DNA from: Halocafeteria seosinensis
Taxonomy: Eukaryota; Sar; Bigyra; Bicosoecida
Reading direction: 5' to 3'
DNA length: 64,000 nucleotides
NCBI GenBank assembly: GCA_001687465.1
Contig: LVLI01000229.1
Coordinates: 1-64,000 of the forward strand
Shown: positions 1 to 64,000 of the stretch, piece after piece
Numbering within the stretch: the stretch's first letter is position 1
Layout: the number at the start of each line of letters is the position of its first letter
The notes under the pieces: model-generated
What the model was told of the DNA's origin: nothing
The model's input: the letters and a program-made list of their open reading frames with translations, nothing else
The model's database searches: none
Translations under genes and position numbers: made by a program

Positions 1-1245
1 GTTGTGTGCAGAGGTTAGTGGTAAACACCACTACGCTTGAGGGTCTTCTCTCAAAGGTTGGAGGTAGACTTTTACGCACACTGGAATGATGAACTTGTAC
101 ATCCACCATCTTGGGGGCGGAAGTTTGGAATCCTTGAATTCTCGATGAAGAATTGAACAAGATCTTGAGGCCCATATTTGTAGCCCATTCAAGGTTATGG
201 ATACACTACTGTGTGTTCGTTGTTGCTGTTGTAAAGCAGTACCTACGGGATAATAGTGTAAGACCACTACGGTAGATGCAGGCAAAGCACTTGAGTCACT
301 TGACACACCACAGACTGTTGACAATTAAGGCACTGCCTCTGCTTCTAATAATTCAAATGCCCAAACTATAGATACGCAGGGCTACCATTCCAGGAGAGTC
401 GCGGCCGGCAACCAGCAGCAGCGTCTTCGAGAGCTGAAGCGTTACGTCTCGCTGCGAAATTCCTTCCCAGCCGTTCCTAGCTTCAGTACCTGTAGCGCTG
501 CTATATAGTGTATCAGAATCCTGATGTTCCAAAGTCAGCACTCTGTCCCTAGCCTCCCTGTCAAGACCCAACTTCCCTTGAAGTCTCCTATGACTCCCGC
601 TCTGTTCAAGAAAGGATCTATCCATGGTGAGTTCGAAAGCGGAATGACTTCATCATACTCTGATATGGCGTCCAAACATTTGTTTTGTTACCGCTTGATG
701 GTCCCTTACCAGTAGTAACAACTGCGTTCTCGCTTCTGCAAGAGCTCCCGGGCAGGTAAAGTATTGTTTCAGCTGGGGATACCTCAGCTAGCACCGATGC
801 AGCCTGCTTGCAGTTTACGAGTTCCTCAACTTGATCCAGTTTGCCCATACTCCGATGATACCTTGGCCTCGCCGTACAGTATTCTCTGCAATTTCACTTT
901 GCATATTTTTTTGCTCAGATTGCTGGTATCAGTGGTAGGGGTTGCTCGATACGTCGCTTGGAGCAAGCGTCGGGGTAGCCGTCGCCCTTGATACCTCGCC
1001 AGTCCCGGTTGTTGTGCCTTTCTCAGAGCCTGGACTTCCGCTACCTCCTCGCCCACTCTAAATGGAACATTCTTCAGGGTTTAATTACCCCGTACTTCCA
1101 GTTTAACCAACAGCCAAATATTTGCTCCTGGGGATCCAAGCCGATTCCCCATGCGGCTCAATCCCTGCTCACAGGGTATTACCTTGAACAATCAGCAGAA
1201 GCAGCAGACAATTCTCGTCTATATACAACCTCTCCAGTGTAACTT
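1..1245. repeat. Dispersed repeat, copy 1 (cut by window start)
   Basis: This stretch is recognisably related to 41590-43590 in the same orientation. Matching blocks occur in the same order. They include the opening block around 'aacaccactac', the block around 'gaattgaacaagatct', 'ggttatggatacactactgt', 'ctatagata' with 'cattccaggagagtcg', 'catactctgata', 'ccaacagccaaatattt', and 'gaacaatcagcaga' near the end. No reading frame with recognisable protein similarity is present. Copy 1 is shorter than copy 2 because copy 2 carries extra insertions. The two copies are diverged, so this is an old, probably non-autonomous or decayed mobile sequence. Its left boundary lies outside the window. Confidence 0.75.
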
Positions 1246-1452
1246 TAGGCACTGTGGCTACTGCATGTACTCATGATACAATAAACGCGAGTACCTACAG
1301 ACCAGTGCGAACCAAGTTTCATAACGATCACTGCAGCGACCCGTAATAAGGCTGCAAATAATGCTATGTGGTTCAGCCGCGTAGTTAAAGTAAGATAGAT
1401 CCAGGTGTGTACACCTCGTCCCATGTAGTTAGGTTACATCGGACATAAATTT

Positions 1453-1860
1453 TCACAACCGCAGCATTCCTCGCTGTGGCCCCCCACCCTCTGGCTCTGT
1501 CACTGCCCGATAAGTCCTCCTTGGATGTGCCTGTGCTTTGACTCGCTGAAACAGAGATGTCCCATCATGGAAAAGATCTTTGTGAACTCTCCAGGCCCGG
1601 CCAGACCCACTAACTTCTCCACAATCACCGCACTTATATCCATCAATGATCGGAAGAGAGGGATCCACCTCGGCTAACCGATGCAATGCAGGAGACGGAG
1701 AAAATGTTACCGATTTCAACCAAGCTTTCAGCTCCGGTCTAGAAATTTTCACCTTATGTCGGCGTATGAGATGCTCTCTAAGCGAATTGCAATCCCTACA
1801 GAAAATTTGGGAGCACTCTCTACACACCGGACCGTACTTGCCCGCAACCAAGAGCTCCAT
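1453..1860 (-). CDS. Small protein with two C2H2-like zinc fingers, possibly a mobile-element relic
   Basis: This 135-residue ATG-initiated frame carries two similarly spaced Cys/His motifs. The first is C-x2-C then H-x4-H (CREC ... HLIRRH, about residues 13-36). The second is CGDC ... HKDLFH (about residues 77-99). Two regularly spaced motifs of this kind are unlikely by chance. Pairs of this type are seen in DNA-binding proteins and in uncharacterised, element-associated proteins of fungi and protists. The reading frame sits next to a dispersed repeat and has no neighbouring cellular gene, so it may be the remnant of a larger element gene or an exon of an unrecognised gene. I do not recognise the family, and whether it is expressed is unknown. 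Confidence 0.4.
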   Translation of the reverse strand: MELLVAGKYGPVCRECSQIFCRDCNSLREHLIRRHKVKISRPELKAWLKSVTFSPSPALHRLAEVDPSLPIIDGYKCGDCGEVSGSGRAWRVHKDLFHDGTSLFQRVKAQAHPRRTYRAVTEPEGGGPQRGMLRL

Positions 1861-4800
1861 GGCGTTGTCTTGGAGACCAAAGCAGCAAATAGGAAGCTAT
1901 CAAGGCAAGCACCGACACTTCGATGTGGTTCTCCAAGCTTTCGTTCATTCTCCAAGCCAACACAAGCCCAAAACATCGAATGGAAGTCGACAGAAGATCA
2001 TGCGGCACTGCCCGACGACCTTCACAAGTACAAGACCCCAGTATTTTCACTTGTTTTCAGGATTCTGTAGCCTTTCACGCTTTTTCTATTATAATACTAC
2101 ATATATCTTCCTCTGGAAGTGCAACATCACTGATATACCGTGCAATATGCCTCCGCCATTGTCGAAGTCGGAACACGTCCTCTGCGAAGGGCGTCTATTT
2201 GCTCGTACATATAGCTATTGAACACACATCAGCTCCATATACGTAGCCAGTATCATGGTTATCCCATATACATCTTTTTTGTAGCTCTATAATACTGTAT
2301 ACATACACACAGAGCGTCTGTACTACAGGGTTGCGACGACCCAGCCAGGCTCACCGAAGCTCGAAATGTCTGGCCTCCTTTCTCAGCACACAAACAACGT
2401 CTTCGAGATCTTAGCATATCTACAGACAGCTGGTTGTTCGCTCTACACGTACATATGCTGGAAAGGCCTGTATTTTGTCTGTGTAGCTAATTCGAAAATG
2501 CGCGGCATGGACTACCAAAATCCGGCATGGACTACCACTGGGGGGAGCCAAAGGGGGCGCGGGAACGGCATGGACTACCAAAATCCGGCATGGACTACCA
2601 AACTCCCCTCTGTGAAGACCGGATTAGTAACGGGCTTAGACGAGCCCAAAATGCCGCAATGTTCCCGATGACGAGCTTGTGTAGTAGCAATTAATAATCA
2701 TCGGGGGTTGTTTGGCCACCAATTAATGCCTCGTATATGGTATGCTATTGCCTTAGACTTATAGTGAGTATTTTTTATTACCATAGAGAGATCTCCGGAA
2801 GGGTTTACGGCCATTTCCTTTGTCCTAAGGCAGGTAGAGCGCGGTGTCCCTGAGTCCCCTGAGCACTCCTCTGCACTTTGCGCCTCACTGCATCTAAAAT
2901 TTATCATCGACTCAGCGCTTATTAACAAGGTTGCAAAGTATTGTAATAAGGCGTCTTCGACGACAATGTGATCCTGGAAATCCGGTCCACGTTTGAGGTC
3001 TCCGAAAGAGGTACACGCCAACACAGGAGTTACAGTACACTGCGGGTAGTGAAGCTTGTATGCACAGTATCGTCATCAATGAAAAGAGACTAATAATATC
3101 TTTCCATTCGGTAATATCGAGGAAGTTCAGTATGCAAACTTGGGGCAGCTCTTACTGAAGAATGTACGTGTATCTCTACGAATTCCTGAACAAGCTGGAG
3201 CTGAGAGGTCCACTTATCACCAGACGACGACGAAGATGTGACTGATGGCCCACCGGCAGCTGGATGTTAGCCGCTACAAGGGTAATATGGAGGTAGCAGC
3301 TGGCGCCCGTGTCTGGCAGCTACAGGCCCGCTGTTCCACTAGGAGAGAGGCAGCATAAACGAGTGACTTCAAAGCATTGACGCAGACCCGAACTTCAGTA
3401 TCCGTTTCCGTCACATCCCATGGGACCTCGGCATGGCTAGCTAGCAGTTCATTGCTTAATAGGATTGGGAGGATATTGTTGTTAGTTTCCTCTTGCACGT
3501 ATAAGTCATTCGTGTAGCTTGCTCTTCGGCTGTTCTTGAATCCGGATTCCATCACCAGTCTTGCACTTGGGCCGAGGTCCTTCATCTGCTCGTCCATGGA
3601 AGGGCGGTCTATTATACGACGGTCACTGCAATTGTATGAGTTTAAGTTGTACCTGCGTGGGTGGAGGTCAAGGGACGGGAGGCTGGAGTACGCGAACTTA
3701 AGAGCCAGGGCTGCGCATTTACAACCATCTCAGTGGAAAACACGTTTTCTCACATGAGAAACGGGATGGATAAGACTCCCACACAAGCTGCGTATGCTGA
3801 TCGTAGAGAGCGTCTGCTCCTGGATGGCTTAAGAGTTCTTGCGAAATTGGGTGTAACTATCACTATATATGTGGTCCCTTCTAGAAACATTGTCGATCCG
3901 GTGAAAGCGGCCTCACCCAGAGACCAAGTAGGCATAACCATGTAATGGAAGTTATTCAGGAAGGGAACAAGATGGAAGCTCTCAAGTTAGGCTTGCTTGA
4001 CGGGCAAGAGTAACGAAAACGTCTGAAGCATTGAGTCCTTTCACGGGAGAAAAGAGCAGACTCCACGAGAGGGTACTTCAAAGGAACGACCTGGGAGTTC
4101 CACAACCACGTCTAGCTGAATGATGTCAATCAACCAGCCAGCTGAAATTCACTACAGTGCAGAAGAGATTTTGGCGTTCTGGTCACGGATCCCTTTTGGC
4201 TAGCCCGACTCAATCAGAGCCTATCCCATCCATGCTACAAAGACGTTAATGTTTCATGGCTGGAAGCACGAGATGGCTACACAGATGACGGTGTTACACC
4301 TTTACTTTACCGGTTAAGTCAGAACACGGACTTCGTTTCACCATCTTCAATAATAGATTCCGCCATGGTGCATGTCGAAGAGTTACCCAGATTGTGAGTT
4401 GTGTGAGTCAGGTTTATACACAGAGTGCATTAGATATGCTGTTGGACAGAGCAAGTATACTCGCATTGAATGCATGGTTCAAGATGCAATTGAATTGAGA
4501 CGAAGAGCGCGAAGAGACGCCGAAAGCGGAAGTGTTGACCGGGGGCCAAAGCGGGTGGAATTGCCCGCTTCCTCAGGGAGAAGGCGCCGGACAACGTATG
4601 TTAGGGCAGGGGGGAGTAATCCCAGTAAGCTCTAATTAGTTAGACGCTATTAATGGCTTTCTTCATCTCTCTTTCGTCCGACTTAATGTTGTCTCTAATC
4701 CTGTGAAGTTGTGCCCCCGATGACCGCGATGGCGATGAAAATTTGTTCCAGATGGCGCGATGGGGCGAGAAATTGTCACGATGCAATGCCATCGGGGGTA

Positions 4801-5592
4801 ACGCATTGGGGATTGTACCCCTTGGGTGTCGTTGTCAAATTAGACGGGGCAAGTGTGTTGACTGTGGCGCCGTTGTTTTATCCTTGATATCTCGATACCG
4901 AATCAAATGTCTGGGAGCTAGCACGACCCCATTTGGATAAATTTCACGAGGTGGTGAAATGCAGTGAACCCAATCACTACTGTACCGTTCCGGCCGTACA
5001 GTCATACAGTATATCCTGTTCAATCAGATGGGTATATCGTGTTTCCAAATTCTCAACTCTTCTTGAAGCTTTGGCAGTCAGGGACTGTGCCTTTGGTTGT
5101 GGCAGTCATGCTCGTGTTGCCCCTCCGTGTCCTACTCATTACCATTTTTGGCCCAGCCTTGCCCAACGTCCTCTTTCGAATCGGGAACCTGCATGATGTA
5201 TACGCATGATCGATGTGAAATGCTTGTCGGTTGGTATCATCCTCATTGAGCTCCATGACCACGGGACCGACATTGCCAAATGGAGTCGAAATTCTTGTCA
5301 CTTGCATTTGTTTTGCGGTATCATACTGTCTCACAGATAGTGCACGCCCATTCTTGAAAGACCAGTTTAGGCCACCAAGTTTCTCAAGAACAGTAGCTAT
5401 CAAACTGCAACGGGTATGCACGTATGTCTAAATCAACAGAAATGATTGAATGCTTTTGGGTTTATTCAATGATAAAAGACTTCCCAGCGAGCATTATGTG
5501 TAACGAGATTAACGAAACACTCCTTTCCTATGTTCTTGAGACGACAGATTAGATTGAAAAAAGCAACCAAGCAGTAACATGACGCTCACACC
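1861..5592. other. Gene-poor region, probable decayed mobile sequence
   Basis: No confident gene is visible. Several frames of 80-120 codons on both strands show no recognisable domains. The plus-strand frame near 3661-3945 contains a motif SVENTFSHMR followed by a Pro/Thr stretch. This weakly recalls the C-terminal ends of some DNA transposases, but it is too short to call. The minus-strand frame near 5053-5421 begins with a possible splice acceptor and is also unidentified. The region lies between a dispersed repeat and the first cellular gene. Confidence 0.4.
2503..2600 (+). repeat. Four copies of a 14-base direct repeat
   Basis: The word 'ggcatggactacca' occurs four times, near 2504, 2523, 2567 and 2587. 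The copies are arranged as two pairs, each pair separated by 'aaatcc', with a G-rich spacer between the pairs. In one forward frame the pair would encode GMDYQNPAWTT twice. This is a local duplication of unknown origin. Confidence 0.85.
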
Positions 5593-6938
5593 TTAGACTG
5601 CAGTTTGAGCAACCGGAGTATGTTGAGCTATTTTCTGCTGCGATGAATCTTGATGTGTGTTATACTGTTGTTGAGAGCTGTACTCCTTGCCAACTCTAGA
5701 ATACTGGCGGTTNCTCAGAGCGGCATTATTCGCTTGGTCAATCAATTTCTGACGAAGCAAAGAGGTGGCCTTCAGAACTGCCGTCAGCCTAACTTGGCGA
5801 TCAACATTGGGCGCGGCTGCATCCGTCCCTGTGCGAAAGCTTTCCACTTCTATCTCACTTCCTCGTTGCAGTAGTTCGATAGCTTCAGCTGCCGTGGAAA
5901 TGGACGGACCTACGCTCGTTATAGATACCTTGTCTTGATTTTCAAGGGTACGTCGAGCAGAATCGGCGAAAAAAGTAGCCGTTTTTTGGTTTGTCACGAT
6001 AATTGCATCGCGTTGCTGTACAGATCCATCCTCGTTGAGTTGATGCAGGATTGCCGCCAATCCCTTCCAATTGTGAGCACGCTTTGCATTGGCAGGTAGA
6101 TAATCGTCTTGAGTAATTTTATTCCAGCTGTAATCACCATACAGAATAACTGTAGTCACATGAGCCGAGGCTTCCTTAATATATGCGAGCGAATCGTCGA
6201 CGAGCACTTTGGCTCCAACAGATTTACATAGCTCGCTCTTAGTGGTAGGTGCTGAGCCGTCGCTGGCGTAATGGTTGGCAAACAACACATCTTCGAAGAT
6301 GCCTTCGTAGTGCGTATCAAGCCAATTCCTCGTCTTTTCCTCGAGAGAAGTTCTTCTTGACGTCACTACAACAAATCTGCATTTGTCACGTAATCCTCGA
6401 AGCATTTTGGCCGATTCTCCGATGGGTTGGATATGTGTAAAGTGCTCCGACTCGAAGAATTCTTCCATGACTTTGGTCGCCTGTGTTCACGCAAGTCCCA
6501 TTTTCTATCATCATTTCTGCGTCGCATTGCATGGTGGATACCGAGTGCAATAGCTTACCTGATCCACGGGGATTTGCCATACCGTGGCGAAATCATAACT
6601 ATGGTAGTCCGCCGGGGTCAAGCTAGTGCCGAATTTCTCATTGTAGAAGGCGCATAATTGCTCCACGAGCGCACCCTGTACACAGACATGCGAAACCAGC
6701 AGCGAGGTATAAAGACACAGCAACGAACGCAGCATCAATCATTCCCGATGTAGAGTAGAAACACGCCTCCCTCCTCATTGCACTTTTCACTACGTTACTG
6801 ACACAGACGTTCTTTGGGCCCCTTTTTCAACACCTTCATAGAATCTGAGCACACAAATTCACCCGGAAATACACACACTAGATAACTTACAAGGACCTCA
6901 TCAAGATCGATGGCGACGACAACACGTGAATCTGTCAT
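5593..6938 (-). CDS. HAD-superfamily phosphatase (5'-nucleotidase-like) fused to an Alba-like domain
   Basis: The three exons are 6938-6891, 6675-6559 and 6480-5593. The introns start GTAAGT and GTAAGC and both are phase 0. The spliced product is 350 residues. Exon 1 begins MTDSRVVVAIDLDEVL, giving HAD motif I (Asp11, Asp13). VVVTSRR supplies motif II (Thr95), Lys136 is the likely motif III lysine, and VLVDDSLAY supplies the motif IV acidic pair (Asp150-Asp151). This arrangement fits the small cytosolic 5'(3')-deoxyribonucleotidase type of HAD hydrolase; the substrate is not known. From about residue 212 to 310 the sequence starts RDAIIVTNQKTATFF and continues with a pattern typical of Alba nucleic-acid-binding domains. 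The tail is Gln-rich and low complexity. One ambiguous base (n, position 5713) falls in exon 3. The exon structure is well supported because the first two exons supply residues the HAD fold needs. Confidence 0.78.
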
Positions 6939-7410
6939 TATATAGGGATGAAAAAAGGGGGCCTTTTTGACGCGACGCGTTCCCTCCCGGAGCACAGCCG
7001 AGGAGACAAGTAAACACAACAGAATTCACACACAACTGAAAGGACCAACAAATCCCCCTAGTGTATATATGAATACGATATCAACTACACCAGTCTCTTT
7101 CCTTTGTATTATTGTATGTATGCACAAGACAAAATGAACCCGCCCTAGGGGCCCGGGGGACCGGCGAGCGGCCGGTGCCTCGGGCTCCAGGAACGAGAAG
7201 TGTGTAATCTATCTTGTAGGAGCAAAGAGCGACAACAAGATGTGACGTGTAGAGAATATCGACTCTGCCTACTATTGCCTGCAACGTGTCTTCGAAGATG
7301 CGCAGTTAGAAAGAATTACAGTTAGTAAGGTGCAGGGTGCAGTCCATGCATACTGCGGATTTCCAGCGTGAACTTCTAGGCTATAGTACTGTAGTGGAAC
7401 GTGCAATACG
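6939..7410. other. Intergenic region with a GC-rich hairpin
   Basis: This separates the 5' end of the HAD-Alba gene from the 3' end of the long multidomain gene, both on the minus strand. No protein-coding signal was seen. The only striking element is the hairpin listed separately at 7148-7188. A TACTGTA motif lies at 7387-7393, just beyond the neighbour's stop codon. Confidence 0.6.
7148..7188 (+). ncRNA. Strong GC-rich hairpin, candidate structured RNA
   Basis: The left arm is 7148-7165 and the right arm is 7171-7188, with a five-base loop. Pairing gives 17 of 18 paired positions, including two G-U wobbles and one G-G mismatch. The wobbles are G-U only on the plus strand; on the minus strand they become C-A mismatches, so the structure favours a plus-strand RNA. 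Its GC content is far above that of the surrounding DNA. It could also be a relic of a foldback element. No promoter or conserved family was recognised. Confidence 0.4.
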
Positions 7411-10400
7411 TCATGCAGCACCTTGCTTATCCTCGTCGGCATCGCCCACTTGAATGGGTGCCTTTACCACTACTCGCATTCCTACGTAGAACTCATTCGG
7501 TTCTCGGCATTTGTTCCATTCCAGCAACTGGTTGGTCGTTACTCCGTACTCATCGGCAAGTTTAGACAATGTATCACGTGGCCCAAATATGTGAGTTCTC
7601 TCCAATTGATGCTTGCCTTTACCCTTCCAGAAGAAAATATGCAAACGGCGATCCGAAGTTGCGCACAACAGCCTATCTGTGTCATATTGTATCGCCATCA
7701 CTGGCGACGTCAACCTTTGTAAGATAGCGTTCAGCCTTTGACCAGAGACAGCGTCAGAAAGGATGACACTATTGTCCGTAGACGCCGAAACTATTCGTGT
7801 CGAGTCCATCTGTAGAGCAGTAATTCTGCCCTCGTGCACCTTGAAAGAGCGTCGGATTTCTCCTTTTTTGAGATTCCACATGATAATTTTTCCTTCCTGA
7901 TCACCGGAGCAAATTTCTTTCTCCGAAATTGCTATCGCAGTTACTGTGCAGAAATGACCCCGCAGACGATGCCACATTGTGACTTCCGAGAGAGGGCCAT
8001 TCTTATCGCCCTCATATTTCCATACACGCAAATCCTCGTCCATACTTCCGCTAGCAATGAGTGAATCGTCCACCGCGATTGAGTTCACCTGAGATTCATG
8101 CCCTCGGAGCTTCCTCAACAACGTAAACTTCTTGACGTCCCAAACACAAACTGTCGCGTCGGTACTACCAGATACGATTATCTTGTTGGTCGCTTTAACA
8201 CATACTACTGCACCGCGGTGACCTTGCAGTGCCCCTAAATGACCCAATTGCTTCCTCTGGGCTTTGGGGTTGGAGATGTCCTCGTCTTGACCATCTTCTG
8301 GGCGAACTATCTCACTGTCTCCAATTCGTATGTTTGCATGGATCTTTCCGTAGATCCTTTTGAGAGATGTGTCCCAAACACGAATGGTATTGTCGGCACT
8401 TCCTGTAATGACAATTGTGTCGCGGTAGCACAAACATGATATCTGTTTAACATGCCCAGCTAAGGGGCCCCTATGTGCACCAACAGTATCCGATAGAAAT
8501 GAGTTGATAGCTGTTCCGCTTTCCATCATATAAACCAAACACGAAGAATCAATGCTGGCAACCATCGTTGGGAATCCCGAACCTTTATCCCCTAAAGCGT
8601 CGTTCAGTTCCTTGTTCACCTCATTGAAGGCAATGCAGCGAAACGCCTTACGCTTTTGAATCTTCTGACTTAGTTGTGAGAATTCGGTTTTCAAACTTTC
8701 TTCGCTGTCTTCCAGGTCATCTTCGAGATTTTGAATTTGCATGTCGAACCTCCGATAGTCACTCGACGCTTCAGTAGTTTCTTCTTCTAAACGCTTGATT
8801 TCTTCCTCGAGACTTCGCCGTAAAGTCTTAATGTCAAACGTCTGATCCATGCCTTGATGAAACACGTTACTGCTAACAGTAGGAGCACCGGTGTTTACCA
8901 GCCGCGTATGCTCTTCCTTCAACGATCTCAATCTCTCCCCTTCTCGTTCTGAAAACCCATGCGCTGCTTTGCTTAAAGTCCGGAGGGTATCCAGGAGCTC
9001 CAAAATTCGCTCTTTCCGATTTCGGACTAAAGGTACAATCGGTGTGACAGCTTCCAGCTCTGTTACGCCTCCAGACAGGATTTCGATTCCCAGAATCCGC
9101 TGTTCTAGAGAAGCCAACTTGTTTATGCTATCTTGCATCCTAGTTTTCTCTTCTCGCATAAGGTCCGACGACTTCTGTTCATAACGCTTTGCAGCTTCAA
9201 ATTTCTGCAGTAGTCGTAGTACATAGCCAAGATCCCTGTAGGCTTTGGATAATGGGTTAGGATCGTTGACAATTAGCAGTCGCTTGATTGACTCTTCCAA
9301 TAACTCACGCGCCGTATCAAAATAACCGCTTTCACTATAAGCTTTTGCCAGACCGTTCAAGGCCGATGCTTCCTTTCGAAGATCTTTCAGTTCACCAGCT
9401 AACTGAAGTAATCTACGGTAATGTATAATGCACATATCCCATTTTTGCCGCTTCTCGTATATGGAGCACAGCAGAACGTAAACTTGAGCCAATCCAGCGA
9501 CATGCTCTTCCACTCCTAAAACCCTCTCAGCTTTTCGTAAGCACCCCTCGGCTTCGTCCAACATATCGTGGGACATATACCCTTTACCTAATTGGATTAG
9601 CACTGCTACTTCCTCTTCCAACGTAAGTCCAAGGTCTTCCCGACTTAACAGATCCTTTCCTTGCCGAATGGACTCAACAGAGCCTTCTTCAGGTTGATAG
9701 ATACTTGAGAAAAGCTCTTCCACCGAGTCAGGAAGCTTGGACCCCGACTCGGTTGATACACTCTCTTTCGATTTTCCTGAAAGCGGTATGGAATTCAGCT
9801 CAATAGCCCTGGACGAGGGAACAGTCGCGCGCTGCTTATTGCGGAATCTATAGTCGGATTGCACCAAGTCTTCGTGCAGTTTATCGACGTACTGTAACAG
9901 AGCCGCTGTATCCCTTACCATGTACTGACGGCTCTCTTGGGCCTTACTTAAATAGTACGTTCCGAGTCCTTGGAACTCCTCTAGTTTGAGTCCGACTTTG
10001 TGCTCAGCTTCCTTATGACGTCTGCAATAGTCTAACCAGGTATCAAAACCCTGTGATAATTTCACATGAATCATTCTGAGCAAAACGCCACGCATTATTT
10101 GCTTATTGCGAGTTTCTTGCTCAACGAAAGCCTTCCATGAGCGAAACGACTTTGCCATTCCAGTCTTTCTCCAGGTTTCTAAAATTTGCATTTTCTTCAT
10201 GTCGTCAGCGTTTGACTTCTCCCATCTCATGAAAGCAGCTTTCCGCTCACTAAGCTGTTCCTTCTTTTTTTCTAGAGTTTCAACATACTTTTTTTCACTA
10301 GCCATCCCAGAATTGAGCTTCTTCCGGCACTGAAGGATGATATGTCTGCTCTCACGGATGTCTATTTCAATCATTTCTAAAAGAGATTCCTTGTCAAAGC

Positions 10401-12794
10401 GCTGAACCTTGCCGTGCATGATTGAAGAGTCGACCGACTTGCCTACAAACTTCTCCAATTTGTACTGCTCGGCCAGCAATTCTGCCAGTCTCTGCTCCGC
10501 CTGATGCGCTGTCTTCTTTAAATGAATGCGAGATGCCTTTATGCCTTCTATGGCTTTCTCTAACTTGTTTATGTCGTGCTGTGTCATTTGCATTCTGATT
10601 CGAAACTGCTTTCTCTTGAGCTCGCGCTTCTTCTGCGTTAGTTCACGTGCCGTGAGAAGCCAAGGTTCTCGGTTATCAACTGCGGCTGCAATTTCAGTCT
10701 CGTCCACTTCTTCTTTTCCGTCCATCGAGGAATCCAGGTGTAGATCTCCTTCTACGCCTTCAATGTCGCCATGCTCTTTGATCCACTTCTTCAGTTCGTG
10801 TTTAAGAATACCAATGTATTTTTTTCGTTCGAAACGTTGGTGAAATCCTTGATACATGACGTCTACAGTTCGCATGTCAGTGGCCCGTATCTTGGCCAGA
10901 TCATAGACGAGCTGTTGGCCACGATTGCCATCCAAAGTTCGCACATGGTCAATGTGACTAGATGGAGGACTGGTCTTCCCAGCCGAATTAACTGCCTTCA
11001 CTACGAATTTCGTAAAAGTGGTCGAGTAGGGAAGACCGTCCAGCTGTATCGAAGTAGTCTGACTCTCCTTTTGATGTTTTACTTCCCTTATAGAGTAGCT
11101 TCCACCTTCATTTAGCATATTGCTGAAGTCCACTTGTTCCTCTATATATTCGAGTATGTACTTTTCCACTTCCACTCCCCCACAGAACAATGGTTCAACC
11201 CAGCGTAAGTTTATTTTACTGAACGTCACACTGGTAGCCTCGAGATGTAGGGGTGGCGTAGGCTCGCTCGCTGGGTTTGTTGTTACACTGTCGAGTTCGT
11301 CACTCCACGGCGAATATCCTTTGATATTCAAAGAGCGCACTTTGAGCTTAACGTATTCAGTGTTGGCAGGTAAATCTCTGACAAGAAAGCCCGTGTGCGC
11401 TACTGGCATATTCATATACCAGCGCGAGGTTCCAATTATTTCAGGGCTGTTTGTGGTTTCTCTAACCAGAAGACCATGTTTGTCATAAGTTTTGACCTTG
11501 CGACATAACGAAATCTCGTACTCGTAGACTTCAGCACCACCGTCAAACACGGGAGGCTGCCATTTCAGGGAAAATGAATCCGAAGTGGTATTCACTATTT
11601 TAATGTTCGTTGGCGGGTAGGGAACAGTTGCATAGACGTCCATAATACGTTTGGTAGCGGTCATAGACCTTCCTTTCCTCCCTTTCAAAAGGCGGCAATC
11701 TCCGACATGGTTGTTAAAGCGAAAATTAGGAAAGAATTTGCTGCAGAAGGGGCATCGAAGACTCTCAGATGTAGCACTTTCTTTACCACTCTTTTTCTCG
11801 GTCACTTTTAATCCTTCTTTACTTATTTGGCTATGTTGTTGGGTGGGTTGAGGTCTGCTTGAACCCTCAGAGGATGATGTTTGTGTTTCGACCACACTTG
11901 CGGACAATCCAGCATTTGGTTCATCTTCGTCTGTGTCACTTTCCTCTTTTCTGCTTTCCTCCTCGGCAGTCTTTCGTGTGTACGCAAGTCCGTCGCAAGT
12001 CTTCACGTGTTGATCCAAGAATCCGGGCAGGAACTCGCGGTGGCATCGAGGACATTCGTCGTATCCTGCTTCATGCTTGTTCTTTTCCAGCTCTCTCAGT
12101 ATTAACTCAGTAGTTGTCGGTTCGGCAACCGGCTCGGCATTGAGGTCATTGCGCTTGTGTTCGCCACCATCTGTGTCATTGGTGGATCGCAGAAGCTTCC
12201 TCATATTGAGAATGCGAAACTCGAGGTCTCCGAGAGTATCTTGATGAAGTTTCCCATCAGTTGCTGTGTGACGGACATCGGAAGCCATTGATCTGTAAAG
12301 TACAACGGAGCTATCCGTTCAGTGTAGTCATTGTACTGCACACACACGTTTGTATAACTTACTCGAGCATGTCTTGCATTTTGAGATGCGACTTAATCTG
12401 TAGCACTCGTTCAATGCGCCTTACATAGCAAACTAAAGTTCGTTGTCAACGCACACATCATACATACCCTATCGTAAATGTGCTGGTCATTTTCCTTTAA
12501 CTTGATATACTCTAGCTTGTTCACTGCTGCGGTCCGGTTGGCATGCGGTGCGAAAAACTCTTCAAACTTTTTCAGGTCAAAGTTCTGTGCGCGCTTGTCG
12601 GACGCCTTCATTACTCCCAAAGATTTTGTTCCGCTTTGCCTGGGAGCTACAGATGCTGTATTGCCCTGCTTTTTACTTCCGTCGCGTTTAGAGCTCTTAA
12701 AAAGGTCCATAATGGCCTTCTCGGTCTTCTGAAAGTCCTGTTTCCCTCCTCCCCCATTCTCCTGACTTTGAGCTGAGTTCTTCGTATTATCCAT
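7411..12794 (-). CDS. Large multidomain protein: C2HC zinc fingers, two FN3, coiled coils, TPR, WD40, LysM
   Basis: The three exons are 12794-12468, 12397-12363 (a 35-base micro-exon) and 12292-7411. The spliced product is 1747 residues. The exons join in frame, and without the upstream exons the long frame would start artificially at 12288. Approximate domains by residue: C2HC-type fingers at 199-225 (CPRCHREF) and 298-322 (CPFCSKFF); two fibronectin type III domains at 346-455 and 466-575; coiled coil at 670-835; TPR-like helices at 1010-1155; second coiled coil at 1277-1335; about seven WD40 repeats at 1350-1670 (for example VSGSTDATVCVWD); a LysM motif at 1688-1730 (DTLSKLADEYGVTTNQLLEW). 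There is no signal peptide or membrane segment, so this is a cytosolic scaffold. The role is unknown; coiled-coil/WD40/TPR proteins of this size are often cytoskeletal, ciliary or trafficking scaffolds. An intracellular LysM on a WD40 scaffold is unusual. Confidence 0.85.
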
Positions 12795-13301
12795 CTTCGG
12801 TTAGACTTATCTCCCAAAGTAAACGTAAACACGTTTAGACTAGTATATTCTGTCGAAGGAGGAGCAACGGTGTATGTACAAGAGGATCAGGTAAGCCGTA
12901 GTTTGTGGCCCGTATGAGGCAGGCACAACCACTGTATTCGTTACTCTCCTTTCCACTGCCCCTTCTTTTCCACTGATCGATAGCTTGAATACCATTAGCA
13001 GTATGTGGGGAACTACAAATGCGGATCATATGCCTTATCTAGCTAATGGGAAGACGCCAACCCTGCTGGTGTGTTAACGGAACACCCCAGGCCCGGCTTC
13101 TTCACAATGCCTAGGTAGGAACTCTGTCCGACGAAAACCGAGCGGGCAATGACGGCTCGTTTGGATTCGCTGCTCTGAATGTAATCTCTAGTCGAAGGTA
13201 ATTGGTAGTAGGTTAGCTTAGCCACTTGGGACATTATACAAGCTGAATGACTGGACTAGAGTAGGACTTTAGCCACATAGTTGTTTATTCATGACATCCG
13301 G
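12795..13301. other. Intergenic region, nothing recognised
   Basis: This lies between the start of the multidomain scaffold gene and the 3' end of the IMP4 gene. It contains only short unsupported frames and no repeat or structure of note. It presumably includes the promoter of the scaffold gene and the 3' untranslated region of IMP4. Confidence 0.5.
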
Positions 13302-14507
13302 TTAGCCCAAAGCCTTACGTTGACGAGCAGTATTCATATATGGACGTAGTACCCATTCAATCTCGGCTTCTGTTTGATCAAGTGTTCCCATCCTAACCTG
13401 ATATGGCATTATCTCAAAACGCGGACCTAATTCTTCCAGGTTTACTTCGGCTTTGGGACCTTCACCGCTCTTTGTAAATGTGTGATGCCGGAACGAAATA
13501 TAGTCGTTCTCGTTCGCAAATGTCATGACACGGGTTGCGTCCTGTTTTGGTACGGGGAAAAGATGTTTGAGAATATTCTGTATTCGTCCGCCTAACGATG
13601 TTTTAAAATTTTCGAATATTAAATGAGGATATTGTTCCGAGATCGTTCCCTGAGGTACAATAAAGACAGGTGCCGATGAATGAGGGTATTGACACTCCGT
13701 AACAAGGTAACGCTTCGCTTACCCTATTCTCGATATCGTGTCGTAACACACAGTTGGTCATCGAAAAATATGCTGTGGGCCCATACGGGAGATGGCTAAC
13801 TAGAAGCGCGTCTGGTTCTCCTCTTGTTTCTTGTACAACCACGATATCCGTAAATCCATGACGCTTGCAAACTTCTACTAACTGCAGAACACGATAATAC
13901 CACATATTCATCGTCGTCTGACGAATTCCATGTCTGTCCACAGTACTAACCTCCTTCATCGTTGTGGATCCTCTGTTGAGTCTCTGAGAGTTCGGAAACA
14001 ACAGTCGTACTTCCTGCAAACACCAAGCAGCGATCGTGGAGTCAGACATTTGAACCTTCATTCTGATAACGGCCCTTCCCGTGCAGATGCTTTCCCTACC
14101 TTGGCGAACTGCTTGAGTCGACTACTGGGGTCATGTGAAGTGGTGACGCACACCGAGGGATCATACATCCCTGCTTTAGCATATTCATCATCTATATCAT
14201 GCTGCATAAAGATAATCATCCCATCACAATGTAATGCAGTGCAATACTATCCCATTATATTCCAGGGATATTGAGTGAATAAAGGACTTACTTTCTGGCG
14301 CTTGGCGAGGACCGGGTCGTCTAATTCCATCTCCTTTTTCAGTTCATCGGCCTCGTTTCGCAGCTCAGTAGGGATCGGCTTCCCCGTCTGCAAGGCATGC
14401 TTTATTCTCTCTTTGCGCTCATACTTCTGCCTTTCCTTGCCTTCGAGGGACTTGCGAAACAAGTACTCCTTCTTCAACCTCTGGTTTCGGCGCATTGCTG
14501 CCGCCAT
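13302..14507 (-). CDS. IMP4: IMP4, U3 snoRNP / SSU processome protein
   Basis: The five exons are 14507-14292, 14201-14100, 14013-13951, 13881-13723 and 13649-13302. All introns are phase 0, and the product is 295 residues, close to the usual length for IMP4 (about 290). The N-terminus (RRNQRLKKEYLFRK) and the Brix-domain landmarks are present: TTSHDPSSRLKQFAK, FPNSQRLNRG, LLVSHLPYGPTAYFSM, LRHDIENR, FANENDYISFRHH, and the C-terminal GPRFE and PYMNTARQRKALG. IMP4 binds U3 snoRNA with IMP3 and MPP10 and is needed for early 18S rRNA processing in the nucleolus. The ATG at 14507 is chosen; an internal Met at 14495 is an alternative. It is unusually intron-rich compared with its neighbours, as is common for housekeeping genes in intron-poor genomes. 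Confidence 0.95.
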
Positions 14508-14750
14508 TTTCTCCAATGCAGCCCTCAAACACAGCCAATTATATGTATAGTTTCTCTCTCTACTTTATCGGTACTTTCCTACGGGCATCAAACGTACTGC
14601 GTCATGGAATTTCCATCATGGAACTCTGACTGACACTTCCGAAGCCTTGCTGGGCGTGGTCGGGCTCAGCGCCCGGTGCGCTCCGAGACAGGTATGTGCA
14701 AGTACCAGTAACTATGTACATATAATAGCATGGGTCTCGGGATCAAAAGG

Positions 14751-14978
14751 AGTGCGCAGATGAACTCAAAATTTCAGGAATCTTGCAAGGCCTCTCACCG
14801 GCAAACTTCCCACCCAGGTACTGTATGTTTTTATTCCAACTTGGCTCCTTTCAAACTGTACCGGTAAGTGCGCAGATGAACTCAAAAATTTCAGGAATCT
14901 TGCAAGGCCTCTCACCGTCAAACTTCCCACCCAGGTTTGTTTTTATTCCAACTTGGCTCCTTTCAAACTGTACCGGTA
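14751..14978 (+). repeat. Tandem duplication of a unit of about 116 bases
   Basis: Two direct copies lie end to end (14751-14866 and 14867 to about 14978), beginning 'agtgcgcagatgaactca' and ending 'aaactgtaccggta'. They differ at few positions. The first copy reads 'ggtactgtatg' where the second reads 'ggtttg', an extra five bases that create a TACTGTA motif. No gene was found in the 14508-15026 interval apart from this duplication. Confidence 0.9.
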
Positions 14979-15026
14979 GTTTTGTAGTATCGTGGGTACA
15001 ACGTACGTCGTAGTCGGATGTATAAT

Positions 15027-15572
15027 TTATAGCCTACCGACTGAATATTCAAATGGACCACGACTACATCCATGCACCTTGAAGACAGACAAGACTACAG
15101 TACCACCTACCCCCTCACACGGCGTATCGTAGCTTGTAGCAGACACGTCTTCCGGTCGGAGCAATACCAATGCACCCGGAACCAGTCCAATATGTTTACG
15201 TTGTGGTGCATCAACGTGACTGACAGTTTGGCCGCCATCAGCTTGCGGAAGTTCCGCATCTCCCTGGGATCCCGGTGCTTTCCTGGCAAATTTCTTGAGG
15301 AACTTGATCGCGTCTTCCGCGAAGCCGCCCGTCGCCTCTGTCGCGAACGGGATAATTTCCGTGTGGTGGTCCCTCGGGTGCCCGTATTTTGTCTCCTTCA
15401 TCTTCTCCGCTCCTGCCGCGATGGTGAGGGGTCTTCCCGCTACCCTGGCTAGTCTGTCTCCCGTGACCAGGTTTGGCACTGTCGCATCGACATAAACTGT
15501 GCTCGTTGGGCCCTTTGCTACCAGGTTCACTAGTGGCGTCGCCTCTCCTTCGTTTCGCGGGTCTACGAGCAC
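15027..15572 (-). pseudogene. Remnant of a reverse-transcriptase-element C-terminal region
   Basis: A minus-strand open stretch contains a segment with the feel of the region following the reverse transcriptase domain in many non-LTR retroelement polyproteins: VYVDATVPNLV, then an Ala/Lys-rich helix with KETKYGHPRD, then IIPFATEATGGFAEDAIKFL. Continuing upstream in the same frame meets stop codons within about 100 bases, and no RT catalytic motif is present. This is therefore a fragment and not a working element. The remaining DNA up to 16.6 kb shows no other recognisable element part. The resemblance is from memory of family patterns and was not checked by search. Confidence 0.45.
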
Positions 15573-16797
15573 CTCTCTCTCTCCACTGGCATTTGACTCG
15601 TGCGGATATAATTCTCCTATTGCACTGCTATCCCTTCATGACGGTGGAACAATTGCGTGGCGTTTCCTTCTTTGCCTCACCCCAGTGCGTGGTGCAGCAG
15701 CTCGTCGATCGGTCCTTCTCGACAGCATTCACCGGATGGCCCCGTAAACAAGGAAGTTTGGGGGAGCCCTAGGCGTAGGCACAGAGTAACCATGGACACT
15801 CGGCTTCCTTTAGTGTAAATCCTTTCCTTGTTGCTGCGTATAGCCGTGCTCTTGGCATGCTGTCAGCACTCTTGCTGCTGTGGGTTCAGCGTCCCTTCCA
15901 GAGTCCGTGTAACTACTCTGCAACATTTTGCGCAGGTGTTTCTGTAGCTTCGGTTTGCTCCAGTAGCGTTCGTAGTTTGCATCCGCGAGTCCGATCGTTT
16001 CCTGTAGCGTGTTCTGACTCTCTGCGGACCATTGCGACGGTTTCTTGCGGTACTGTATTGCGCGAGCGGGTCCTGCTCATCTCCTGCCAGTTGGTGGATC
16101 GTTTTTGATGCGTCGACCGCCCCGACGATATGCGATGCTTCTGTTGCGCGGTCTGGGGTGAACCTACGCGGAAGCGGTCCAGCATCTTCACGTTGTAGCT
16201 TGAGCAGCAGGATACGTGTCAGATACGGTCAGGGCACTGTGGAAACATTTACATGTAGCTTTCGGGATTATAAAGCGGCAAGTGAGAAAAATGAGAGTAC
16301 CGGTAGGTATCGACAAAAGGTATTACATATTGCGAACGATTGCATGCCATTCGGACAAAGTGGTTTTAGATAGATTGGGTGGAAGAGCGGTATTCGTCGT
16401 GGGGAAACTCTACTGGACACTGGTTAGAAACATTTAGACTGTAGCATACACACGTCTTCGGCAGGAGCAATACTGTACACTACCAAATACGTACACACAA
16501 CAATGAACACGGAACCTACTTTGCTGGATTTAGCTGATCCCACAATGGCATCATAACTTCCAAGTTCCTACCGACGATGTCAGCACCACCAAAACGCAGC
16601 TCTTGTATTCTCCCCCGGCTACTCGCAATCGACCGTCGTCACGGGATCGTGATCCTAGCCCAGCAACTTCAATGAATTCCTATCGAACCCACAAATACTG
16701 CTCTATCTGCTATTCGGTGGGAATCCGTGGGATTGATTGTGTGTGCAGCAAAGGCTCAGCTCCATTTATTTCTTCTTGTATTTTCCCCACATATACC
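15573..16797. other. Intergenic region upstream of the calcium channel gene
   Basis: No confident gene. Probable retroelement decay lies at the left end, and the promoter and 5' untranslated region of the channel gene presumably lie at the right end. TACTGTA motifs occur at 16051 and 16471. Confidence 0.45.
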
Positions 16798-19700
16798 ATG
16801 TCGGCTCCGTCTCGTCATGTCCACCATGGTCGGCGGCAGCGACGAGCCTCTCTGCCCCACACACCCCTCTCCCAGCAGCAGCAGGAGGCTACTGTGCATT
16901 ATTTGCCTCCACGCGTGTCCACAGCAGAAGGTACGGGCTCAGTCAAATCCTTTCCTCCCCCTTGATATCAGGTCTACCTATGTCTGTGTGTATGTGTGTG
17001 TGTGCCTGTATCCAGCCACGGCCTTGGAGCGAGCGCAAACTTCTCCCGGGCCTGGGAGTGGGAGTGGGACTGGAATTCCACAGCCAGGAGAGTTGTACAA
17101 GGACTTTTCCGGGTCCTATACTAGTACCTCCTTTCCTCATGAGCCACAAGAGCAGCAGCAACAGCAACAGCCAGCGGAGCACCATAAGACAGGAGGGGTT
17201 GGATTCCTTCCTCGGGATGCGTCGGGACAAGCTCGCTCGATACAAGGCGTACGCTACGAGGATGCCTCGTTACAGTACTACGGGAGTATACCCCGAGTTT
17301 TTAATCGGGGAAGCTGTCCGACCCAGGTTCCACTAACGACGGGTGATTCGGCCTTGTTTTTCTCGGACCAAGTAGGAGCTGCGTTGGGGTGTGATGGAAT
17401 CTTGTCCGATGACTGTGGGGTCTGTCCACCCTGGAGCTCCCCTTTCTACACGGCATTCACTTTATTTTCGGCTATCGATGATGATATACCCCCTCGCTTC
17501 TTTGATGAATCGCAGGGCCAACTGAGCTCCCATATCGCAAAACAACACTGCCATTTAACCCAATGGCCACGCTTGCTGGCCAAGCAACTGCAATCCAAGA
17601 TTACCACGATGAACACCGACGACATTAAGAGGCTGTTGGTTGCAACTCTTGATTCTGAAGCTGCTATCACTTCATTGTATATCGGATTTGAACCGTATGT
17701 TTTAGAGCGCTATAGCCAGTTGGCCAATGATGATGAAGCATCTCTGGTGCTTTGCGCCACACGCGACAAAGGAGCTGTTGAAGCAGACCCCCGAGCGGAA
17801 CACATCAATGACCAACTTGCATTTGTGCGGGATGCTAAATCCCCTGATTATCGGTTCACGCAGTGGTACAAAAACGCAAAGGTCCAGGACTCAGGGGTCT
17901 GGTCGGAACCACTCACGAACGGCTCGAGCGACGCCTTAACAATATACTACTCCGTCCCTATTCGGGCTGATGGAATATTCGTTGGAGTAATTTCGATGAT
18001 GCTAAGCATGCACATGAACAGTGAAACGTTACATGCACAGGTTGCGACGCCCGAGATTTCAAGCTCCGAATATGGGTTGACAGGAAAACAAGCCGCGGAA
18101 CACTCGCAACGGCAGCTGGACAAATTAACCACTGGTCCTCGCAAACTTGCAGAGTCCCTCTCACGCAATACTCTCTTCCGTGCCAATGATGATGCATCGA
18201 CCAAGGCAAAACGGCTGGCGGCATCTCTTAACGCCATTCTTGGGGACGAGGAAAAGCTCTTTGGTGCTTGCGTCGCTTTTGCGCCTGGTGTATTTGAGAG
18301 ACATGATAAGCAGTCCTTTTACGCTTGCAAGCAATGTGCAAGCGAGAACACTGTAGGGGAATCGTCAGACTGTAAATCCGGGGCCCTTGTTAGTGACGAA
18401 GAGGATAGAGTCCTACCACAGGTGCTAATTTTGCCATCGGAAGGCAAAACAGAATACAATGTCGGTGAAGACAAAAGAGATGATCAGGCTGCCTCCTCAC
18501 CTTTGACTGCACGATTTGGAGGTATTCGCTATCCTACTATCGCAGACCTCCCGGAAGAGAGCAACAGCTTCCCTGTCGAACCATTACAATATGATTACAC
18601 TGCAAATGAATGGTACGATGCTACCCGAAGGGAGTGCAAAGATCACTGGAGTAAACCGTACTTCGATGAGGGTGGAGGAAACACCTGGATGATTACGTAT
18701 AGCGTTCCGTTCTTTACAACCGAATCTGAAGCAAGTGATAATGATGACGACGATGATTTTGACTTTGCAGGAGTTGTTACCATTGACTTGCTGTACGACG
18801 GTGACATGAAACGGTTGTTCTCTCCTGGTTCTAAAGCAGATCAGAACTCTGTTACCTGCTTTTCCTGTGGACTTCCTTGTGATCACGCCTATTGGACGCC
18901 AAAGTCGAAGTTAGCTCAATCTTCTATTTGTCAACGCTGCGTCCATAAAGGTCTACTACCACGGAACAGTCGATACAAGGACCTCCAATTCGTGGCAGAC
19001 AAGGCTTGGTATGAATGGTGGCAGCGTGTAAGATCTCCTGGCCGCAAAATACGCTTTGGGCAAAAGGTACAACTTCGCCATAAATCAAGTGGAGAAATCC
19101 TATGTGTGAAACTAGATGATGGAAGCTCGCATGGTAGCTTCGTCAAAGGCGATATAGAGGATGCAGATGGCCGTTTGTTGAAAACTGATACGGTACAGTT
19201 GTATCAGGTTACCACAGACAGCGGTAGAGATCCCTACATGGAAGGAAGCATTGACTCATGGTTCTCTATTGAGTCACCTGACCGGCAACATGGGGAACCT
19301 GTTACGTGGGGTGACCAAATTGAACTAATCTCTGTACGTTGGAATTTCCCCTTGGCCATATCTGTTAGTCAGCAAAGGGCGAGGTCGCTGTTTACTTCCT
19401 CAATCAACACGTCTCTTGATGAAGTGGTAATGCGGAAGTGGAGAGTCATTCCGTTTGCTCGTAGGGCATCAGTGGATGGGGACATTGTTCGTTCACTAAG
19501 GCAACAGGTAGATGAGCAAGGTTCATCCGGTAAATTGCTACTTCAACCTGATATTAAACGGAAACTTATAAGTGTTCGACTTGGAATTGCTTGCGGAACA
19601 GGGTTCGGCATTGGCCCAGAGCTTAGCAACCCGTCTACTGTCCGACTTGTTCAAGCGGATCCTCTTGCGGATGAAGGAGCAGTTTCTTCGATGAAGAGAG

Positions 19701-22700
19701 ATGTTTTCAGACCTTCGCGTGTTCTGGAGCTTGAGCATAATGCATCAATGAATGAAAGCGCCTCGTCGGAGGAACACTATGGAGCGGGCAAATATGGAAC
19801 TGCTGATTCATTGGGGATTGCCTCTCTGCTTGGTCGCGCGGAAAAAATGTATTTGCAAGGCGGATGCGTTGTGCGTCTTTCCGTGAATGTGGATTCTGTA
19901 TGTTCCAGTCGAAATCCTAGGAAAAGTCAAGATGACCTCTTGTGCGGGGACTATCCACGTCAGGTTGGAGACTCTGTGGTGGGTCAGAAACGAGTATACA
20001 TTAGCACATCTAGCGCCTCCCAATCTAGCAATGTCAATCTTTCCGCAAGTCAAGTGCTCCAAATCGCCGACTCGGAACGAGAAAATAACGCTGATCGAAG
20101 GTTCACCAAGGTTACAAGCTATCTCGCTGACAATCTGGATGCAAGTTGTTCGCTAGATTCCCTTTGGCTGGTTCAACCTAGTTCCGGTGGAGGAGGTGCC
20201 CTACGACCTGGTGATGGATTTTACCTGTTTCATTTGGCTACTCGTCGCTATCTCGCTGTAAATTGGGAGGACGCAAAAGACTATACAGTCTCCGGTTGCG
20301 AAGGTACATGGCTTGAGGATATGCAGAAACTTTCTCTTGTTGGGGACATCGAGACCGGCATCCCCCTTGAGTCACGTAATGCTGCACCACTGTCACTTGT
20401 TCCTTCAGTTGCCGAAGCAACAATTTTTTGTGCTCAGCGAAGCTGTTACGTAGATCCGACTGAAGGAAAAGGCGGAGAAGAAACTGATGTGTCGTCGGAC
20501 TATTTTGCCCGTTTAAAAGGGTTTAGGTCCAGCTCGAAATCTTTATTTGGTGCCTCTGAACAACGGCGACAAAGCCGTAGCCGGCGTGATTTGGACGACC
20601 AAGACGTTGATGTGGAAGGACAAATGCAATTTACTAGTGAAGATCACTCTCCAATTGAAGTTCAAGAGAGGTTCTTTCTGCAATGTTTGGTCCCATTGAG
20701 TTCTCAACTCTCAGCCTCAAGCAAATTTTGGGTAGGGATGGTAACACCTGAAGCGCTGAAGACTGAGGTACATGAAATGGAACATCAGGCTGAGATGGAG
20801 AGCAGTCGAAAGAGTGATACTGCGTTTAGTCGTATTTCGACCCGGATTAAATCCCTAATCACTGCGGCTTCAGCATCGAAAAGAATGGGTATATTCCGTA
20901 ACGCCGATCTCAGTGCTGGCTTTAGGGCTGAAATTGTAGGTGGGTATGCATCCGTTGATTCTAGAAGGGTTAGCGCGCACATTCATCACCTGTTGGCATC
21001 CGCTACTGAAATACATGCTGCTATTGGAAATGTTGGAGCACCCGATGAGCAACCACTTGTTGAGAAGCTACCGGAAACGGACGGAGAAACGAGTGATTCA
21101 TCCGATGAAGATGCAGCCGACAAGCGAAATACCTCTAAGATCAGTGATTATCAAAAGACTGGTAAAGTACATCTATCAATGTCGAACTTGAGTCATACAC
21201 ATCTCCTGTCACTCTTGAGCAGCGTCTTGCACGTGACTCGGTTTTTGCAAGGAGCGTGTATTGATCATAGCGAAATTGAATCGTTAACCTTTTCAGCAGA
21301 GGGGCAATATTCTCGCGACATTGACAACGTAAAGCAACAATGTAGGCTATCAAAACAGTATACAGCTGAGGCTATCACCTCTCGTCTGGAAGGTATTGTC
21401 GCAGACAATAGCGACCTTGAAGGCCCACAAAGCTGGTGGAATGAAATTGTTTTCCCGAGTGGAACTATGACAGAAGAAGATGAAGATCTGGAAGATGATA
21501 GCGACACTGAAGACGAGCAAACGGCTACCGGATCTGTTACAGACACCAAGACAGGAACCGGAACGCACAATGATAGCCATTCTGGGCATTCTAGCTTTGC
21601 AGAAGAGATAGGAGAGGGGAGTGCACTCAATTTGAACCCGTGTAACACCAGACATCATCGGCAAGCATTGGTTTGGCAGGGCCGTGGTGTGGATGTCATA
21701 ATGCATTCGCTTAAAGCATGTATGAACATCCGCAGGTTGTTCAGCATACCTCATAAAGTGAATCATCAGAGTGAGGTAGTGGAGGCTGCCTCCACGGTCG
21801 CTGTACTGGCACTCGCACGAAAAGTAGCCGCTGTGAACATGTATTGTTTATATCTTCTCCTCCTAGACCACCGACAGGCATGCATAACGACAAGTGCGTA
21901 TTTCGACAAGCTATTGCAATGGGCGTGTATGCGACGGACGCAGGGCCGACCAAATACAGCAGATTTGGTGATCTCGAAAGACCTGGATGCGCATCAAGAT
22001 CATGCGTTGGCTTACTTGGCGTCGGTTATCGTGGAGATAGTTCTGATGACGTATCGTGTCAGTCTCACGGATGTACCCCTACGGCACGTATCCTTATTGG
22101 GTTTCGTCGCTCGCCGTTCGGTCCAGCCCCCGCTGCCCCCTCGTCTGATTCAATTGCTTAGCAAAATCGTTTGTCGTGAGATAGAAACGCAGAGTAAAGG
22201 TGTTGAGAAGCAGCAGGGTACGCGAGAGGCCGAAGTTTTGGATGATGTTGCAGATTACGCTCCTGTTCCTTCGAACCAGTGGGCTGTTAGCATACATTTC
22301 TTACTTCAAGATAACGCCGCAGTGGTACGGGGTTTGCTTCATCCTGACGCACCTATCTGGCACCATCTGGAAATTACACAGCCTCCTACTCCTGAACAAT
22401 TGCGGCGTGTCCGAGTCAAAGACTCGCGGACAAAAAAATATCGCCATGTTGGAGTTGACTCTTTGGTAAGCGTGCTCCAACTCTGTTGTCGGTTGTGTAT
22501 GGGAGCAGCGGGTGTAATTGTCCGGCGAGTATTGGAAGTGCTCGGAGGATGTACCTTTGATCGCCTGATCCACATTGCGTTCGACGAAACGTTGACAGGT
22601 CAACTGTATAGAGTGAGAAGCCAGTGCTGTCATCTTCTTCGTGTCATGTATATTGAGCCGCACGTTATCAAGCACCGGAATATCCCTGGCAATAGCGGTA

Positions 22701-25700
22701 CCGGAGTTTGCGCTGGAGCTGTGACGAACTTATGCGCAAGCATTCCTGGGGTTGACGCCGGTCTGTCGGCCATTGCATTTCCGCAATATGGATCTGATAT
22801 TATAACAGACTCGTGTGAATCTTCCCTTGGTCCCCCAGAAGCTGCGCATCTCTTGAAGCCTGGGATAATGCGGACTATGTCATTCTGGAAACGTGACTGT
22901 TTGTACACTTTGTCGGAAGAAGAAGCATTCTTCAGCGGTGACAATGCAACCTACTTTCGCCAGGAGAGTCTTTTGGAAGTCCTAATAGACAAATGCACCA
23001 GAGATTTGGGGTTGAAGAAGACTTCCGAGATTGTCAGTGCCTTGAATGCAGACTCTGTGGGGATCAGTGACCATACCGTTTATGTTCGCAAAGACGTACC
23101 TCACAATGCGGACGTACCGGTAGATGTATTGGGGGACTGTGGTGTACCAAAACTAGCAGAAACTCAAGTACAGGGAGTAATCCGACATGTGAACATGTAT
23201 CTCGATCGATGCACTGCCCTTTCCTCCAAGAATGAACTCAGCCTTGGAGTTTTGACTCTAGCTTCAGCCATGATACGTCGCGGGGCTCTCACACCGCGGC
23301 AGATTTGCTCTGTGATACCGAACCTGCTAAAGCTTATTGTTGCCGAACAGCAGCGTGATGCATTCTCTTCCGATTGGCAATGGCGAACCGATAAGAAGCT
23401 ACTGCTGCGACTGAAGTTGCGTAGTTGTACGTTGCTGCATACTGTTTGTGACTATGCCACGGCTCATAAAGTGCAACAGTGCGTGGACTATTTCTCTGGG
23501 AAGTTTAGTGACCTGGTGGAACGGAAGGGCTACGATGAGTTCTTTACAGCAATTAGTGCTATCTACGCCCCATCAGAGAATAGCAATCAGGATTTTGAAA
23601 TCATTGAAAGGATGTGTAATCACGACTGGTTTAACAAGGCTTTGGACTCTTGTCAAGCCTCTGAACTTCTTCGGGAAGCTGTTAATCGTGTATCATGGTC
23701 CCCGCTGCTCAAGCTGACTGTTTCCCTACTACGTCGACTGAAAAGCCGACCGTCTGAAGTATTTAAAGCGTTTCGAGACGCTAGCATCCTTTATAGTGGT
23801 GCTGAGTACCGCTTTGCCGTTGAAATTGGATCTATTGCGTGGAGATTGAACGGGATCACATTGTTGGAGCGCACCAGCTCGGAACCTGGCGAGGTTCATG
23901 TCAGTCGTGCGAAGGAAGTTACAAACGCAGCGGCAATGCTGGTACGGAGACTGAGGCTCGTGTTTGGTGCACATGAAAGCTACGGGATCTCCAGGAAACG
24001 AGCCATCGATATATTTCTGGCCTCGAATTGCGTGGATGTTATCATTGGACTCTCAAAGATTCCGTTGAAAGTGGTTTTGCATGCATATGATCTTGGGGTG
24101 CATTCTACAAGTACCTCACCACAAGAGCATCCAATGATGAAAGTGCTGAGGCAAACCTACGCTCTACTCTACAGCCTTGCCAGAACACGTGACCCTACTA
24201 TTTTGACCATGCTTCGCCCCCACATCAACTCGTTCCTGCGTTATCAAGGTTCTTCCGTTGGAACTATGGAGCTGATCATTGAGCTAGTAAAAGGGTGCCG
24301 TGGCGCGTGTGATCTTGTTGACACGGCCCACATTGACACTACACTAGTAAGCTTATCGCAAGTCTCTACATCGATATCCGCTAAAGTGATGTTAATCAGG
24401 TTCCTGAGGTCACTTATGGTCGACATATCGACTGAAGAAGATGGAGATACATCTGGGTCAGTGATCAGCCACAGGAACAAAGAACTAGTTATCCACGGAC
24501 TATGTTCCGGAAAAGCTCAAACCTCATCGGCATCAGGAGATATGCGATTCGGCGCGGAGATTGAGAAAGAAGGACATAGTTTACAAACTGAATCTTGGGC
24601 AACGCTCCGTACCCTGGCTTTCATCCGTTCCAAGATTGGTTTACTATACTTCCTTGGAGAGATAGATGCTGTCTGCCAACCGAACCGACTGCTGGGGAGC
24701 ATCCATTCCTGGTACAGGAAAGACTTCGACGTCAATGCATTGCGAATCAAAGCAGGAAGGGCAGTCCGAAGGCTAAGGTCATACGTTGCATCCGGTTGCG
24801 CTCAAAGTCTTCTTGAATCTATGCCTGAAGGGGAATCGGCTTATTATATGTACGAACTGGAACTGAGCTTGGGGAAATCAAACACGGAAAGAACCCAAAT
24901 GGACTTCTACAAGCGACTTCTGCAGACTATATCTGACTCCCAACAGAACTATACGAAGCAGCACTCACACAATACTGTCGATGAGACCACCCTAGTCATT
25001 CGATCAGCTCTTCCATGGGATGGGATTCTGAGTTGTGTTCTATCGGTGACCTCTTTTTCTCTGAAGTCTAAGTTCCTGCGCTTTCTCTGGGCTGTTTGGG
25101 GCGATAAACTCCCATATGTTAGTACAGAAGGTCTGCAAGCCTCAGTCGTGCTAAACGGAAGCACTGATACCGTTTATGAATACCTGAGTTCCGAAAAAGG
25201 ATTTCCACATCCTGAAACACAACTTCCAGTTCTGGGGCTGTCGACAACCCGAGATTGCACCCCCTTGAGCTTGCTCGCTAATGAGGCCATTGGGGCTGGG
25301 CTCTTATGGCTGCACATATTGGCGGACCCGTTTATTGAGCAGAATATGCATGTCGAGCTTGCACAACCGGTTACCCAAAGTATATGCATCGCTCTTGTTG
25401 GAAGGCAAAATGTCTCAGATCGTGCAACGGAACTGCCACAAGAGCTTGAAAGGTTATCTTGCAGCATGGACTTTGTAGAGTTAACGACACCACCGGAGGC
25501 CGAAATCGCGCTGCGGGGATCCTTGTCTTCCATCCTGAATTGCTATGCCAACAATACCTCGCAGGGCGATTTTCAGAGGCGAACACTTTTGAGTGGAAGG
25601 TCGTCGGGTCTTATAAGAAACAAGTATGAATTGCAGGTTCTGGTGGAGTCCTTGAAGGAAATGTTGTTTGATGTCACCCTTCCCCTTCTTCTTGAAATGC

Positions 25701-28700
25701 TGAGCTCGTCGAATGAAACCCTCCTGCGCCAGACAGAAAGCACAGAGAATGCATCTTCGTTGTTGTTTGCTGTGTTGTGCTCCTTTGCCGACATTATACT
25801 AGCTGTCAGGTCGGCGCATCCGAATTGGTTGCATGCAGGTCACCCCAAAAGAAACAATAACCCAAAAGCGGCATTATCAGAAATGGGAGAAGAGGTGGTA
25901 AACTGTCTCTCTACAGAACAAATAAGGACCGTTTCAAGCATGATTGCGTACCTCTACGATCCAAGAGGCTCATCGCAACCTTCCGGAGTAGATTTGGAGA
26001 ATGTTCGCGAGCAGTACGAGATCGCGAAATTAGATTCGATGCTCCTAGGATGCCGTATACCACGCAGGTTCATGGATGTGAGTCGTCTCCTTGGTAACTT
26101 GTCGGAATATGTTATAAAATCAAAGGAAGTGACCGATGTAGAAGCGAAGATGGAACCGACCCACGGAGAGATTTGTAGCGCTGATGGAGTTCGTTATCGA
26201 TACTCGAAGGGAGTAAAGGAATTTTCTGGTGGTACTCTAGACGCTCCTACAGGAGTGATAGAAGATCCGGTTCACAGAGACACTCCCGGTACAAAGGCCG
26301 ATGAGCACTTGGTAAAATGGATCCCTGGGTGTGCGGTGCAGTCCCTTAAGCAACGATATATGTCAATTGTCGTTGCTTTCCTAAACCAATCCAAGCCATT
26401 AATTGAAACCATAAATTACCAGCCACATGATCTTGCTATGTCGCTGTGCAATAGCGTGTCCATTTTAGCTGGAACTGATTCCGCTGCCAATGATTGCTGC
26501 GACGAAGTGATGAGGAAGATTATCGTTCTGCTGATTAACGACGCATTCAAAGCAGAGGCGGCCATACAGAGCAGAGGCCGAAACCGAAGGATGGATTCAT
26601 ACCCTTGCGCCAGTCGAGCTTCTTGCTGGCTTCTGGATGCCCCGTACGTTGTCTCTTCATTTTTGCATGCTTTTCTCGTAATTGGAGAAGAAGATGGCGG
26701 ACAAAGACGGCTGTGTAACTTGGGTATCCCCCAGTTAGTTGTGGTGTTGTTGAATTACCTCGGTAGCTTTTATACAGTAAAAGAATCAGAGGGAAGCAGC
26801 CGATCGAAACATTCCGCACCGATTCAGCCAGCTGCGGCCGTTGGCGGAAGTGATGTTATTAGTGTTTGTCTGGAACTGGGTGGTCTTGTTTTATCTGAGG
26901 GCTATTTGCCGGCACAGCACAGGCTTCTAGAAGCTTACAAGGCGACACGAAGCTCGGCTTTCCTCGCAGCAATCAATAAAATGATTGAAGGATTTGAGGA
27001 TACGTTATCGGTTCCGTCAAAGTCGTCTGAGTTGATTGGTGTTTCTGAAGCTTTGGTGGCAAGTGCAGACAATTCCTCTACCCATGCTTCTGTGCGTTTG
27101 CAGGTGTTCAATACTGCTAAAGAAAACACCCTGGACGAAGGATCCCACACTCTCGGTGAAACTAGCAGTGACCTCATGCGCTGGAAGGAAGTGGAAAACT
27201 TGCTGTGTTTTATTCAACAGATGTGCGAGGGTCATATGCGGCGCTGGCAAGATGAATTACGTGAACAAGTAGAGTTTGTTGTCCAACACAATGTGGTTGA
27301 ACAGATTATCGACTTCTTGCATAGCTTGGTCGCCAATGGCGGCCCGCTTTGGCAGGTAATGGTCTACTGGGATGCAAAATTTGAGCCGGCGGTGATTTCC
27401 CAGGTGATGAAGGCTTTCGTTCAAATAGTTGCCACAATAACCGAGGTTACGCAAGGCCCCTGTGTAGGCAATCAGCATCAACTCAGTCGGTCGCGACTAT
27501 TTGAAGCCGTCGGGTGGATTTGGCATGCCATAGTATTTGCATGCTCGCATAGTGACAAGCAATTGGTGTACGGCAGCTGGGGAGCACTAGATGGTAGTGA
27601 GCCTCGGTTTGCTTCTGAAAATGGGGACAGGAGCATTGGCATAGTCGAATCTCTTTGGGAAGAAATCGATAATGCCATCCAGGATGTCAAAGAAAATGAT
27701 CAAGAAGACCCCGATTTTGACCTGAACTCCTTGCCCAGAAAATCAATTATGATGTTCCTGCAGGACCAAATCATTGAGTGTCTAAGCGCAATTTTAGAAG
27801 GTGATGCTCGACCGTACGCAGTACGAATGATTCAATTGCTGGATCTTCAGTATATTCCTCAGTTGATCAAATTGGTGCTTCGTGAAGGAGAGGCTCAAGA
27901 TAAATGTTTCCCTGTGGGCAAAGAACTATCTATCAGCTACGAACGCGAACGAATTTCAGATGGAATGTGGGACGGTCGATTTGCAGAACTGGATTTATGT
28001 TGCAAGTACATGGTATTTGTCAAAAGGATAAGTATTCGGATTGGTATCGGTGCGGACCTTGCCATAGACGAAATCTTAAACAGAGCTAGCGAAGGTGCGA
28101 CGGCTTCCGCTGGGGACGACCAAGGCTCCAAAACGACGGATGAAAACCACCTACTTACTATGCTTGCGAAAGTTGAAGAGCAGTTCGACCATGGAACTCA
28201 GGCAATACTAAGAATGTTGGCGGACCCTGAAGTGCAGCGTCTTCAGCGCTTGTGTAACCGGCATGTCACTCAAGTCGAGGTTCAAAGCCCCAGTGGCGCA
28301 TTGGTTCCATTCGTTTTCCGGGTGCCACCTGTGGTATTGCGCCATCGCCAAGATGCTGACTTCCGTGAGAAACGAGAGAATGTACTGTTTAGTGTCTCAC
28401 GGGATAGTCCGTTTTCCCGCATGGAAGACTTCATTAGCGAGTGTCCGGGGCTTGTCTTCGAGCTGACCTCCTATCCGCGCCTCAGAATGTGCAGCCTCGT
28501 GCGGCACGTTCAATTTTTCCTCGATTTGACGTTTGTCCTTGCTCTCATGATCAATGCTTGCCTGCTAGCCTCCGAGTCGCATTTGAACGAGTGGGCCCCC
28601 CGCATTTTGATATGGCCAATGGAGGGGCTAGTACTGCCGCTGGGCTGGATGCATGCTATTGCATCCTTGCTCAGATTCGCTTCAGTCTTAGTCCGGAAAG

Positions 28701-29827
28701 CTCCGGCGTGGCTAAATCAGCGGAGTGACGATGAGGAAACCTCGTTAGAGATAAACATAAAAGATCAGGACAAAGATGATGAAAGTTCTAGAGGTGAATG
28801 GAACGCTGACGATGAGGAAGATCACCGGGCGGGCGCCGTAGGCAGTCGTTACCTTCCTGTTGTCAAGAAGATTACGGCATCAACGCTCTCTGATCCTCAG
28901 GCTGGATTCACGTTTGTCTACGCTTTGTCAAGCTTGCTGGCGGTGTCCCTTGGACGGCCTGCGTTGTACTCGATTCATTTGTTTGACCTCATTTCTAGAT
29001 CGGCACTTCTGCGGGAAACTATATCTGCTTTAAAGGAATATAGCTACTCATTGCTCGCTACTGGGACTCTTTGGCTTCTGCTCATGTGAGTACCATTTAA
29101 CTTATGCTCTCTCTTTAGATTCTCAAATTTTAGTCACACTGTCCCTGCAGGTATACTTTTGCACTGGTTGGATTTACATTCTTCAACGAAGACTTCCCTG
29201 AAGGCGAATGTGCCACTTTGTTTGACTGCGTGGCATTTACGCTGAATTTTGGCATGGTATGCTCATAGTAGCTCTCACCCTGTTATGCACAGTCTAACAC
29301 TTTGCCTTTTTTGCGCGTGTGTTCAGAGAGCCGGTGGGGGACTTGGAGATGTGCTGGATGGTGGTGACGGCAAGTCGCATGGGATCGGTCGGGCATTATT
29401 CGACGTCAGCTATTTTGTACTAATCACGGTAGTTATGCTGGCTATCGTGACCGGAGTTATAATTGGTATGTTTCCACCAGGTTCATCTTTCAGTGTGAGA
29501 ATGTAGATACTCGACTTTCGGGTCGCGTTTGCAGATGCGTTCGGCGCGAGTAGAGACCATCGGAATGCAGTACACGAAAATCAAAAGAACTTTTGCTTCA
29601 TTTGCGGACTGGAGAGCAGTAGGTTTGATCGCCTAGGTCGTGGGTTTGGCTTCCATTGCCGGAATGAGCACAATATGTGGGGATATGTTTACGCAATGAC
29701 ATACCTAAAGGTGAAAGATGACACTAGTTACACAGGGTTGGAATCTTACCTGGCGGACCAGATGCAGTCGGGGGCATTAGAAATCTTCCCCATTGGACGT
29801 GCAACCGCCGCGCCAAAGATTTCTTGA
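16798..29827 (+). CDS. IP3-receptor/ryanodine-receptor-type calcium-release channel with N-terminal Cache sensor modules
   Basis: The proposed exons are 16798-16930, 17016-29085, 29151-29256, 29327-29465 and 29535-29827, giving about 4246 residues. The 3' exons restore the textbook C-terminus: pore loop RAGGGLGDVL, S6 helix ending VTGVIIDAFG, then CFICGLESSRFD, NEHNMWGYVY and SYTGLESYLADQM, all hallmarks of IP3/ryanodine receptors. Upstream are MIR-type beta-trefoil stretches (about residues 710-1200), RIH-type helical arrays, acidic linkers, and membrane segments from about residue 3870. The N-terminus is novel: two Cache-like modules (about 190-375 and 450-640), the second with WSKPYFDEGGGN, MITYSVPFF and GVVTIDL, followed by a Cys-rich CFSCGLPC ... 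CQRC finger. The family releases calcium from internal stores. The 5' intron (16931-17015) is inferred; it removes a GT-rich stretch and joins in frame. The ATG at 16672 is an alternative start. Confidence 0.9.
16931..17015 (+). other. Probable first intron of the calcium channel gene, with a GT microsatellite
   Basis: Donor GTACGG follows codon fragment GAA-G, and acceptor ...TGTATCCAG precedes CC-ACG, so the splice keeps the frame (phase 1). The interval holds a (TG)n-rich tract. If read through, it would encode a low-complexity Val/Cys/Tyr peptide, which argues it is intronic. Without RNA data this is an inference. Confidence 0.6.
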
Positions 29828-30975
29828 TTTTTGCTTCCCTACGGGGAAGTGCCGCTCGCGTCTCGTATGTACTGTTCGGACATCTCGGCGACCGCTTGCG
29901 CTCAGCACCATTTGGGATAGGAACTCCATATTTTTTCTGGTATACGCCTCAAATTACTTGTACTCAGTTACCATGCTCTCCATCGTTGTCATTCACCGGA
30001 CCGACAGTGGATGGCTGACAGCTCACCCGATTATTGACGGTAGTCTTGAACGCATCGCACTCCGCTAAAACTAAATCCCACTGAGCAGCAACGTTAAAAT
30101 ACTGTACTAGTACAGCAGAACTAATCCCCTAGTGCTGGCAGAGAAAAATAAGTCAATGTCGTGTACTTCTTGTATTAAAAAGCGCGTGCGGTTGAACTTT
30201 GGAATTTTCCTCCTGACGAGCCAGCGCTCATGGCACCCTACAATTTGCAATGTTTGACACCAAACGATAGAAATCTGGGAGACCTGTTCTCTGTTCATAC
30301 ACACATGAGAAAATTCATTGGTTCATTACAACCGGAATACAGTAGCAGTGGCAATGATGGGACCCCGTCAGTCACCAAAAGGTTGTTAACGTTGCGACAC
30401 TGAGTGGTGTTACCACTGTACCAGTGGTAGCATTACGGTAGAACGATGACCCGGAATCGATTAAATAACTTACAGTCGTGATGTTTGCAATCTAATAAGA
30501 TAGAGAAACAGCTAATTCCGTCAGGAAATACCATAGTCGTTGGGGAGCCGATCAATCCGTCGAAGCTTCTTGATTCAGGGTGAACTCAGTTGATTGCCTG
30601 TGAGTCAACGGAAGCATGTACTTACCCTGGGTAGTAAAGCTACACAATGTTCTCAACTAGGGGCCTGAAACCATCGTGCACTCCAAGAAATCCCCAACGG
30701 TAGACGGTAGACCTACTGTATGTACACGGCTCGACCTGGCTTGTTTGAACATCCCATTGCAAGTGTAGCCGGCCCCCCCAGACGACTACTGACTACACTG
30801 GGAGTTGAGTGGTGCCCTGTCAGCTTCGCAACTCGAGCTCATCATATTGTTAGACATTGCTTGCCGTTGTGTTGTTTTTTGTTCCTTCCGAAACAAATTT
30901 GATTAAGTTTGTTAACCAAAATTGCTACATTCGCAAAATGCAATGATCCTTCCACTCGGATGACAAGAACACGTT
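29828..30975. other. Intergenic region, no gene recognised
   Basis: This contains only short unsupported frames. A small perfect inverted repeat, TACCACT ... AGTGGTA with a five-base loop, lies near 30409-30432. TACTGTA motifs occur at 30100 and 30714. It presumably includes the 3' ends of the convergent calcium channel and ATPase genes. Confidence 0.5.
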
Positions 30976-32162
30976 CTACTGTATTACCTCTGTGGAAAAC
31001 GGATCTTGTCGACGTAAGTCATCTTTAAAAGGTAGAAAAAGAGAACAACGTTGTACCAACAGCAGTCATGACGAAAATTCAGCTCAAAGCATACCGTGGC
31101 GACGAACTGCTGAGTAGTAATACTCAAACGTATTCCCCGAAACCGGCTTTTGAGATAATGCGTTGTCACTATACCGGTTTGGTCCACTGTCGCACTCCTT
31201 AGAATGAACTTCATCGTATACAGCGATACCAACAGTGTTATCGATTTCTTCAAAGGAGTTCCACCCTACTTGCCATTCGTGCGCTTTCTGCGTGCAATTC
31301 ATGTTTACTGACGGACTTTTGTGCATTTGCTCGAGAAACGCAGGAGCAGCGGCCATTTCTCCCAATTCCTGTGCCTCCGGTATTTCATTAAATTTATCTG
31401 ACTGTTGTAAGAAAGTCGTCACTTCCTTCTGTGTCCATTTGAGGCAATCTGTCCGTGCTAACCCTTTGATCTTGTCTAGACCATTCAAATCCACAAGAAT
31501 CTTAGTCTTTTCTTTATCCGACACGGCAATGACAACGTTAAATTTCCCCCTGTTGTTGCGAGATTGCGTCGCGAGGGCGCGGATGTAATTCTTAGCTTGT
31601 TCGTCCAAAGCAATATTTTCAGCTTGATCAATGATGATGAGAGACTTGTCAGGGATGCAATCTTTCAGTTTCTCGTTCTTGGGAATAGTTAAAGCAGTAT
31701 GAACATCATGTGTTCCGTCAACGTGAACAACGTGTACACCAGCTTGTCTAAGTTCGTTGGCACAGGCTATAACGTAGCAACTCTTCCCCGATCCGGCCGG
31801 AGCGTACATTACAAACACACCTCCATAAGGATACTTGGCAGCTGTTGTCACCAGACCGATGATGGACTGCTTTCCACGTATGGAAGATCCTTAGATTGGG
31901 CTAGAGGAAACACGTCAGTTTTCATCATCTTTTCCTTAACAGCATGCTCTATACCCGCTCTCCACTTGTGATATCGGTCTTGATCGGCTTGGTTTTGGTT
32001 CGCATAATGAAGATAGGCCTGGACACACGCTGAAAATGCCCCCACGAGCCCACCTCCTACGCTAAATACTCGTTCTGCTTCGCCAGCCCACATCATCGGT
32101 TTTTTCCTTTGTACCACAAGTTGATTACTGTAGATCAAGTGATATCGTTTTAATACACACAT
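30976..32162 (-). pseudogene. P-loop ATPase gene with a single-base frameshift
   Basis: The minus-strand gene starts at ATG 32162. The first segment has a hydrophobic stretch (VGGGLVGAFSACVQAYL) and runs in frame to about 31891. The downstream frame then carries Walker A (YAPAGSGKS) and Walker B (SLIIIDQAEN). Continuity is restored if one base is missing in the short G run at about 31889-31891: the first frame reads FPLAQSK and the second continues GSSIRGKQSIIGLV without a stop. A probable 3' intron (31094-31023, donor GTATGC) joins to a last exon ending with TAG at 30976. The product would be a membrane-anchored STAND/AAA-like NTPase of unknown role. The break may be a true mutation or a base-calling error. 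No gene partner is evident. Confidence 0.55.
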
Positions 32163-33066
32163 TGCTCCTTATCAACATCCAAATTCTGTACCAACTCGAC
32201 CGTCAGGTGTAATACAAGTAAAGTGTAAACTTTAAAGTCGAGCTATCCCAAACAAAGAAACAATATAGATACATGTGTAGTACATTGTGTACATGATATC
32301 ATTGTATGCTGGCTACTGAAAATACCCTTCTTACAGTACAGTGTACTGTTATTACCCGTTTTCTTTCTCTCCTCAATCAAGCCATAGATACACGCCCGAA
32401 CGCTACAGACGGACGTACATGTTTTCTGTATCTGATGTTGGAATGCCCTGCCTAAGAATTACTTACCCCAAGAAGGAAGGTTGTACAAAAATTTCCGCCC
32501 TGTTCACTTCCACGTGTACGTCTCCATGCTTTTGTACACGTATCTCAAACAATGAATGTAGGACTCAACTGTTGCTCGAGATATTATTTCACATTGCTCG
32601 AGCAGGCCTATAGCGATGAACACACACACACACTACCCTGTAGACGCCAGGCCGTTAACTGTGGCCATTGCAGTTGTGGAAGAAGAGCAAGCAATCGTCG
32701 ACTTACCTGGATACTGATACACACAAATGCAAAACAGTTTTTCGATACAAAAAAGAGAAGAATGTAAAGTGTCTCTAAAGCTATTCAGCACTACATCATT
32801 TCCCTCTTTCCTACAACAGGAAGTACCTTTTTTATTATTTTTTTCTTAAGTTTTACACTTCTCGAAAGACTGTGCGGTTGAACATCCGACGGGCCGGCGG
32901 CGACGGCAGCCGAAACCATGTACAAAAAAGGTCCACAGGGGGATTCCAGGGGGAGGAGGCATCGTCATTTGAATTATGGAGTCCAGTGCTCTCTGTGGCT
33001 CAGAGTTTGATAGCACAGAGGTCATTTTCACATTCAGATGACATTAGAATATACTCAGGAATAAAA
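32163..33066. other. Intergenic region, probable divergent promoter
   Basis: This lies between the divergently transcribed ATPase and AP2 genes. No coding signal. A pyrimidine-rich stretch ('ttttttattatttttttctta') lies near 32829, followed by a frame that opens into the AP2 gene but has no ATG before 33067. A CA microsatellite lies near 32618. A TACAGTA motif lies at 32332. Confidence 0.5.
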
Positions 33067-35841
33067 ATGATGATGGTAACGAACTCGAGTGTGCGTCGAA
33101 ACATGCTAATGGAGCCTGCATCTTGCTCCAAAGAGGAGGAAGCGTCGGCTCCTCCAGGGTCTGTACACGCCAAATGCCCTGTTTCTCAGGCGAATCAGGG
33201 TCCTACCGAGTCCATACAGGCTCAACACGGCCTCTCCAGTACCCAGTCGAGCGAGCAAGCGTACCACTACCCTCTGTTATCGTCTCGGCCTTTCCTGACG
33301 GACATGACGGGGGCCGTGACCTCCTCCATTGTACAGTCTCAATTAGCCCAATTGTTGATGGAAATGAGCTCAGATACCGAAGGGGATACATCCCACAACA
33401 GTACGTCGTTTTCTGCTTCAACGGCGACCGCATCCGTGGAGGAAGCCACGAAATCTGAGAAAGAGAATGCGGTGGAGAGTGTGAAACAGAGCACAACTAC
33501 CAATTATCATCCACCCGACACTTTGGAAGACGCAGGAGGCTCCACGGAGAAGAATGGTGGTGGAAATGTAGTGCCTTCAGGATCCTCGGCGCTTGGGACG
33601 GCCGCCGCGGCGAGTGAGAAGAGTGGAGAGGGACCGAATGAAGACGAGGAGCACAGGATCCTGGAATGTATGCTATCCTCAATGCGAGAAATTGCATATC
33701 GAGCGATGGAAAATTGTCACTTTCGTCGGAGTACGCTGGACGATTCTATTCTCAGAGAGGGATCGGCTTTGAGACGAGTACTCCACGGACGCAAAGCTGA
33801 GACAGTTTTATCTCATGCGGCGCGATTAGATCCTCAACAAATCGAAAAATTCTCCGGTGCAAGACCAAATGATGGACTCCAAGGGACAGATGTGGATGCT
33901 AATTCTTCGCAAGGCGACATTGAGCAGATGATTGAAGCTATCGTTGAATCGACAAACTTATCCAAGAATACTGCAAGAGAATTGCTTATGGCAGGGACTA
34001 CAACAGGCTCCAGTAGCCACCAAACAACCACCAACCCGCGCAAGAGTACGAGAGCTGCAGCCCGCAAAGCAGCAGCCTCTTCTTTGACAGGAGGTAGTAT
34101 ATCAAACTCCGATGCTAATGTTGCCACCGAAGTTAGCACTGAGACGGTGCAGGCCGCTTCGGAGTCCTACAGTCAAATACAATATAGCAACACCAGCAGT
34201 GTCTACGACATTGCCGGAAATGCTCCTACGCTGATCAATAGCCAGGACGCGAACCACTCAGCGTTTGGACGAGTCAACAGCACGGGGACATATAACGGAA
34301 ATCTGGGCAACATAACCGGTTCTCAGTCCACGCACTTTGATATTGACGATGCTGAGGGGCCTTTCACTAACAGCGACATGCCAGGTGGTAACTTGCATCC
34401 GTCTCAGAGCTCTTTCGCATCGCTAACTAGCGTTCGAAGCTCTGGAATGGACAATGGGCTCCATTATGGTACTGATGACGGACATGAACTATCGCAATCC
34501 CAACGCAGCGACTTTAGATACGAAGCTTTAATGGAACCTGAAGCATCACAACAAAGTGATGATTTATCAGCAAACGTAGACGAAGACTACGATCTATCAC
34601 ATATAAATTCTCCGGGGGATAATGGCGGGGCAAGTGAACGAAGAAGCACACTTAGCCCTTCTGTATATGAAGCAGCATCACTACTACGCATTCAGCAACA
34701 GCGCACCCCACATGGCCTTACACCTAACGGCGCCCTCTCAGCTTCATCGTCTGGAGAAAAAAGGCACGGGTATTCAAACAGCCCGGACGACCAAAGCTCG
34801 CGAAGACGGTCTGAGTTCACCGACCCGTCGGATGCGTATCTCTTTGACGATGATTCCAATACGAATGCTTCGAGAGGAAACAAGCGCGGAAACTCAAAGA
34901 AACAGGAAAAAAAGTCAACCTCGTCCAAAAGAACTGCGGCCAAAAAACGGAAGAATCCCGCAAGTGGGGCAGGTTCTGAGGGTGGAGCGTCTGGGGATGA
35001 ATCCAGTCTGAATAATGATAGCACAAGCAAGAAATCTGGACAAAAACGAGGTAGGAAACAGAAGGAAACTAAGCCAGCAAATAAAACCACTTCAACCAGT
35101 GATGGCAACGAGAGCAAGAACGAAGATGAACCGAGAAAGGTGAGCCGTTATTTGGGGGTCAGTTGGATCCGCGCTACGGAGAAATGGAGAGCTGACAGTG
35201 TCGTTAATGGGAAACTTCAGTACTTGGGTTGTTACGACACCGAAAGACAGGCCGCTCAAGCTGTCGATAAAGCCCGGGTTAAAGGCTGGGACGGAAAGTC
35301 GAAGATACGTCTTAATTTCCCCGAAGAGCACCCTGAAGTTACCACTGCTACTCCTGCTGTAAAACAAGCCCGTGGTACCTCGAAATTTGTCGGTGTTTCA
35401 TGGGATGTCAAACTTAAAAAGTGGAAAGCTAGGATCGTCCTTGATGGCAGACATGAAAGGATAGGACTTTTTGACTCGGAAGAAGAAGCAGCCAGGGCTG
35501 TGGATAAGAGCAAAGTAGAGAACTGGGATGGGTCGACCATGCCACGTCTGAATTTTCCAGAAGAGTATAACCTTCCTCACGGTAAGGGTTCCCAAGCAGC
35601 ATTGGTGAAGACAGCAGTTGAACATGGTTTGAATATTCCGAAAGTCCGAGGAAAGAAAAACCAGCAAGTTGTGGAGGAAGCTACCCGTTCTACTGGGGCC
35701 GCGGAATTTCCCAATGACGCATCATCTTCTCGCAGTACGGGAACTAAACGTAGTCAACGGCAAAGCCGCAAACGCAAGAATGCTAGCGCCTCTGCCACCG
35801 CTGATGACTCTGATGATTTCCTCCACGATCCTTCCGAGTAA
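33067..35841 (+). CDS. Double AP2-domain DNA-binding protein
   Basis: This single-exon frame of 924 residues starts from the first of three consecutive ATG codons (33067). The N-terminal three quarters is low complexity and rich in Ser, Thr, Asn and Gln. A Lys/Arg-rich basic region near residues 615-690 resembles a nuclear localisation signal. Two AP2 domains follow: about 693-753 (SRYLGVSWIRATEKWRA ... LGCYDTERQAAQAVDKA) and about 771-833 (SKFVGVSWDVKLKKWKA ... GLFDSEEEAARAVDKS), each ending with LNFPEE. AP2 domains bind DNA with a three-stranded sheet. Such proteins are transcription factors in plants, algae and apicomplexans, though related AP2 domains also occur in mobile-element endonucleases; none of the endonuclease motifs is present here. 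The C-terminus is again basic and acidic. It is likely a nuclear regulator; the targets are unknown. Confidence 0.88.
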   Translation: MMMVTNSSVRRNMLMEPASCSKEEEASAPPGSVHAKCPVSQANQGPTESIQAQHGLSSTQSSEQAYHYPLLSSRPFLTDMTGAVTSSIVQSQLAQLLMEMSSDTEGDTSHNSTSFSASTATASVEEATKSEKENAVESVKQSTTTNYHPPDTLEDAGGSTEKNGGGNVVPSGSSALGTAAAASEKSGEGPNEDEEHRILECMLSSMREIAYRAMENCHFRRSTLDDSILREGSALRRVLHGRKAETVLSHAARLDPQQIEKFSGARPNDGLQGTDVDANSSQGDIEQMIEAIVESTNLSKNTARELLMAGTTTGSSSHQTTTNPRKSTRAAARKAAASSLTGGSISNSDANVATEVSTETVQAASESYSQIQYSNTSSVYDIAGNAPTLINSQDANHSAFGRVNSTGTYNGNLGNITGSQSTHFDIDDAEGPFTNSDMPGGNLHPSQSSFASLTSVRSSGMDNGLHYGTDDGHELSQSQRSDFRYEALMEPEASQQSDDLSANVDEDYDLSHINSPGDNGGASERRSTLSPSVYEAASLLRIQQQRTPHGLTPNGALSASSSGEKRHGYSNSPDDQSSRRRSEFTDPSDAYLFDDDSNTNASRGNKRGNSKKQEKKSTSSKRTAAKKRKNPASGAGSEGGASGDESSLNNDSTSKKSGQKRGRKQKETKPANKTTSTSDGNESKNEDEPRKVSRYLGVSWIRATEKWRADSVVNGKLQYLGCYDTERQAAQAVDKARVKGWDGKSKIRLNFPEEHPEVTTATPAVKQARGTSKFVGVSWDVKLKKWKARIVLDGRHERIGLFDSEEEAARAVDKSKVENWDGSTMPRLNFPEEYNLPHGKGSQAALVKTAVEHGLNIPKVRGKKNQQVVEEATRSTGAAEFPNDASSSRSTGTKRSQRQSRKRKNASASATADDSDDFLHDPSE

Positions 35842-36393
35842 GTCTAGTACCCAGTAACGTGTCGGCGCTACTTGCCAATACTGTTGACTGTACTTTGCCA
35901 TCGCAGATTTTGATTAACTGAATGTTGATTGGGTCTCCGTTTTATGGACATAACCAGGACAACCGAGAGTACAAAGCCGTTGCTTTTGGAGTTACACTTG
36001 TAGACACCCTACTATTATATAATTGCACACATACACATGAAGCAAACTACATACGGCATCATCTCATATTGTCCTCCCCTTTCCATGAGAGCATCCATAT
36101 CGAAATTGAACATTTCAAATCGGTAAAGTGTGAAGGAAGTCCGTTGAACGCGACCACGAAGGGTGTTCGCACGGAGTACAAGTGGATGATCCTTTCACAT
36201 TCGCATTGTCTGTCTGTGTTGCATCGTCTTATTCTACACACACAAAATCTCTCTGTGTGTGTGTGCGTGTGTTTGTGGATCTTATCATTAACTTTTTGGT
36301 CTACTGCGTTTGTGTGTGTGTGGCCTCCTTCAAGTTTTTTTGGCGCGTCGAGTGGGGGATTGGAAGCGCGCAAGTAGCGTTCGAGGGTCTATA
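35842..36393. other. Intergenic region with TG microsatellites
   Basis: This lies between the AP2 gene and the next plus-strand gene. It contains (TG)n tracts near 36255-36275 and 36310-36325. No gene recognised. Confidence 0.55.
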
Positions 36394-37818
36394 ATGAAGG
36401 TTTTACGGCCCCGTGAGCGGCCCCCGTTGGCCCCAGAGGCGAAAAAATACGACCCACCACGGGATCCTCTCCCGGCACGAAGGTCGTTGGGGAATGAATT
36501 CGCGCGCCACGACGACACTCGTCCTGCAGGAGGCAATATTCTACAGCAAATGGCGCTGGACGAGAAGAAGGACCACAGCCTTGCAGAGCAGACGACGCAG
36601 AGACAACCACCACCTCGTGGTGGTATGGGCACGGATATGGGGAGTGCTGGTAGTGGTGGGGGGGTACGCTCTTCGTCCTCATCCTCTCTCACGGCCGAAG
36701 TGGGAGGAAGTGGCTCCACTAACAATTACGTAAGTGAGAAAATGAATAACCGGCAAGTAAACGTAACGTTAACTGGAGTTTTTGGTACTGCAGAAAACAA
36801 CGATCGCTGGTAAAATGAGTCATCGCCAAGGTGCCAGCGTATGGGACTGTTTCCAACCGTATCCCAACGAAACGGAAGAGGTTAGTTAGTTACCTAGTTA
36901 ATTGTTCCGGTTACCCTAACCTGTTTATTGATCATCCAATGATTGCAATGGTTTTGATATTTGCAGACATGTCGACTCAAAGAAGGGCAAGGACTCTACG
37001 CGATACCTACGAAGAAACGAGTAAACCAAGCTCCAGCAAATTTTGTACCGGATAAAGGCAATCGGGCAGTGGTGGAGGAAAACCGATACCACAATGAACA
37101 ATATCAACGACCAGGCACTCGATACGAACGAGATTTGAGGACGCAAAACCATTTATGGGAGATTTTGACTGGTACCTCAGATACTGAAAGTGTCGATTCC
37201 GGAAAGGACCCTAGTGTATCCTCTCGGTTCAGCGACCAGATGGCATTCGTTGATTACAAACAGTCTAACAACATATATCAAGCCCTTCATCAGGATCCTC
37301 CGTACTCATATAATCCTCAAGATCCTTTTCTAAAACAGGCAGCGGAAAGGAGGGCCAGAGTTGAAGACGGAACCTATCCGTCCTCCAAGTATTTTACCCG
37401 GTACAAACAAAAGGAGTCGGACAAACTACAGGAAGCATTGATACACGATGCGTCCAAACACCGTGCTCCGCGTGAAGATTACGCCTTACCTGAATCAAAA
37501 CGACATGGTAGCCACTTTCGGAATACACCGTGGGATGCTCAGGCTCCCATGCATTTGAGTTGGGATGAAGCCGGGGCCACGCAGAGCTCCCGGGGCCACA
37601 ATGGTGGTAAATCGGAAGCGCAATCACGTCTCGAAAAACATCTTGCAGGACATAAATGGATGCCTAGTGAATCTCGTCCAATAACAACAGAATGCCGAGA
37701 GAATTACCAGGGTAAAATGACAGGCGGTCCTCGTCAACCAGCCCCGAGGAAATTCGGAAAGAAGATGGTCGTGCCGAACCATATGAATCCATGGGGAGGA
37801 CGTACCAAAGTCGTGTAG
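36394..37818 (+). CDS. Conserved-looking protein of unknown function, three exons
   Basis: The exons are 36394-36729, 36794-36880 and 36967-37818, with both introns phase 0 (donors GTAAGT and GTTAGT, acceptors CTGCAG and TTGCAG). The product is 424 residues. The N-terminal 110 residues are Pro-, Arg- and Gly/Ser-rich and probably disordered. The remainder is hydrophilic and basic with many Tyr, Trp and Pro residues and no membrane segment (for example SVWDCFQPYP and GLYAIPTKKR). Tyr/Pro/Arg-rich, helix-poor composition of this kind is seen in microtubule-associated inner proteins of cilia, but this is only a resemblance in style. I do not recognise the family. In-frame joins across both introns support the gene model. 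Confidence 0.75.
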
Positions 37819-38705
37819 TATGTCCTTATACTTGCTGTGGAAGCTCATGAGATGGTGTATTGCCTTGACAAAGGCGCGTTCAGATAAGCAAGGTACATAT
37901 TTGCTATGAGTCCAGGTTGTTTTGCCAGGGAGTTAAGCACGCACCATCTCAACTGTGCGTTTTTCTAGCTAGTAGTATTAAGTCAGTATTGGAGTAGCGT
38001 ATACAGTATGGCCGGGTAACTCCCTGAAAAATTTCCAGAGAATTCTCCTCTGGAAACACAACAACTCATGACTCTTCTTGTTAGGTTTACGTCGCGCGCC
38101 GCTGGGTCGGCAACCCAGTAACTTTGTTTCGTCGTCCGAGTTTATCTACTAATTGTGAGGGCTTTGTCCCCTTCAAATGTGCACTTCTTTTCTGTTGGGA
38201 CCTGTGAATTTCGTTAGGAATTCAACGCTCCGGGGAGATTCCTACAGACAATTCCTGTCGTACACGGCATACTGTGCGCGCTAGTTTGCTCCTCTCGTGT
38301 GCTAGTGTTAAGTCACAATCAGAACGTGCTGGCATCTTCATCGTCTGTTTCCGAAGTTATACAGTCACTGGGATATTCATGTGAACAACGCCTTATAGTT
38401 GCTCAATACCAGTAGTCCTTTGTTGAGCAACCTCCTGCTTACTGTCACTGTGTGAGCATCGTTACAGAAGTCTTTATTCCTGTTTGATTGTCACCCTTGA
38501 CGGCTCGCGTTACGCTCTTCCACGAAATGTCTGTAGACCCTTCGAATTGTTTGCCCGCCACACCGGACCATTGCAAATGTTCTCTTGTCTCAAATTTGGT
38601 AGGGAGGGAACGTGTCTTCGTGATATCCGTAGGTGGAGGGCTGTTGTAATTATCGGCAGCAGAAAACGCAGAACTGTTAGCCTTGAAATACCTTGCCGAG
38701 CATAT
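37819..38705. other. Intergenic region between converging genes
   Basis: No gene recognised. A perfect nine-base-pair inverted repeat (TTTCCAGAG ... CTCTGGAAA, seven-base loop) lies at 38032-38056. This is shared 3' flanking space of the plus-strand unknown gene and the minus-strand Glug-repeat gene. Confidence 0.55.
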
Positions 38706-41306
38706 TCAGCCTTTTACTGTGCGCTTGGGTCTTTGAGCAGGCAGTACAATGACCCTGCCAGACTGATCGCCTCGTGTACCCGTAACCAAAGCGCTATTTG
38801 TTTCGGAAGGTGTCGTCGTGGAGCTTCGTGTTGGAGTCAAGCTCGGCGTTGGAATTGGTGTCCTTGTTTGGTTCTGCGACAACGATGGAGTCACACTCGC
38901 AGAGGGTGTAACGCTGCTTGAAGGAGTCTCCGACCTTGTCGTTGTCACTGATGGCGTCGAAATGGGTGAATGAGTAGGAGATGACGGTGGTAATTGAAAG
39001 CGGAGAATTGGAAGCACATTAACCTCGTCGTCGTCGCTTTCTCGTCTATCTAAAGCCCATACGTCATCCGACCACCCTCCCAGTTGATACAGCTGTCCCT
39101 GTATGTCCGTCAAATCATCTGAATTGTTTGTCTTAACGAGATTAGTTCCATCATACACTCCCACGATCGACGCTGCTCCTCCATTTCCATTGTATACGGA
39201 ATATTTTACTACGATAGTACCACTCGCTCCATTTAATATAGATCCTATAATACCCCCAGCATCCGTACCAGTGACTGCCCCTAATGCATATGTATTTGTA
39301 ATGTATACATCACCTGTGGCTTCGCCCGATTGCCCTCCTGTCCTGGATCCTGTAATACCTCCTGCGTGGGTGCCACTAATATCTCCTCGTGTATAACAAT
39401 CTATGATATGTACTTCACCCTCATCCTCTGCTGTATCATGGCCACTAATCCCTCCACTAAAATCTGCAGATATTTGTCCCATACTATAACATTCCTTGAT
39501 ATAAACAAATCCATTGGTATGACCAGCATGGAGACCCACAATACCACCACTGGATTGACCACTAGGAATGATATCTCCTGTGGAATAGGAACGAGTTATA
39601 TACACTTGACCATTCGTAAAACCTACAGCATTTCCACAAATACCGCCTGCATATTGTCCTTCAATAGTCCCAGTGGAATAACAATCCGTGATATTGACAA
39701 TCCCATGATTGGATCCTACATAGTATCCTGCAATACCACCTGCATATGTACCCAGTATCCTCCCTGTCGAATACGAATTCGATATCTTGATTTGACCATG
39801 ATTATGACCACTTTGGTAACCACATATACCACCACCATCTCCACCAGCAATATCTCCTGATGAGCTACATGAATCTATGATAAAGAATTTCTGCTCTTGT
39901 TGGACAATGAATCCACCTCGGAATGCAGTTGACCCATTCCTAATATCAAGATTCCGGATCAATGGAGCTTGATCAAATGATGTAACACCGTCCAGTATCG
40001 TGAACAATCCCTGGAAATCCGTTATTCCGTTCAGATCTATAATGTCCCCATTTTGCCGACCACCGTCAAACGTCTCATTCGCATCCAACGAAATATAATC
40101 TTGGTTCGTATAGCCATGATCATCCCAAACCAACACATTACAGTTCATTTCAAACTGGTGTTGAGCCGCATTATAGTGGAAGCAGGATTCAGTTCCATTT
40201 AGAATCGCAGGTCGTAAATCTGTTGCTACTGCCTCGTTCAAAAAAATGCAACCGAAAAACAATGACGCCAACATAACCGTTGTTAGTGACGAAATATTAA
40301 TCGTATTTCGCAGTCCGTAAGCCCGAGACGCTTTTCCATGCGCTAGGAGTTTCATTCTCATATCAGGGGATGGCCACGTCAGTCCCTTGATCAGATTTTT
40401 ATATCTCAGGCGAGAAGCCTTTCCCAATGGGTTGCTGGGAGCTGCCGAAAAATCTTCATCTCCGGGACTTGTCAACTTCCAGCTCAATGCTTGTAAAACC
40501 TGGACTGATGCGATCAGCAGACTGAATAAAACAAGAAGTGATTTCTCCCTTTCGACAGTCAAGGCGTGGAATCCAAGGTGTGTCATGTGATCACAAGAGC
40601 GAAATATCTGTCGGACACTACGGAGTGGATTCATATCGCTCGCTACAGTGCTGGCAGTTGTTAAAGCAGCACTTCCTCGTCCGCTCTTAACCAGCTTGTT
40701 CCAGAAATGAACATAGTCGATCGGTGGCCAATGGGAACACGGATAAAAGTCAACCTTCACTTCAAGACGTGCGATAGTCTCAGACGTGAGCAACCAATGA
40801 CCCATGAACTTCATGTCACTAGTACTCTCCCGCACGACGTTAATCGATGAAAGATGCTTTATTGCAACTGGATCTTTCGGGAGAGCCACACTTAGATACT
40901 GCAATTTTCTTCTCGTATCTCCAAGTAAGTAGTAGTCAAAAGATAACATCTTGTGTGCCTTTCTTCCTCGTGGCAACGAGCCAAACTGAACAGGCATCGG
41001 AAGACAACGGACATGTTTGCTACGAACCGAATAAGATGACGGCACGATACGAGCAGAGGAGGCAAAGCGAGACACCTTCTGACGAGATGCATACACCAGG
41101 ACAATATCACAATGAGAAGAGAATACTGGTACGCGATGCGCTACCGATACGCATTGCTCACCGGGGTTGGGTTTGGGTCCGTCCGCTTGCTTTGACTCAT
41201 TGTCAGATATCAAGCCAAGACAGACAGCAATGAAAGCAACCCCAGTCAACATCAGCGTCCATTGCAAGGTGAGCGAAGATGATATACGCTTTGTGGGTCG
41301 TGCCAT
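38706..41306 (-). CDS. Membrane-anchored Glug-repeat surface protein with Ser/Thr/Pro-rich tail
   Basis: This 866-residue frame starts at ATG 41306. Hydrophobic stretches occur near residues 15-33, 254-274 and 338-358 (VMLASLFFGCIF). From about residue 480 to 700 there are about six repeats of 36-38 residues with the pattern Ser-Tyr-Ser-Thr-Gly ... AGGIxG (for example DCYSTGTIEGQYAGG). This matches the bacterial/algal GLUG motif thought to form a beta-helix. A Ser/Thr/Pro-rich stretch at about 770-835 (SVTPSASVTPSLSQNQT) looks like an O-glycosylated stalk. The likely role is a cell-surface or secreted adhesin-like protein. The first 330 residues are unlike the rest, and an internal Met just before the last hydrophobic segment (near residue 327) could be the true start of a signal-anchored protein. 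Confidence 0.75.
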   Translation of the reverse strand: MARPTKRISSSLTLQWTLMLTGVAFIAVCLGLISDNESKQADGPKPNPGEQCVSVAHRVPVFSSHCDIVLVYASRQKVSRFASSARIVPSSYSVRSKHVRCLPMPVQFGSLPRGRKAHKMLSFDYYLLGDTRRKLQYLSVALPKDPVAIKHLSSINVVRESTSDMKFMGHWLLTSETIARLEVKVDFYPCSHWPPIDYVHFWNKLVKSGRGSAALTTASTVASDMNPLRSVRQIFRSCDHMTHLGFHALTVEREKSLLVLFSLLIASVQVLQALSWKLTSPGDEDFSAAPSNPLGKASRLRYKNLIKGLTWPSPDMRMKLLAHGKASRAYGLRNTINISSLTTVMLASLFFGCIFLNEAVATDLRPAILNGTESCFHYNAAQHQFEMNCNVLVWDDHGYTNQDYISLDANETFDGGRQNGDIIDLNGITDFQGLFTILDGVTSFDQAPLIRNLDIRNGSTAFRGGFIVQQEQKFFIIDSCSSSGDIAGGDGGGICGYQSGHNHGQIKISNSYSTGRILGTYAGGIAGYYVGSNHGIVNITDCYSTGTIEGQYAGGICGNAVGFTNGQVYITRSYSTGDIIPSGQSSGGIVGLHAGHTNGFVYIKECYSMGQISADFSGGISGHDTAEDEGEVHIIDCYTRGDISGTHAGGITGSRTGGQSGEATGDVYITNTYALGAVTGTDAGGIIGSILNGASGTIVVKYSVYNGNGGAASIVGVYDGTNLVKTNNSDDLTDIQGQLYQLGGWSDDVWALDRRESDDDEVNVLPILRFQLPPSSPTHSPISTPSVTTTRSETPSSSVTPSASVTPSLSQNQTRTPIPTPSLTPTRSSTTTPSETNSALVTGTRGDQSGRVIVLPAQRPKRTVKG

Positions 41307-41589
41307 GGGCCATCGGTCACACCTTCGTCGACGTCGTAGTACAAGTAGCTGTCCAACGCCTTGGTTTCCTGTGGCTTTGGGAGAAAACCCTTATTTAATT
41401 AACAAGCACCTGTTCTGGTTTCTGACTTGTCCGTCAATACTGTACTCTCTATATATACAACTTCTGTAGTTTCAGAAAACGCTGTGCAGCACACAAGCGG
41501 AAAACATCCCAACCACTGTCACCGGAAGCCCTGTTCAGAGTTTTGGCAGATTTCCCGACTTCGTTTTCTTAGGCCTTTGCTGCCGAAAT

Positions 41590-43590
41590 GCCGGTTTTGT
41601 GCAGATCTTGGTGGTGAACACCACTACCCTTGACGGCCTTCACTCAAAGGTCGGAGGTAGAGTTTTACACAAATTGGCATACCGCTCCTCGTTAAGAGGA
41701 TGCGGTCAATTCCCCGGCTGGTGGGCTACATACTGTATGTATCTGTCACATTTGTGTGTGTGTGTAATTGGTATTAACTTACATCCACCATCTTGGTTGC
41801 GGAACTTTGGGTTCTATTCATCATGGATTTTACTTGATCCACATACAGTAATACACAGCCTCAACTATCTGGTGCTCTTAAACTTTCGGCTGTCAGCCGA
41901 AAGGAGGGGTTCATTGAAGTACCGTTCTCCGAAACGTTGATGCACTACCATATGAAGAATTGAACAAGATCTCGAGGTCCATATTCATAGCCCATTCAAC
42001 GTTATGGATACACTACTGTGTGCTTGTGTTATGATGTTGTAAAGCAGTATCTGAAGACTCGCAAGTATACTCTACCGGTACGCGACGGAATAATTTAAGA
42101 CGACTACGGTAGATGCGGTCAATCAAGTTGCATCGCACTTGACTTCTAAGACACACCACAGGCTGTTGACAATTAGGGCACTACAGCTGCTTCTAATAAC
42201 TCAAATAACCAAACTATAGATATGCAGGACTAGCATTCCAGGAGAGTCGGCGCCGACCAGCAGCAACGTCTGTGAACTGAATCTAAGTCTATCATTACGA
42301 CTCGCTGCGGAATTCCTTCCCAGTGGTAGGCATTTTAATAAAAGAAGCATTCGGCATGAAACTCCCTCTCGGTCGAACGCACGTGTGTTCTTCCGAGTTA
42401 CAACGTCCTACTGGCGGTCATAGCTACGCCTGCCGATCAGATTGTGACTTGAGTCCCGTGCAACGGATTTTTCCACGGACGCCGACGAAGATTCCTCTGT
42501 TTGATATAACACGCCCCTAGTACGTGAGGCAGTGGCCAAGTAGTGGCTGCCGCTCAAACTTTCTGGAAGTATCGGTGTCATTGTATCTTCGTTGCTCTTT
42601 ACAAATACCCCCCCTCCTGTTGTATACAGTGTAGTGTATCAGAACGCTTTGTCCATACCCTCTCTGGTAAGACCCAATTCCCAGTACTGTACCTCCGCTG
42701 TCTTTGAGAAAGGACCGGGATTTCGCAAATCGAATGGCTTCAACATACTCTGATACGGCGTCCACAACTTGTATTAATTCCGCTTGCAGCTCATTGCGGT
42801 TTACGGGTTCCTCACTTAATCCAGTTTGCCCGATGATAGCACTCCGATGATACCTGGGCCTCGCCGTACAATATTCTCTTCAACCTTACTTTACATTTTT
42901 AGTAAGATTGCTGATATCGGTAGTAGCGATTGCTCCGTAGTTACCGTACATCGCTTGGGGAAAGCGTAGAATAGACGTCGTCCTTGATACCTCAAACGAC
43001 GGCGGTTTGGTCAGCGCCAGTCCCGGTCAACTCCCCGGCCGGTGGGCTATCTGTCACATACCGTGTGTGTGTCCCGGCTGTTGTGGCTTCCTCAGAGTCT
43101 GGGCTTTCGCTACCTCTGGGACGCTTTCACTGGAACATTCTACAGAAGTCATCAGCTAAATAGACAAAATATTTCCCAAATACCTGCTTCAAGGGTGCGT
43201 CTACTGTACGTGGTGTGTTTGTCTCGTTTACCTTGCTTCTCTACCGGATCATCTTCATGGCTTCCAGGTTTGCCTACTGTAGTTGACGCCGCTCATCTTT
43301 CTTTTTCTCTTCTTTTTCCTGTTTACTACTGAGCAAATTAATAAATCCGATCGAGTACGTCACTTTCCCGGATCTACTGTACATGTCTTCCGTCAAGTGT
43401 ATCAATTTTATTACCTCGTACCTCCAGTTTTACCAACAGCCAAATATTTTGCCCCTTGGGATCCAAGTCGATTCCGGGATTCATTGGGGATTCCCTGATT
43501 CCTGCTCACAGGGTATTATTACCTTTGAACAATCAGCAGAGAAACATACCGTATCCACGAGTCCTCCGAGCCCTCCACAACGGTGAAGTA
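41590..43590. repeat. Dispersed repeat, copy 2
   Basis: This is related over most of its length to the sequence at 1-1245, in the same order and orientation. Copy 2 is longer because of at least three extra stretches: one near 41680-41780, a 51-base insert at 43027-43077 flanked by TCCCGG, and about 250 bases near 43150-43400. A perfect hairpin (CTTTCGGCT, three-base loop, AGCCGAAAG) lies at 41883-41903. No coding capacity was recognised. It is best described as a decayed, non-autonomous dispersed element. Confidence 0.75.
43027..43077. mobile_element. Small insertion with 6-base target duplication inside repeat copy 2
   Basis: Copy 1 reads 'cgccagtcccggttgttgtg' continuously. Copy 2 reads 'cgccagtcccgg', then an extra segment, then 'tcccggctgttgtgg'. 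The extra segment is bounded by TCCCGG at 43021-43026 and 43072-43077. Its first half ('ggtcaactccccggcc' onward) resembles another copy-2-specific segment at 41704. This fits a tiny mobile insertion present twice in copy 2. Confidence 0.55.
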
Positions 43591-44040
43591 GTAGCTCCAT
43601 GTCTCATCATATCTACTCGCTCCTTAAAGAGACAAATTTGACTGGCCAGGTCACCAGTACCGGTTCCACCTGGCAGTGCGGTCTGCAGAACAAAGTTTGT
43701 ACAAGACCTTGTTTGCAGAACGAGAACTGAAGAAAAGAGTGCCCATGGAACGCCACTCCTATACTTGCTGTATGCTGTAACATACGTGTTTTACTACGTG
43801 ACATGTCATGTGTGGGTGCCCAGCCTTCAACCCGCTTACCACCAGGTGGTAAGGTGAGTAGTACGGTCAAACCTGTTTGTATTGTCCGTGTGTGTTTCCC
43901 ATGTTGAAGTTGCTAAAGGCTATAGTCTTTATTACCTGTGGAATCCATGGGAGACTTGTTGCGTCTGTCTGTCTGCCCAATGAGTGAGTGAGTGAGTGAC
44001 GTACGTAAAAACGTAAGGTACTCGTCCTTTGATTCTTGGC
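43591..44040. other. Intergenic region upstream of the 7TM-INPP4 gene
   Basis: No gene recognised. A (GAGT)n tract lies at 43980-43998 shortly before the start codon at 44041. Confidence 0.5.
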
Positions 44041-47000
44041 ATGGCATGGACATCGCATTCATCCTCTTTGATGGAGGCACATAATAGTGATTATGATGCC
44101 TCCCATCAAAGTCATTTACCCCATGAACACGACTGGATAGCCCTGGCGGCCTACGCTGCGCTCGTGGTGATTGCCTTTTTGGGGCTTTTCGTGCATGCAC
44201 GATGGAGTATACAGTCTCGACGGGACCACTACGGGCCCTCTCTAAGCTCCAGAATCCATTTCGGCGTGGAAGATGGTGCTCATTACACGTCAGATGCCGC
44301 TGAATCGGGTCCTACGCCTGCTGTAGCTGTGGGTTTAACAGGAGGAAGATGTCGACGCAAGTGCTTGAGTTGGTTCCGCTACCTCCCTCTTCGACAGCGG
44401 TGTTTTCTCTGTGGAAACACGCCATTGGGCTTCCATGTGGCTTTGATGGCCTTTGCTGTGACGCGATTCACGTCCCAAGTGCTCATTTACCTCGATAAAT
44501 GCCAGAAAGACCCGCGCATTGGGTATTTGGAAGTCTTGTCCTTGTCCTTCAATCTCATGTGGCTGTCGCTGCTAGTGGTTTATTGGACCACGATCCAGCT
44601 ACAACGGAAAAACCGGTGCTATCTACTGAGTTGGTTTGCATTCTGGTGCTGTAATGCTCTCATTATGGTTGGACTTTTGGTCCTGTGCCATTACACTATC
44701 GGGCATAAACCCGACGGGGTGGGCCAGTTCCTGGCCGCACGGGAATCGGAAAACATTGGGGAGATCTGTGTGGCCGTAATTGCCACGGTCTTCTTTTGCG
44801 TCACCTGGGGACTATGGAGGAAGGCCTCCGAAGAAACCAAGTACGATATGAAAGTGATATTGATCATTAATTTTGTCACGTGCATCATCTTCCTCTCTCG
44901 AGCGTTGATAATCATCGTTGACATGTCCCTGCGACACAAGTGGTATTTCGTTTCCATAATTTATTGGGTCCCTGATATCACAACGGCCAGTTGTTATACT
45001 GTGCTCATGTGGCAACGCTACTTATTGCACGAAGAAATTCTCGCCGAAGGAATCGGGAATTACTTTGATGCGATGATGGTTGCGTGGGTGAAGGGGAATT
45101 TGTTCCAGTATGATCGGTCAATGTCTAACAGTTTATCATGTATTGTCAATGAGCATCTGGATGGAAATCCCATGGATGTGCCTTTACTCTCCGGTCAGTC
45201 CCAAACTCATCCTGGGCATTCAGCGCGGAATCCGAAACTGGAGGGACTTGTTAAACAGTATTGGGATGGCTTGGACAGGAGGAAAAATGACATGTCGTTG
45301 CGTGTGCACTTTTGCCTACAAATGCTGACTGCAGTTACCTCAAATAGCTCTGGACGGCATAAGCATCGTCTACCTGTTCTTGAACGGCTTCACAACAAGC
45401 TTGATGAAGTCATCCGCTCCGGTCCTGAGGAGGGTTCTTCCGAAGCAACGTCCGAGGATGAATCCATAAGTGTGGAAATGTCGCAATGCCACCAGAGTCC
45501 CTATATCGAATCCTCCGATGACTCACTGAGGGAGAGGCTAGTGAAGATTCCGTGTTACCCTACTTCATCGTGCTGTTTTCTTGGTCTACGAGCAACCTCT
45601 CTAAATGTCTCTGGCGTCGCCAAAAGTGTGGCCAAATCGACAGAAGGCACCCCGCCGTCGGAAATTGTCGGCCCTTCTATTCGGGCGCGGAATACACGGT
45701 CATCTGGCACTGACGCGATGTATGATAAGGAGCTTGCGTCACATTCCATTGCACACTTTTCGCGATCCACGGAGCTGACGAATGAGGAGAAAGGAAAGAT
45801 CAAAAAGCAGTTTGAAGCAGAATGGTGTACCAAAGAGTTGCCTTGCCGGGCGTTTTTCATGGTATTAAACCCATCCTTTCTTTCGTGGGTTGTTCGAGTT
45901 AAAGACACTTACGAAGGATTTTCGATGTCGTCTCAATCAATTTTAGATGTTGACGAAAGCCATGCAAAGCACTTGGTACAGGTTGCATCGTTTTGTCATT
46001 TACACAATCTTATAAGAGACGAGTACCATGGGAACTTGGATCTTGGCCAGCTGACGGTACGGCCTGCCTCTGTCCCTTATTCTAGAATGCTTACGAACAC
46101 AGGATTGTATATCTTGAATCATGATCTCCCCCCTGAGCTGTTCGTCATTGCTGGTGAGACGGAGAAAGTGAGAGAGCAACCCTACATTGAGGTTGAACAG
46201 ACGCAAAGCGTAGATGCAAAAAGCCTTCGTTACAAAGTAACGGCAGCCGTCGATGTTTCGTTCCATAAGTGTGTTTCAATCCCAGCTCTCCCTATTGTTC
46301 AGTTGAGGAAACTAGCTTCTCTCGCTGGAGTCAAGTCCAGTGTTCCTCTAGGACACTGGTGTATCAGTCTGTACGAGAAACGTCGATCCTTGCACAGGTA
46401 CCCAACGCCTCCCGAACAGCGTCCCGCTCGTAGTGTTTCTACCAAAGGAGAAAAGCGAGGAAGCATACTGTCCAGATTAAGATCGGCATCTTCGGGAGCG
46501 GCAACGAGAAGTAACGTAGCGACAGTTGCCCGGGAAAACCCTCCAGTATGGGAAAACGCGACTGAGAAATTGAACAGCTTTACCCTACTTTTTGATTGGA
46601 TTGCCTCCGTGCCTACCTTCTCGATCGACTTTGAGGAAGCTCTCAACAGCATCTTTCTATCGTGTATGCATCGATCCAATGCGGAATTCAAAGCGCGTTT
46701 CTTTCATGGATGCTTCACCATACCGATTACGGATGATATCTTGACCATAGAAAGGTGTACTGGAAACTGCGATGTTACCAATGGATACATTTCCGGTCTG
46801 CGGAAGGAACCACGTGATGGAAGCTACAGCTTCGGCACCATGGAGTTTGGCCGCTATATGGTGACAGCTTTCACTAGCCCTATTTCTTTCCATTTGGGAC
46901 CAAGGACAATGACAATGGGATACAGCTTCGACGCGAGTGTCTTTAGTGGTTCCGGTGGTCTTTATAACTTAGTCGAGTATGTTACCGAGTCGAATGCTGC

Positions 47001-49056
47001 GGCTGTAGTACCACGTAATATACTTCCTTGGATACTGGCGCGAAGAATGGAATCAGCATTGAACTTGGCGAATGCAGGAGCTGATTTCGTTTCCCGAACT
47101 CTAAATGAGGCCGAAAAGCAAATGTCGAGCAGAACTCACGAACTCTCGATGTTTGGCCGAGTGATTAGCTATCTACAGTACTACGAAGAGATCTATCAAG
47201 ACATAAAATGTTTAGGGGAACTGCAGGGGCTCTTCATCGACAGAGCACATTGGCTTCACCAGTACTGGTCGAATTCGTTTTTACAGTCACGAGACAGAGC
47301 CGAGTCGCAGAACGTCTTTAGCTGGCAGGATTTGCATAGGCTGCGCCGTGAGGAAGCTACGGTCGAAGAGGCTGTCGCGTCTCGTTCAGCTCTTACGTTC
47401 AAGCCGAGCACAGTCAAAGCAAAGTTTAACTTCCGGTATATGGCAACAAACCTGCACGTACACAGGGTATTGGCTTTCCGTGCAGATGCGGGAATGCACC
47501 CGCCCTCAGTCTCTTCCGCAATTGTAACTGTGGGCGCACCTGCAATTCAGTATGACGAACTTCCAGGGTATAGCCTGCTGCGACGCATTCGAAGTTACAA
47601 ACAGGCACAAAAAGACCTTCGCGATCATCAGGATTACAAGTTGCCGCGGCTGAGAACCAGAAAAAGAAGACAGTTAGAGAAGGAGCACCAAAATACTCTC
47701 TTTCATGCGGACTCTGTGGTTTCCCAGGCCCTGTCTGGTGCTCTATCTGCGGTAGTTGCGTCTTTGGACAGCGTCCTTGACTCCCTGAGTAGAGCATTCC
47801 GCTCCGGCGTACGCGATGAGAGTGCCTGTCAGAAAATAGCCCAGTGGTTCGATTGTGGCTTTCCGCTTTTCTGGGAATCGCTTTTATCGAGCTTCCGCGA
47901 AGAAAGGGATATGTTGGAGGATATGGATGTTGGCCTCCAGTCCTTGGCATTTTTTGGGTTTGAGCTGCTCCTTTCTGATGAAACCAGGTACGAAGCAGAT
48001 GACGATGCAGGCGTATATCGCCCCAAGGCAGCGGTCAGCTGGGAAGGGATTGAGTTTCACCGCTGTAAAGTCCAAGAAGACTATCCCTTGGGAGTGTTTC
48101 GAATCCCTATACGGGATCCGTTGGGTGTATTTAAGGAAGACGGTATACTTCGAGAATACGTTCAGGAACGCAAGGATACTGATATTCCTGATAAGGTGGC
48201 TACATTGATCCCCGTTCTGTTCGGTTACGGACTAAACGAATGGCAGCCTCTCGGGGAAATTGTGAATCCTGAGCTCTACCACAGCATCAACGGCAGGAGC
48301 TTGGAGATCGTCCGCCATTACTCAAAGGTCGTCCAGTGTAGGTGGCACAGCCCAGACGAGTTTTGGAATATGCGAAATAAGCTTTATACTCTCTTGCGCG
48401 CAAATTGTGCGGATGCTTTCGAGGTACTGGATTGGCTGGTTGACCCTGATCTTCCGACGATAAAGACACCAGGGCCTCCGTTTTCCGAGCTTCCGAGCCA
48501 ACACGAGCCAAACATAGATAGAGTGCTTCGACTGGCCAATAGGGTCGAAGAAATCACCAGGGAGCACAGGGAAAGAGTAAGGAGAAATCGCTCCAAGGTC
48601 AATGTCGAGGAAGCTGCTAAACTCAATGAGACAGGGGCCACTCCTGATACCCTCTTAATGGATACAGACAGTAGATTCGCGGAATTGCTTCTGGAAATCT
48701 TCGAATGCGTTGCCAGAGAGTTAGATGGTGGGAGGTTGACCTCCTGCAAATCAGCCAAGGACAGGACGGGCATGGCGGTGACGTTGGAACATGCCAGAAA
48801 TGTGCTGGGTGCACTATTTGGCGACGATATTCCTGAGTATCTTCAGAAGAATGCTCAAGTGGAGCTTGCAAATCACTTGCGGGAATACGGATCGCGGATT
48901 CACATTGCATACAAAAATACCCGTATGAAGTCAGCGAGCGAAACATGTGAAGGTCAAACCCAGTTCGCCATTAACAGTGTGCAAAACCGATGGTTCCCGA
49001 GCTCCTATCAGTGCCCCCGCTCTGTCCTACATTCGTCCGGCAAAGCGATTACATGA
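44041..49056 (+). CDS. Seven-transmembrane (GPCR-like) protein fused to an INPP4-type phosphoinositide phosphatase
   Basis: This single exon encodes 1671 residues from ATG 44041. Seven hydrophobic segments lie at about 32-54, 131-152, 166-190, 198-222, 242-262, 270-295 and 302-327, giving a typical 7TM block with short loops. The cytosolic part runs for about 1340 residues. Near its end is the CX5R phosphatase signature CKSAKDRTG (Cys1569, Arg1575), which is characteristic of inositol polyphosphate 4-phosphatases (INPP4). It is followed by a C-terminal block with REYGSRIHIAYKNTRMKSAS and NRWFPSSYQCP, which also parallels INPP4. INPP4 enzymes remove the 4-phosphate from PtdIns(3,4)P2. The fusion implies receptor-coupled phosphoinositide turnover at a membrane. 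Oomycete GPCR-bigrams fuse 7TM regions to phosphoinositide enzymes, so this is comparable. The ligand and the 7TM subfamily are unknown. Confidence 0.85.
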   Translation: MAWTSHSSSLMEAHNSDYDASHQSHLPHEHDWIALAAYAALVVIAFLGLFVHARWSIQSRRDHYGPSLSSRIHFGVEDGAHYTSDAAESGPTPAVAVGLTGGRCRRKCLSWFRYLPLRQRCFLCGNTPLGFHVALMAFAVTRFTSQVLIYLDKCQKDPRIGYLEVLSLSFNLMWLSLLVVYWTTIQLQRKNRCYLLSWFAFWCCNALIMVGLLVLCHYTIGHKPDGVGQFLAARESENIGEICVAVIATVFFCVTWGLWRKASEETKYDMKVILIINFVTCIIFLSRALIIIVDMSLRHKWYFVSIIYWVPDITTASCYTVLMWQRYLLHEEILAEGIGNYFDAMMVAWVKGNLFQYDRSMSNSLSCIVNEHLDGNPMDVPLLSGQSQTHPGHSARNPKLEGLVKQYWDGLDRRKNDMSLRVHFCLQMLTAVTSNSSGRHKHRLPVLERLHNKLDEVIRSGPEEGSSEATSEDESISVEMSQCHQSPYIESSDDSLRERLVKIPCYPTSSCCFLGLRATSLNVSGVAKSVAKSTEGTPPSEIVGPSIRARNTRSSGTDAMYDKELASHSIAHFSRSTELTNEEKGKIKKQFEAEWCTKELPCRAFFMVLNPSFLSWVVRVKDTYEGFSMSSQSILDVDESHAKHLVQVASFCHLHNLIRDEYHGNLDLGQLTVRPASVPYSRMLTNTGLYILNHDLPPELFVIAGETEKVREQPYIEVEQTQSVDAKSLRYKVTAAVDVSFHKCVSIPALPIVQLRKLASLAGVKSSVPLGHWCISLYEKRRSLHRYPTPPEQRPARSVSTKGEKRGSILSRLRSASSGAATRSNVATVARENPPVWENATEKLNSFTLLFDWIASVPTFSIDFEEALNSIFLSCMHRSNAEFKARFFHGCFTIPITDDILTIERCTGNCDVTNGYISGLRKEPRDGSYSFGTMEFGRYMVTAFTSPISFHLGPRTMTMGYSFDASVFSGSGGLYNLVEYVTESNAAAVVPRNILPWILARRMESALNLANAGADFVSRTLNEAEKQMSSRTHELSMFGRVISYLQYYEEIYQDIKCLGELQGLFIDRAHWLHQYWSNSFLQSRDRAESQNVFSWQDLHRLRREEATVEEAVASRSALTFKPSTVKAKFNFRYMATNLHVHRVLAFRADAGMHPPSVSSAIVTVGAPAIQYDELPGYSLLRRIRSYKQAQKDLRDHQDYKLPRLRTRKRRQLEKEHQNTLFHADSVVSQALSGALSAVVASLDSVLDSLSRAFRSGVRDESACQKIAQWFDCGFPLFWESLLSSFREERDMLEDMDVGLQSLAFFGFELLLSDETRYEADDDAGVYRPKAAVSWEGIEFHRCKVQEDYPLGVFRIPIRDPLGVFKEDGILREYVQERKDTDIPDKVATLIPVLFGYGLNEWQPLGEIVNPELYHSINGRSLEIVRHYSKVVQCRWHSPDEFWNMRNKLYTLLRANCADAFEVLDWLVDPDLPTIKTPGPPFSELPSQHEPNIDRVLRLANRVEEITREHRERVRRNRSKVNVEEAAKLNETGATPDTLLMDTDSRFAELLLEIFECVARELDGGRLTSCKSAKDRTGMAVTLEHARNVLGALFGDDIPEYLQKNAQVELANHLREYGSRIHIAYKNTRMKSASETCEGQTQFAINSVQNRWFPSSYQCPRSVLHSSGKAIT

Positions 49057-50336
49057 AGATGGGATCTTTCGGATGGAAACCGTCGTTAGGGCACTGGCTC
49101 TAAGAAGCGCTGACAGTGGACCATACATCCCATTACTTGGAAGAATAAATTGCGTCAAAAGTGCTCTGAGAAAATCCCAGTGCAAGCATTGACGTCTATG
49201 CTTCATGAAGGGCAACACAAAGCGCACTTGACTCCATTGAGTCAACACTGTACGGTAGTCCAAAGGGTATACATCCCATATGGTGTACCATGTACAAGGC
49301 CTAATGTCACATTTGGGGTTCCCAACTCCTCCATATTTGTATTTAGTGCATAATGCTCGAATCTGCGCTACATCCCAGGTAAATTAAACGTACAGTGTCG
49401 GCTCTCCAACGTGATCAGCTGGGGTGCAGAGGCAGGCGGGGAATATTCAATCCCTTCGAAAATAAACGTGATACGCTACCTATCAGACCGTAGACTAAAT
49501 TCAGACTGGTGCTCGCTTGCTAGTTACCAAGCACGTATCGCACTAGGTGGCACTCATTGGTTGTGTTATGAGAGGATGTTTTGGAGGAACACTGGCTACC
49601 TCCGCGGCAGTGGTTACGCGACCTCGTATTTCTACCGAAACCAGAACAGTGTTGGCCTACAGGCGAAACAATAGCTCATTAGGTAAATGTGTTGGCAAAC
49701 GCACTTGCAAGAATCACATGAGCCTCCAATGGATGAACGCGCCCCCGTGACGCTATAGCTTCTCGGTCGACACATGGTCAAAATGGCAGGGCAGCATTTG
49801 CTCCCCTATGTATGGCTGACGTAGCGGTAAGTTTTCCGGCAACGAACAGATGCATACTTCTGAACTACAAAAAGGGGTGTAAGGGGTACCAGTAAGGGGG
49901 GCGAAACCAGAGAACTCCGATGTGCTCCTCGTTTGTCCAATTGAGTCTACTCTGTCTGTTTTCCCCTCGTCTCACACGAGTCAAGTTTTGTGTGAGCTTT
50001 ATAGAGATCTCTAAAAGCTTGCTACAACGAACAGAGTATGGCATTTTATTGTTGAGGGGCTTCCCCTGTGGAAGCGTTCATGCGGAGATTCGGGGCCCAT
50101 GGAGAAGAAGTGGGCATCCGCAGCAGAGAACAAGCGTTCGGTGCCCCTTCCTGTGGGGACCCCCGAGCTGAGAATACTCGGTGTTCTCAGGAATTGAGGG
50201 ATTTCTGTGTTCGGTTATCACAGCAAGCATTCCATGACCAATGCAGGTCGTCCCGTGATTGGAGGCTGCGGCCAAATTCACCGTGGCTGGTTGGTTGAGG
50301 CTAAGATTCCTTGTCATCTTGCAACTTGCTCGATGC
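49057..50336. other. Intergenic region, no gene recognised
   Basis: Only short frames without recognisable features. An upstream TTG-initiated extension of the next gene's frame (from 50259) has no ATG and is probably 5' untranslated. Confidence 0.5.
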
Positions 50337-51245
50337 ATGAGAATGACCGATTCAACGACGTCGGCGCAGCTTTTCCAGGGAAGTTCTTGTTCCAGCGGAA
50401 GCCCTACCAGTACAAGTTTAGACCCGAGGAAGAAACAAGGGAACAGCAACTCTAAGCCGTCGTCCTCCAGTTCCACCGTCCTTGGCAATCTACGATGGGA
50501 TTCTCTCCACATGGGACGGGTTTCACCTTCAACAACATTGCTCTCTCTAAGTTGCAATGTACCCTCCATCAGAAGAATGAGTCCGTACATTCGTGAAGAC
50601 CTGCCGAACCGTCAGAAGTTTACCCTGTCGACTGCGAAACGACACAAGAACAGTCGTTTCCTAGGAAGCAATGCTTCTGGGCAAAGTACTCCCCAAGCAC
50701 GCGAATTCACAGCTGCCCAAGCTGCAGCGCAACTCCTTGGTCTAAACTCCCATGATGGAAGGGCGGCCTGCGAAGTAGACAGCGATTCCCCTTCCGCTGA
50801 GCATGGAGAGTCGGAAAGGCGGCAAAAGCGCAGGTAAGACCAATCAACCTCAGATATAATGAATGCGCAAATTTTCAAGGTTGATTGCTTTTGAACGAAT
50901 TCCAGGAAGGCTCACGAAATAGTGCGGATGTTTAGCTGTTGTTTTTGCAGCAAGAGTTATGGAACGCTTTCAGCTCTTACCCTCCATCTGCGATGTAAAC
51001 ATCCCAAATTGGTGAGGAAGATGATGGGATTAGCCGAAGGCGAGTACTTGCAGCCAATTCATTCGCGTTCCGTTGCCGCTTTTGTCAATAATGCCATGAC
51101 AGATAAACATATCATGCCTTCCTGCTCGGCTCAGCATGCGATGCATAACGCTCGTCAACGTCGCCCTACCATAAAGCAAAACATCCCAGAGAGGGAACCC
51201 GCACCCTCCACGTGCGATGATCCCGAACGACTCTGGATCGTTTAG
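50337..51245 (+). CDS. C2H2 zinc-finger protein, paralogue A
   Basis: The exons are 50337-50833 and 50906-51245 (intron phase 2, donor GTAAGA). The product is 278 residues. The first exon encodes a Ser-rich, probably disordered region with the short motif AAAQLLGLN. Exon 2 carries one C2H2 finger (CCFCSKSYGTLSALTLHLRC, with the second His three residues on) followed by PIHSRSVAAFVNNAM. The same intron position and phase and the same two motifs are shared with the gene at 52511-53366, so the two are tandem paralogues. The single finger and disordered N-terminus suggest a DNA- or RNA-binding regulator; targets are unknown. Confidence 0.8.
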
Positions 51246-52510
51246 CAGGCACCGTCATCAACACGCACATTACGGCAGTGCCTTGCGGAGGGGATCTCTC
51301 TGATTGCTTTGGTTTCTCGGGGACAGCGCCGCCGAACCAAATGGTTGTGCCGGACCATTGGAACTACCCGAACAGGGACATTCCGATGAGCACTTGGGAG
51401 ATTGGTGAAGGTCTAAGCTTTGTTTTCCACTTGATGCATTGATAAGTGAGCCAGGATGAACTCTGAAGACTCCGCATCTTGAAACGAGGAACGGCTGCTG
51501 CTGCTGCTGCTGCAAGAACTCATGTTCCTGCACACACACACATCAGCTCACTGTACAAAGCTATGTGGTGAGTATATGCATTGCATATCTGGCACGCACT
51601 CGTCAAAGTGATGCCAGCTTCGAGTGTATAGTCACCCGCTGATTTCCCGCCGTTCGATCATGTACAGTAGATTTATTCCAAAATCCTTCCCAATCTATTA
51701 ATATATTATTCAACATTGTTTCATTCGGTCAGGAAATTGGAACTTCATGCTTATGACTCTATTGTTTGCGGGCTTGTCGCATATCGGCCAGCGTAGAACA
51801 CATTACCAAAGAATATCTGACTTCACACTTCCACGTACACGTGCGAAATTATTGTATTGGGTCACCCCCGAGCACACATTTCCCTCACAGCACATTTCCT
51901 TCCCCCATTACCCCAGGTGAGTGCTTTGAACGTGAATGGGAGTTGGCAAGACGAACAGTCTATTTTTTTTTTTGGCCTTGACTAAGAACACTCCCTTTAA
52001 GGGGGCACGGCTGCGCGGAGATACGTGGTAGCTTCCAGCTACAAACACCACGTCACACCCATTCTCAGAGGAGTATCACTTACCCAGAGTCATGTATCCT
52101 TACACATATGACAGAATTGTCTACAGCGAGAACAAAGTGGCTGTTGAGGGAGACAACGGGGATTATATAGTTTCGGGTGTGGTATGTCGGTTGTGTGGGT
52201 GCGCTGGGAAGAAAAAGAGTTTATTGCCCCTTCCTCAAGGGGAAGTGCGACTGCCGTGGCTATTCTCTGTCCGTAGAACGTGCTGTACCATTGTTATTGC
52301 CCCCCAACCCCTTCTTCCATGATACTCAATGAAGTTCACTCATTCATGCTGTGGTATCTGAATTGGTTTGCAGTCGTGTATACGGGAACACGTATCCTCC
52401 CCTGCGGGCCGAGGTTCTAAGAGGTGCGCGAGACGGTGTGACGTTGTTTGCATGCTACAGCTGTAAACACTCAATTCCCCCGGACGACTTTCCGTAACAA
52501 ATTGAGCAAA
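51246..52510. other. Intergenic region between paralogues
   Basis: A (CTG)n tract lies at about 51494-51513. No gene recognised. A TACAGTA motif lies at 51663. The right end presumably holds the promoter of paralogue B. Confidence 0.55.
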
Positions 52511-53366
52511 ATGTTCTCAGCCCAAGGTGTGCCGAAGGAGGTCGGTGGAAATGGATTTACTGCATCGAAACAGGCCCCGCATGGACTAGATTCCATCCGC
52601 ATCCAGATGGGCAACCGAACACCGGTAAGGTCTCTAGCAGGGCTTGCAGGGAAGAGTCCACCGCGGGAAGGCGCTCCGTCCAGTGTATTACCGTCGTCTA
52701 CACGTGAATTTAACCTTGTAGGCATGAAACCTATCTCACATCGGCCTGTGGGAACACCGAATCAAGCAATTCCAGTCAATCCGAATTACGCCATACCAAA
52801 CACGGTACTAGGGAAGCGGAACTTCCGAGAGATTCCCTATGCAGATCCTCCTGTTGATTCTAGCTCCATTAGCGTCGATTCTCCTGATGTAAACCCAGTG
52901 GACTACTATTCTACCGAGGAAGCTGCGTCACAGTTGCTAAACTTGAACAAGTCCAAGAATCCACCCGCATACTCTACTGGAGGTGCTCAACGAAGTGGAT
53001 CCGGCAACACGTCAACAAGTAGTCAAGGTGGACACTTACGAATCAGGAGGTAAGGAAATTTGTGAAGCAGTCTACTGTGGTTTCACCTTGGAATTGCGTT
53101 GGTGCCGCAGGAAGTCCAATGAAATTGAGCGGGACTACAACTGCTGCTTTTGCGACAAGCGATACGGATCTGTGTCCGCTCTAACGCTTCATCTGCGCCA
53201 CAAACACCCCCATTTGGTGAAGGAAATGTATGCGTTAGGTTCTATACAGGACCTTCTTCCCATACATGCGCGTTCGGTGGCTGCCTTTGTCAACGACGCT
53301 CTGACTGTAAAGCATGTGAGACCGGAGAGGAGTGCCGAAGAAGCCATAAGAAGGAGCGGTATGTAA
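52511..53366 (+). CDS. C2H2 zinc-finger protein, paralogue B
   Basis: The exons are 52511-53049 and 53111-53366 (61-base intron, phase 2). The product is 264 residues, ATG-initiated. The N-terminal region is Pro/Ser-rich with AASQLLNLN, parallel to paralogue A. Exon 2 carries a C2H2 finger (CCFCDKRYGSVSALTLHLRH then KH) followed by LLPIHARSVAAFVNDAL. The finger and the following motif are much more conserved than the N-terminus, which suggests that this block is the functional core. It lies about 1.3 kb downstream of paralogue A in the same orientation. Confidence 0.85.
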
Positions 53367-54054
53367 TTGACTGCAAAGCATGTTTTTCGTCACGAAACAG
53401 GATGTGTTCGTGCATGTATGTTTGCTCTATTGCAGCTCCAGATAAATGCACGAAACTATCGTCTAGACGAACCAACGAACAAGCTAAGTCAAGTAGGCTG
53501 GAAGCCAAACCCTCCCATGGGTACACAAGGAATACATCGACTGGTGTGCAAAACATGGGAAATGGTGTTATGTACAGTATGGCTCCCATGGCTGCTCTTC
53601 GACCTTACTAGACAGGAGGCATGCTTTAGTGGAGATGTTTATCAATGCGAAATTCATGTCACTGTGACCACTTCGAAGCTCGCAGGGATATGGTGCATTC
53701 GTGTGTGCGGTCATCTATATGCATGTTATCTGTGGATACGATCACAGCTGAAGATGTTAATAAACGCACTCGTACTCCTACACCGACCACGCACTAAGCT
53801 TATCTTTCTCGGGAATAAGTTGTCTACTTCTTGATTAACTACGCAAATAGTTCTGCGAGTTGTATAAGTATAAAAATTGGATTCAGAATAGGACTATGTT
53901 TCGTTTCAAAACGTCTTATTAAGGGATGGGATTCCCTTCCTGATGATTTCCGTGGGATACCGAACTACGAGCTGCGAAAATTACAAATTCCGGCTCTGGT
54001 CTATGAATGAACACGAGGAGAAGTAGCTGCACTGCTTCCTTCGCTGCTGAAGAA
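53367..54054. other. Intergenic region, no gene recognised
   Basis: Only unsupported short frames are present. A TACAGTA motif lies near 53573. This is shared 3' flanking space of paralogue B and the minus-strand membrane protein. Confidence 0.5.
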
Positions 54055-54787
54055 TTATGGAGCAGTAGCGCCGTAATTCTGGTGCTCTGGAAGTTGCTGA
54101 TAGTTAAACTGGTTGCCTTGAATGGGGAGTCTCGGACCGGTTGCATTCGCGAACTGGGAAGTTGGGAGGTTCGGAATATTCGGCTGCTGCCCAAATGCAC
54201 CTCCAATTCCCATCGCAGTTCCATAGGCTTGAGTTCCGGTTAGTGCTTCATATCGTCCATTGATCTTCTTACAGACCGCCTCGTTGAATTCGGGGAATGC
54301 TCTCGCGCAGTTTTGCTCATGCCTCGGTTTCACTAGACAGCAGTAGAGGAATGCATAGAGAATGATCCCAAACCCAAATGCAAAAAGCAGTAACACACAT
54401 GGGATCCATTCGTACCACTCCCATTTCGTAATGATGACTTTATCGACATTTAAGTGGTCCCGGTCGATAGGGAGGTCTCCGGTATACTTGAGAGTTCTAT
54501 AGTCCGTTCTCAATTGGCAAAAGCTATGCAGCGGCACTTCCAACCAGGTATACTCGTAGTAGGAGGCATTTCCCCTGCAGATACACACAGAAAAAGGGGT
54601 GCTATAGTGGGAAAATGGGGACTAAAATGCCCAATATTGGCCACGAAACCACTGTGTGAGGTAACCCTTTTTTATGACGCCTTCATACGGCCAATTTTCC
54701 TCCTTTTTGGACCCATTAGACTCTTTAGCAATCCGTCGGCACTTACGAGGGACTCTTATGCTCAATGGTTTGTTGTTGTTGCTTCAT
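54055..54787 (-). CDS. Small single-pass membrane protein, unknown
   Basis: The exons are 54787-54747 and 54574-54055 (intron phase 2, donor GTAAGT, acceptor TCTGCAG). The product is 186 residues. It starts with a short Gln-rich N-terminus (MKQQQQTIEHKS), then a mixed ectodomain or lumenal segment containing two Cys residues. A hydrophobic helix follows (about residues 80-103, WIPCVLLLFAFGFGIILYAF), ending YCCLVKPRHEQ. The C-terminus is Gln/Asn/Pro/Gly-rich and probably disordered. A Cys pair next to a basic residue at the helix end could be palmitoylated. The family is not recognised. The short first exon is inferred from a good donor and in-frame join. Confidence 0.65.
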
Positions 54788-56069
54788 TATGGGAGGATCC
54801 AGAAACGAAATACTCCGCAGCCCAGTCGGAAGAAATCCCGATGCTCTTTCCAGACAATAAATGCTATCGCAGGCGCAATAAATAAACCATATAGGGAAAA
54901 ACTCCAAAACAAGAACTTGGTCTTCCGGTCAACACTGAGAGAATGAATACAGTTAATTTACTCTTAGAGACAGGGAGGACGAGGGCATCCCGCTTGGTGA
55001 AGACACCAGCCACAGGAATTGGGTGAATACTGTAGATGAGATATTTGCACCGATGGCTTCATTAAGAGGAAAACCAAAGAGCATATTCATGATGAATAAG
55101 CTGTGTGTCGTCGAAGGAGCGCTTGTGTCGTATCGGGAGCAAGGGGGATCCAAACTGAGGGTGGTACACCGAGATGATCCGCTCCATGTATGACTATGCA
55201 AGGACCGACCGAGGTGACACTAGACCCCCAGTAGCTAAACGCAGTCAGGTACAGTACCGTTGTAAGGGACCATTCACGTGGAGATGGATGAATGCTGGCT
55301 TACGTTGCCGAAGTGCCACCCCGAAGCCTGGAAGGTTCCAGGTTGGCTGGATTCGTCAAAGTACAAGACTGAGAAACGAACCATATCTTTACGAGAAGAT
55401 CAGAATAGCATGCCAGATTGAACTAGGAGCTTCACTCGTAGCGTTGTCCTTCCTGGTAATCGAAGTGAATGGAGATCCTGCCATGCCAGCAAGTTGGATC
55501 CGATTCCATTCTCTCTGGCCAAGAGGAAGCGAGAGAGCCACCGGTAGGTAATCTCTGCTGAGAGAAGGCCACAGTGAGAAAATGTACTGCGCGTAGCAAT
55601 GCAATTCGCAATCGAATCCATCCCCTTTCGAGATGTGTATGAAGTAGGTGTGAATCATGGAGGCGTATCTTGCTCGGAATTTTCCATTCCTTTTTCGCTC
55701 GTGTGGATTGACGCGGTGAAATGAATGAAATGTAGATCGATAGAACTCTTTGCCAGAGAAAGAAAGGAGTGTATTTATTCATCATTGGTATGGTTAACCA
55801 TTGCATGAATGACGGAAAGGAATCCGCTGTTCTTTTCTTGTGAGGAATTGAGCGCTTCAACCCAGGTCTATTACACCTCTTTATGGGTATACAGAAGCTC
55901 GAGTGGTGGGTGAATAGTCTGTGTCCATCTTTTCGACTCTCCAGAACAGGTAGAACCTAAGGGACTACTATCGTAGAGCGGAGGGAGCGTCTGGAGGAAT
56001 CGAGCACAAGCTCATTTCTTTGCTTTTTTTCCCCTCCTTTATCACTTCATCAACGATACTCGCCCTATC
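54788..56069. other. Intergenic region, probable divergent promoter
   Basis: This lies between the minus-strand membrane protein and the plus-strand giant gene. No gene recognised. A TACTGTA motif lies at 55028. The in-frame stop at 55974-55976, followed by a pyrimidine-rich tract and then ATG 56070, marks the giant gene's start. Confidence 0.5.
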
Positions 56070-59000
56070 ATGGCACAAGCAGAAGATCCCAATGCATCGA
56101 GACAAGCACTGTTGGAACAGTGTATAGAGACATTAAGCGCCGAAGACAGTGACATTGACCACCTGGACTGGTTCCGCAGCCGGGAGCGGGAACTTTGCGA
56201 GACATTGTTGAGCAAAGGGGAGCTGGTTGTGTTTTTCCGTGGATCCAATACGTCCACTACGCTACTGCATGAAGTAGCTCGGTATGCGGCACGCCAGAAT
56301 TTGAAGGAGCTCACGGATTGGATCTTGGCCAGGTCACCTCAAGTGAACGTACGCGATGAACACGGGGATACACCTCTGAATATATTTCGTAGAGAAGTGA
56401 GCAACCATAAAGGATTGGGATGTTCCTCTCCAGACTACTGCGAAGAGATGACTGACCTCTTTATTGACTATGGATGCATCGTTGTGAAATCCGTCAGACA
56501 TGTGAAGGAGGAGCTAGAGCACCGACTAGACTTCTTGGAAGAGAAAATAAACCGACAAGGACTCCAAAATAAATGTCCTGAAAAATTAAGAAAGTGTGCA
56601 AAAGGAAAGAAAGAAGAACTTAACACCTTGAAAGAATTTTGTGGATACCTTTGCAGTGAACTTAATTCGGTGTTGTCTTCATTTTTTCATCTAAAGAGTG
56701 GTCTACTGGCGTACGAAGAAGGGATTGGGGAAACGCTGTTGAAGGGTGCATGCGAGAGATTCTTGACCCCTATTTTGGGCAATCCTATCAAATGGGCAAT
56801 GGAAGCTATCATTCAGGGCCGGCGAAAGAAGTGGTTTCAGAAAATAGCCGGTCTATTTTCAGCTCCCGACTATATTTCCGTTTGCGTTGAACACTTTGCG
56901 ACGGAGGTCACCTGTTATCTCCGTGAGGAAATACTCAGAGGCATTTCCCGACGCTTAAGCATTCGGGAACATTTTGATCGCATTGTAGAGGGTGACGACC
57001 CACATGGTCACCCTGGTTACTGGCAGCTTCTGCGTGCCGAATTCTGCCAAGCATTTCTAAAATATGCTGGCTCTGAAAAAACGAAACGATACCCTATTGT
57101 CAACTCTAACGAGGATGCAATTGATCTTGCCCAAGAGGCCATTTGGAACATCATCCCATTGGCTTCCGAGGGACTATCACGGACCATTTGCTGCCCAATA
57201 TCAGCTGAAGCACTGCACACGTTGCCGCTGAATCTGTCGGCATTTTTACTGGCGTTGGAGGAACCGCGCTTACGCCTGGAAGCCTGCCTTAAACAGATTA
57301 CGGAACGAAAAGGGACCTACTGCATCTTAGACCTCGAAGAGTGTCTGGTAGCGGGGATCCGTGAGTCCGACACAGTAGTGATAGGGATACAATGTAGTTT
57401 GGGGCAGCAAAAGTTGCTTCGCCGTGCCTGCTGTCACAAGGGGAAAACCTACACGATATCGGTGACTGATGGAGACAGTAACGAGAATGCACAGATAGAT
57501 GCGTTCAATCTGTTTGGTGAACTGGCTGGTCGCATTTGGAATCTTTTATTTGTGGATGACCAATCTGACACTTCACAGCTTGCAGAGATTGAACTTTTCC
57601 ACCGTTATGTTTTGGCAAAGCAAACTGATGGTGCACCCTTGAAGTATAGATTTATAGGGTTTGGAATTGCAGGCTCCGTGGCATCTATACTAGCTGTTTT
57701 CGTTCGCAATAGTTTTCCTTTCTCCGCATGGGAACAAGTAGAAGCCTGGTCTTTCGGTGCTCCTGCATGGTGTTCGCACATGTGTGCCGAGAAGCCTAAC
57801 TTACCTTTGTATCCGACCTACCAATTACACCATGAAGACGACATATTGTTTCAGTTGTCCTTTGGCTGCACCTCTCCAGGAAAGACGGTCCTGCTTTCCC
57901 CTGGGGACAAGATTGCCAAGGAATATCAAGTTTCAAACAATTCGAAGACAACGGACTCTAAAAACTATTTCAGGAAATTGATGCACCGGTTCCATGGTGT
58001 GCGTGAATATTATTCTGCGTTGCGGGATGTAGAAAAAGTGCGGCTGGAGCATGATGAGCCCGGAACAAAGTCTATAGAGCCTACTACCAGTGCTATGGGA
58101 AAGATCACAGGCACACAAATCCAGGGGATAAACAAGTTCAAGAACTTGATGGAGGGGTCTCACTCGATGCGTTTGAGTTCGTCGACAAATAATCCCAGTG
58201 TGCTCGAGGAAGCGACTGGCAGCATTACCGAAAGCGTTCTTGAGGCGAAACAGTCCGCGCCATCTGCTGGAAACGTCAATAAAGAACATATCCTTGGACA
58301 CTTGAAATTCGCGTTGATACAAGGAAATTTCGATTTCGCTGAGCAGCTAGTGCGAACTGCGACCGATATACAGCTCGGTCAAGTCGTTGAAGAGTTTTGC
58401 GTTTATTCCCAAAGCAGTGCACTCCATGCTCTGTGGAACTTCCTTGACAAAAAGGAGCGAGTCACACCATCCTTATGGCTTCCTATTGGACTGCTTCTCC
58501 GGGATGAGACTCTTATAGAACAGTGCCTGGAGCACTGTAAACCTAATGATCATAATATTTGTCTTTTGGATATTAGTTACTTCACTGACTGGGAAGAGGA
58601 AACATCTCCTACACAACGCGAATTCATTCTTTCTCAGGTGCGAAAACATCATGGTAGTATTCACTTATCTGCGCTCAACACTTGTTGTTTGGCCATACGA
58701 TTAGGATGCCCCTCGTTGCTGACTCGTTTTGTCCAGGCAGACCATTTATCACTTGCAATATCGAACCGAAACAGCCGCCTTCCGACTCTCTTTCATTTAT
58801 CCTGTATAACGCCAGGAATGAAATGCTTACAAACTCTGGTTCAAGCATCGTGTCCACAGACCGGAAGTGATGGGGGGCGTGCAAACAGCGAGGGTCCCAT
58901 TAGGGAGCTTGTCAGGCAAACTGAGAGCCGAAATGAAGTGAGCCCATTGTTTGTGGCGGCTCGTTTTGGGTATCTTACTGTGGTCAAGTATCTCGTCGAG

Positions 59001-62000
59001 CATGGAAAGGCCAATGTGGATCAAGGAAGAACGGATGATGGTGCCACTTCCTTGTTTATTGCGTCCCAAAATGGGTATCTTACTGTGGTCAAGTATCTCG
59101 TCGAGCATGGAAAGGCCAATGTGGATCAAGGAACAACGGATAATGGTGCCACTCCCTTGCATATTGCATCCTATATTGGGCATTTGGATGTTGTCAAGTA
59201 TCTCGTCGAGCATGGAAAGGCCAATGTGGATCAAGGAAGAACGGATAATGGTGCCACTCCCTTGCATATTGCATCCTATAATGGGCATTTGGATGTTGTC
59301 AAGTATCTCGTCGAGCATGGAAAGGCCAATGTGGATCAAGGAACAACGGATAATGGTGCCACTCCCTTGCATACTGCATCCTATAATGGGCATTTGGATG
59401 TGGTCAAGTATCTCGTCGAGCATGGAAAGGCCAATGTGGATCAAGGAATGGCAAATGGTGGCACTCCCTTGCATTTTGCGTCCAAAAATGGGCATTTGGG
59501 TGTGGTCAAGTATCTCGTCGAACATGGAAAGGCCAATGTGGATCAAGGAAGAACGGATAATGGTGCCACTCCCTTGCATTTTGCGTCCGAAAATGGGCAT
59601 TTGGATGTGGTCAAGTATCTCGTCGAACATGGAAAGGCCAATGTGGATCAAGGAAGAACGGATAATGGTGCCACTCCCTTGCATTTTGCGTCCGAAAATG
59701 GGCATTTGGATGTGGTCAAGTATCTCGTCGAACATGGAAAGGCCAATGTGGATCAAGGAATGGCAAATGGTGGCACTCCCTTGCATCCTGCATCCTATAA
59801 TGGGCATTTGGATGTGGTCAAGTATCTCGTCGAGCATGGAAAGGCCAATGTGGATCAAGGAATGGCAAATGGTGGCACTCCCTTGTATTTTTCGTCCCAA
59901 AATGGGCATTTGGATGTGGTCAAGTATCTCGTTGAGCAAGGCAAAGGGATGATGAATGTGGCAGTAAATCTTGGACCCTTGCGACCGTACGAGACCCTCC
60001 TGACTATAGCATCCAAGAATTCCCAGTGCAACATTCTTCGGTATCTTTTGGAGCAGCAAGTCAACATTACCGGAGATGTAAATTTCCCGAACTCGCTGCA
60101 GCTGTGTATCCGAGCTAATGTAGATGAAACCTGTATGCGACTCATTACGCTGGAATTATATTCGATGGGGAGGGATTTGCGCTCCATTCGATATTTACCC
60201 TCAAAATATCTTGATGATATGTTAAGACAAGCGTTTGTTGTTCAACATCGAAAGGCAACAATGCGTCTTTTAGGCGCAGGTGAGTTGCTACAGGAAGATA
60301 TGCTTACTAACGATTTGGTATATTCGTCGCAGATCCTCCAAGAGGTATCACAAATTAGAGACATTCGTTGTGCGATCTTCCGAACCATGTCCACTACCAT
60401 CAGTACTTTGATATGCAAACTGTGCGATGGCACGCTGTGCGTTGGAAAAGACCGGGACAATGATCGCAGTGATAAAATGACCAAACTTCTGGTCGCCTAT
60501 CTGCGATTTCTGCGGACGCTTGTTTCGCGTGAGCTTGATGCGCGTTTTACACTAGACTTTACTGAAGTAGGAGCATTATGTGTGATATTGGATCAAGACC
60601 CGTATTTTTATGGAAGACACGTATTGTGTTTACTTAAAGGCGGTGAGGGACCTCAGGGCACAAATGAGACGAACTCGGGGTCAAAACGTGGTAGCGATGA
60701 AGACTTCATCGCAAAAAGCAACGAAATCATTGAAAACAAATTCGGGGGTACCAGGCATGAGCAACGTCTACTTTCGCTGTTTTATTTATATCATTCAGTC
60801 AACAATCAAGCACTTATTGACAATGAAACTGATGCGTTCCTACAGCTGATTCAGTGTGAGCACTATCTCTGGTATGAACCCCAAGACGTTGATAGCGTGC
60901 TTTCCTTACTAGACCGGAAGGCGCACCAACTCTCTTTGTTTCCTGCATTGTATAATATGTTAAAGGGGAGGTGTTTTCAGGAGAAAGGCAACTACCAGAA
61001 AGCTCTAGCTGCCTACAAATCGTGCCTGGAGCACTTTCCCAACTACCCGGAGGCCGTCGCTGAGTATGCACTGCTCATAGAGAAGACGTCCCCACAGCGC
61101 CAGCGCATAGCAGATGTTCAATCAAACCAGTCTGATGCAGCATCGCTCACACTACAGGATATACGGCACGCTGAATCTCTCGCCGCTCCAGTTGATCTGG
61201 ACTACATTCGTGGTGTTCGTGAAATACTAGAGATGCGACACTTACCGTTCCAAGAAAAGCATGGTATGATGTCCGATGAATCCGATAACAAACGGTTGCG
61301 CGACGCTATGGCGGCGAATGCTTTTGCGTCCCGTGTGTTTAAGCAAATCAAAGACGAGCTATCCGAGGAGATCAATTCCCTCCGCAAAGAGTCGAAGCCG
61401 TGGGTATGGCTCAGAGAGTGTTTTTCCACCACCGGCAGTCTTCCAAGCAGTTTAGCGATGTTTCTACAGGGGTTACAGAATGGTGGTAGCCTTGTACGAG
61501 CGGCATGGAGAAAGCTTCGCTCATTGAATAGTGTACACGACTTGATCAAAGATGTCAATCGAATTCTATTGGAACTGGACGCTTTGAAGAAACGTACAGG
61601 ACGTGCATCAAGCACGACCCGCATCAACTGCCTCTTGGAAGAACTTTGGTGTTACTACAGGTGGTATAAAAGCGAGTTCCTCCGTGCTCACTCTTCTTGG
61701 CTCCGCAGATATTCTCTGGATAAGGCTTTAAGCGTCCTGAATCATCTCATTTCGTCTGACCATCCTTTTTTTTTGGGAGAGGCTACCGTGATTTATGATG
61801 AGCTCGGTAATGCGTACCACCCTACAGTAGAGGCTCTCGCATGCCTTCCAGCTGAAGGTCCACAAAGAGGAGAAAGGCATGGCATACATTCTGTCATTCA
61901 GTTCGGTCAGGTACACTACAAGTTCAAACCTTATTCTCCCCCGCATGAGAAAGCTGTATCCAAGATAGGGAAGCTGTGGACGTCTGGTGTTTCTAACCGA

Positions 62001-64000
62001 ATCGTCTCCACCAGCGAGCTTCTGAAGGTCGTTCGTCATCCCTATTTGGAAATAAGTGAAGGTGAACAGCTGGTGACGTTTAATGTGCCGGAACAGAAAG
62101 GCTTCTATCAGGCATCTTTATCGCTTGGTCAGTATCGTCTGGACACCCTTTTAGAAACGAAGCCTGAACTGGTCAAGAAGCTGGACATGGAAAACTTTGT
62201 GTATCTGTGCTTGTTAGGTTTCTGCACGTACCCAGGGGACGCCAGCGCTGACAACTTTATCGTCGAGCTTTACGGCAAGCCTGGCGGTACGGCGACGAAG
62301 GTTGACTTTATTCGGCTTGTGTCGATTGACAATGACCTTTCGTTCGCCAAAAGCATGTTGCGGAAGCAGGAGAATGTGAGCAAGGGAGCCATATACGCAG
62401 ATATGCTCAACGTTCTCTACTTTTTCCCTCAAATGCAGCGACCCATTCCTGATTCTGTCCGCCAGAGAATACGAAGCCGCGACTTCTGTGAAAATTTCAT
62501 CCTCGATGTAGTCAACGAGCTGATTGCTGTCGATGGACGCTTTGATGCTTCCCCATTTGCTCGAGATGAAGATGCGAAGTTGCCATTCAGATTACCGGAA
62601 GCAAGTCTATTATATATGTATGATAACCTGGTGAAAGTGAGAGGCATACTAGGGAAAAAATGGGCTGTCACTGTTGACGATTTGTTCGATGGACTTTATC
62701 CTCAGTTGAGTCATTTTTATCGAAACTTTTGGGGCGAATTCTCTATAGATTACTCTATCGAGAGGTTATATGAAGCTGCGGACTGCGGAAAACAAGGGAA
62801 ATTTTTTGGGAAAGGTCATCGCTCACGCGTCCTTACACGAGTTAAAACATCGAAGCAGCTGGAAGGTAATGCCTATTGGGACCGGTTCAACAGCAGTATC
62901 GACCAAGAAGCGCATTTGTTATATCAATATCGCAAGGGCATTCTAGACTGTGCTTCTCAAGACCGAATCGATTCCTTCTTGGTCGGGTTCGCGACAGACC
63001 TTTCATACGTTCCCAAAGACCCATCGAGTCTACCTATTTCTGAGGCGCGGACTGTATGTACTACGACAGGTACTGAAGGTTGCACTCTTAACGATGATCG
63101 CTCAACGAGGATGATGAGGAATGTTCTAGATATGGTTCCTTATCTACATGATGATCCGGAGAAGATACTTCTGACTCTCATCCGCTCAGATCTTGATGTT
63201 AATGAAAGAGTCGATGTCCAAGGTGGGACTATTTTGCATCACCTCGTACAGCAAACATCGTCTGCCAGCGATACACATTCGCGGCTTGCTGTGGAACGCT
63301 TAATAGAATGCGGCGCTGATCCTTTCCAGACCAATAGCTCTGGCCAAACTCCCGCCGATATTACCTTGATCAAGGAAGACGTAGGTCTGCACAGTGCGTT
63401 GCATTGGATAGAACCGCAGTTAATATGGCAGCTTATGTCTCGTAGACCCTTCGACGATGATTGGAATATTTTGATACAAGAGATGACATACGTTTTGCGT
63501 CATGTTTCCTCTTTTCAATTGTGTGTCTTTCAGGGATTTCGTCAAGATGCTCTTGCTGCAGCGGCTTTGAAACATCCGAAGAACCGTCAGTTAGTGCAAG
63601 CGCTGGTGCGACGAAACGACTTTGATCAACTGGTCCCAGAAATGTATGATACCACAATTGGAAACGTTGTGGATCAGTTTGTGGAATATGTTGCTAGTAT
63701 CGATGAAGACGATGAAGACTCGTTATTGCGTCAGATTCTTTGGATATGCGGATCAACCAATACTAGTGAACCCGCATTTCGTGTGAATCCTGAGGCGATA
63801 GAGAACGCTTACGGACGCCGAAAGTGGGCAATTTTGGCCGTGCTACTTAATCACTGCGAAGCTGAATATGACTTCAACCGTCTGTCGTGGGGCAAGAATC
63901 CAGACGAGAGACGCAACATTCGCTTGGCACACGTACTACGCGGCCGAGGCCAACTTAAGGGCAGTGATTTCAAAGAAGGGATAGACTTGTATCGAAAAGG
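56070..64000 (+). CDS. Giant multidomain protein: lipase-like domain without nucleophile, ankyrin repeats, TPR and AFK/PI3K-like region (runs off window end)
   Basis: This uninterrupted frame of at least 2643 codons is open at the window end; an in-frame stop lies upstream at 55974. Approximate residues: ankyrin-like stretch at 70-115. A class-3 lipase-like domain occupies 410-610, with FGAP at 562 and a DD pair near 590, but the nucleophile elbow reads GFGIAG (530-535) where GxSxG is expected. Ten ankyrin repeats fill 958-1290. TPR-like helices with NYQKALAAYKSC lie near 1645. A region at about 1935-2090 includes HYKFKPYSP, ASADNFIVEL (near 2059) and LVSIDNDLSF (near 2084), a pattern resembling actin-fragmin-kinase/PI3K-like domains. 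A further ankyrin-like segment lies near 2400. It looks like a cytosolic signalling scaffold in which a probably inactive lipase fold is linked to a possible kinase. Activity is unproven, and there are no introns in this stretch. Confidence 0.8.
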   Translation, partial: MAQAEDPNASRQALLEQCIETLSAEDSDIDHLDWFRSRERELCETLLSKGELVVFFRGSNTSTTLLHEVARYAARQNLKELTDWILARSPQVNVRDEHGDTPLNIFRREVSNHKGLGCSSPDYCEEMTDLFIDYGCIVVKSVRHVKEELEHRLDFLEEKINRQGLQNKCPEKLRKCAKGKKEELNTLKEFCGYLCSELNSVLSSFFHLKSGLLAYEEGIGETLLKGACERFLTPILGNPIKWAMEAIIQGRRKKWFQKIAGLFSAPDYISVCVEHFATEVTCYLREEILRGISRRLSIREHFDRIVEGDDPHGHPGYWQLLRAEFCQAFLKYAGSEKTKRYPIVNSNEDAIDLAQEAIWNIIPLASEGLSRTICCPISAEALHTLPLNLSAFLLALEEPRLRLEACLKQITERKGTYCILDLEECLVAGIRESDTVVIGIQCSLGQQKLLRRACCHKGKTYTISVTDGDSNENAQIDAFNLFGELAGRIWNLLFVDDQSDTSQLAEIELFHRYVLAKQTDGAPLKYRFIGFGIAGSVASILAVFVRNSFPFSAWEQVEAWSFGAPAWCSHMCAEKPNLPLYPTYQLHHEDDILFQLSFGCTSPGKTVLLSPGDKIAKEYQVSNNSKTTDSKNYFRKLMHRFHGVREYYSALRDVEKVRLEHDEPGTKSIEPTTSAMGKITGTQIQGINKFKNLMEGSHSMRLSSSTNNPSVLEEATGSITESVLEAKQSAPSAGNVNKEHILGHLKFALIQGNFDFAEQLVRTATDIQLGQVVEEFCVYSQSSALHALWNFLDKKERVTPSLWLPIGLLLRDETLIEQCLEHCKPNDHNICLLDISYFTDWEEETSPTQREFILSQVRKHHGSIHLSALNTCCLAIRLGCPSLLTRFVQADHLSLAISNRNSRLPTLFHLSCITPGMKCLQTLVQASCPQTGSDGGRANSEGPIRELVRQTESRNEVSPLFVAARFGYLTVVKYLVEHGKANVDQGRTDDGATSLFIASQNGYLTVVKYLVEHGKANVDQGTTDNGATPLHIASYIGHLDVVKYLVEHGKANVDQGRTDNGATPLHIASYNGHLDVVKYLVEHGKANVDQGTTDNGATPLHTASYNGHLDVVKYLVEHGKANVDQGMANGGTPLHFASKNGHLGVVKYLVEHGKANVDQGRTDNGATPLHFASENGHLDVVKYLVEHGKANVDQGRTDNGATPLHFASENGHLDVVKYLVEHGKANVDQGMANGGTPLHPASYNGHLDVVKYLVEHGKANVDQGMANGGTPLYFSSQNGHLDVVKYLVEQGKGMMNVAVNLGPLRPYETLLTIASKNSQCNILRYLLEQQVNITGDVNFPNSLQLCIRANVDETCMRLITLELYSMGRDLRSIRYLPSKYLDDMLRQAFVVQHRKATMRLLGAGELLQEDMLTNDLVYSSQILQEVSQIRDIRCAIFRTMSTTISTLICKLCDGTLCVGKDRDNDRSDKMTKLLVAYLRFLRTLVSRELDARFTLDFTEVGALCVILDQDPYFYGRHVLCLLKGGEGPQGTNETNSGSKRGSDEDFIAKSNEIIENKFGGTRHEQRLLSLFYLYHSVNNQALIDNETDAFLQLIQCEHYLWYEPQDVDSVLSLLDRKAHQLSLFPALYNMLKGRCFQEKGNYQKALAAYKSCLEHFPNYPEAVAEYALLIEKTSPQRQRIADVQSNQSDAASLTLQDIRHAESLAAPVDLDYIRGVREILEMRHLPFQEKHGMMSDESDNKRLRDAMAANAFASRVFKQIKDELSEEINSLRKESKPWVWLRECFSTTGSLPSSLAMFLQGLQNGGSLVRAAWRKLRSLNSVHDLIKDVNRILLELDALKKRTGRASSTTRINCLLEELWCYYRWYKSEFLRAHSSWLRRYSLDKALSVLNHLISSDHPFFLGEATVIYDELGNAYHPTVEALACLPAEGPQRGERHGIHSVIQFGQVHYKFKPYSPPHEKAVSKIGKLWTSGVSNRIVSTSELLKVVRHPYLEISEGEQLVTFNVPEQKGFYQASLSLGQYRLDTLLETKPELVKKLDMENFVYLCLLGFCTYPGDASADNFIVELYGKPGGTATKVDFIRLVSIDNDLSFAKSMLRKQENVSKGAIYADMLNVLYFFPQMQRPIPDSVRQRIRSRDFCENFILDVVNELIAVDGRFDASPFARDEDAKLPFRLPEASLLYMYDNLVKVRGILGKKWAVTVDDLFDGLYPQLSHFYRNFWGEFSIDYSIERLYEAADCGKQGKFFGKGHRSRVLTRVKTSKQLEGNAYWDRFNSSIDQEAHLLYQYRKGILDCASQDRIDSFLVGFATDLSYVPKDPSSLPISEARTVCTTTGTEGCTLNDDRSTRMMRNVLDMVPYLHDDPEKILLTLIRSDLDVNERVDVQGGTILHHLVQQTSSASDTHSRLAVERLIECGADPFQTNSSGQTPADITLIKEDVGLHSALHWIEPQLIWQLMSRRPFDDDWNILIQEMTYVLRHVSSFQLCVFQGFRQDALAAAALKHPKNRQLVQALVRRNDFDQLVPEMYDTTIGNVVDQFVEYVASIDEDDEDSLLRQILWICGSTNTSEPAFRVNPEAIENAYGRRKWAILAVLLNHCEAEYDFNRLSWGKNPDERRNIRLAHVLRGRGQLKGSDFKEGIDLYRK
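58941..59940 (+). repeat. Ten tandem ankyrin-coding repeats of 102/105 bases
   Basis: Ten consecutive units, almost identical at DNA level, occur in two length classes: 105 bases (ending GRTDNGA or GTTDNGA) and 102 bases (ending GMANGG). The core VVKYLVEHGKANVDQG is invariant in nine units. Units 1 and 2 (SPLFVAARFGY and TSLFIASQNGY) and unit 10 are the most diverged, as expected for the edges of an array that expands by unequal exchange. High nucleotide identity points to recent expansion or gene conversion. Confidence 0.93.

Follow-up and report, generated by a model that had tools for sequence, protein, structure and literature searches.

The locus raises the question of whether an intracellular calcium-release channel can carry a bacterial-type sensor on its own polypeptide and, if so, what that sensor would do there. 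IP3 and ryanodine receptors (IP3R/RyR) are the classic Ca2+-release channels, and their gating in protists is still partly open; a sensor on the same polypeptide offers a testable answer on channel gating for one lineage. We analyzed a window of 64,000 nucleotides from Halocafeteria seosinensis (contig LVLI01000229.1), for which an earlier note had proposed bacterial-type Cache modules fused to an IP3R/RyR-type channel, perhaps in place of its usual N-terminus. The fusion was borne out, with two relatives built alike, and we have almost no doubt that the fusion protein is real; the replacement of the N-terminus was not borne out.

A channel gene of five predicted exons

A stop-to-stop frame on the plus strand (16676-29089, 12.4 kb) encodes 4137 amino acids with no internal stop. 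From GT-AG signals at both frame ends, and by following the channel's C-terminus, we predicted a five-exon model at 16798-29827 (plus strand) that encodes 4246 amino acids and contains four short GT-AG introns of 85, 65, 70, and 69 bases; its start and end are identical to those proposed earlier, and protein residue numbers equal open-frame residue numbers minus 69. Exon 1 (16798-16930) carries the predicted start and a Q-rich N-terminus without a hydrophobic segment, and is followed by GT at 16931 and an AG ending at 17015. Exon 2 (17016-29085; 12,070 bases) holds both Cache modules, a Cys-rich linker, the trefoil parts, a long middle part, the RIH_assoc domain, and the first membrane segments. 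Exon 3 (29151-29256) is followed by exon 4 (29327-29465), which includes the filter GGGLGD at 29333-29350, and by exon 5 (29535-29827), with a C-terminal C2H2-like finger (CFICG...HCRNEHNMW) and the stop.

That the C-terminal half is an IP3/ryanodine-type channel, as first noticed by eye, was confirmed by profile and alignment. The Pfam scan of the frame returned RIH_assoc at 6.2e-20 (71.4 bits; cut-off 28.5), and the genome search placed this domain at 27188-27514 (76.7 bits, same cut-off), the sole match that it found; the best PDB match of the domain was RyR3 (3.9e-8). The Ion_trans pore region, read through the introns, lies at 28961-29473 (35 bits; cut-off 25). The spliced C-terminus matched ITPR2 at 2e-41; in this alignment GGGLGD faces GGGVGD, and CFICGLE...EHNMW is retained. 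PF01365 (RYDR_ITPR, RIH) had no match in the genome, where the control also matched nowhere, nor in the protein at E values up to 10, and neither SPRY nor RyR repeats were among the five Pfam matches at E values up to 10. Homology of the pore, the C-terminal finger, and RIH_assoc establishes the protein as an intracellular Ca2+-release channel of the IP3R/RyR superfamily, which by analogy would be a tetramer.

One PI-PLC-Y domain was found in the genome (C24:74889-75227; 119.5 bits, in a 1122-aa frame). IP3 may thus act on the channel too, making dual control possible, and we rejected the idea that IP3 production is absent. Several Ion_trans matches in large open frames also lie close together at C235:87065-98009, perhaps representing tandem four-domain channels. 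No light-harvesting match was found in the genome, and the organism is therefore probably not photosynthetic. Elsewhere in the window, the minus strand carries an NT5C nucleotidase match at 5593-6468 (32.8 bits; cut-off 24.8), a 1625-aa frame with fn3, TPR, and WD40 repeats at 7411-12288, and a 255-aa frame at 31084-31851 whose AAA or STAND NTPase matches are weak and under their cut-offs, and the plus strand carries a 989-aa frame with an AP2 domain at 32872-35841 (35.1 bits; cut-off 33.3) and a giant open frame at 56070-63998 that has ankyrin repeats along with TPR-like matches and is truncated, at 2643 aa, where the window ends. Rfam gave no matches on the 64-kb window.

Two Cache modules of the bacterial PDC1 type

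The search with Cache family HMMs suggested earlier bore out the two Cache-like modules in the N-terminal part: PF22673 (MCP-like_PDC_1), the first PDC sensor domain of chemoreceptor-like proteins, matched the frame in two stretches at 2.3e-26 (92.9 bits; cut-off 27). Scored separately in the genome profile search, both stretches exceeded this cut-off (46.6 bits at 17624-18010 and 49.8 bits at 18587-18727), and no further PF22673 was found among the best candidates scored in the 30.6 Mb genome. Module 1 occupies 17531-18025 (protein residues about 217-381) and module 2, which has a long loop, 18083-18808 (about 401-642), both on the plus strand. Module 2 contains WSKPYFDEGGGN and GVVTIDL, and all phrases quoted in the earlier note (WSKPYFDEGGGN, TYSVPF, and GVVTIDL) are present in the translated frame. 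Structure prediction of the N-terminus, also suggested earlier, yielded a Cache fold for both modules. By profile match, both modules correspond to PDC1, the first half of the bacterial double sensor. No PDC2 was recognized, the second module again being of PDC1 type by PF22673, though a diverged PDC2 may be present; dCache_1 was absent from the Pfam matches of the frame at E values up to 10, and NCBIfam returned no families.

A profile search with the Cache part and linker against 5.8 billion proteins returned 20 proteins, all with PF22673 and all except one with PF02743. A SpoIIE phosphatase domain was present in 12 of these 20 and a chemoreceptor signalling domain in three, the remainder including a histidine kinase, a PAS protein, and an anti-sigma-type protein; the record name says "bacterium" for two of the 20. 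A profile of these bacterial relatives picked out a helix-plus-FEP/AFAP half and a WY...WS.P...YSVP half in each module; since the bacterial rows had been picked by the channel's own profile, this match is not an independent test, in contrast to the Pfam matches. This profile and the tree of module cores used 19 of the 20 bacterial rows, P0016 being left out. Viral contigs scanned with the Cache alignment gave 14 pattern matches, none of them confirmed. Three weaker dCache_1 matches, all below cut-off, were observed on two other contigs of the genome: one (C37:97143-97682; 25.1 bits, cut-off 45) in a 1050-aa frame (1736-4888, minus strand) that continues with TPR repeats and may encode a further Cache protein, and the others in two frames at C170:77133-80258, one with HAMP at 24.2 bits (cut-off 25), which are bacterial-style receptor parts in a eukaryotic genome.

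As to possible ligands, the PctA-type motif also includes an Arg besides its aromatic residues and Asp. A comparison by eye with this motif shows the aromatic pair in module 2, along with an Asp, that of GVVTID; at the Arg position the window protein and its two relatives have N, H, and R, and in module 1 the Asp is missing. By this comparison, the dCache_1AA amino-acid motif looks incomplete in this protein. The PctA ligand motif includes Y121, W128, Y129, Y144, and D173, and motifs are what define the dCache classes for purines, amino acids, and amines (PMC11245519).

The fusion is conserved in two further proteins

The fusion sought in other genomes was found in two ENA proteins, P0001 and P0002 (3802 and 3801 aa), each of which combines two Cache stretches with RIH_assoc in a single frame, with PF22673 at 78.3 and 53.6 bits, respectively. 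They are identical to the window protein at 2033 of 3754 and 1955 of 3749 aligned positions and to each other at 2366 of 3751. Both end where the first 3' intron of the window gene lies, as expected from an intron-blind gene finder, and both begin near residue 241, upstream exons not being included. The Cache-to-trefoil junction, with its five-Cys linker, belongs to the better conserved regions, at 0.56-0.66 per 100 residues. Given that each module formed its own group in the module-core tree with 100/100 support, both modules are older than the split of the three proteins. Codon usage was alike in the Cache part (0.071) and seven channel windows (0.067-0.093), which gives no support to a recent bacterial insertion. 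A search with open-frame residues 3300-4137 returned six proteins: P0001, P0002, and four from animals that carry RyR domains; as this search reaches relatives that share short exact words at 0.55-1.75 times the length, it does not imply an absence of Cache-less protist channels.

Linker, trefoils, and the site of insertion

Directly after the Cache modules follows a zinc-finger-like, Cys-rich linker (CxxCxxxC...CxxC; 18857-18940, plus strand), whose five Cys are invariant in all three proteins and in which no Pfam family exceeded its cut-off in the two pieces scanned. Next on the plus strand come the second part of beta-trefoil A, the suppressor-domain region of IP3R (19028-19468), and a region with part of the MIR-like beta-trefoil B (19847-20440). 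PF08709 reached 24.1 bits (cut-off 23) on open-frame residues 785-930 alone, with the best stretch at positions 143-187, and 14.2 bits in the whole frame, below cut-off; MIR reached 18.5 bits in the whole frame, below its cut-off of 25.6. The trefoil A piece of the window protein aligned to ITPR1 100-225 with a score of 54, equalled by none of 1000 shuffles, while those of P0001 and P0002 were weaker (shuffle P 0.10 and 0.04). For trefoil B against ITPR1 225-318, shuffle P was 0.001 in the window protein and 0.018 and 0.003 in P0001 and P0002, the best alignment of P0001 covering a different stretch from the other two. Matches of the A and B parts to RyR by hhalign were collinear (E 1.8e-4, probability 48%, and E 0.0012, probability 19%). 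Given the PF08709 piece, the ITPR1 shuffles, and the ordered matches to RyR, the N-terminal trefoils appear to be at least partly retained. This speaks against a Cache part standing in for the usual N-terminus, as suggested earlier, even if both trefoils fall under their cut-offs in the whole frame and the orthologs score lower.

The IP3-coordinating residues of ITPR1 lie at 265-269 and 504-511. In the window protein, a gap or dissimilar residues stand opposite the contact loop 265-269 (RTTGR), and the helical IP3-binding part gave no match by alignment (shuffle P 0.30-0.78). The available portions of the literature describe poorly conserved IP3 contacts in oomycete channels and poor contacts in trypanosome channels that are nevertheless IP3-activated (PMC9694693), as well as an IP3-binding region in only some Paramecium channels (PMC3213138). 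Given the trypanosome case, poor contacts are compatible with IP3 gating.

Open-frame residues from 785 onward are the counterpart of ITPR1 from 111 onward, and the initial ~110 residues of trefoil A have therefore either been lost or precede the Cache modules. Candidate first strands at 17330-17479 (plus strand) resemble ITPR1 9-60, with the pattern GD...L......L.DD.C.V.P at open-frame residues 220-266, but this resemblance was not significant: shuffle P was 0.14-0.16, 24 of 214 frame windows scored equally high, and P against three RyR was 0.86-0.94. Pfam found no families in the piece upstream of the modules, and hhalign of this piece to four RyR gave a single unrelated match (probability 0.1%). 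Joining the trefoil A flanks brought no gain (PF08709 at 23.6 bits, against 24.1 alone), the joined flanks of P0001 and P0002 scored 16.3 and 15.7 (cut-off 23), a second structure prediction left the candidate strands and the trefoil at pLDDT under 50, and RyR rows were scattered in the alignment that included them. We consider it probable that the Cache modules were inserted within trefoil A, at a point that would be near the arm of the suppressor domain.

The membrane helices that flank sensors of the dCache_1 type were not found. Hydropathy over 19 residues peaked at 1.48, at a Cache strand, across the initial 1300 windows of the spliced model, and no membrane span was seen in that part or between modules and trefoils in the three proteins. 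Given that a membrane segment is missing, the N-terminal part is probably cytosolic, and for the Cache modules themselves we hold this location to be very probable.

What the Cache modules may do

The best explanation overall, which we consider probable, is a Ca2+-release channel whose cytosolic Cache modules would tune its opening. Two tandem bacterial-type modules and the Cys-rich linker sit in the N-terminal part of the channel, and the most likely role of the modules is to bind a metabolite of the cytosol or to pair from one subunit to another. Binding or pairing would move the apical trefoil ring, the ring that IP3 moves in animals, and this movement would raise or lower the open probability, either by itself or jointly with IP3 and Ca2+. 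For the modules as a ligand-sensing regulator our leaning is slight. More tentative is a metabolite-gated channel in which a bacterial-type Cache pair, captured into the ancestral IP3R suppressor domain, may open or tune the stores without surface receptor and phospholipase C; gating by a small molecule is attractive as an idea.

It is rather unlikely, though worth weighing, that the modules no longer bind a ligand and serve structure or assembly, by enlarging the suppressor-domain region, pairing subunits, or docking partner proteins, with the channel gated by Ca2+ or IP3 in the ordinary way. The Gly-rich motif WSKPYFDEGGGN is altered to WSKPHFGEGEVG in P0002, and this motif, with its YFDEGGGN core, is missing from module 1 in all three proteins, which, like the PI-PLC-Y domain in the genome, would fit such a role; what argues against it is that all three proteins retain both modules and that many residues are invariant, above all in module 2. 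It is improbable that a signal anchor has gone unnoticed and turns the Cache part towards the ER lumen or the outside, where it would sense extracytoplasmic molecules as in bacteria. The sequences of P0001 and P0002 are without N-terminal exons and exon 1 of the window gene is predicted, which leaves some room for an anchor; however, the spliced N-terminus and the stretch between modules and trefoils have no hydrophobic segment, and the paired-Cys linker and the trefoils, which are cytosolic in known IP3R/RyR channels, follow directly. Least credible is an adjacent pair of Cache and channel genes, or an assembly or gene-model artefact: the gene model is predicted, but no stop separates the two parts, their codon usage is alike, P0001 and P0002 have the same fusion, and the junction is conserved. 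On the open frame, the two relatives, and the conserved junction, we rejected this reading.

Returning to the channel with cytosolic tuning modules, its architecture suggests a Ca2+ store that a small molecule may open or tune directly and, if true, would place in the cytosol a fold that is mostly an extracellular sensor (PMC4822843, available portion). The same source lists eukaryotic Cache domains mostly in alpha2delta, histidine kinases, and a Naegleria cyclase, attributed to horizontal transfer. In a literature search covering titles and the beginnings of abstracts, with most subscription papers outside reach, no description of a Cache and IP3R/RyR fusion was found, and "Cache" was absent from the main text, as far as available, of articles on diatom channels, oomycete IP3 signalling, Paramecium channels, and the ER system (PMC11085791, PMC9694693, PMC3213138, PMC7016017). 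The architecture, seen in three proteins, is a real, conserved novelty within a known channel family.

Comparison with known systems

The window protein shares with animal ITPR1-3 the GGG-GD filter pore, the EHNMW finger, RIH_assoc, and probably N-terminal trefoil segments, and differs in its length (4246 against about 2700 residues), its two Cache modules and Cys-rich linker, and the gap or dissimilar residues opposite the RTTGR loop. Ryanodine receptors resemble it in RIH_assoc, which is nearest RyR3 in the PDB, and in weak collinear trefoil matches, whereas the window protein is without SPRY or RyR repeat matches, and no RyR is known to have a Cache domain. With bacterial dCache sensors, such as those on SpoIIE-type phosphatases, chemoreceptors, and histidine kinases, it shares the PDC1 fold and the WS-PYFDEGGGN-TYSVPF core; unlike them, it has two PDC1-type modules, no recognized PDC2, no flanking membrane helices, and a eukaryotic channel as output. 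Finally, Cache is extracellular in the alpha2delta subunits of voltage-gated calcium channels, which are separate subunits, and in the GPCR GPR158, whereas in the window protein it belongs to the release channel proper.
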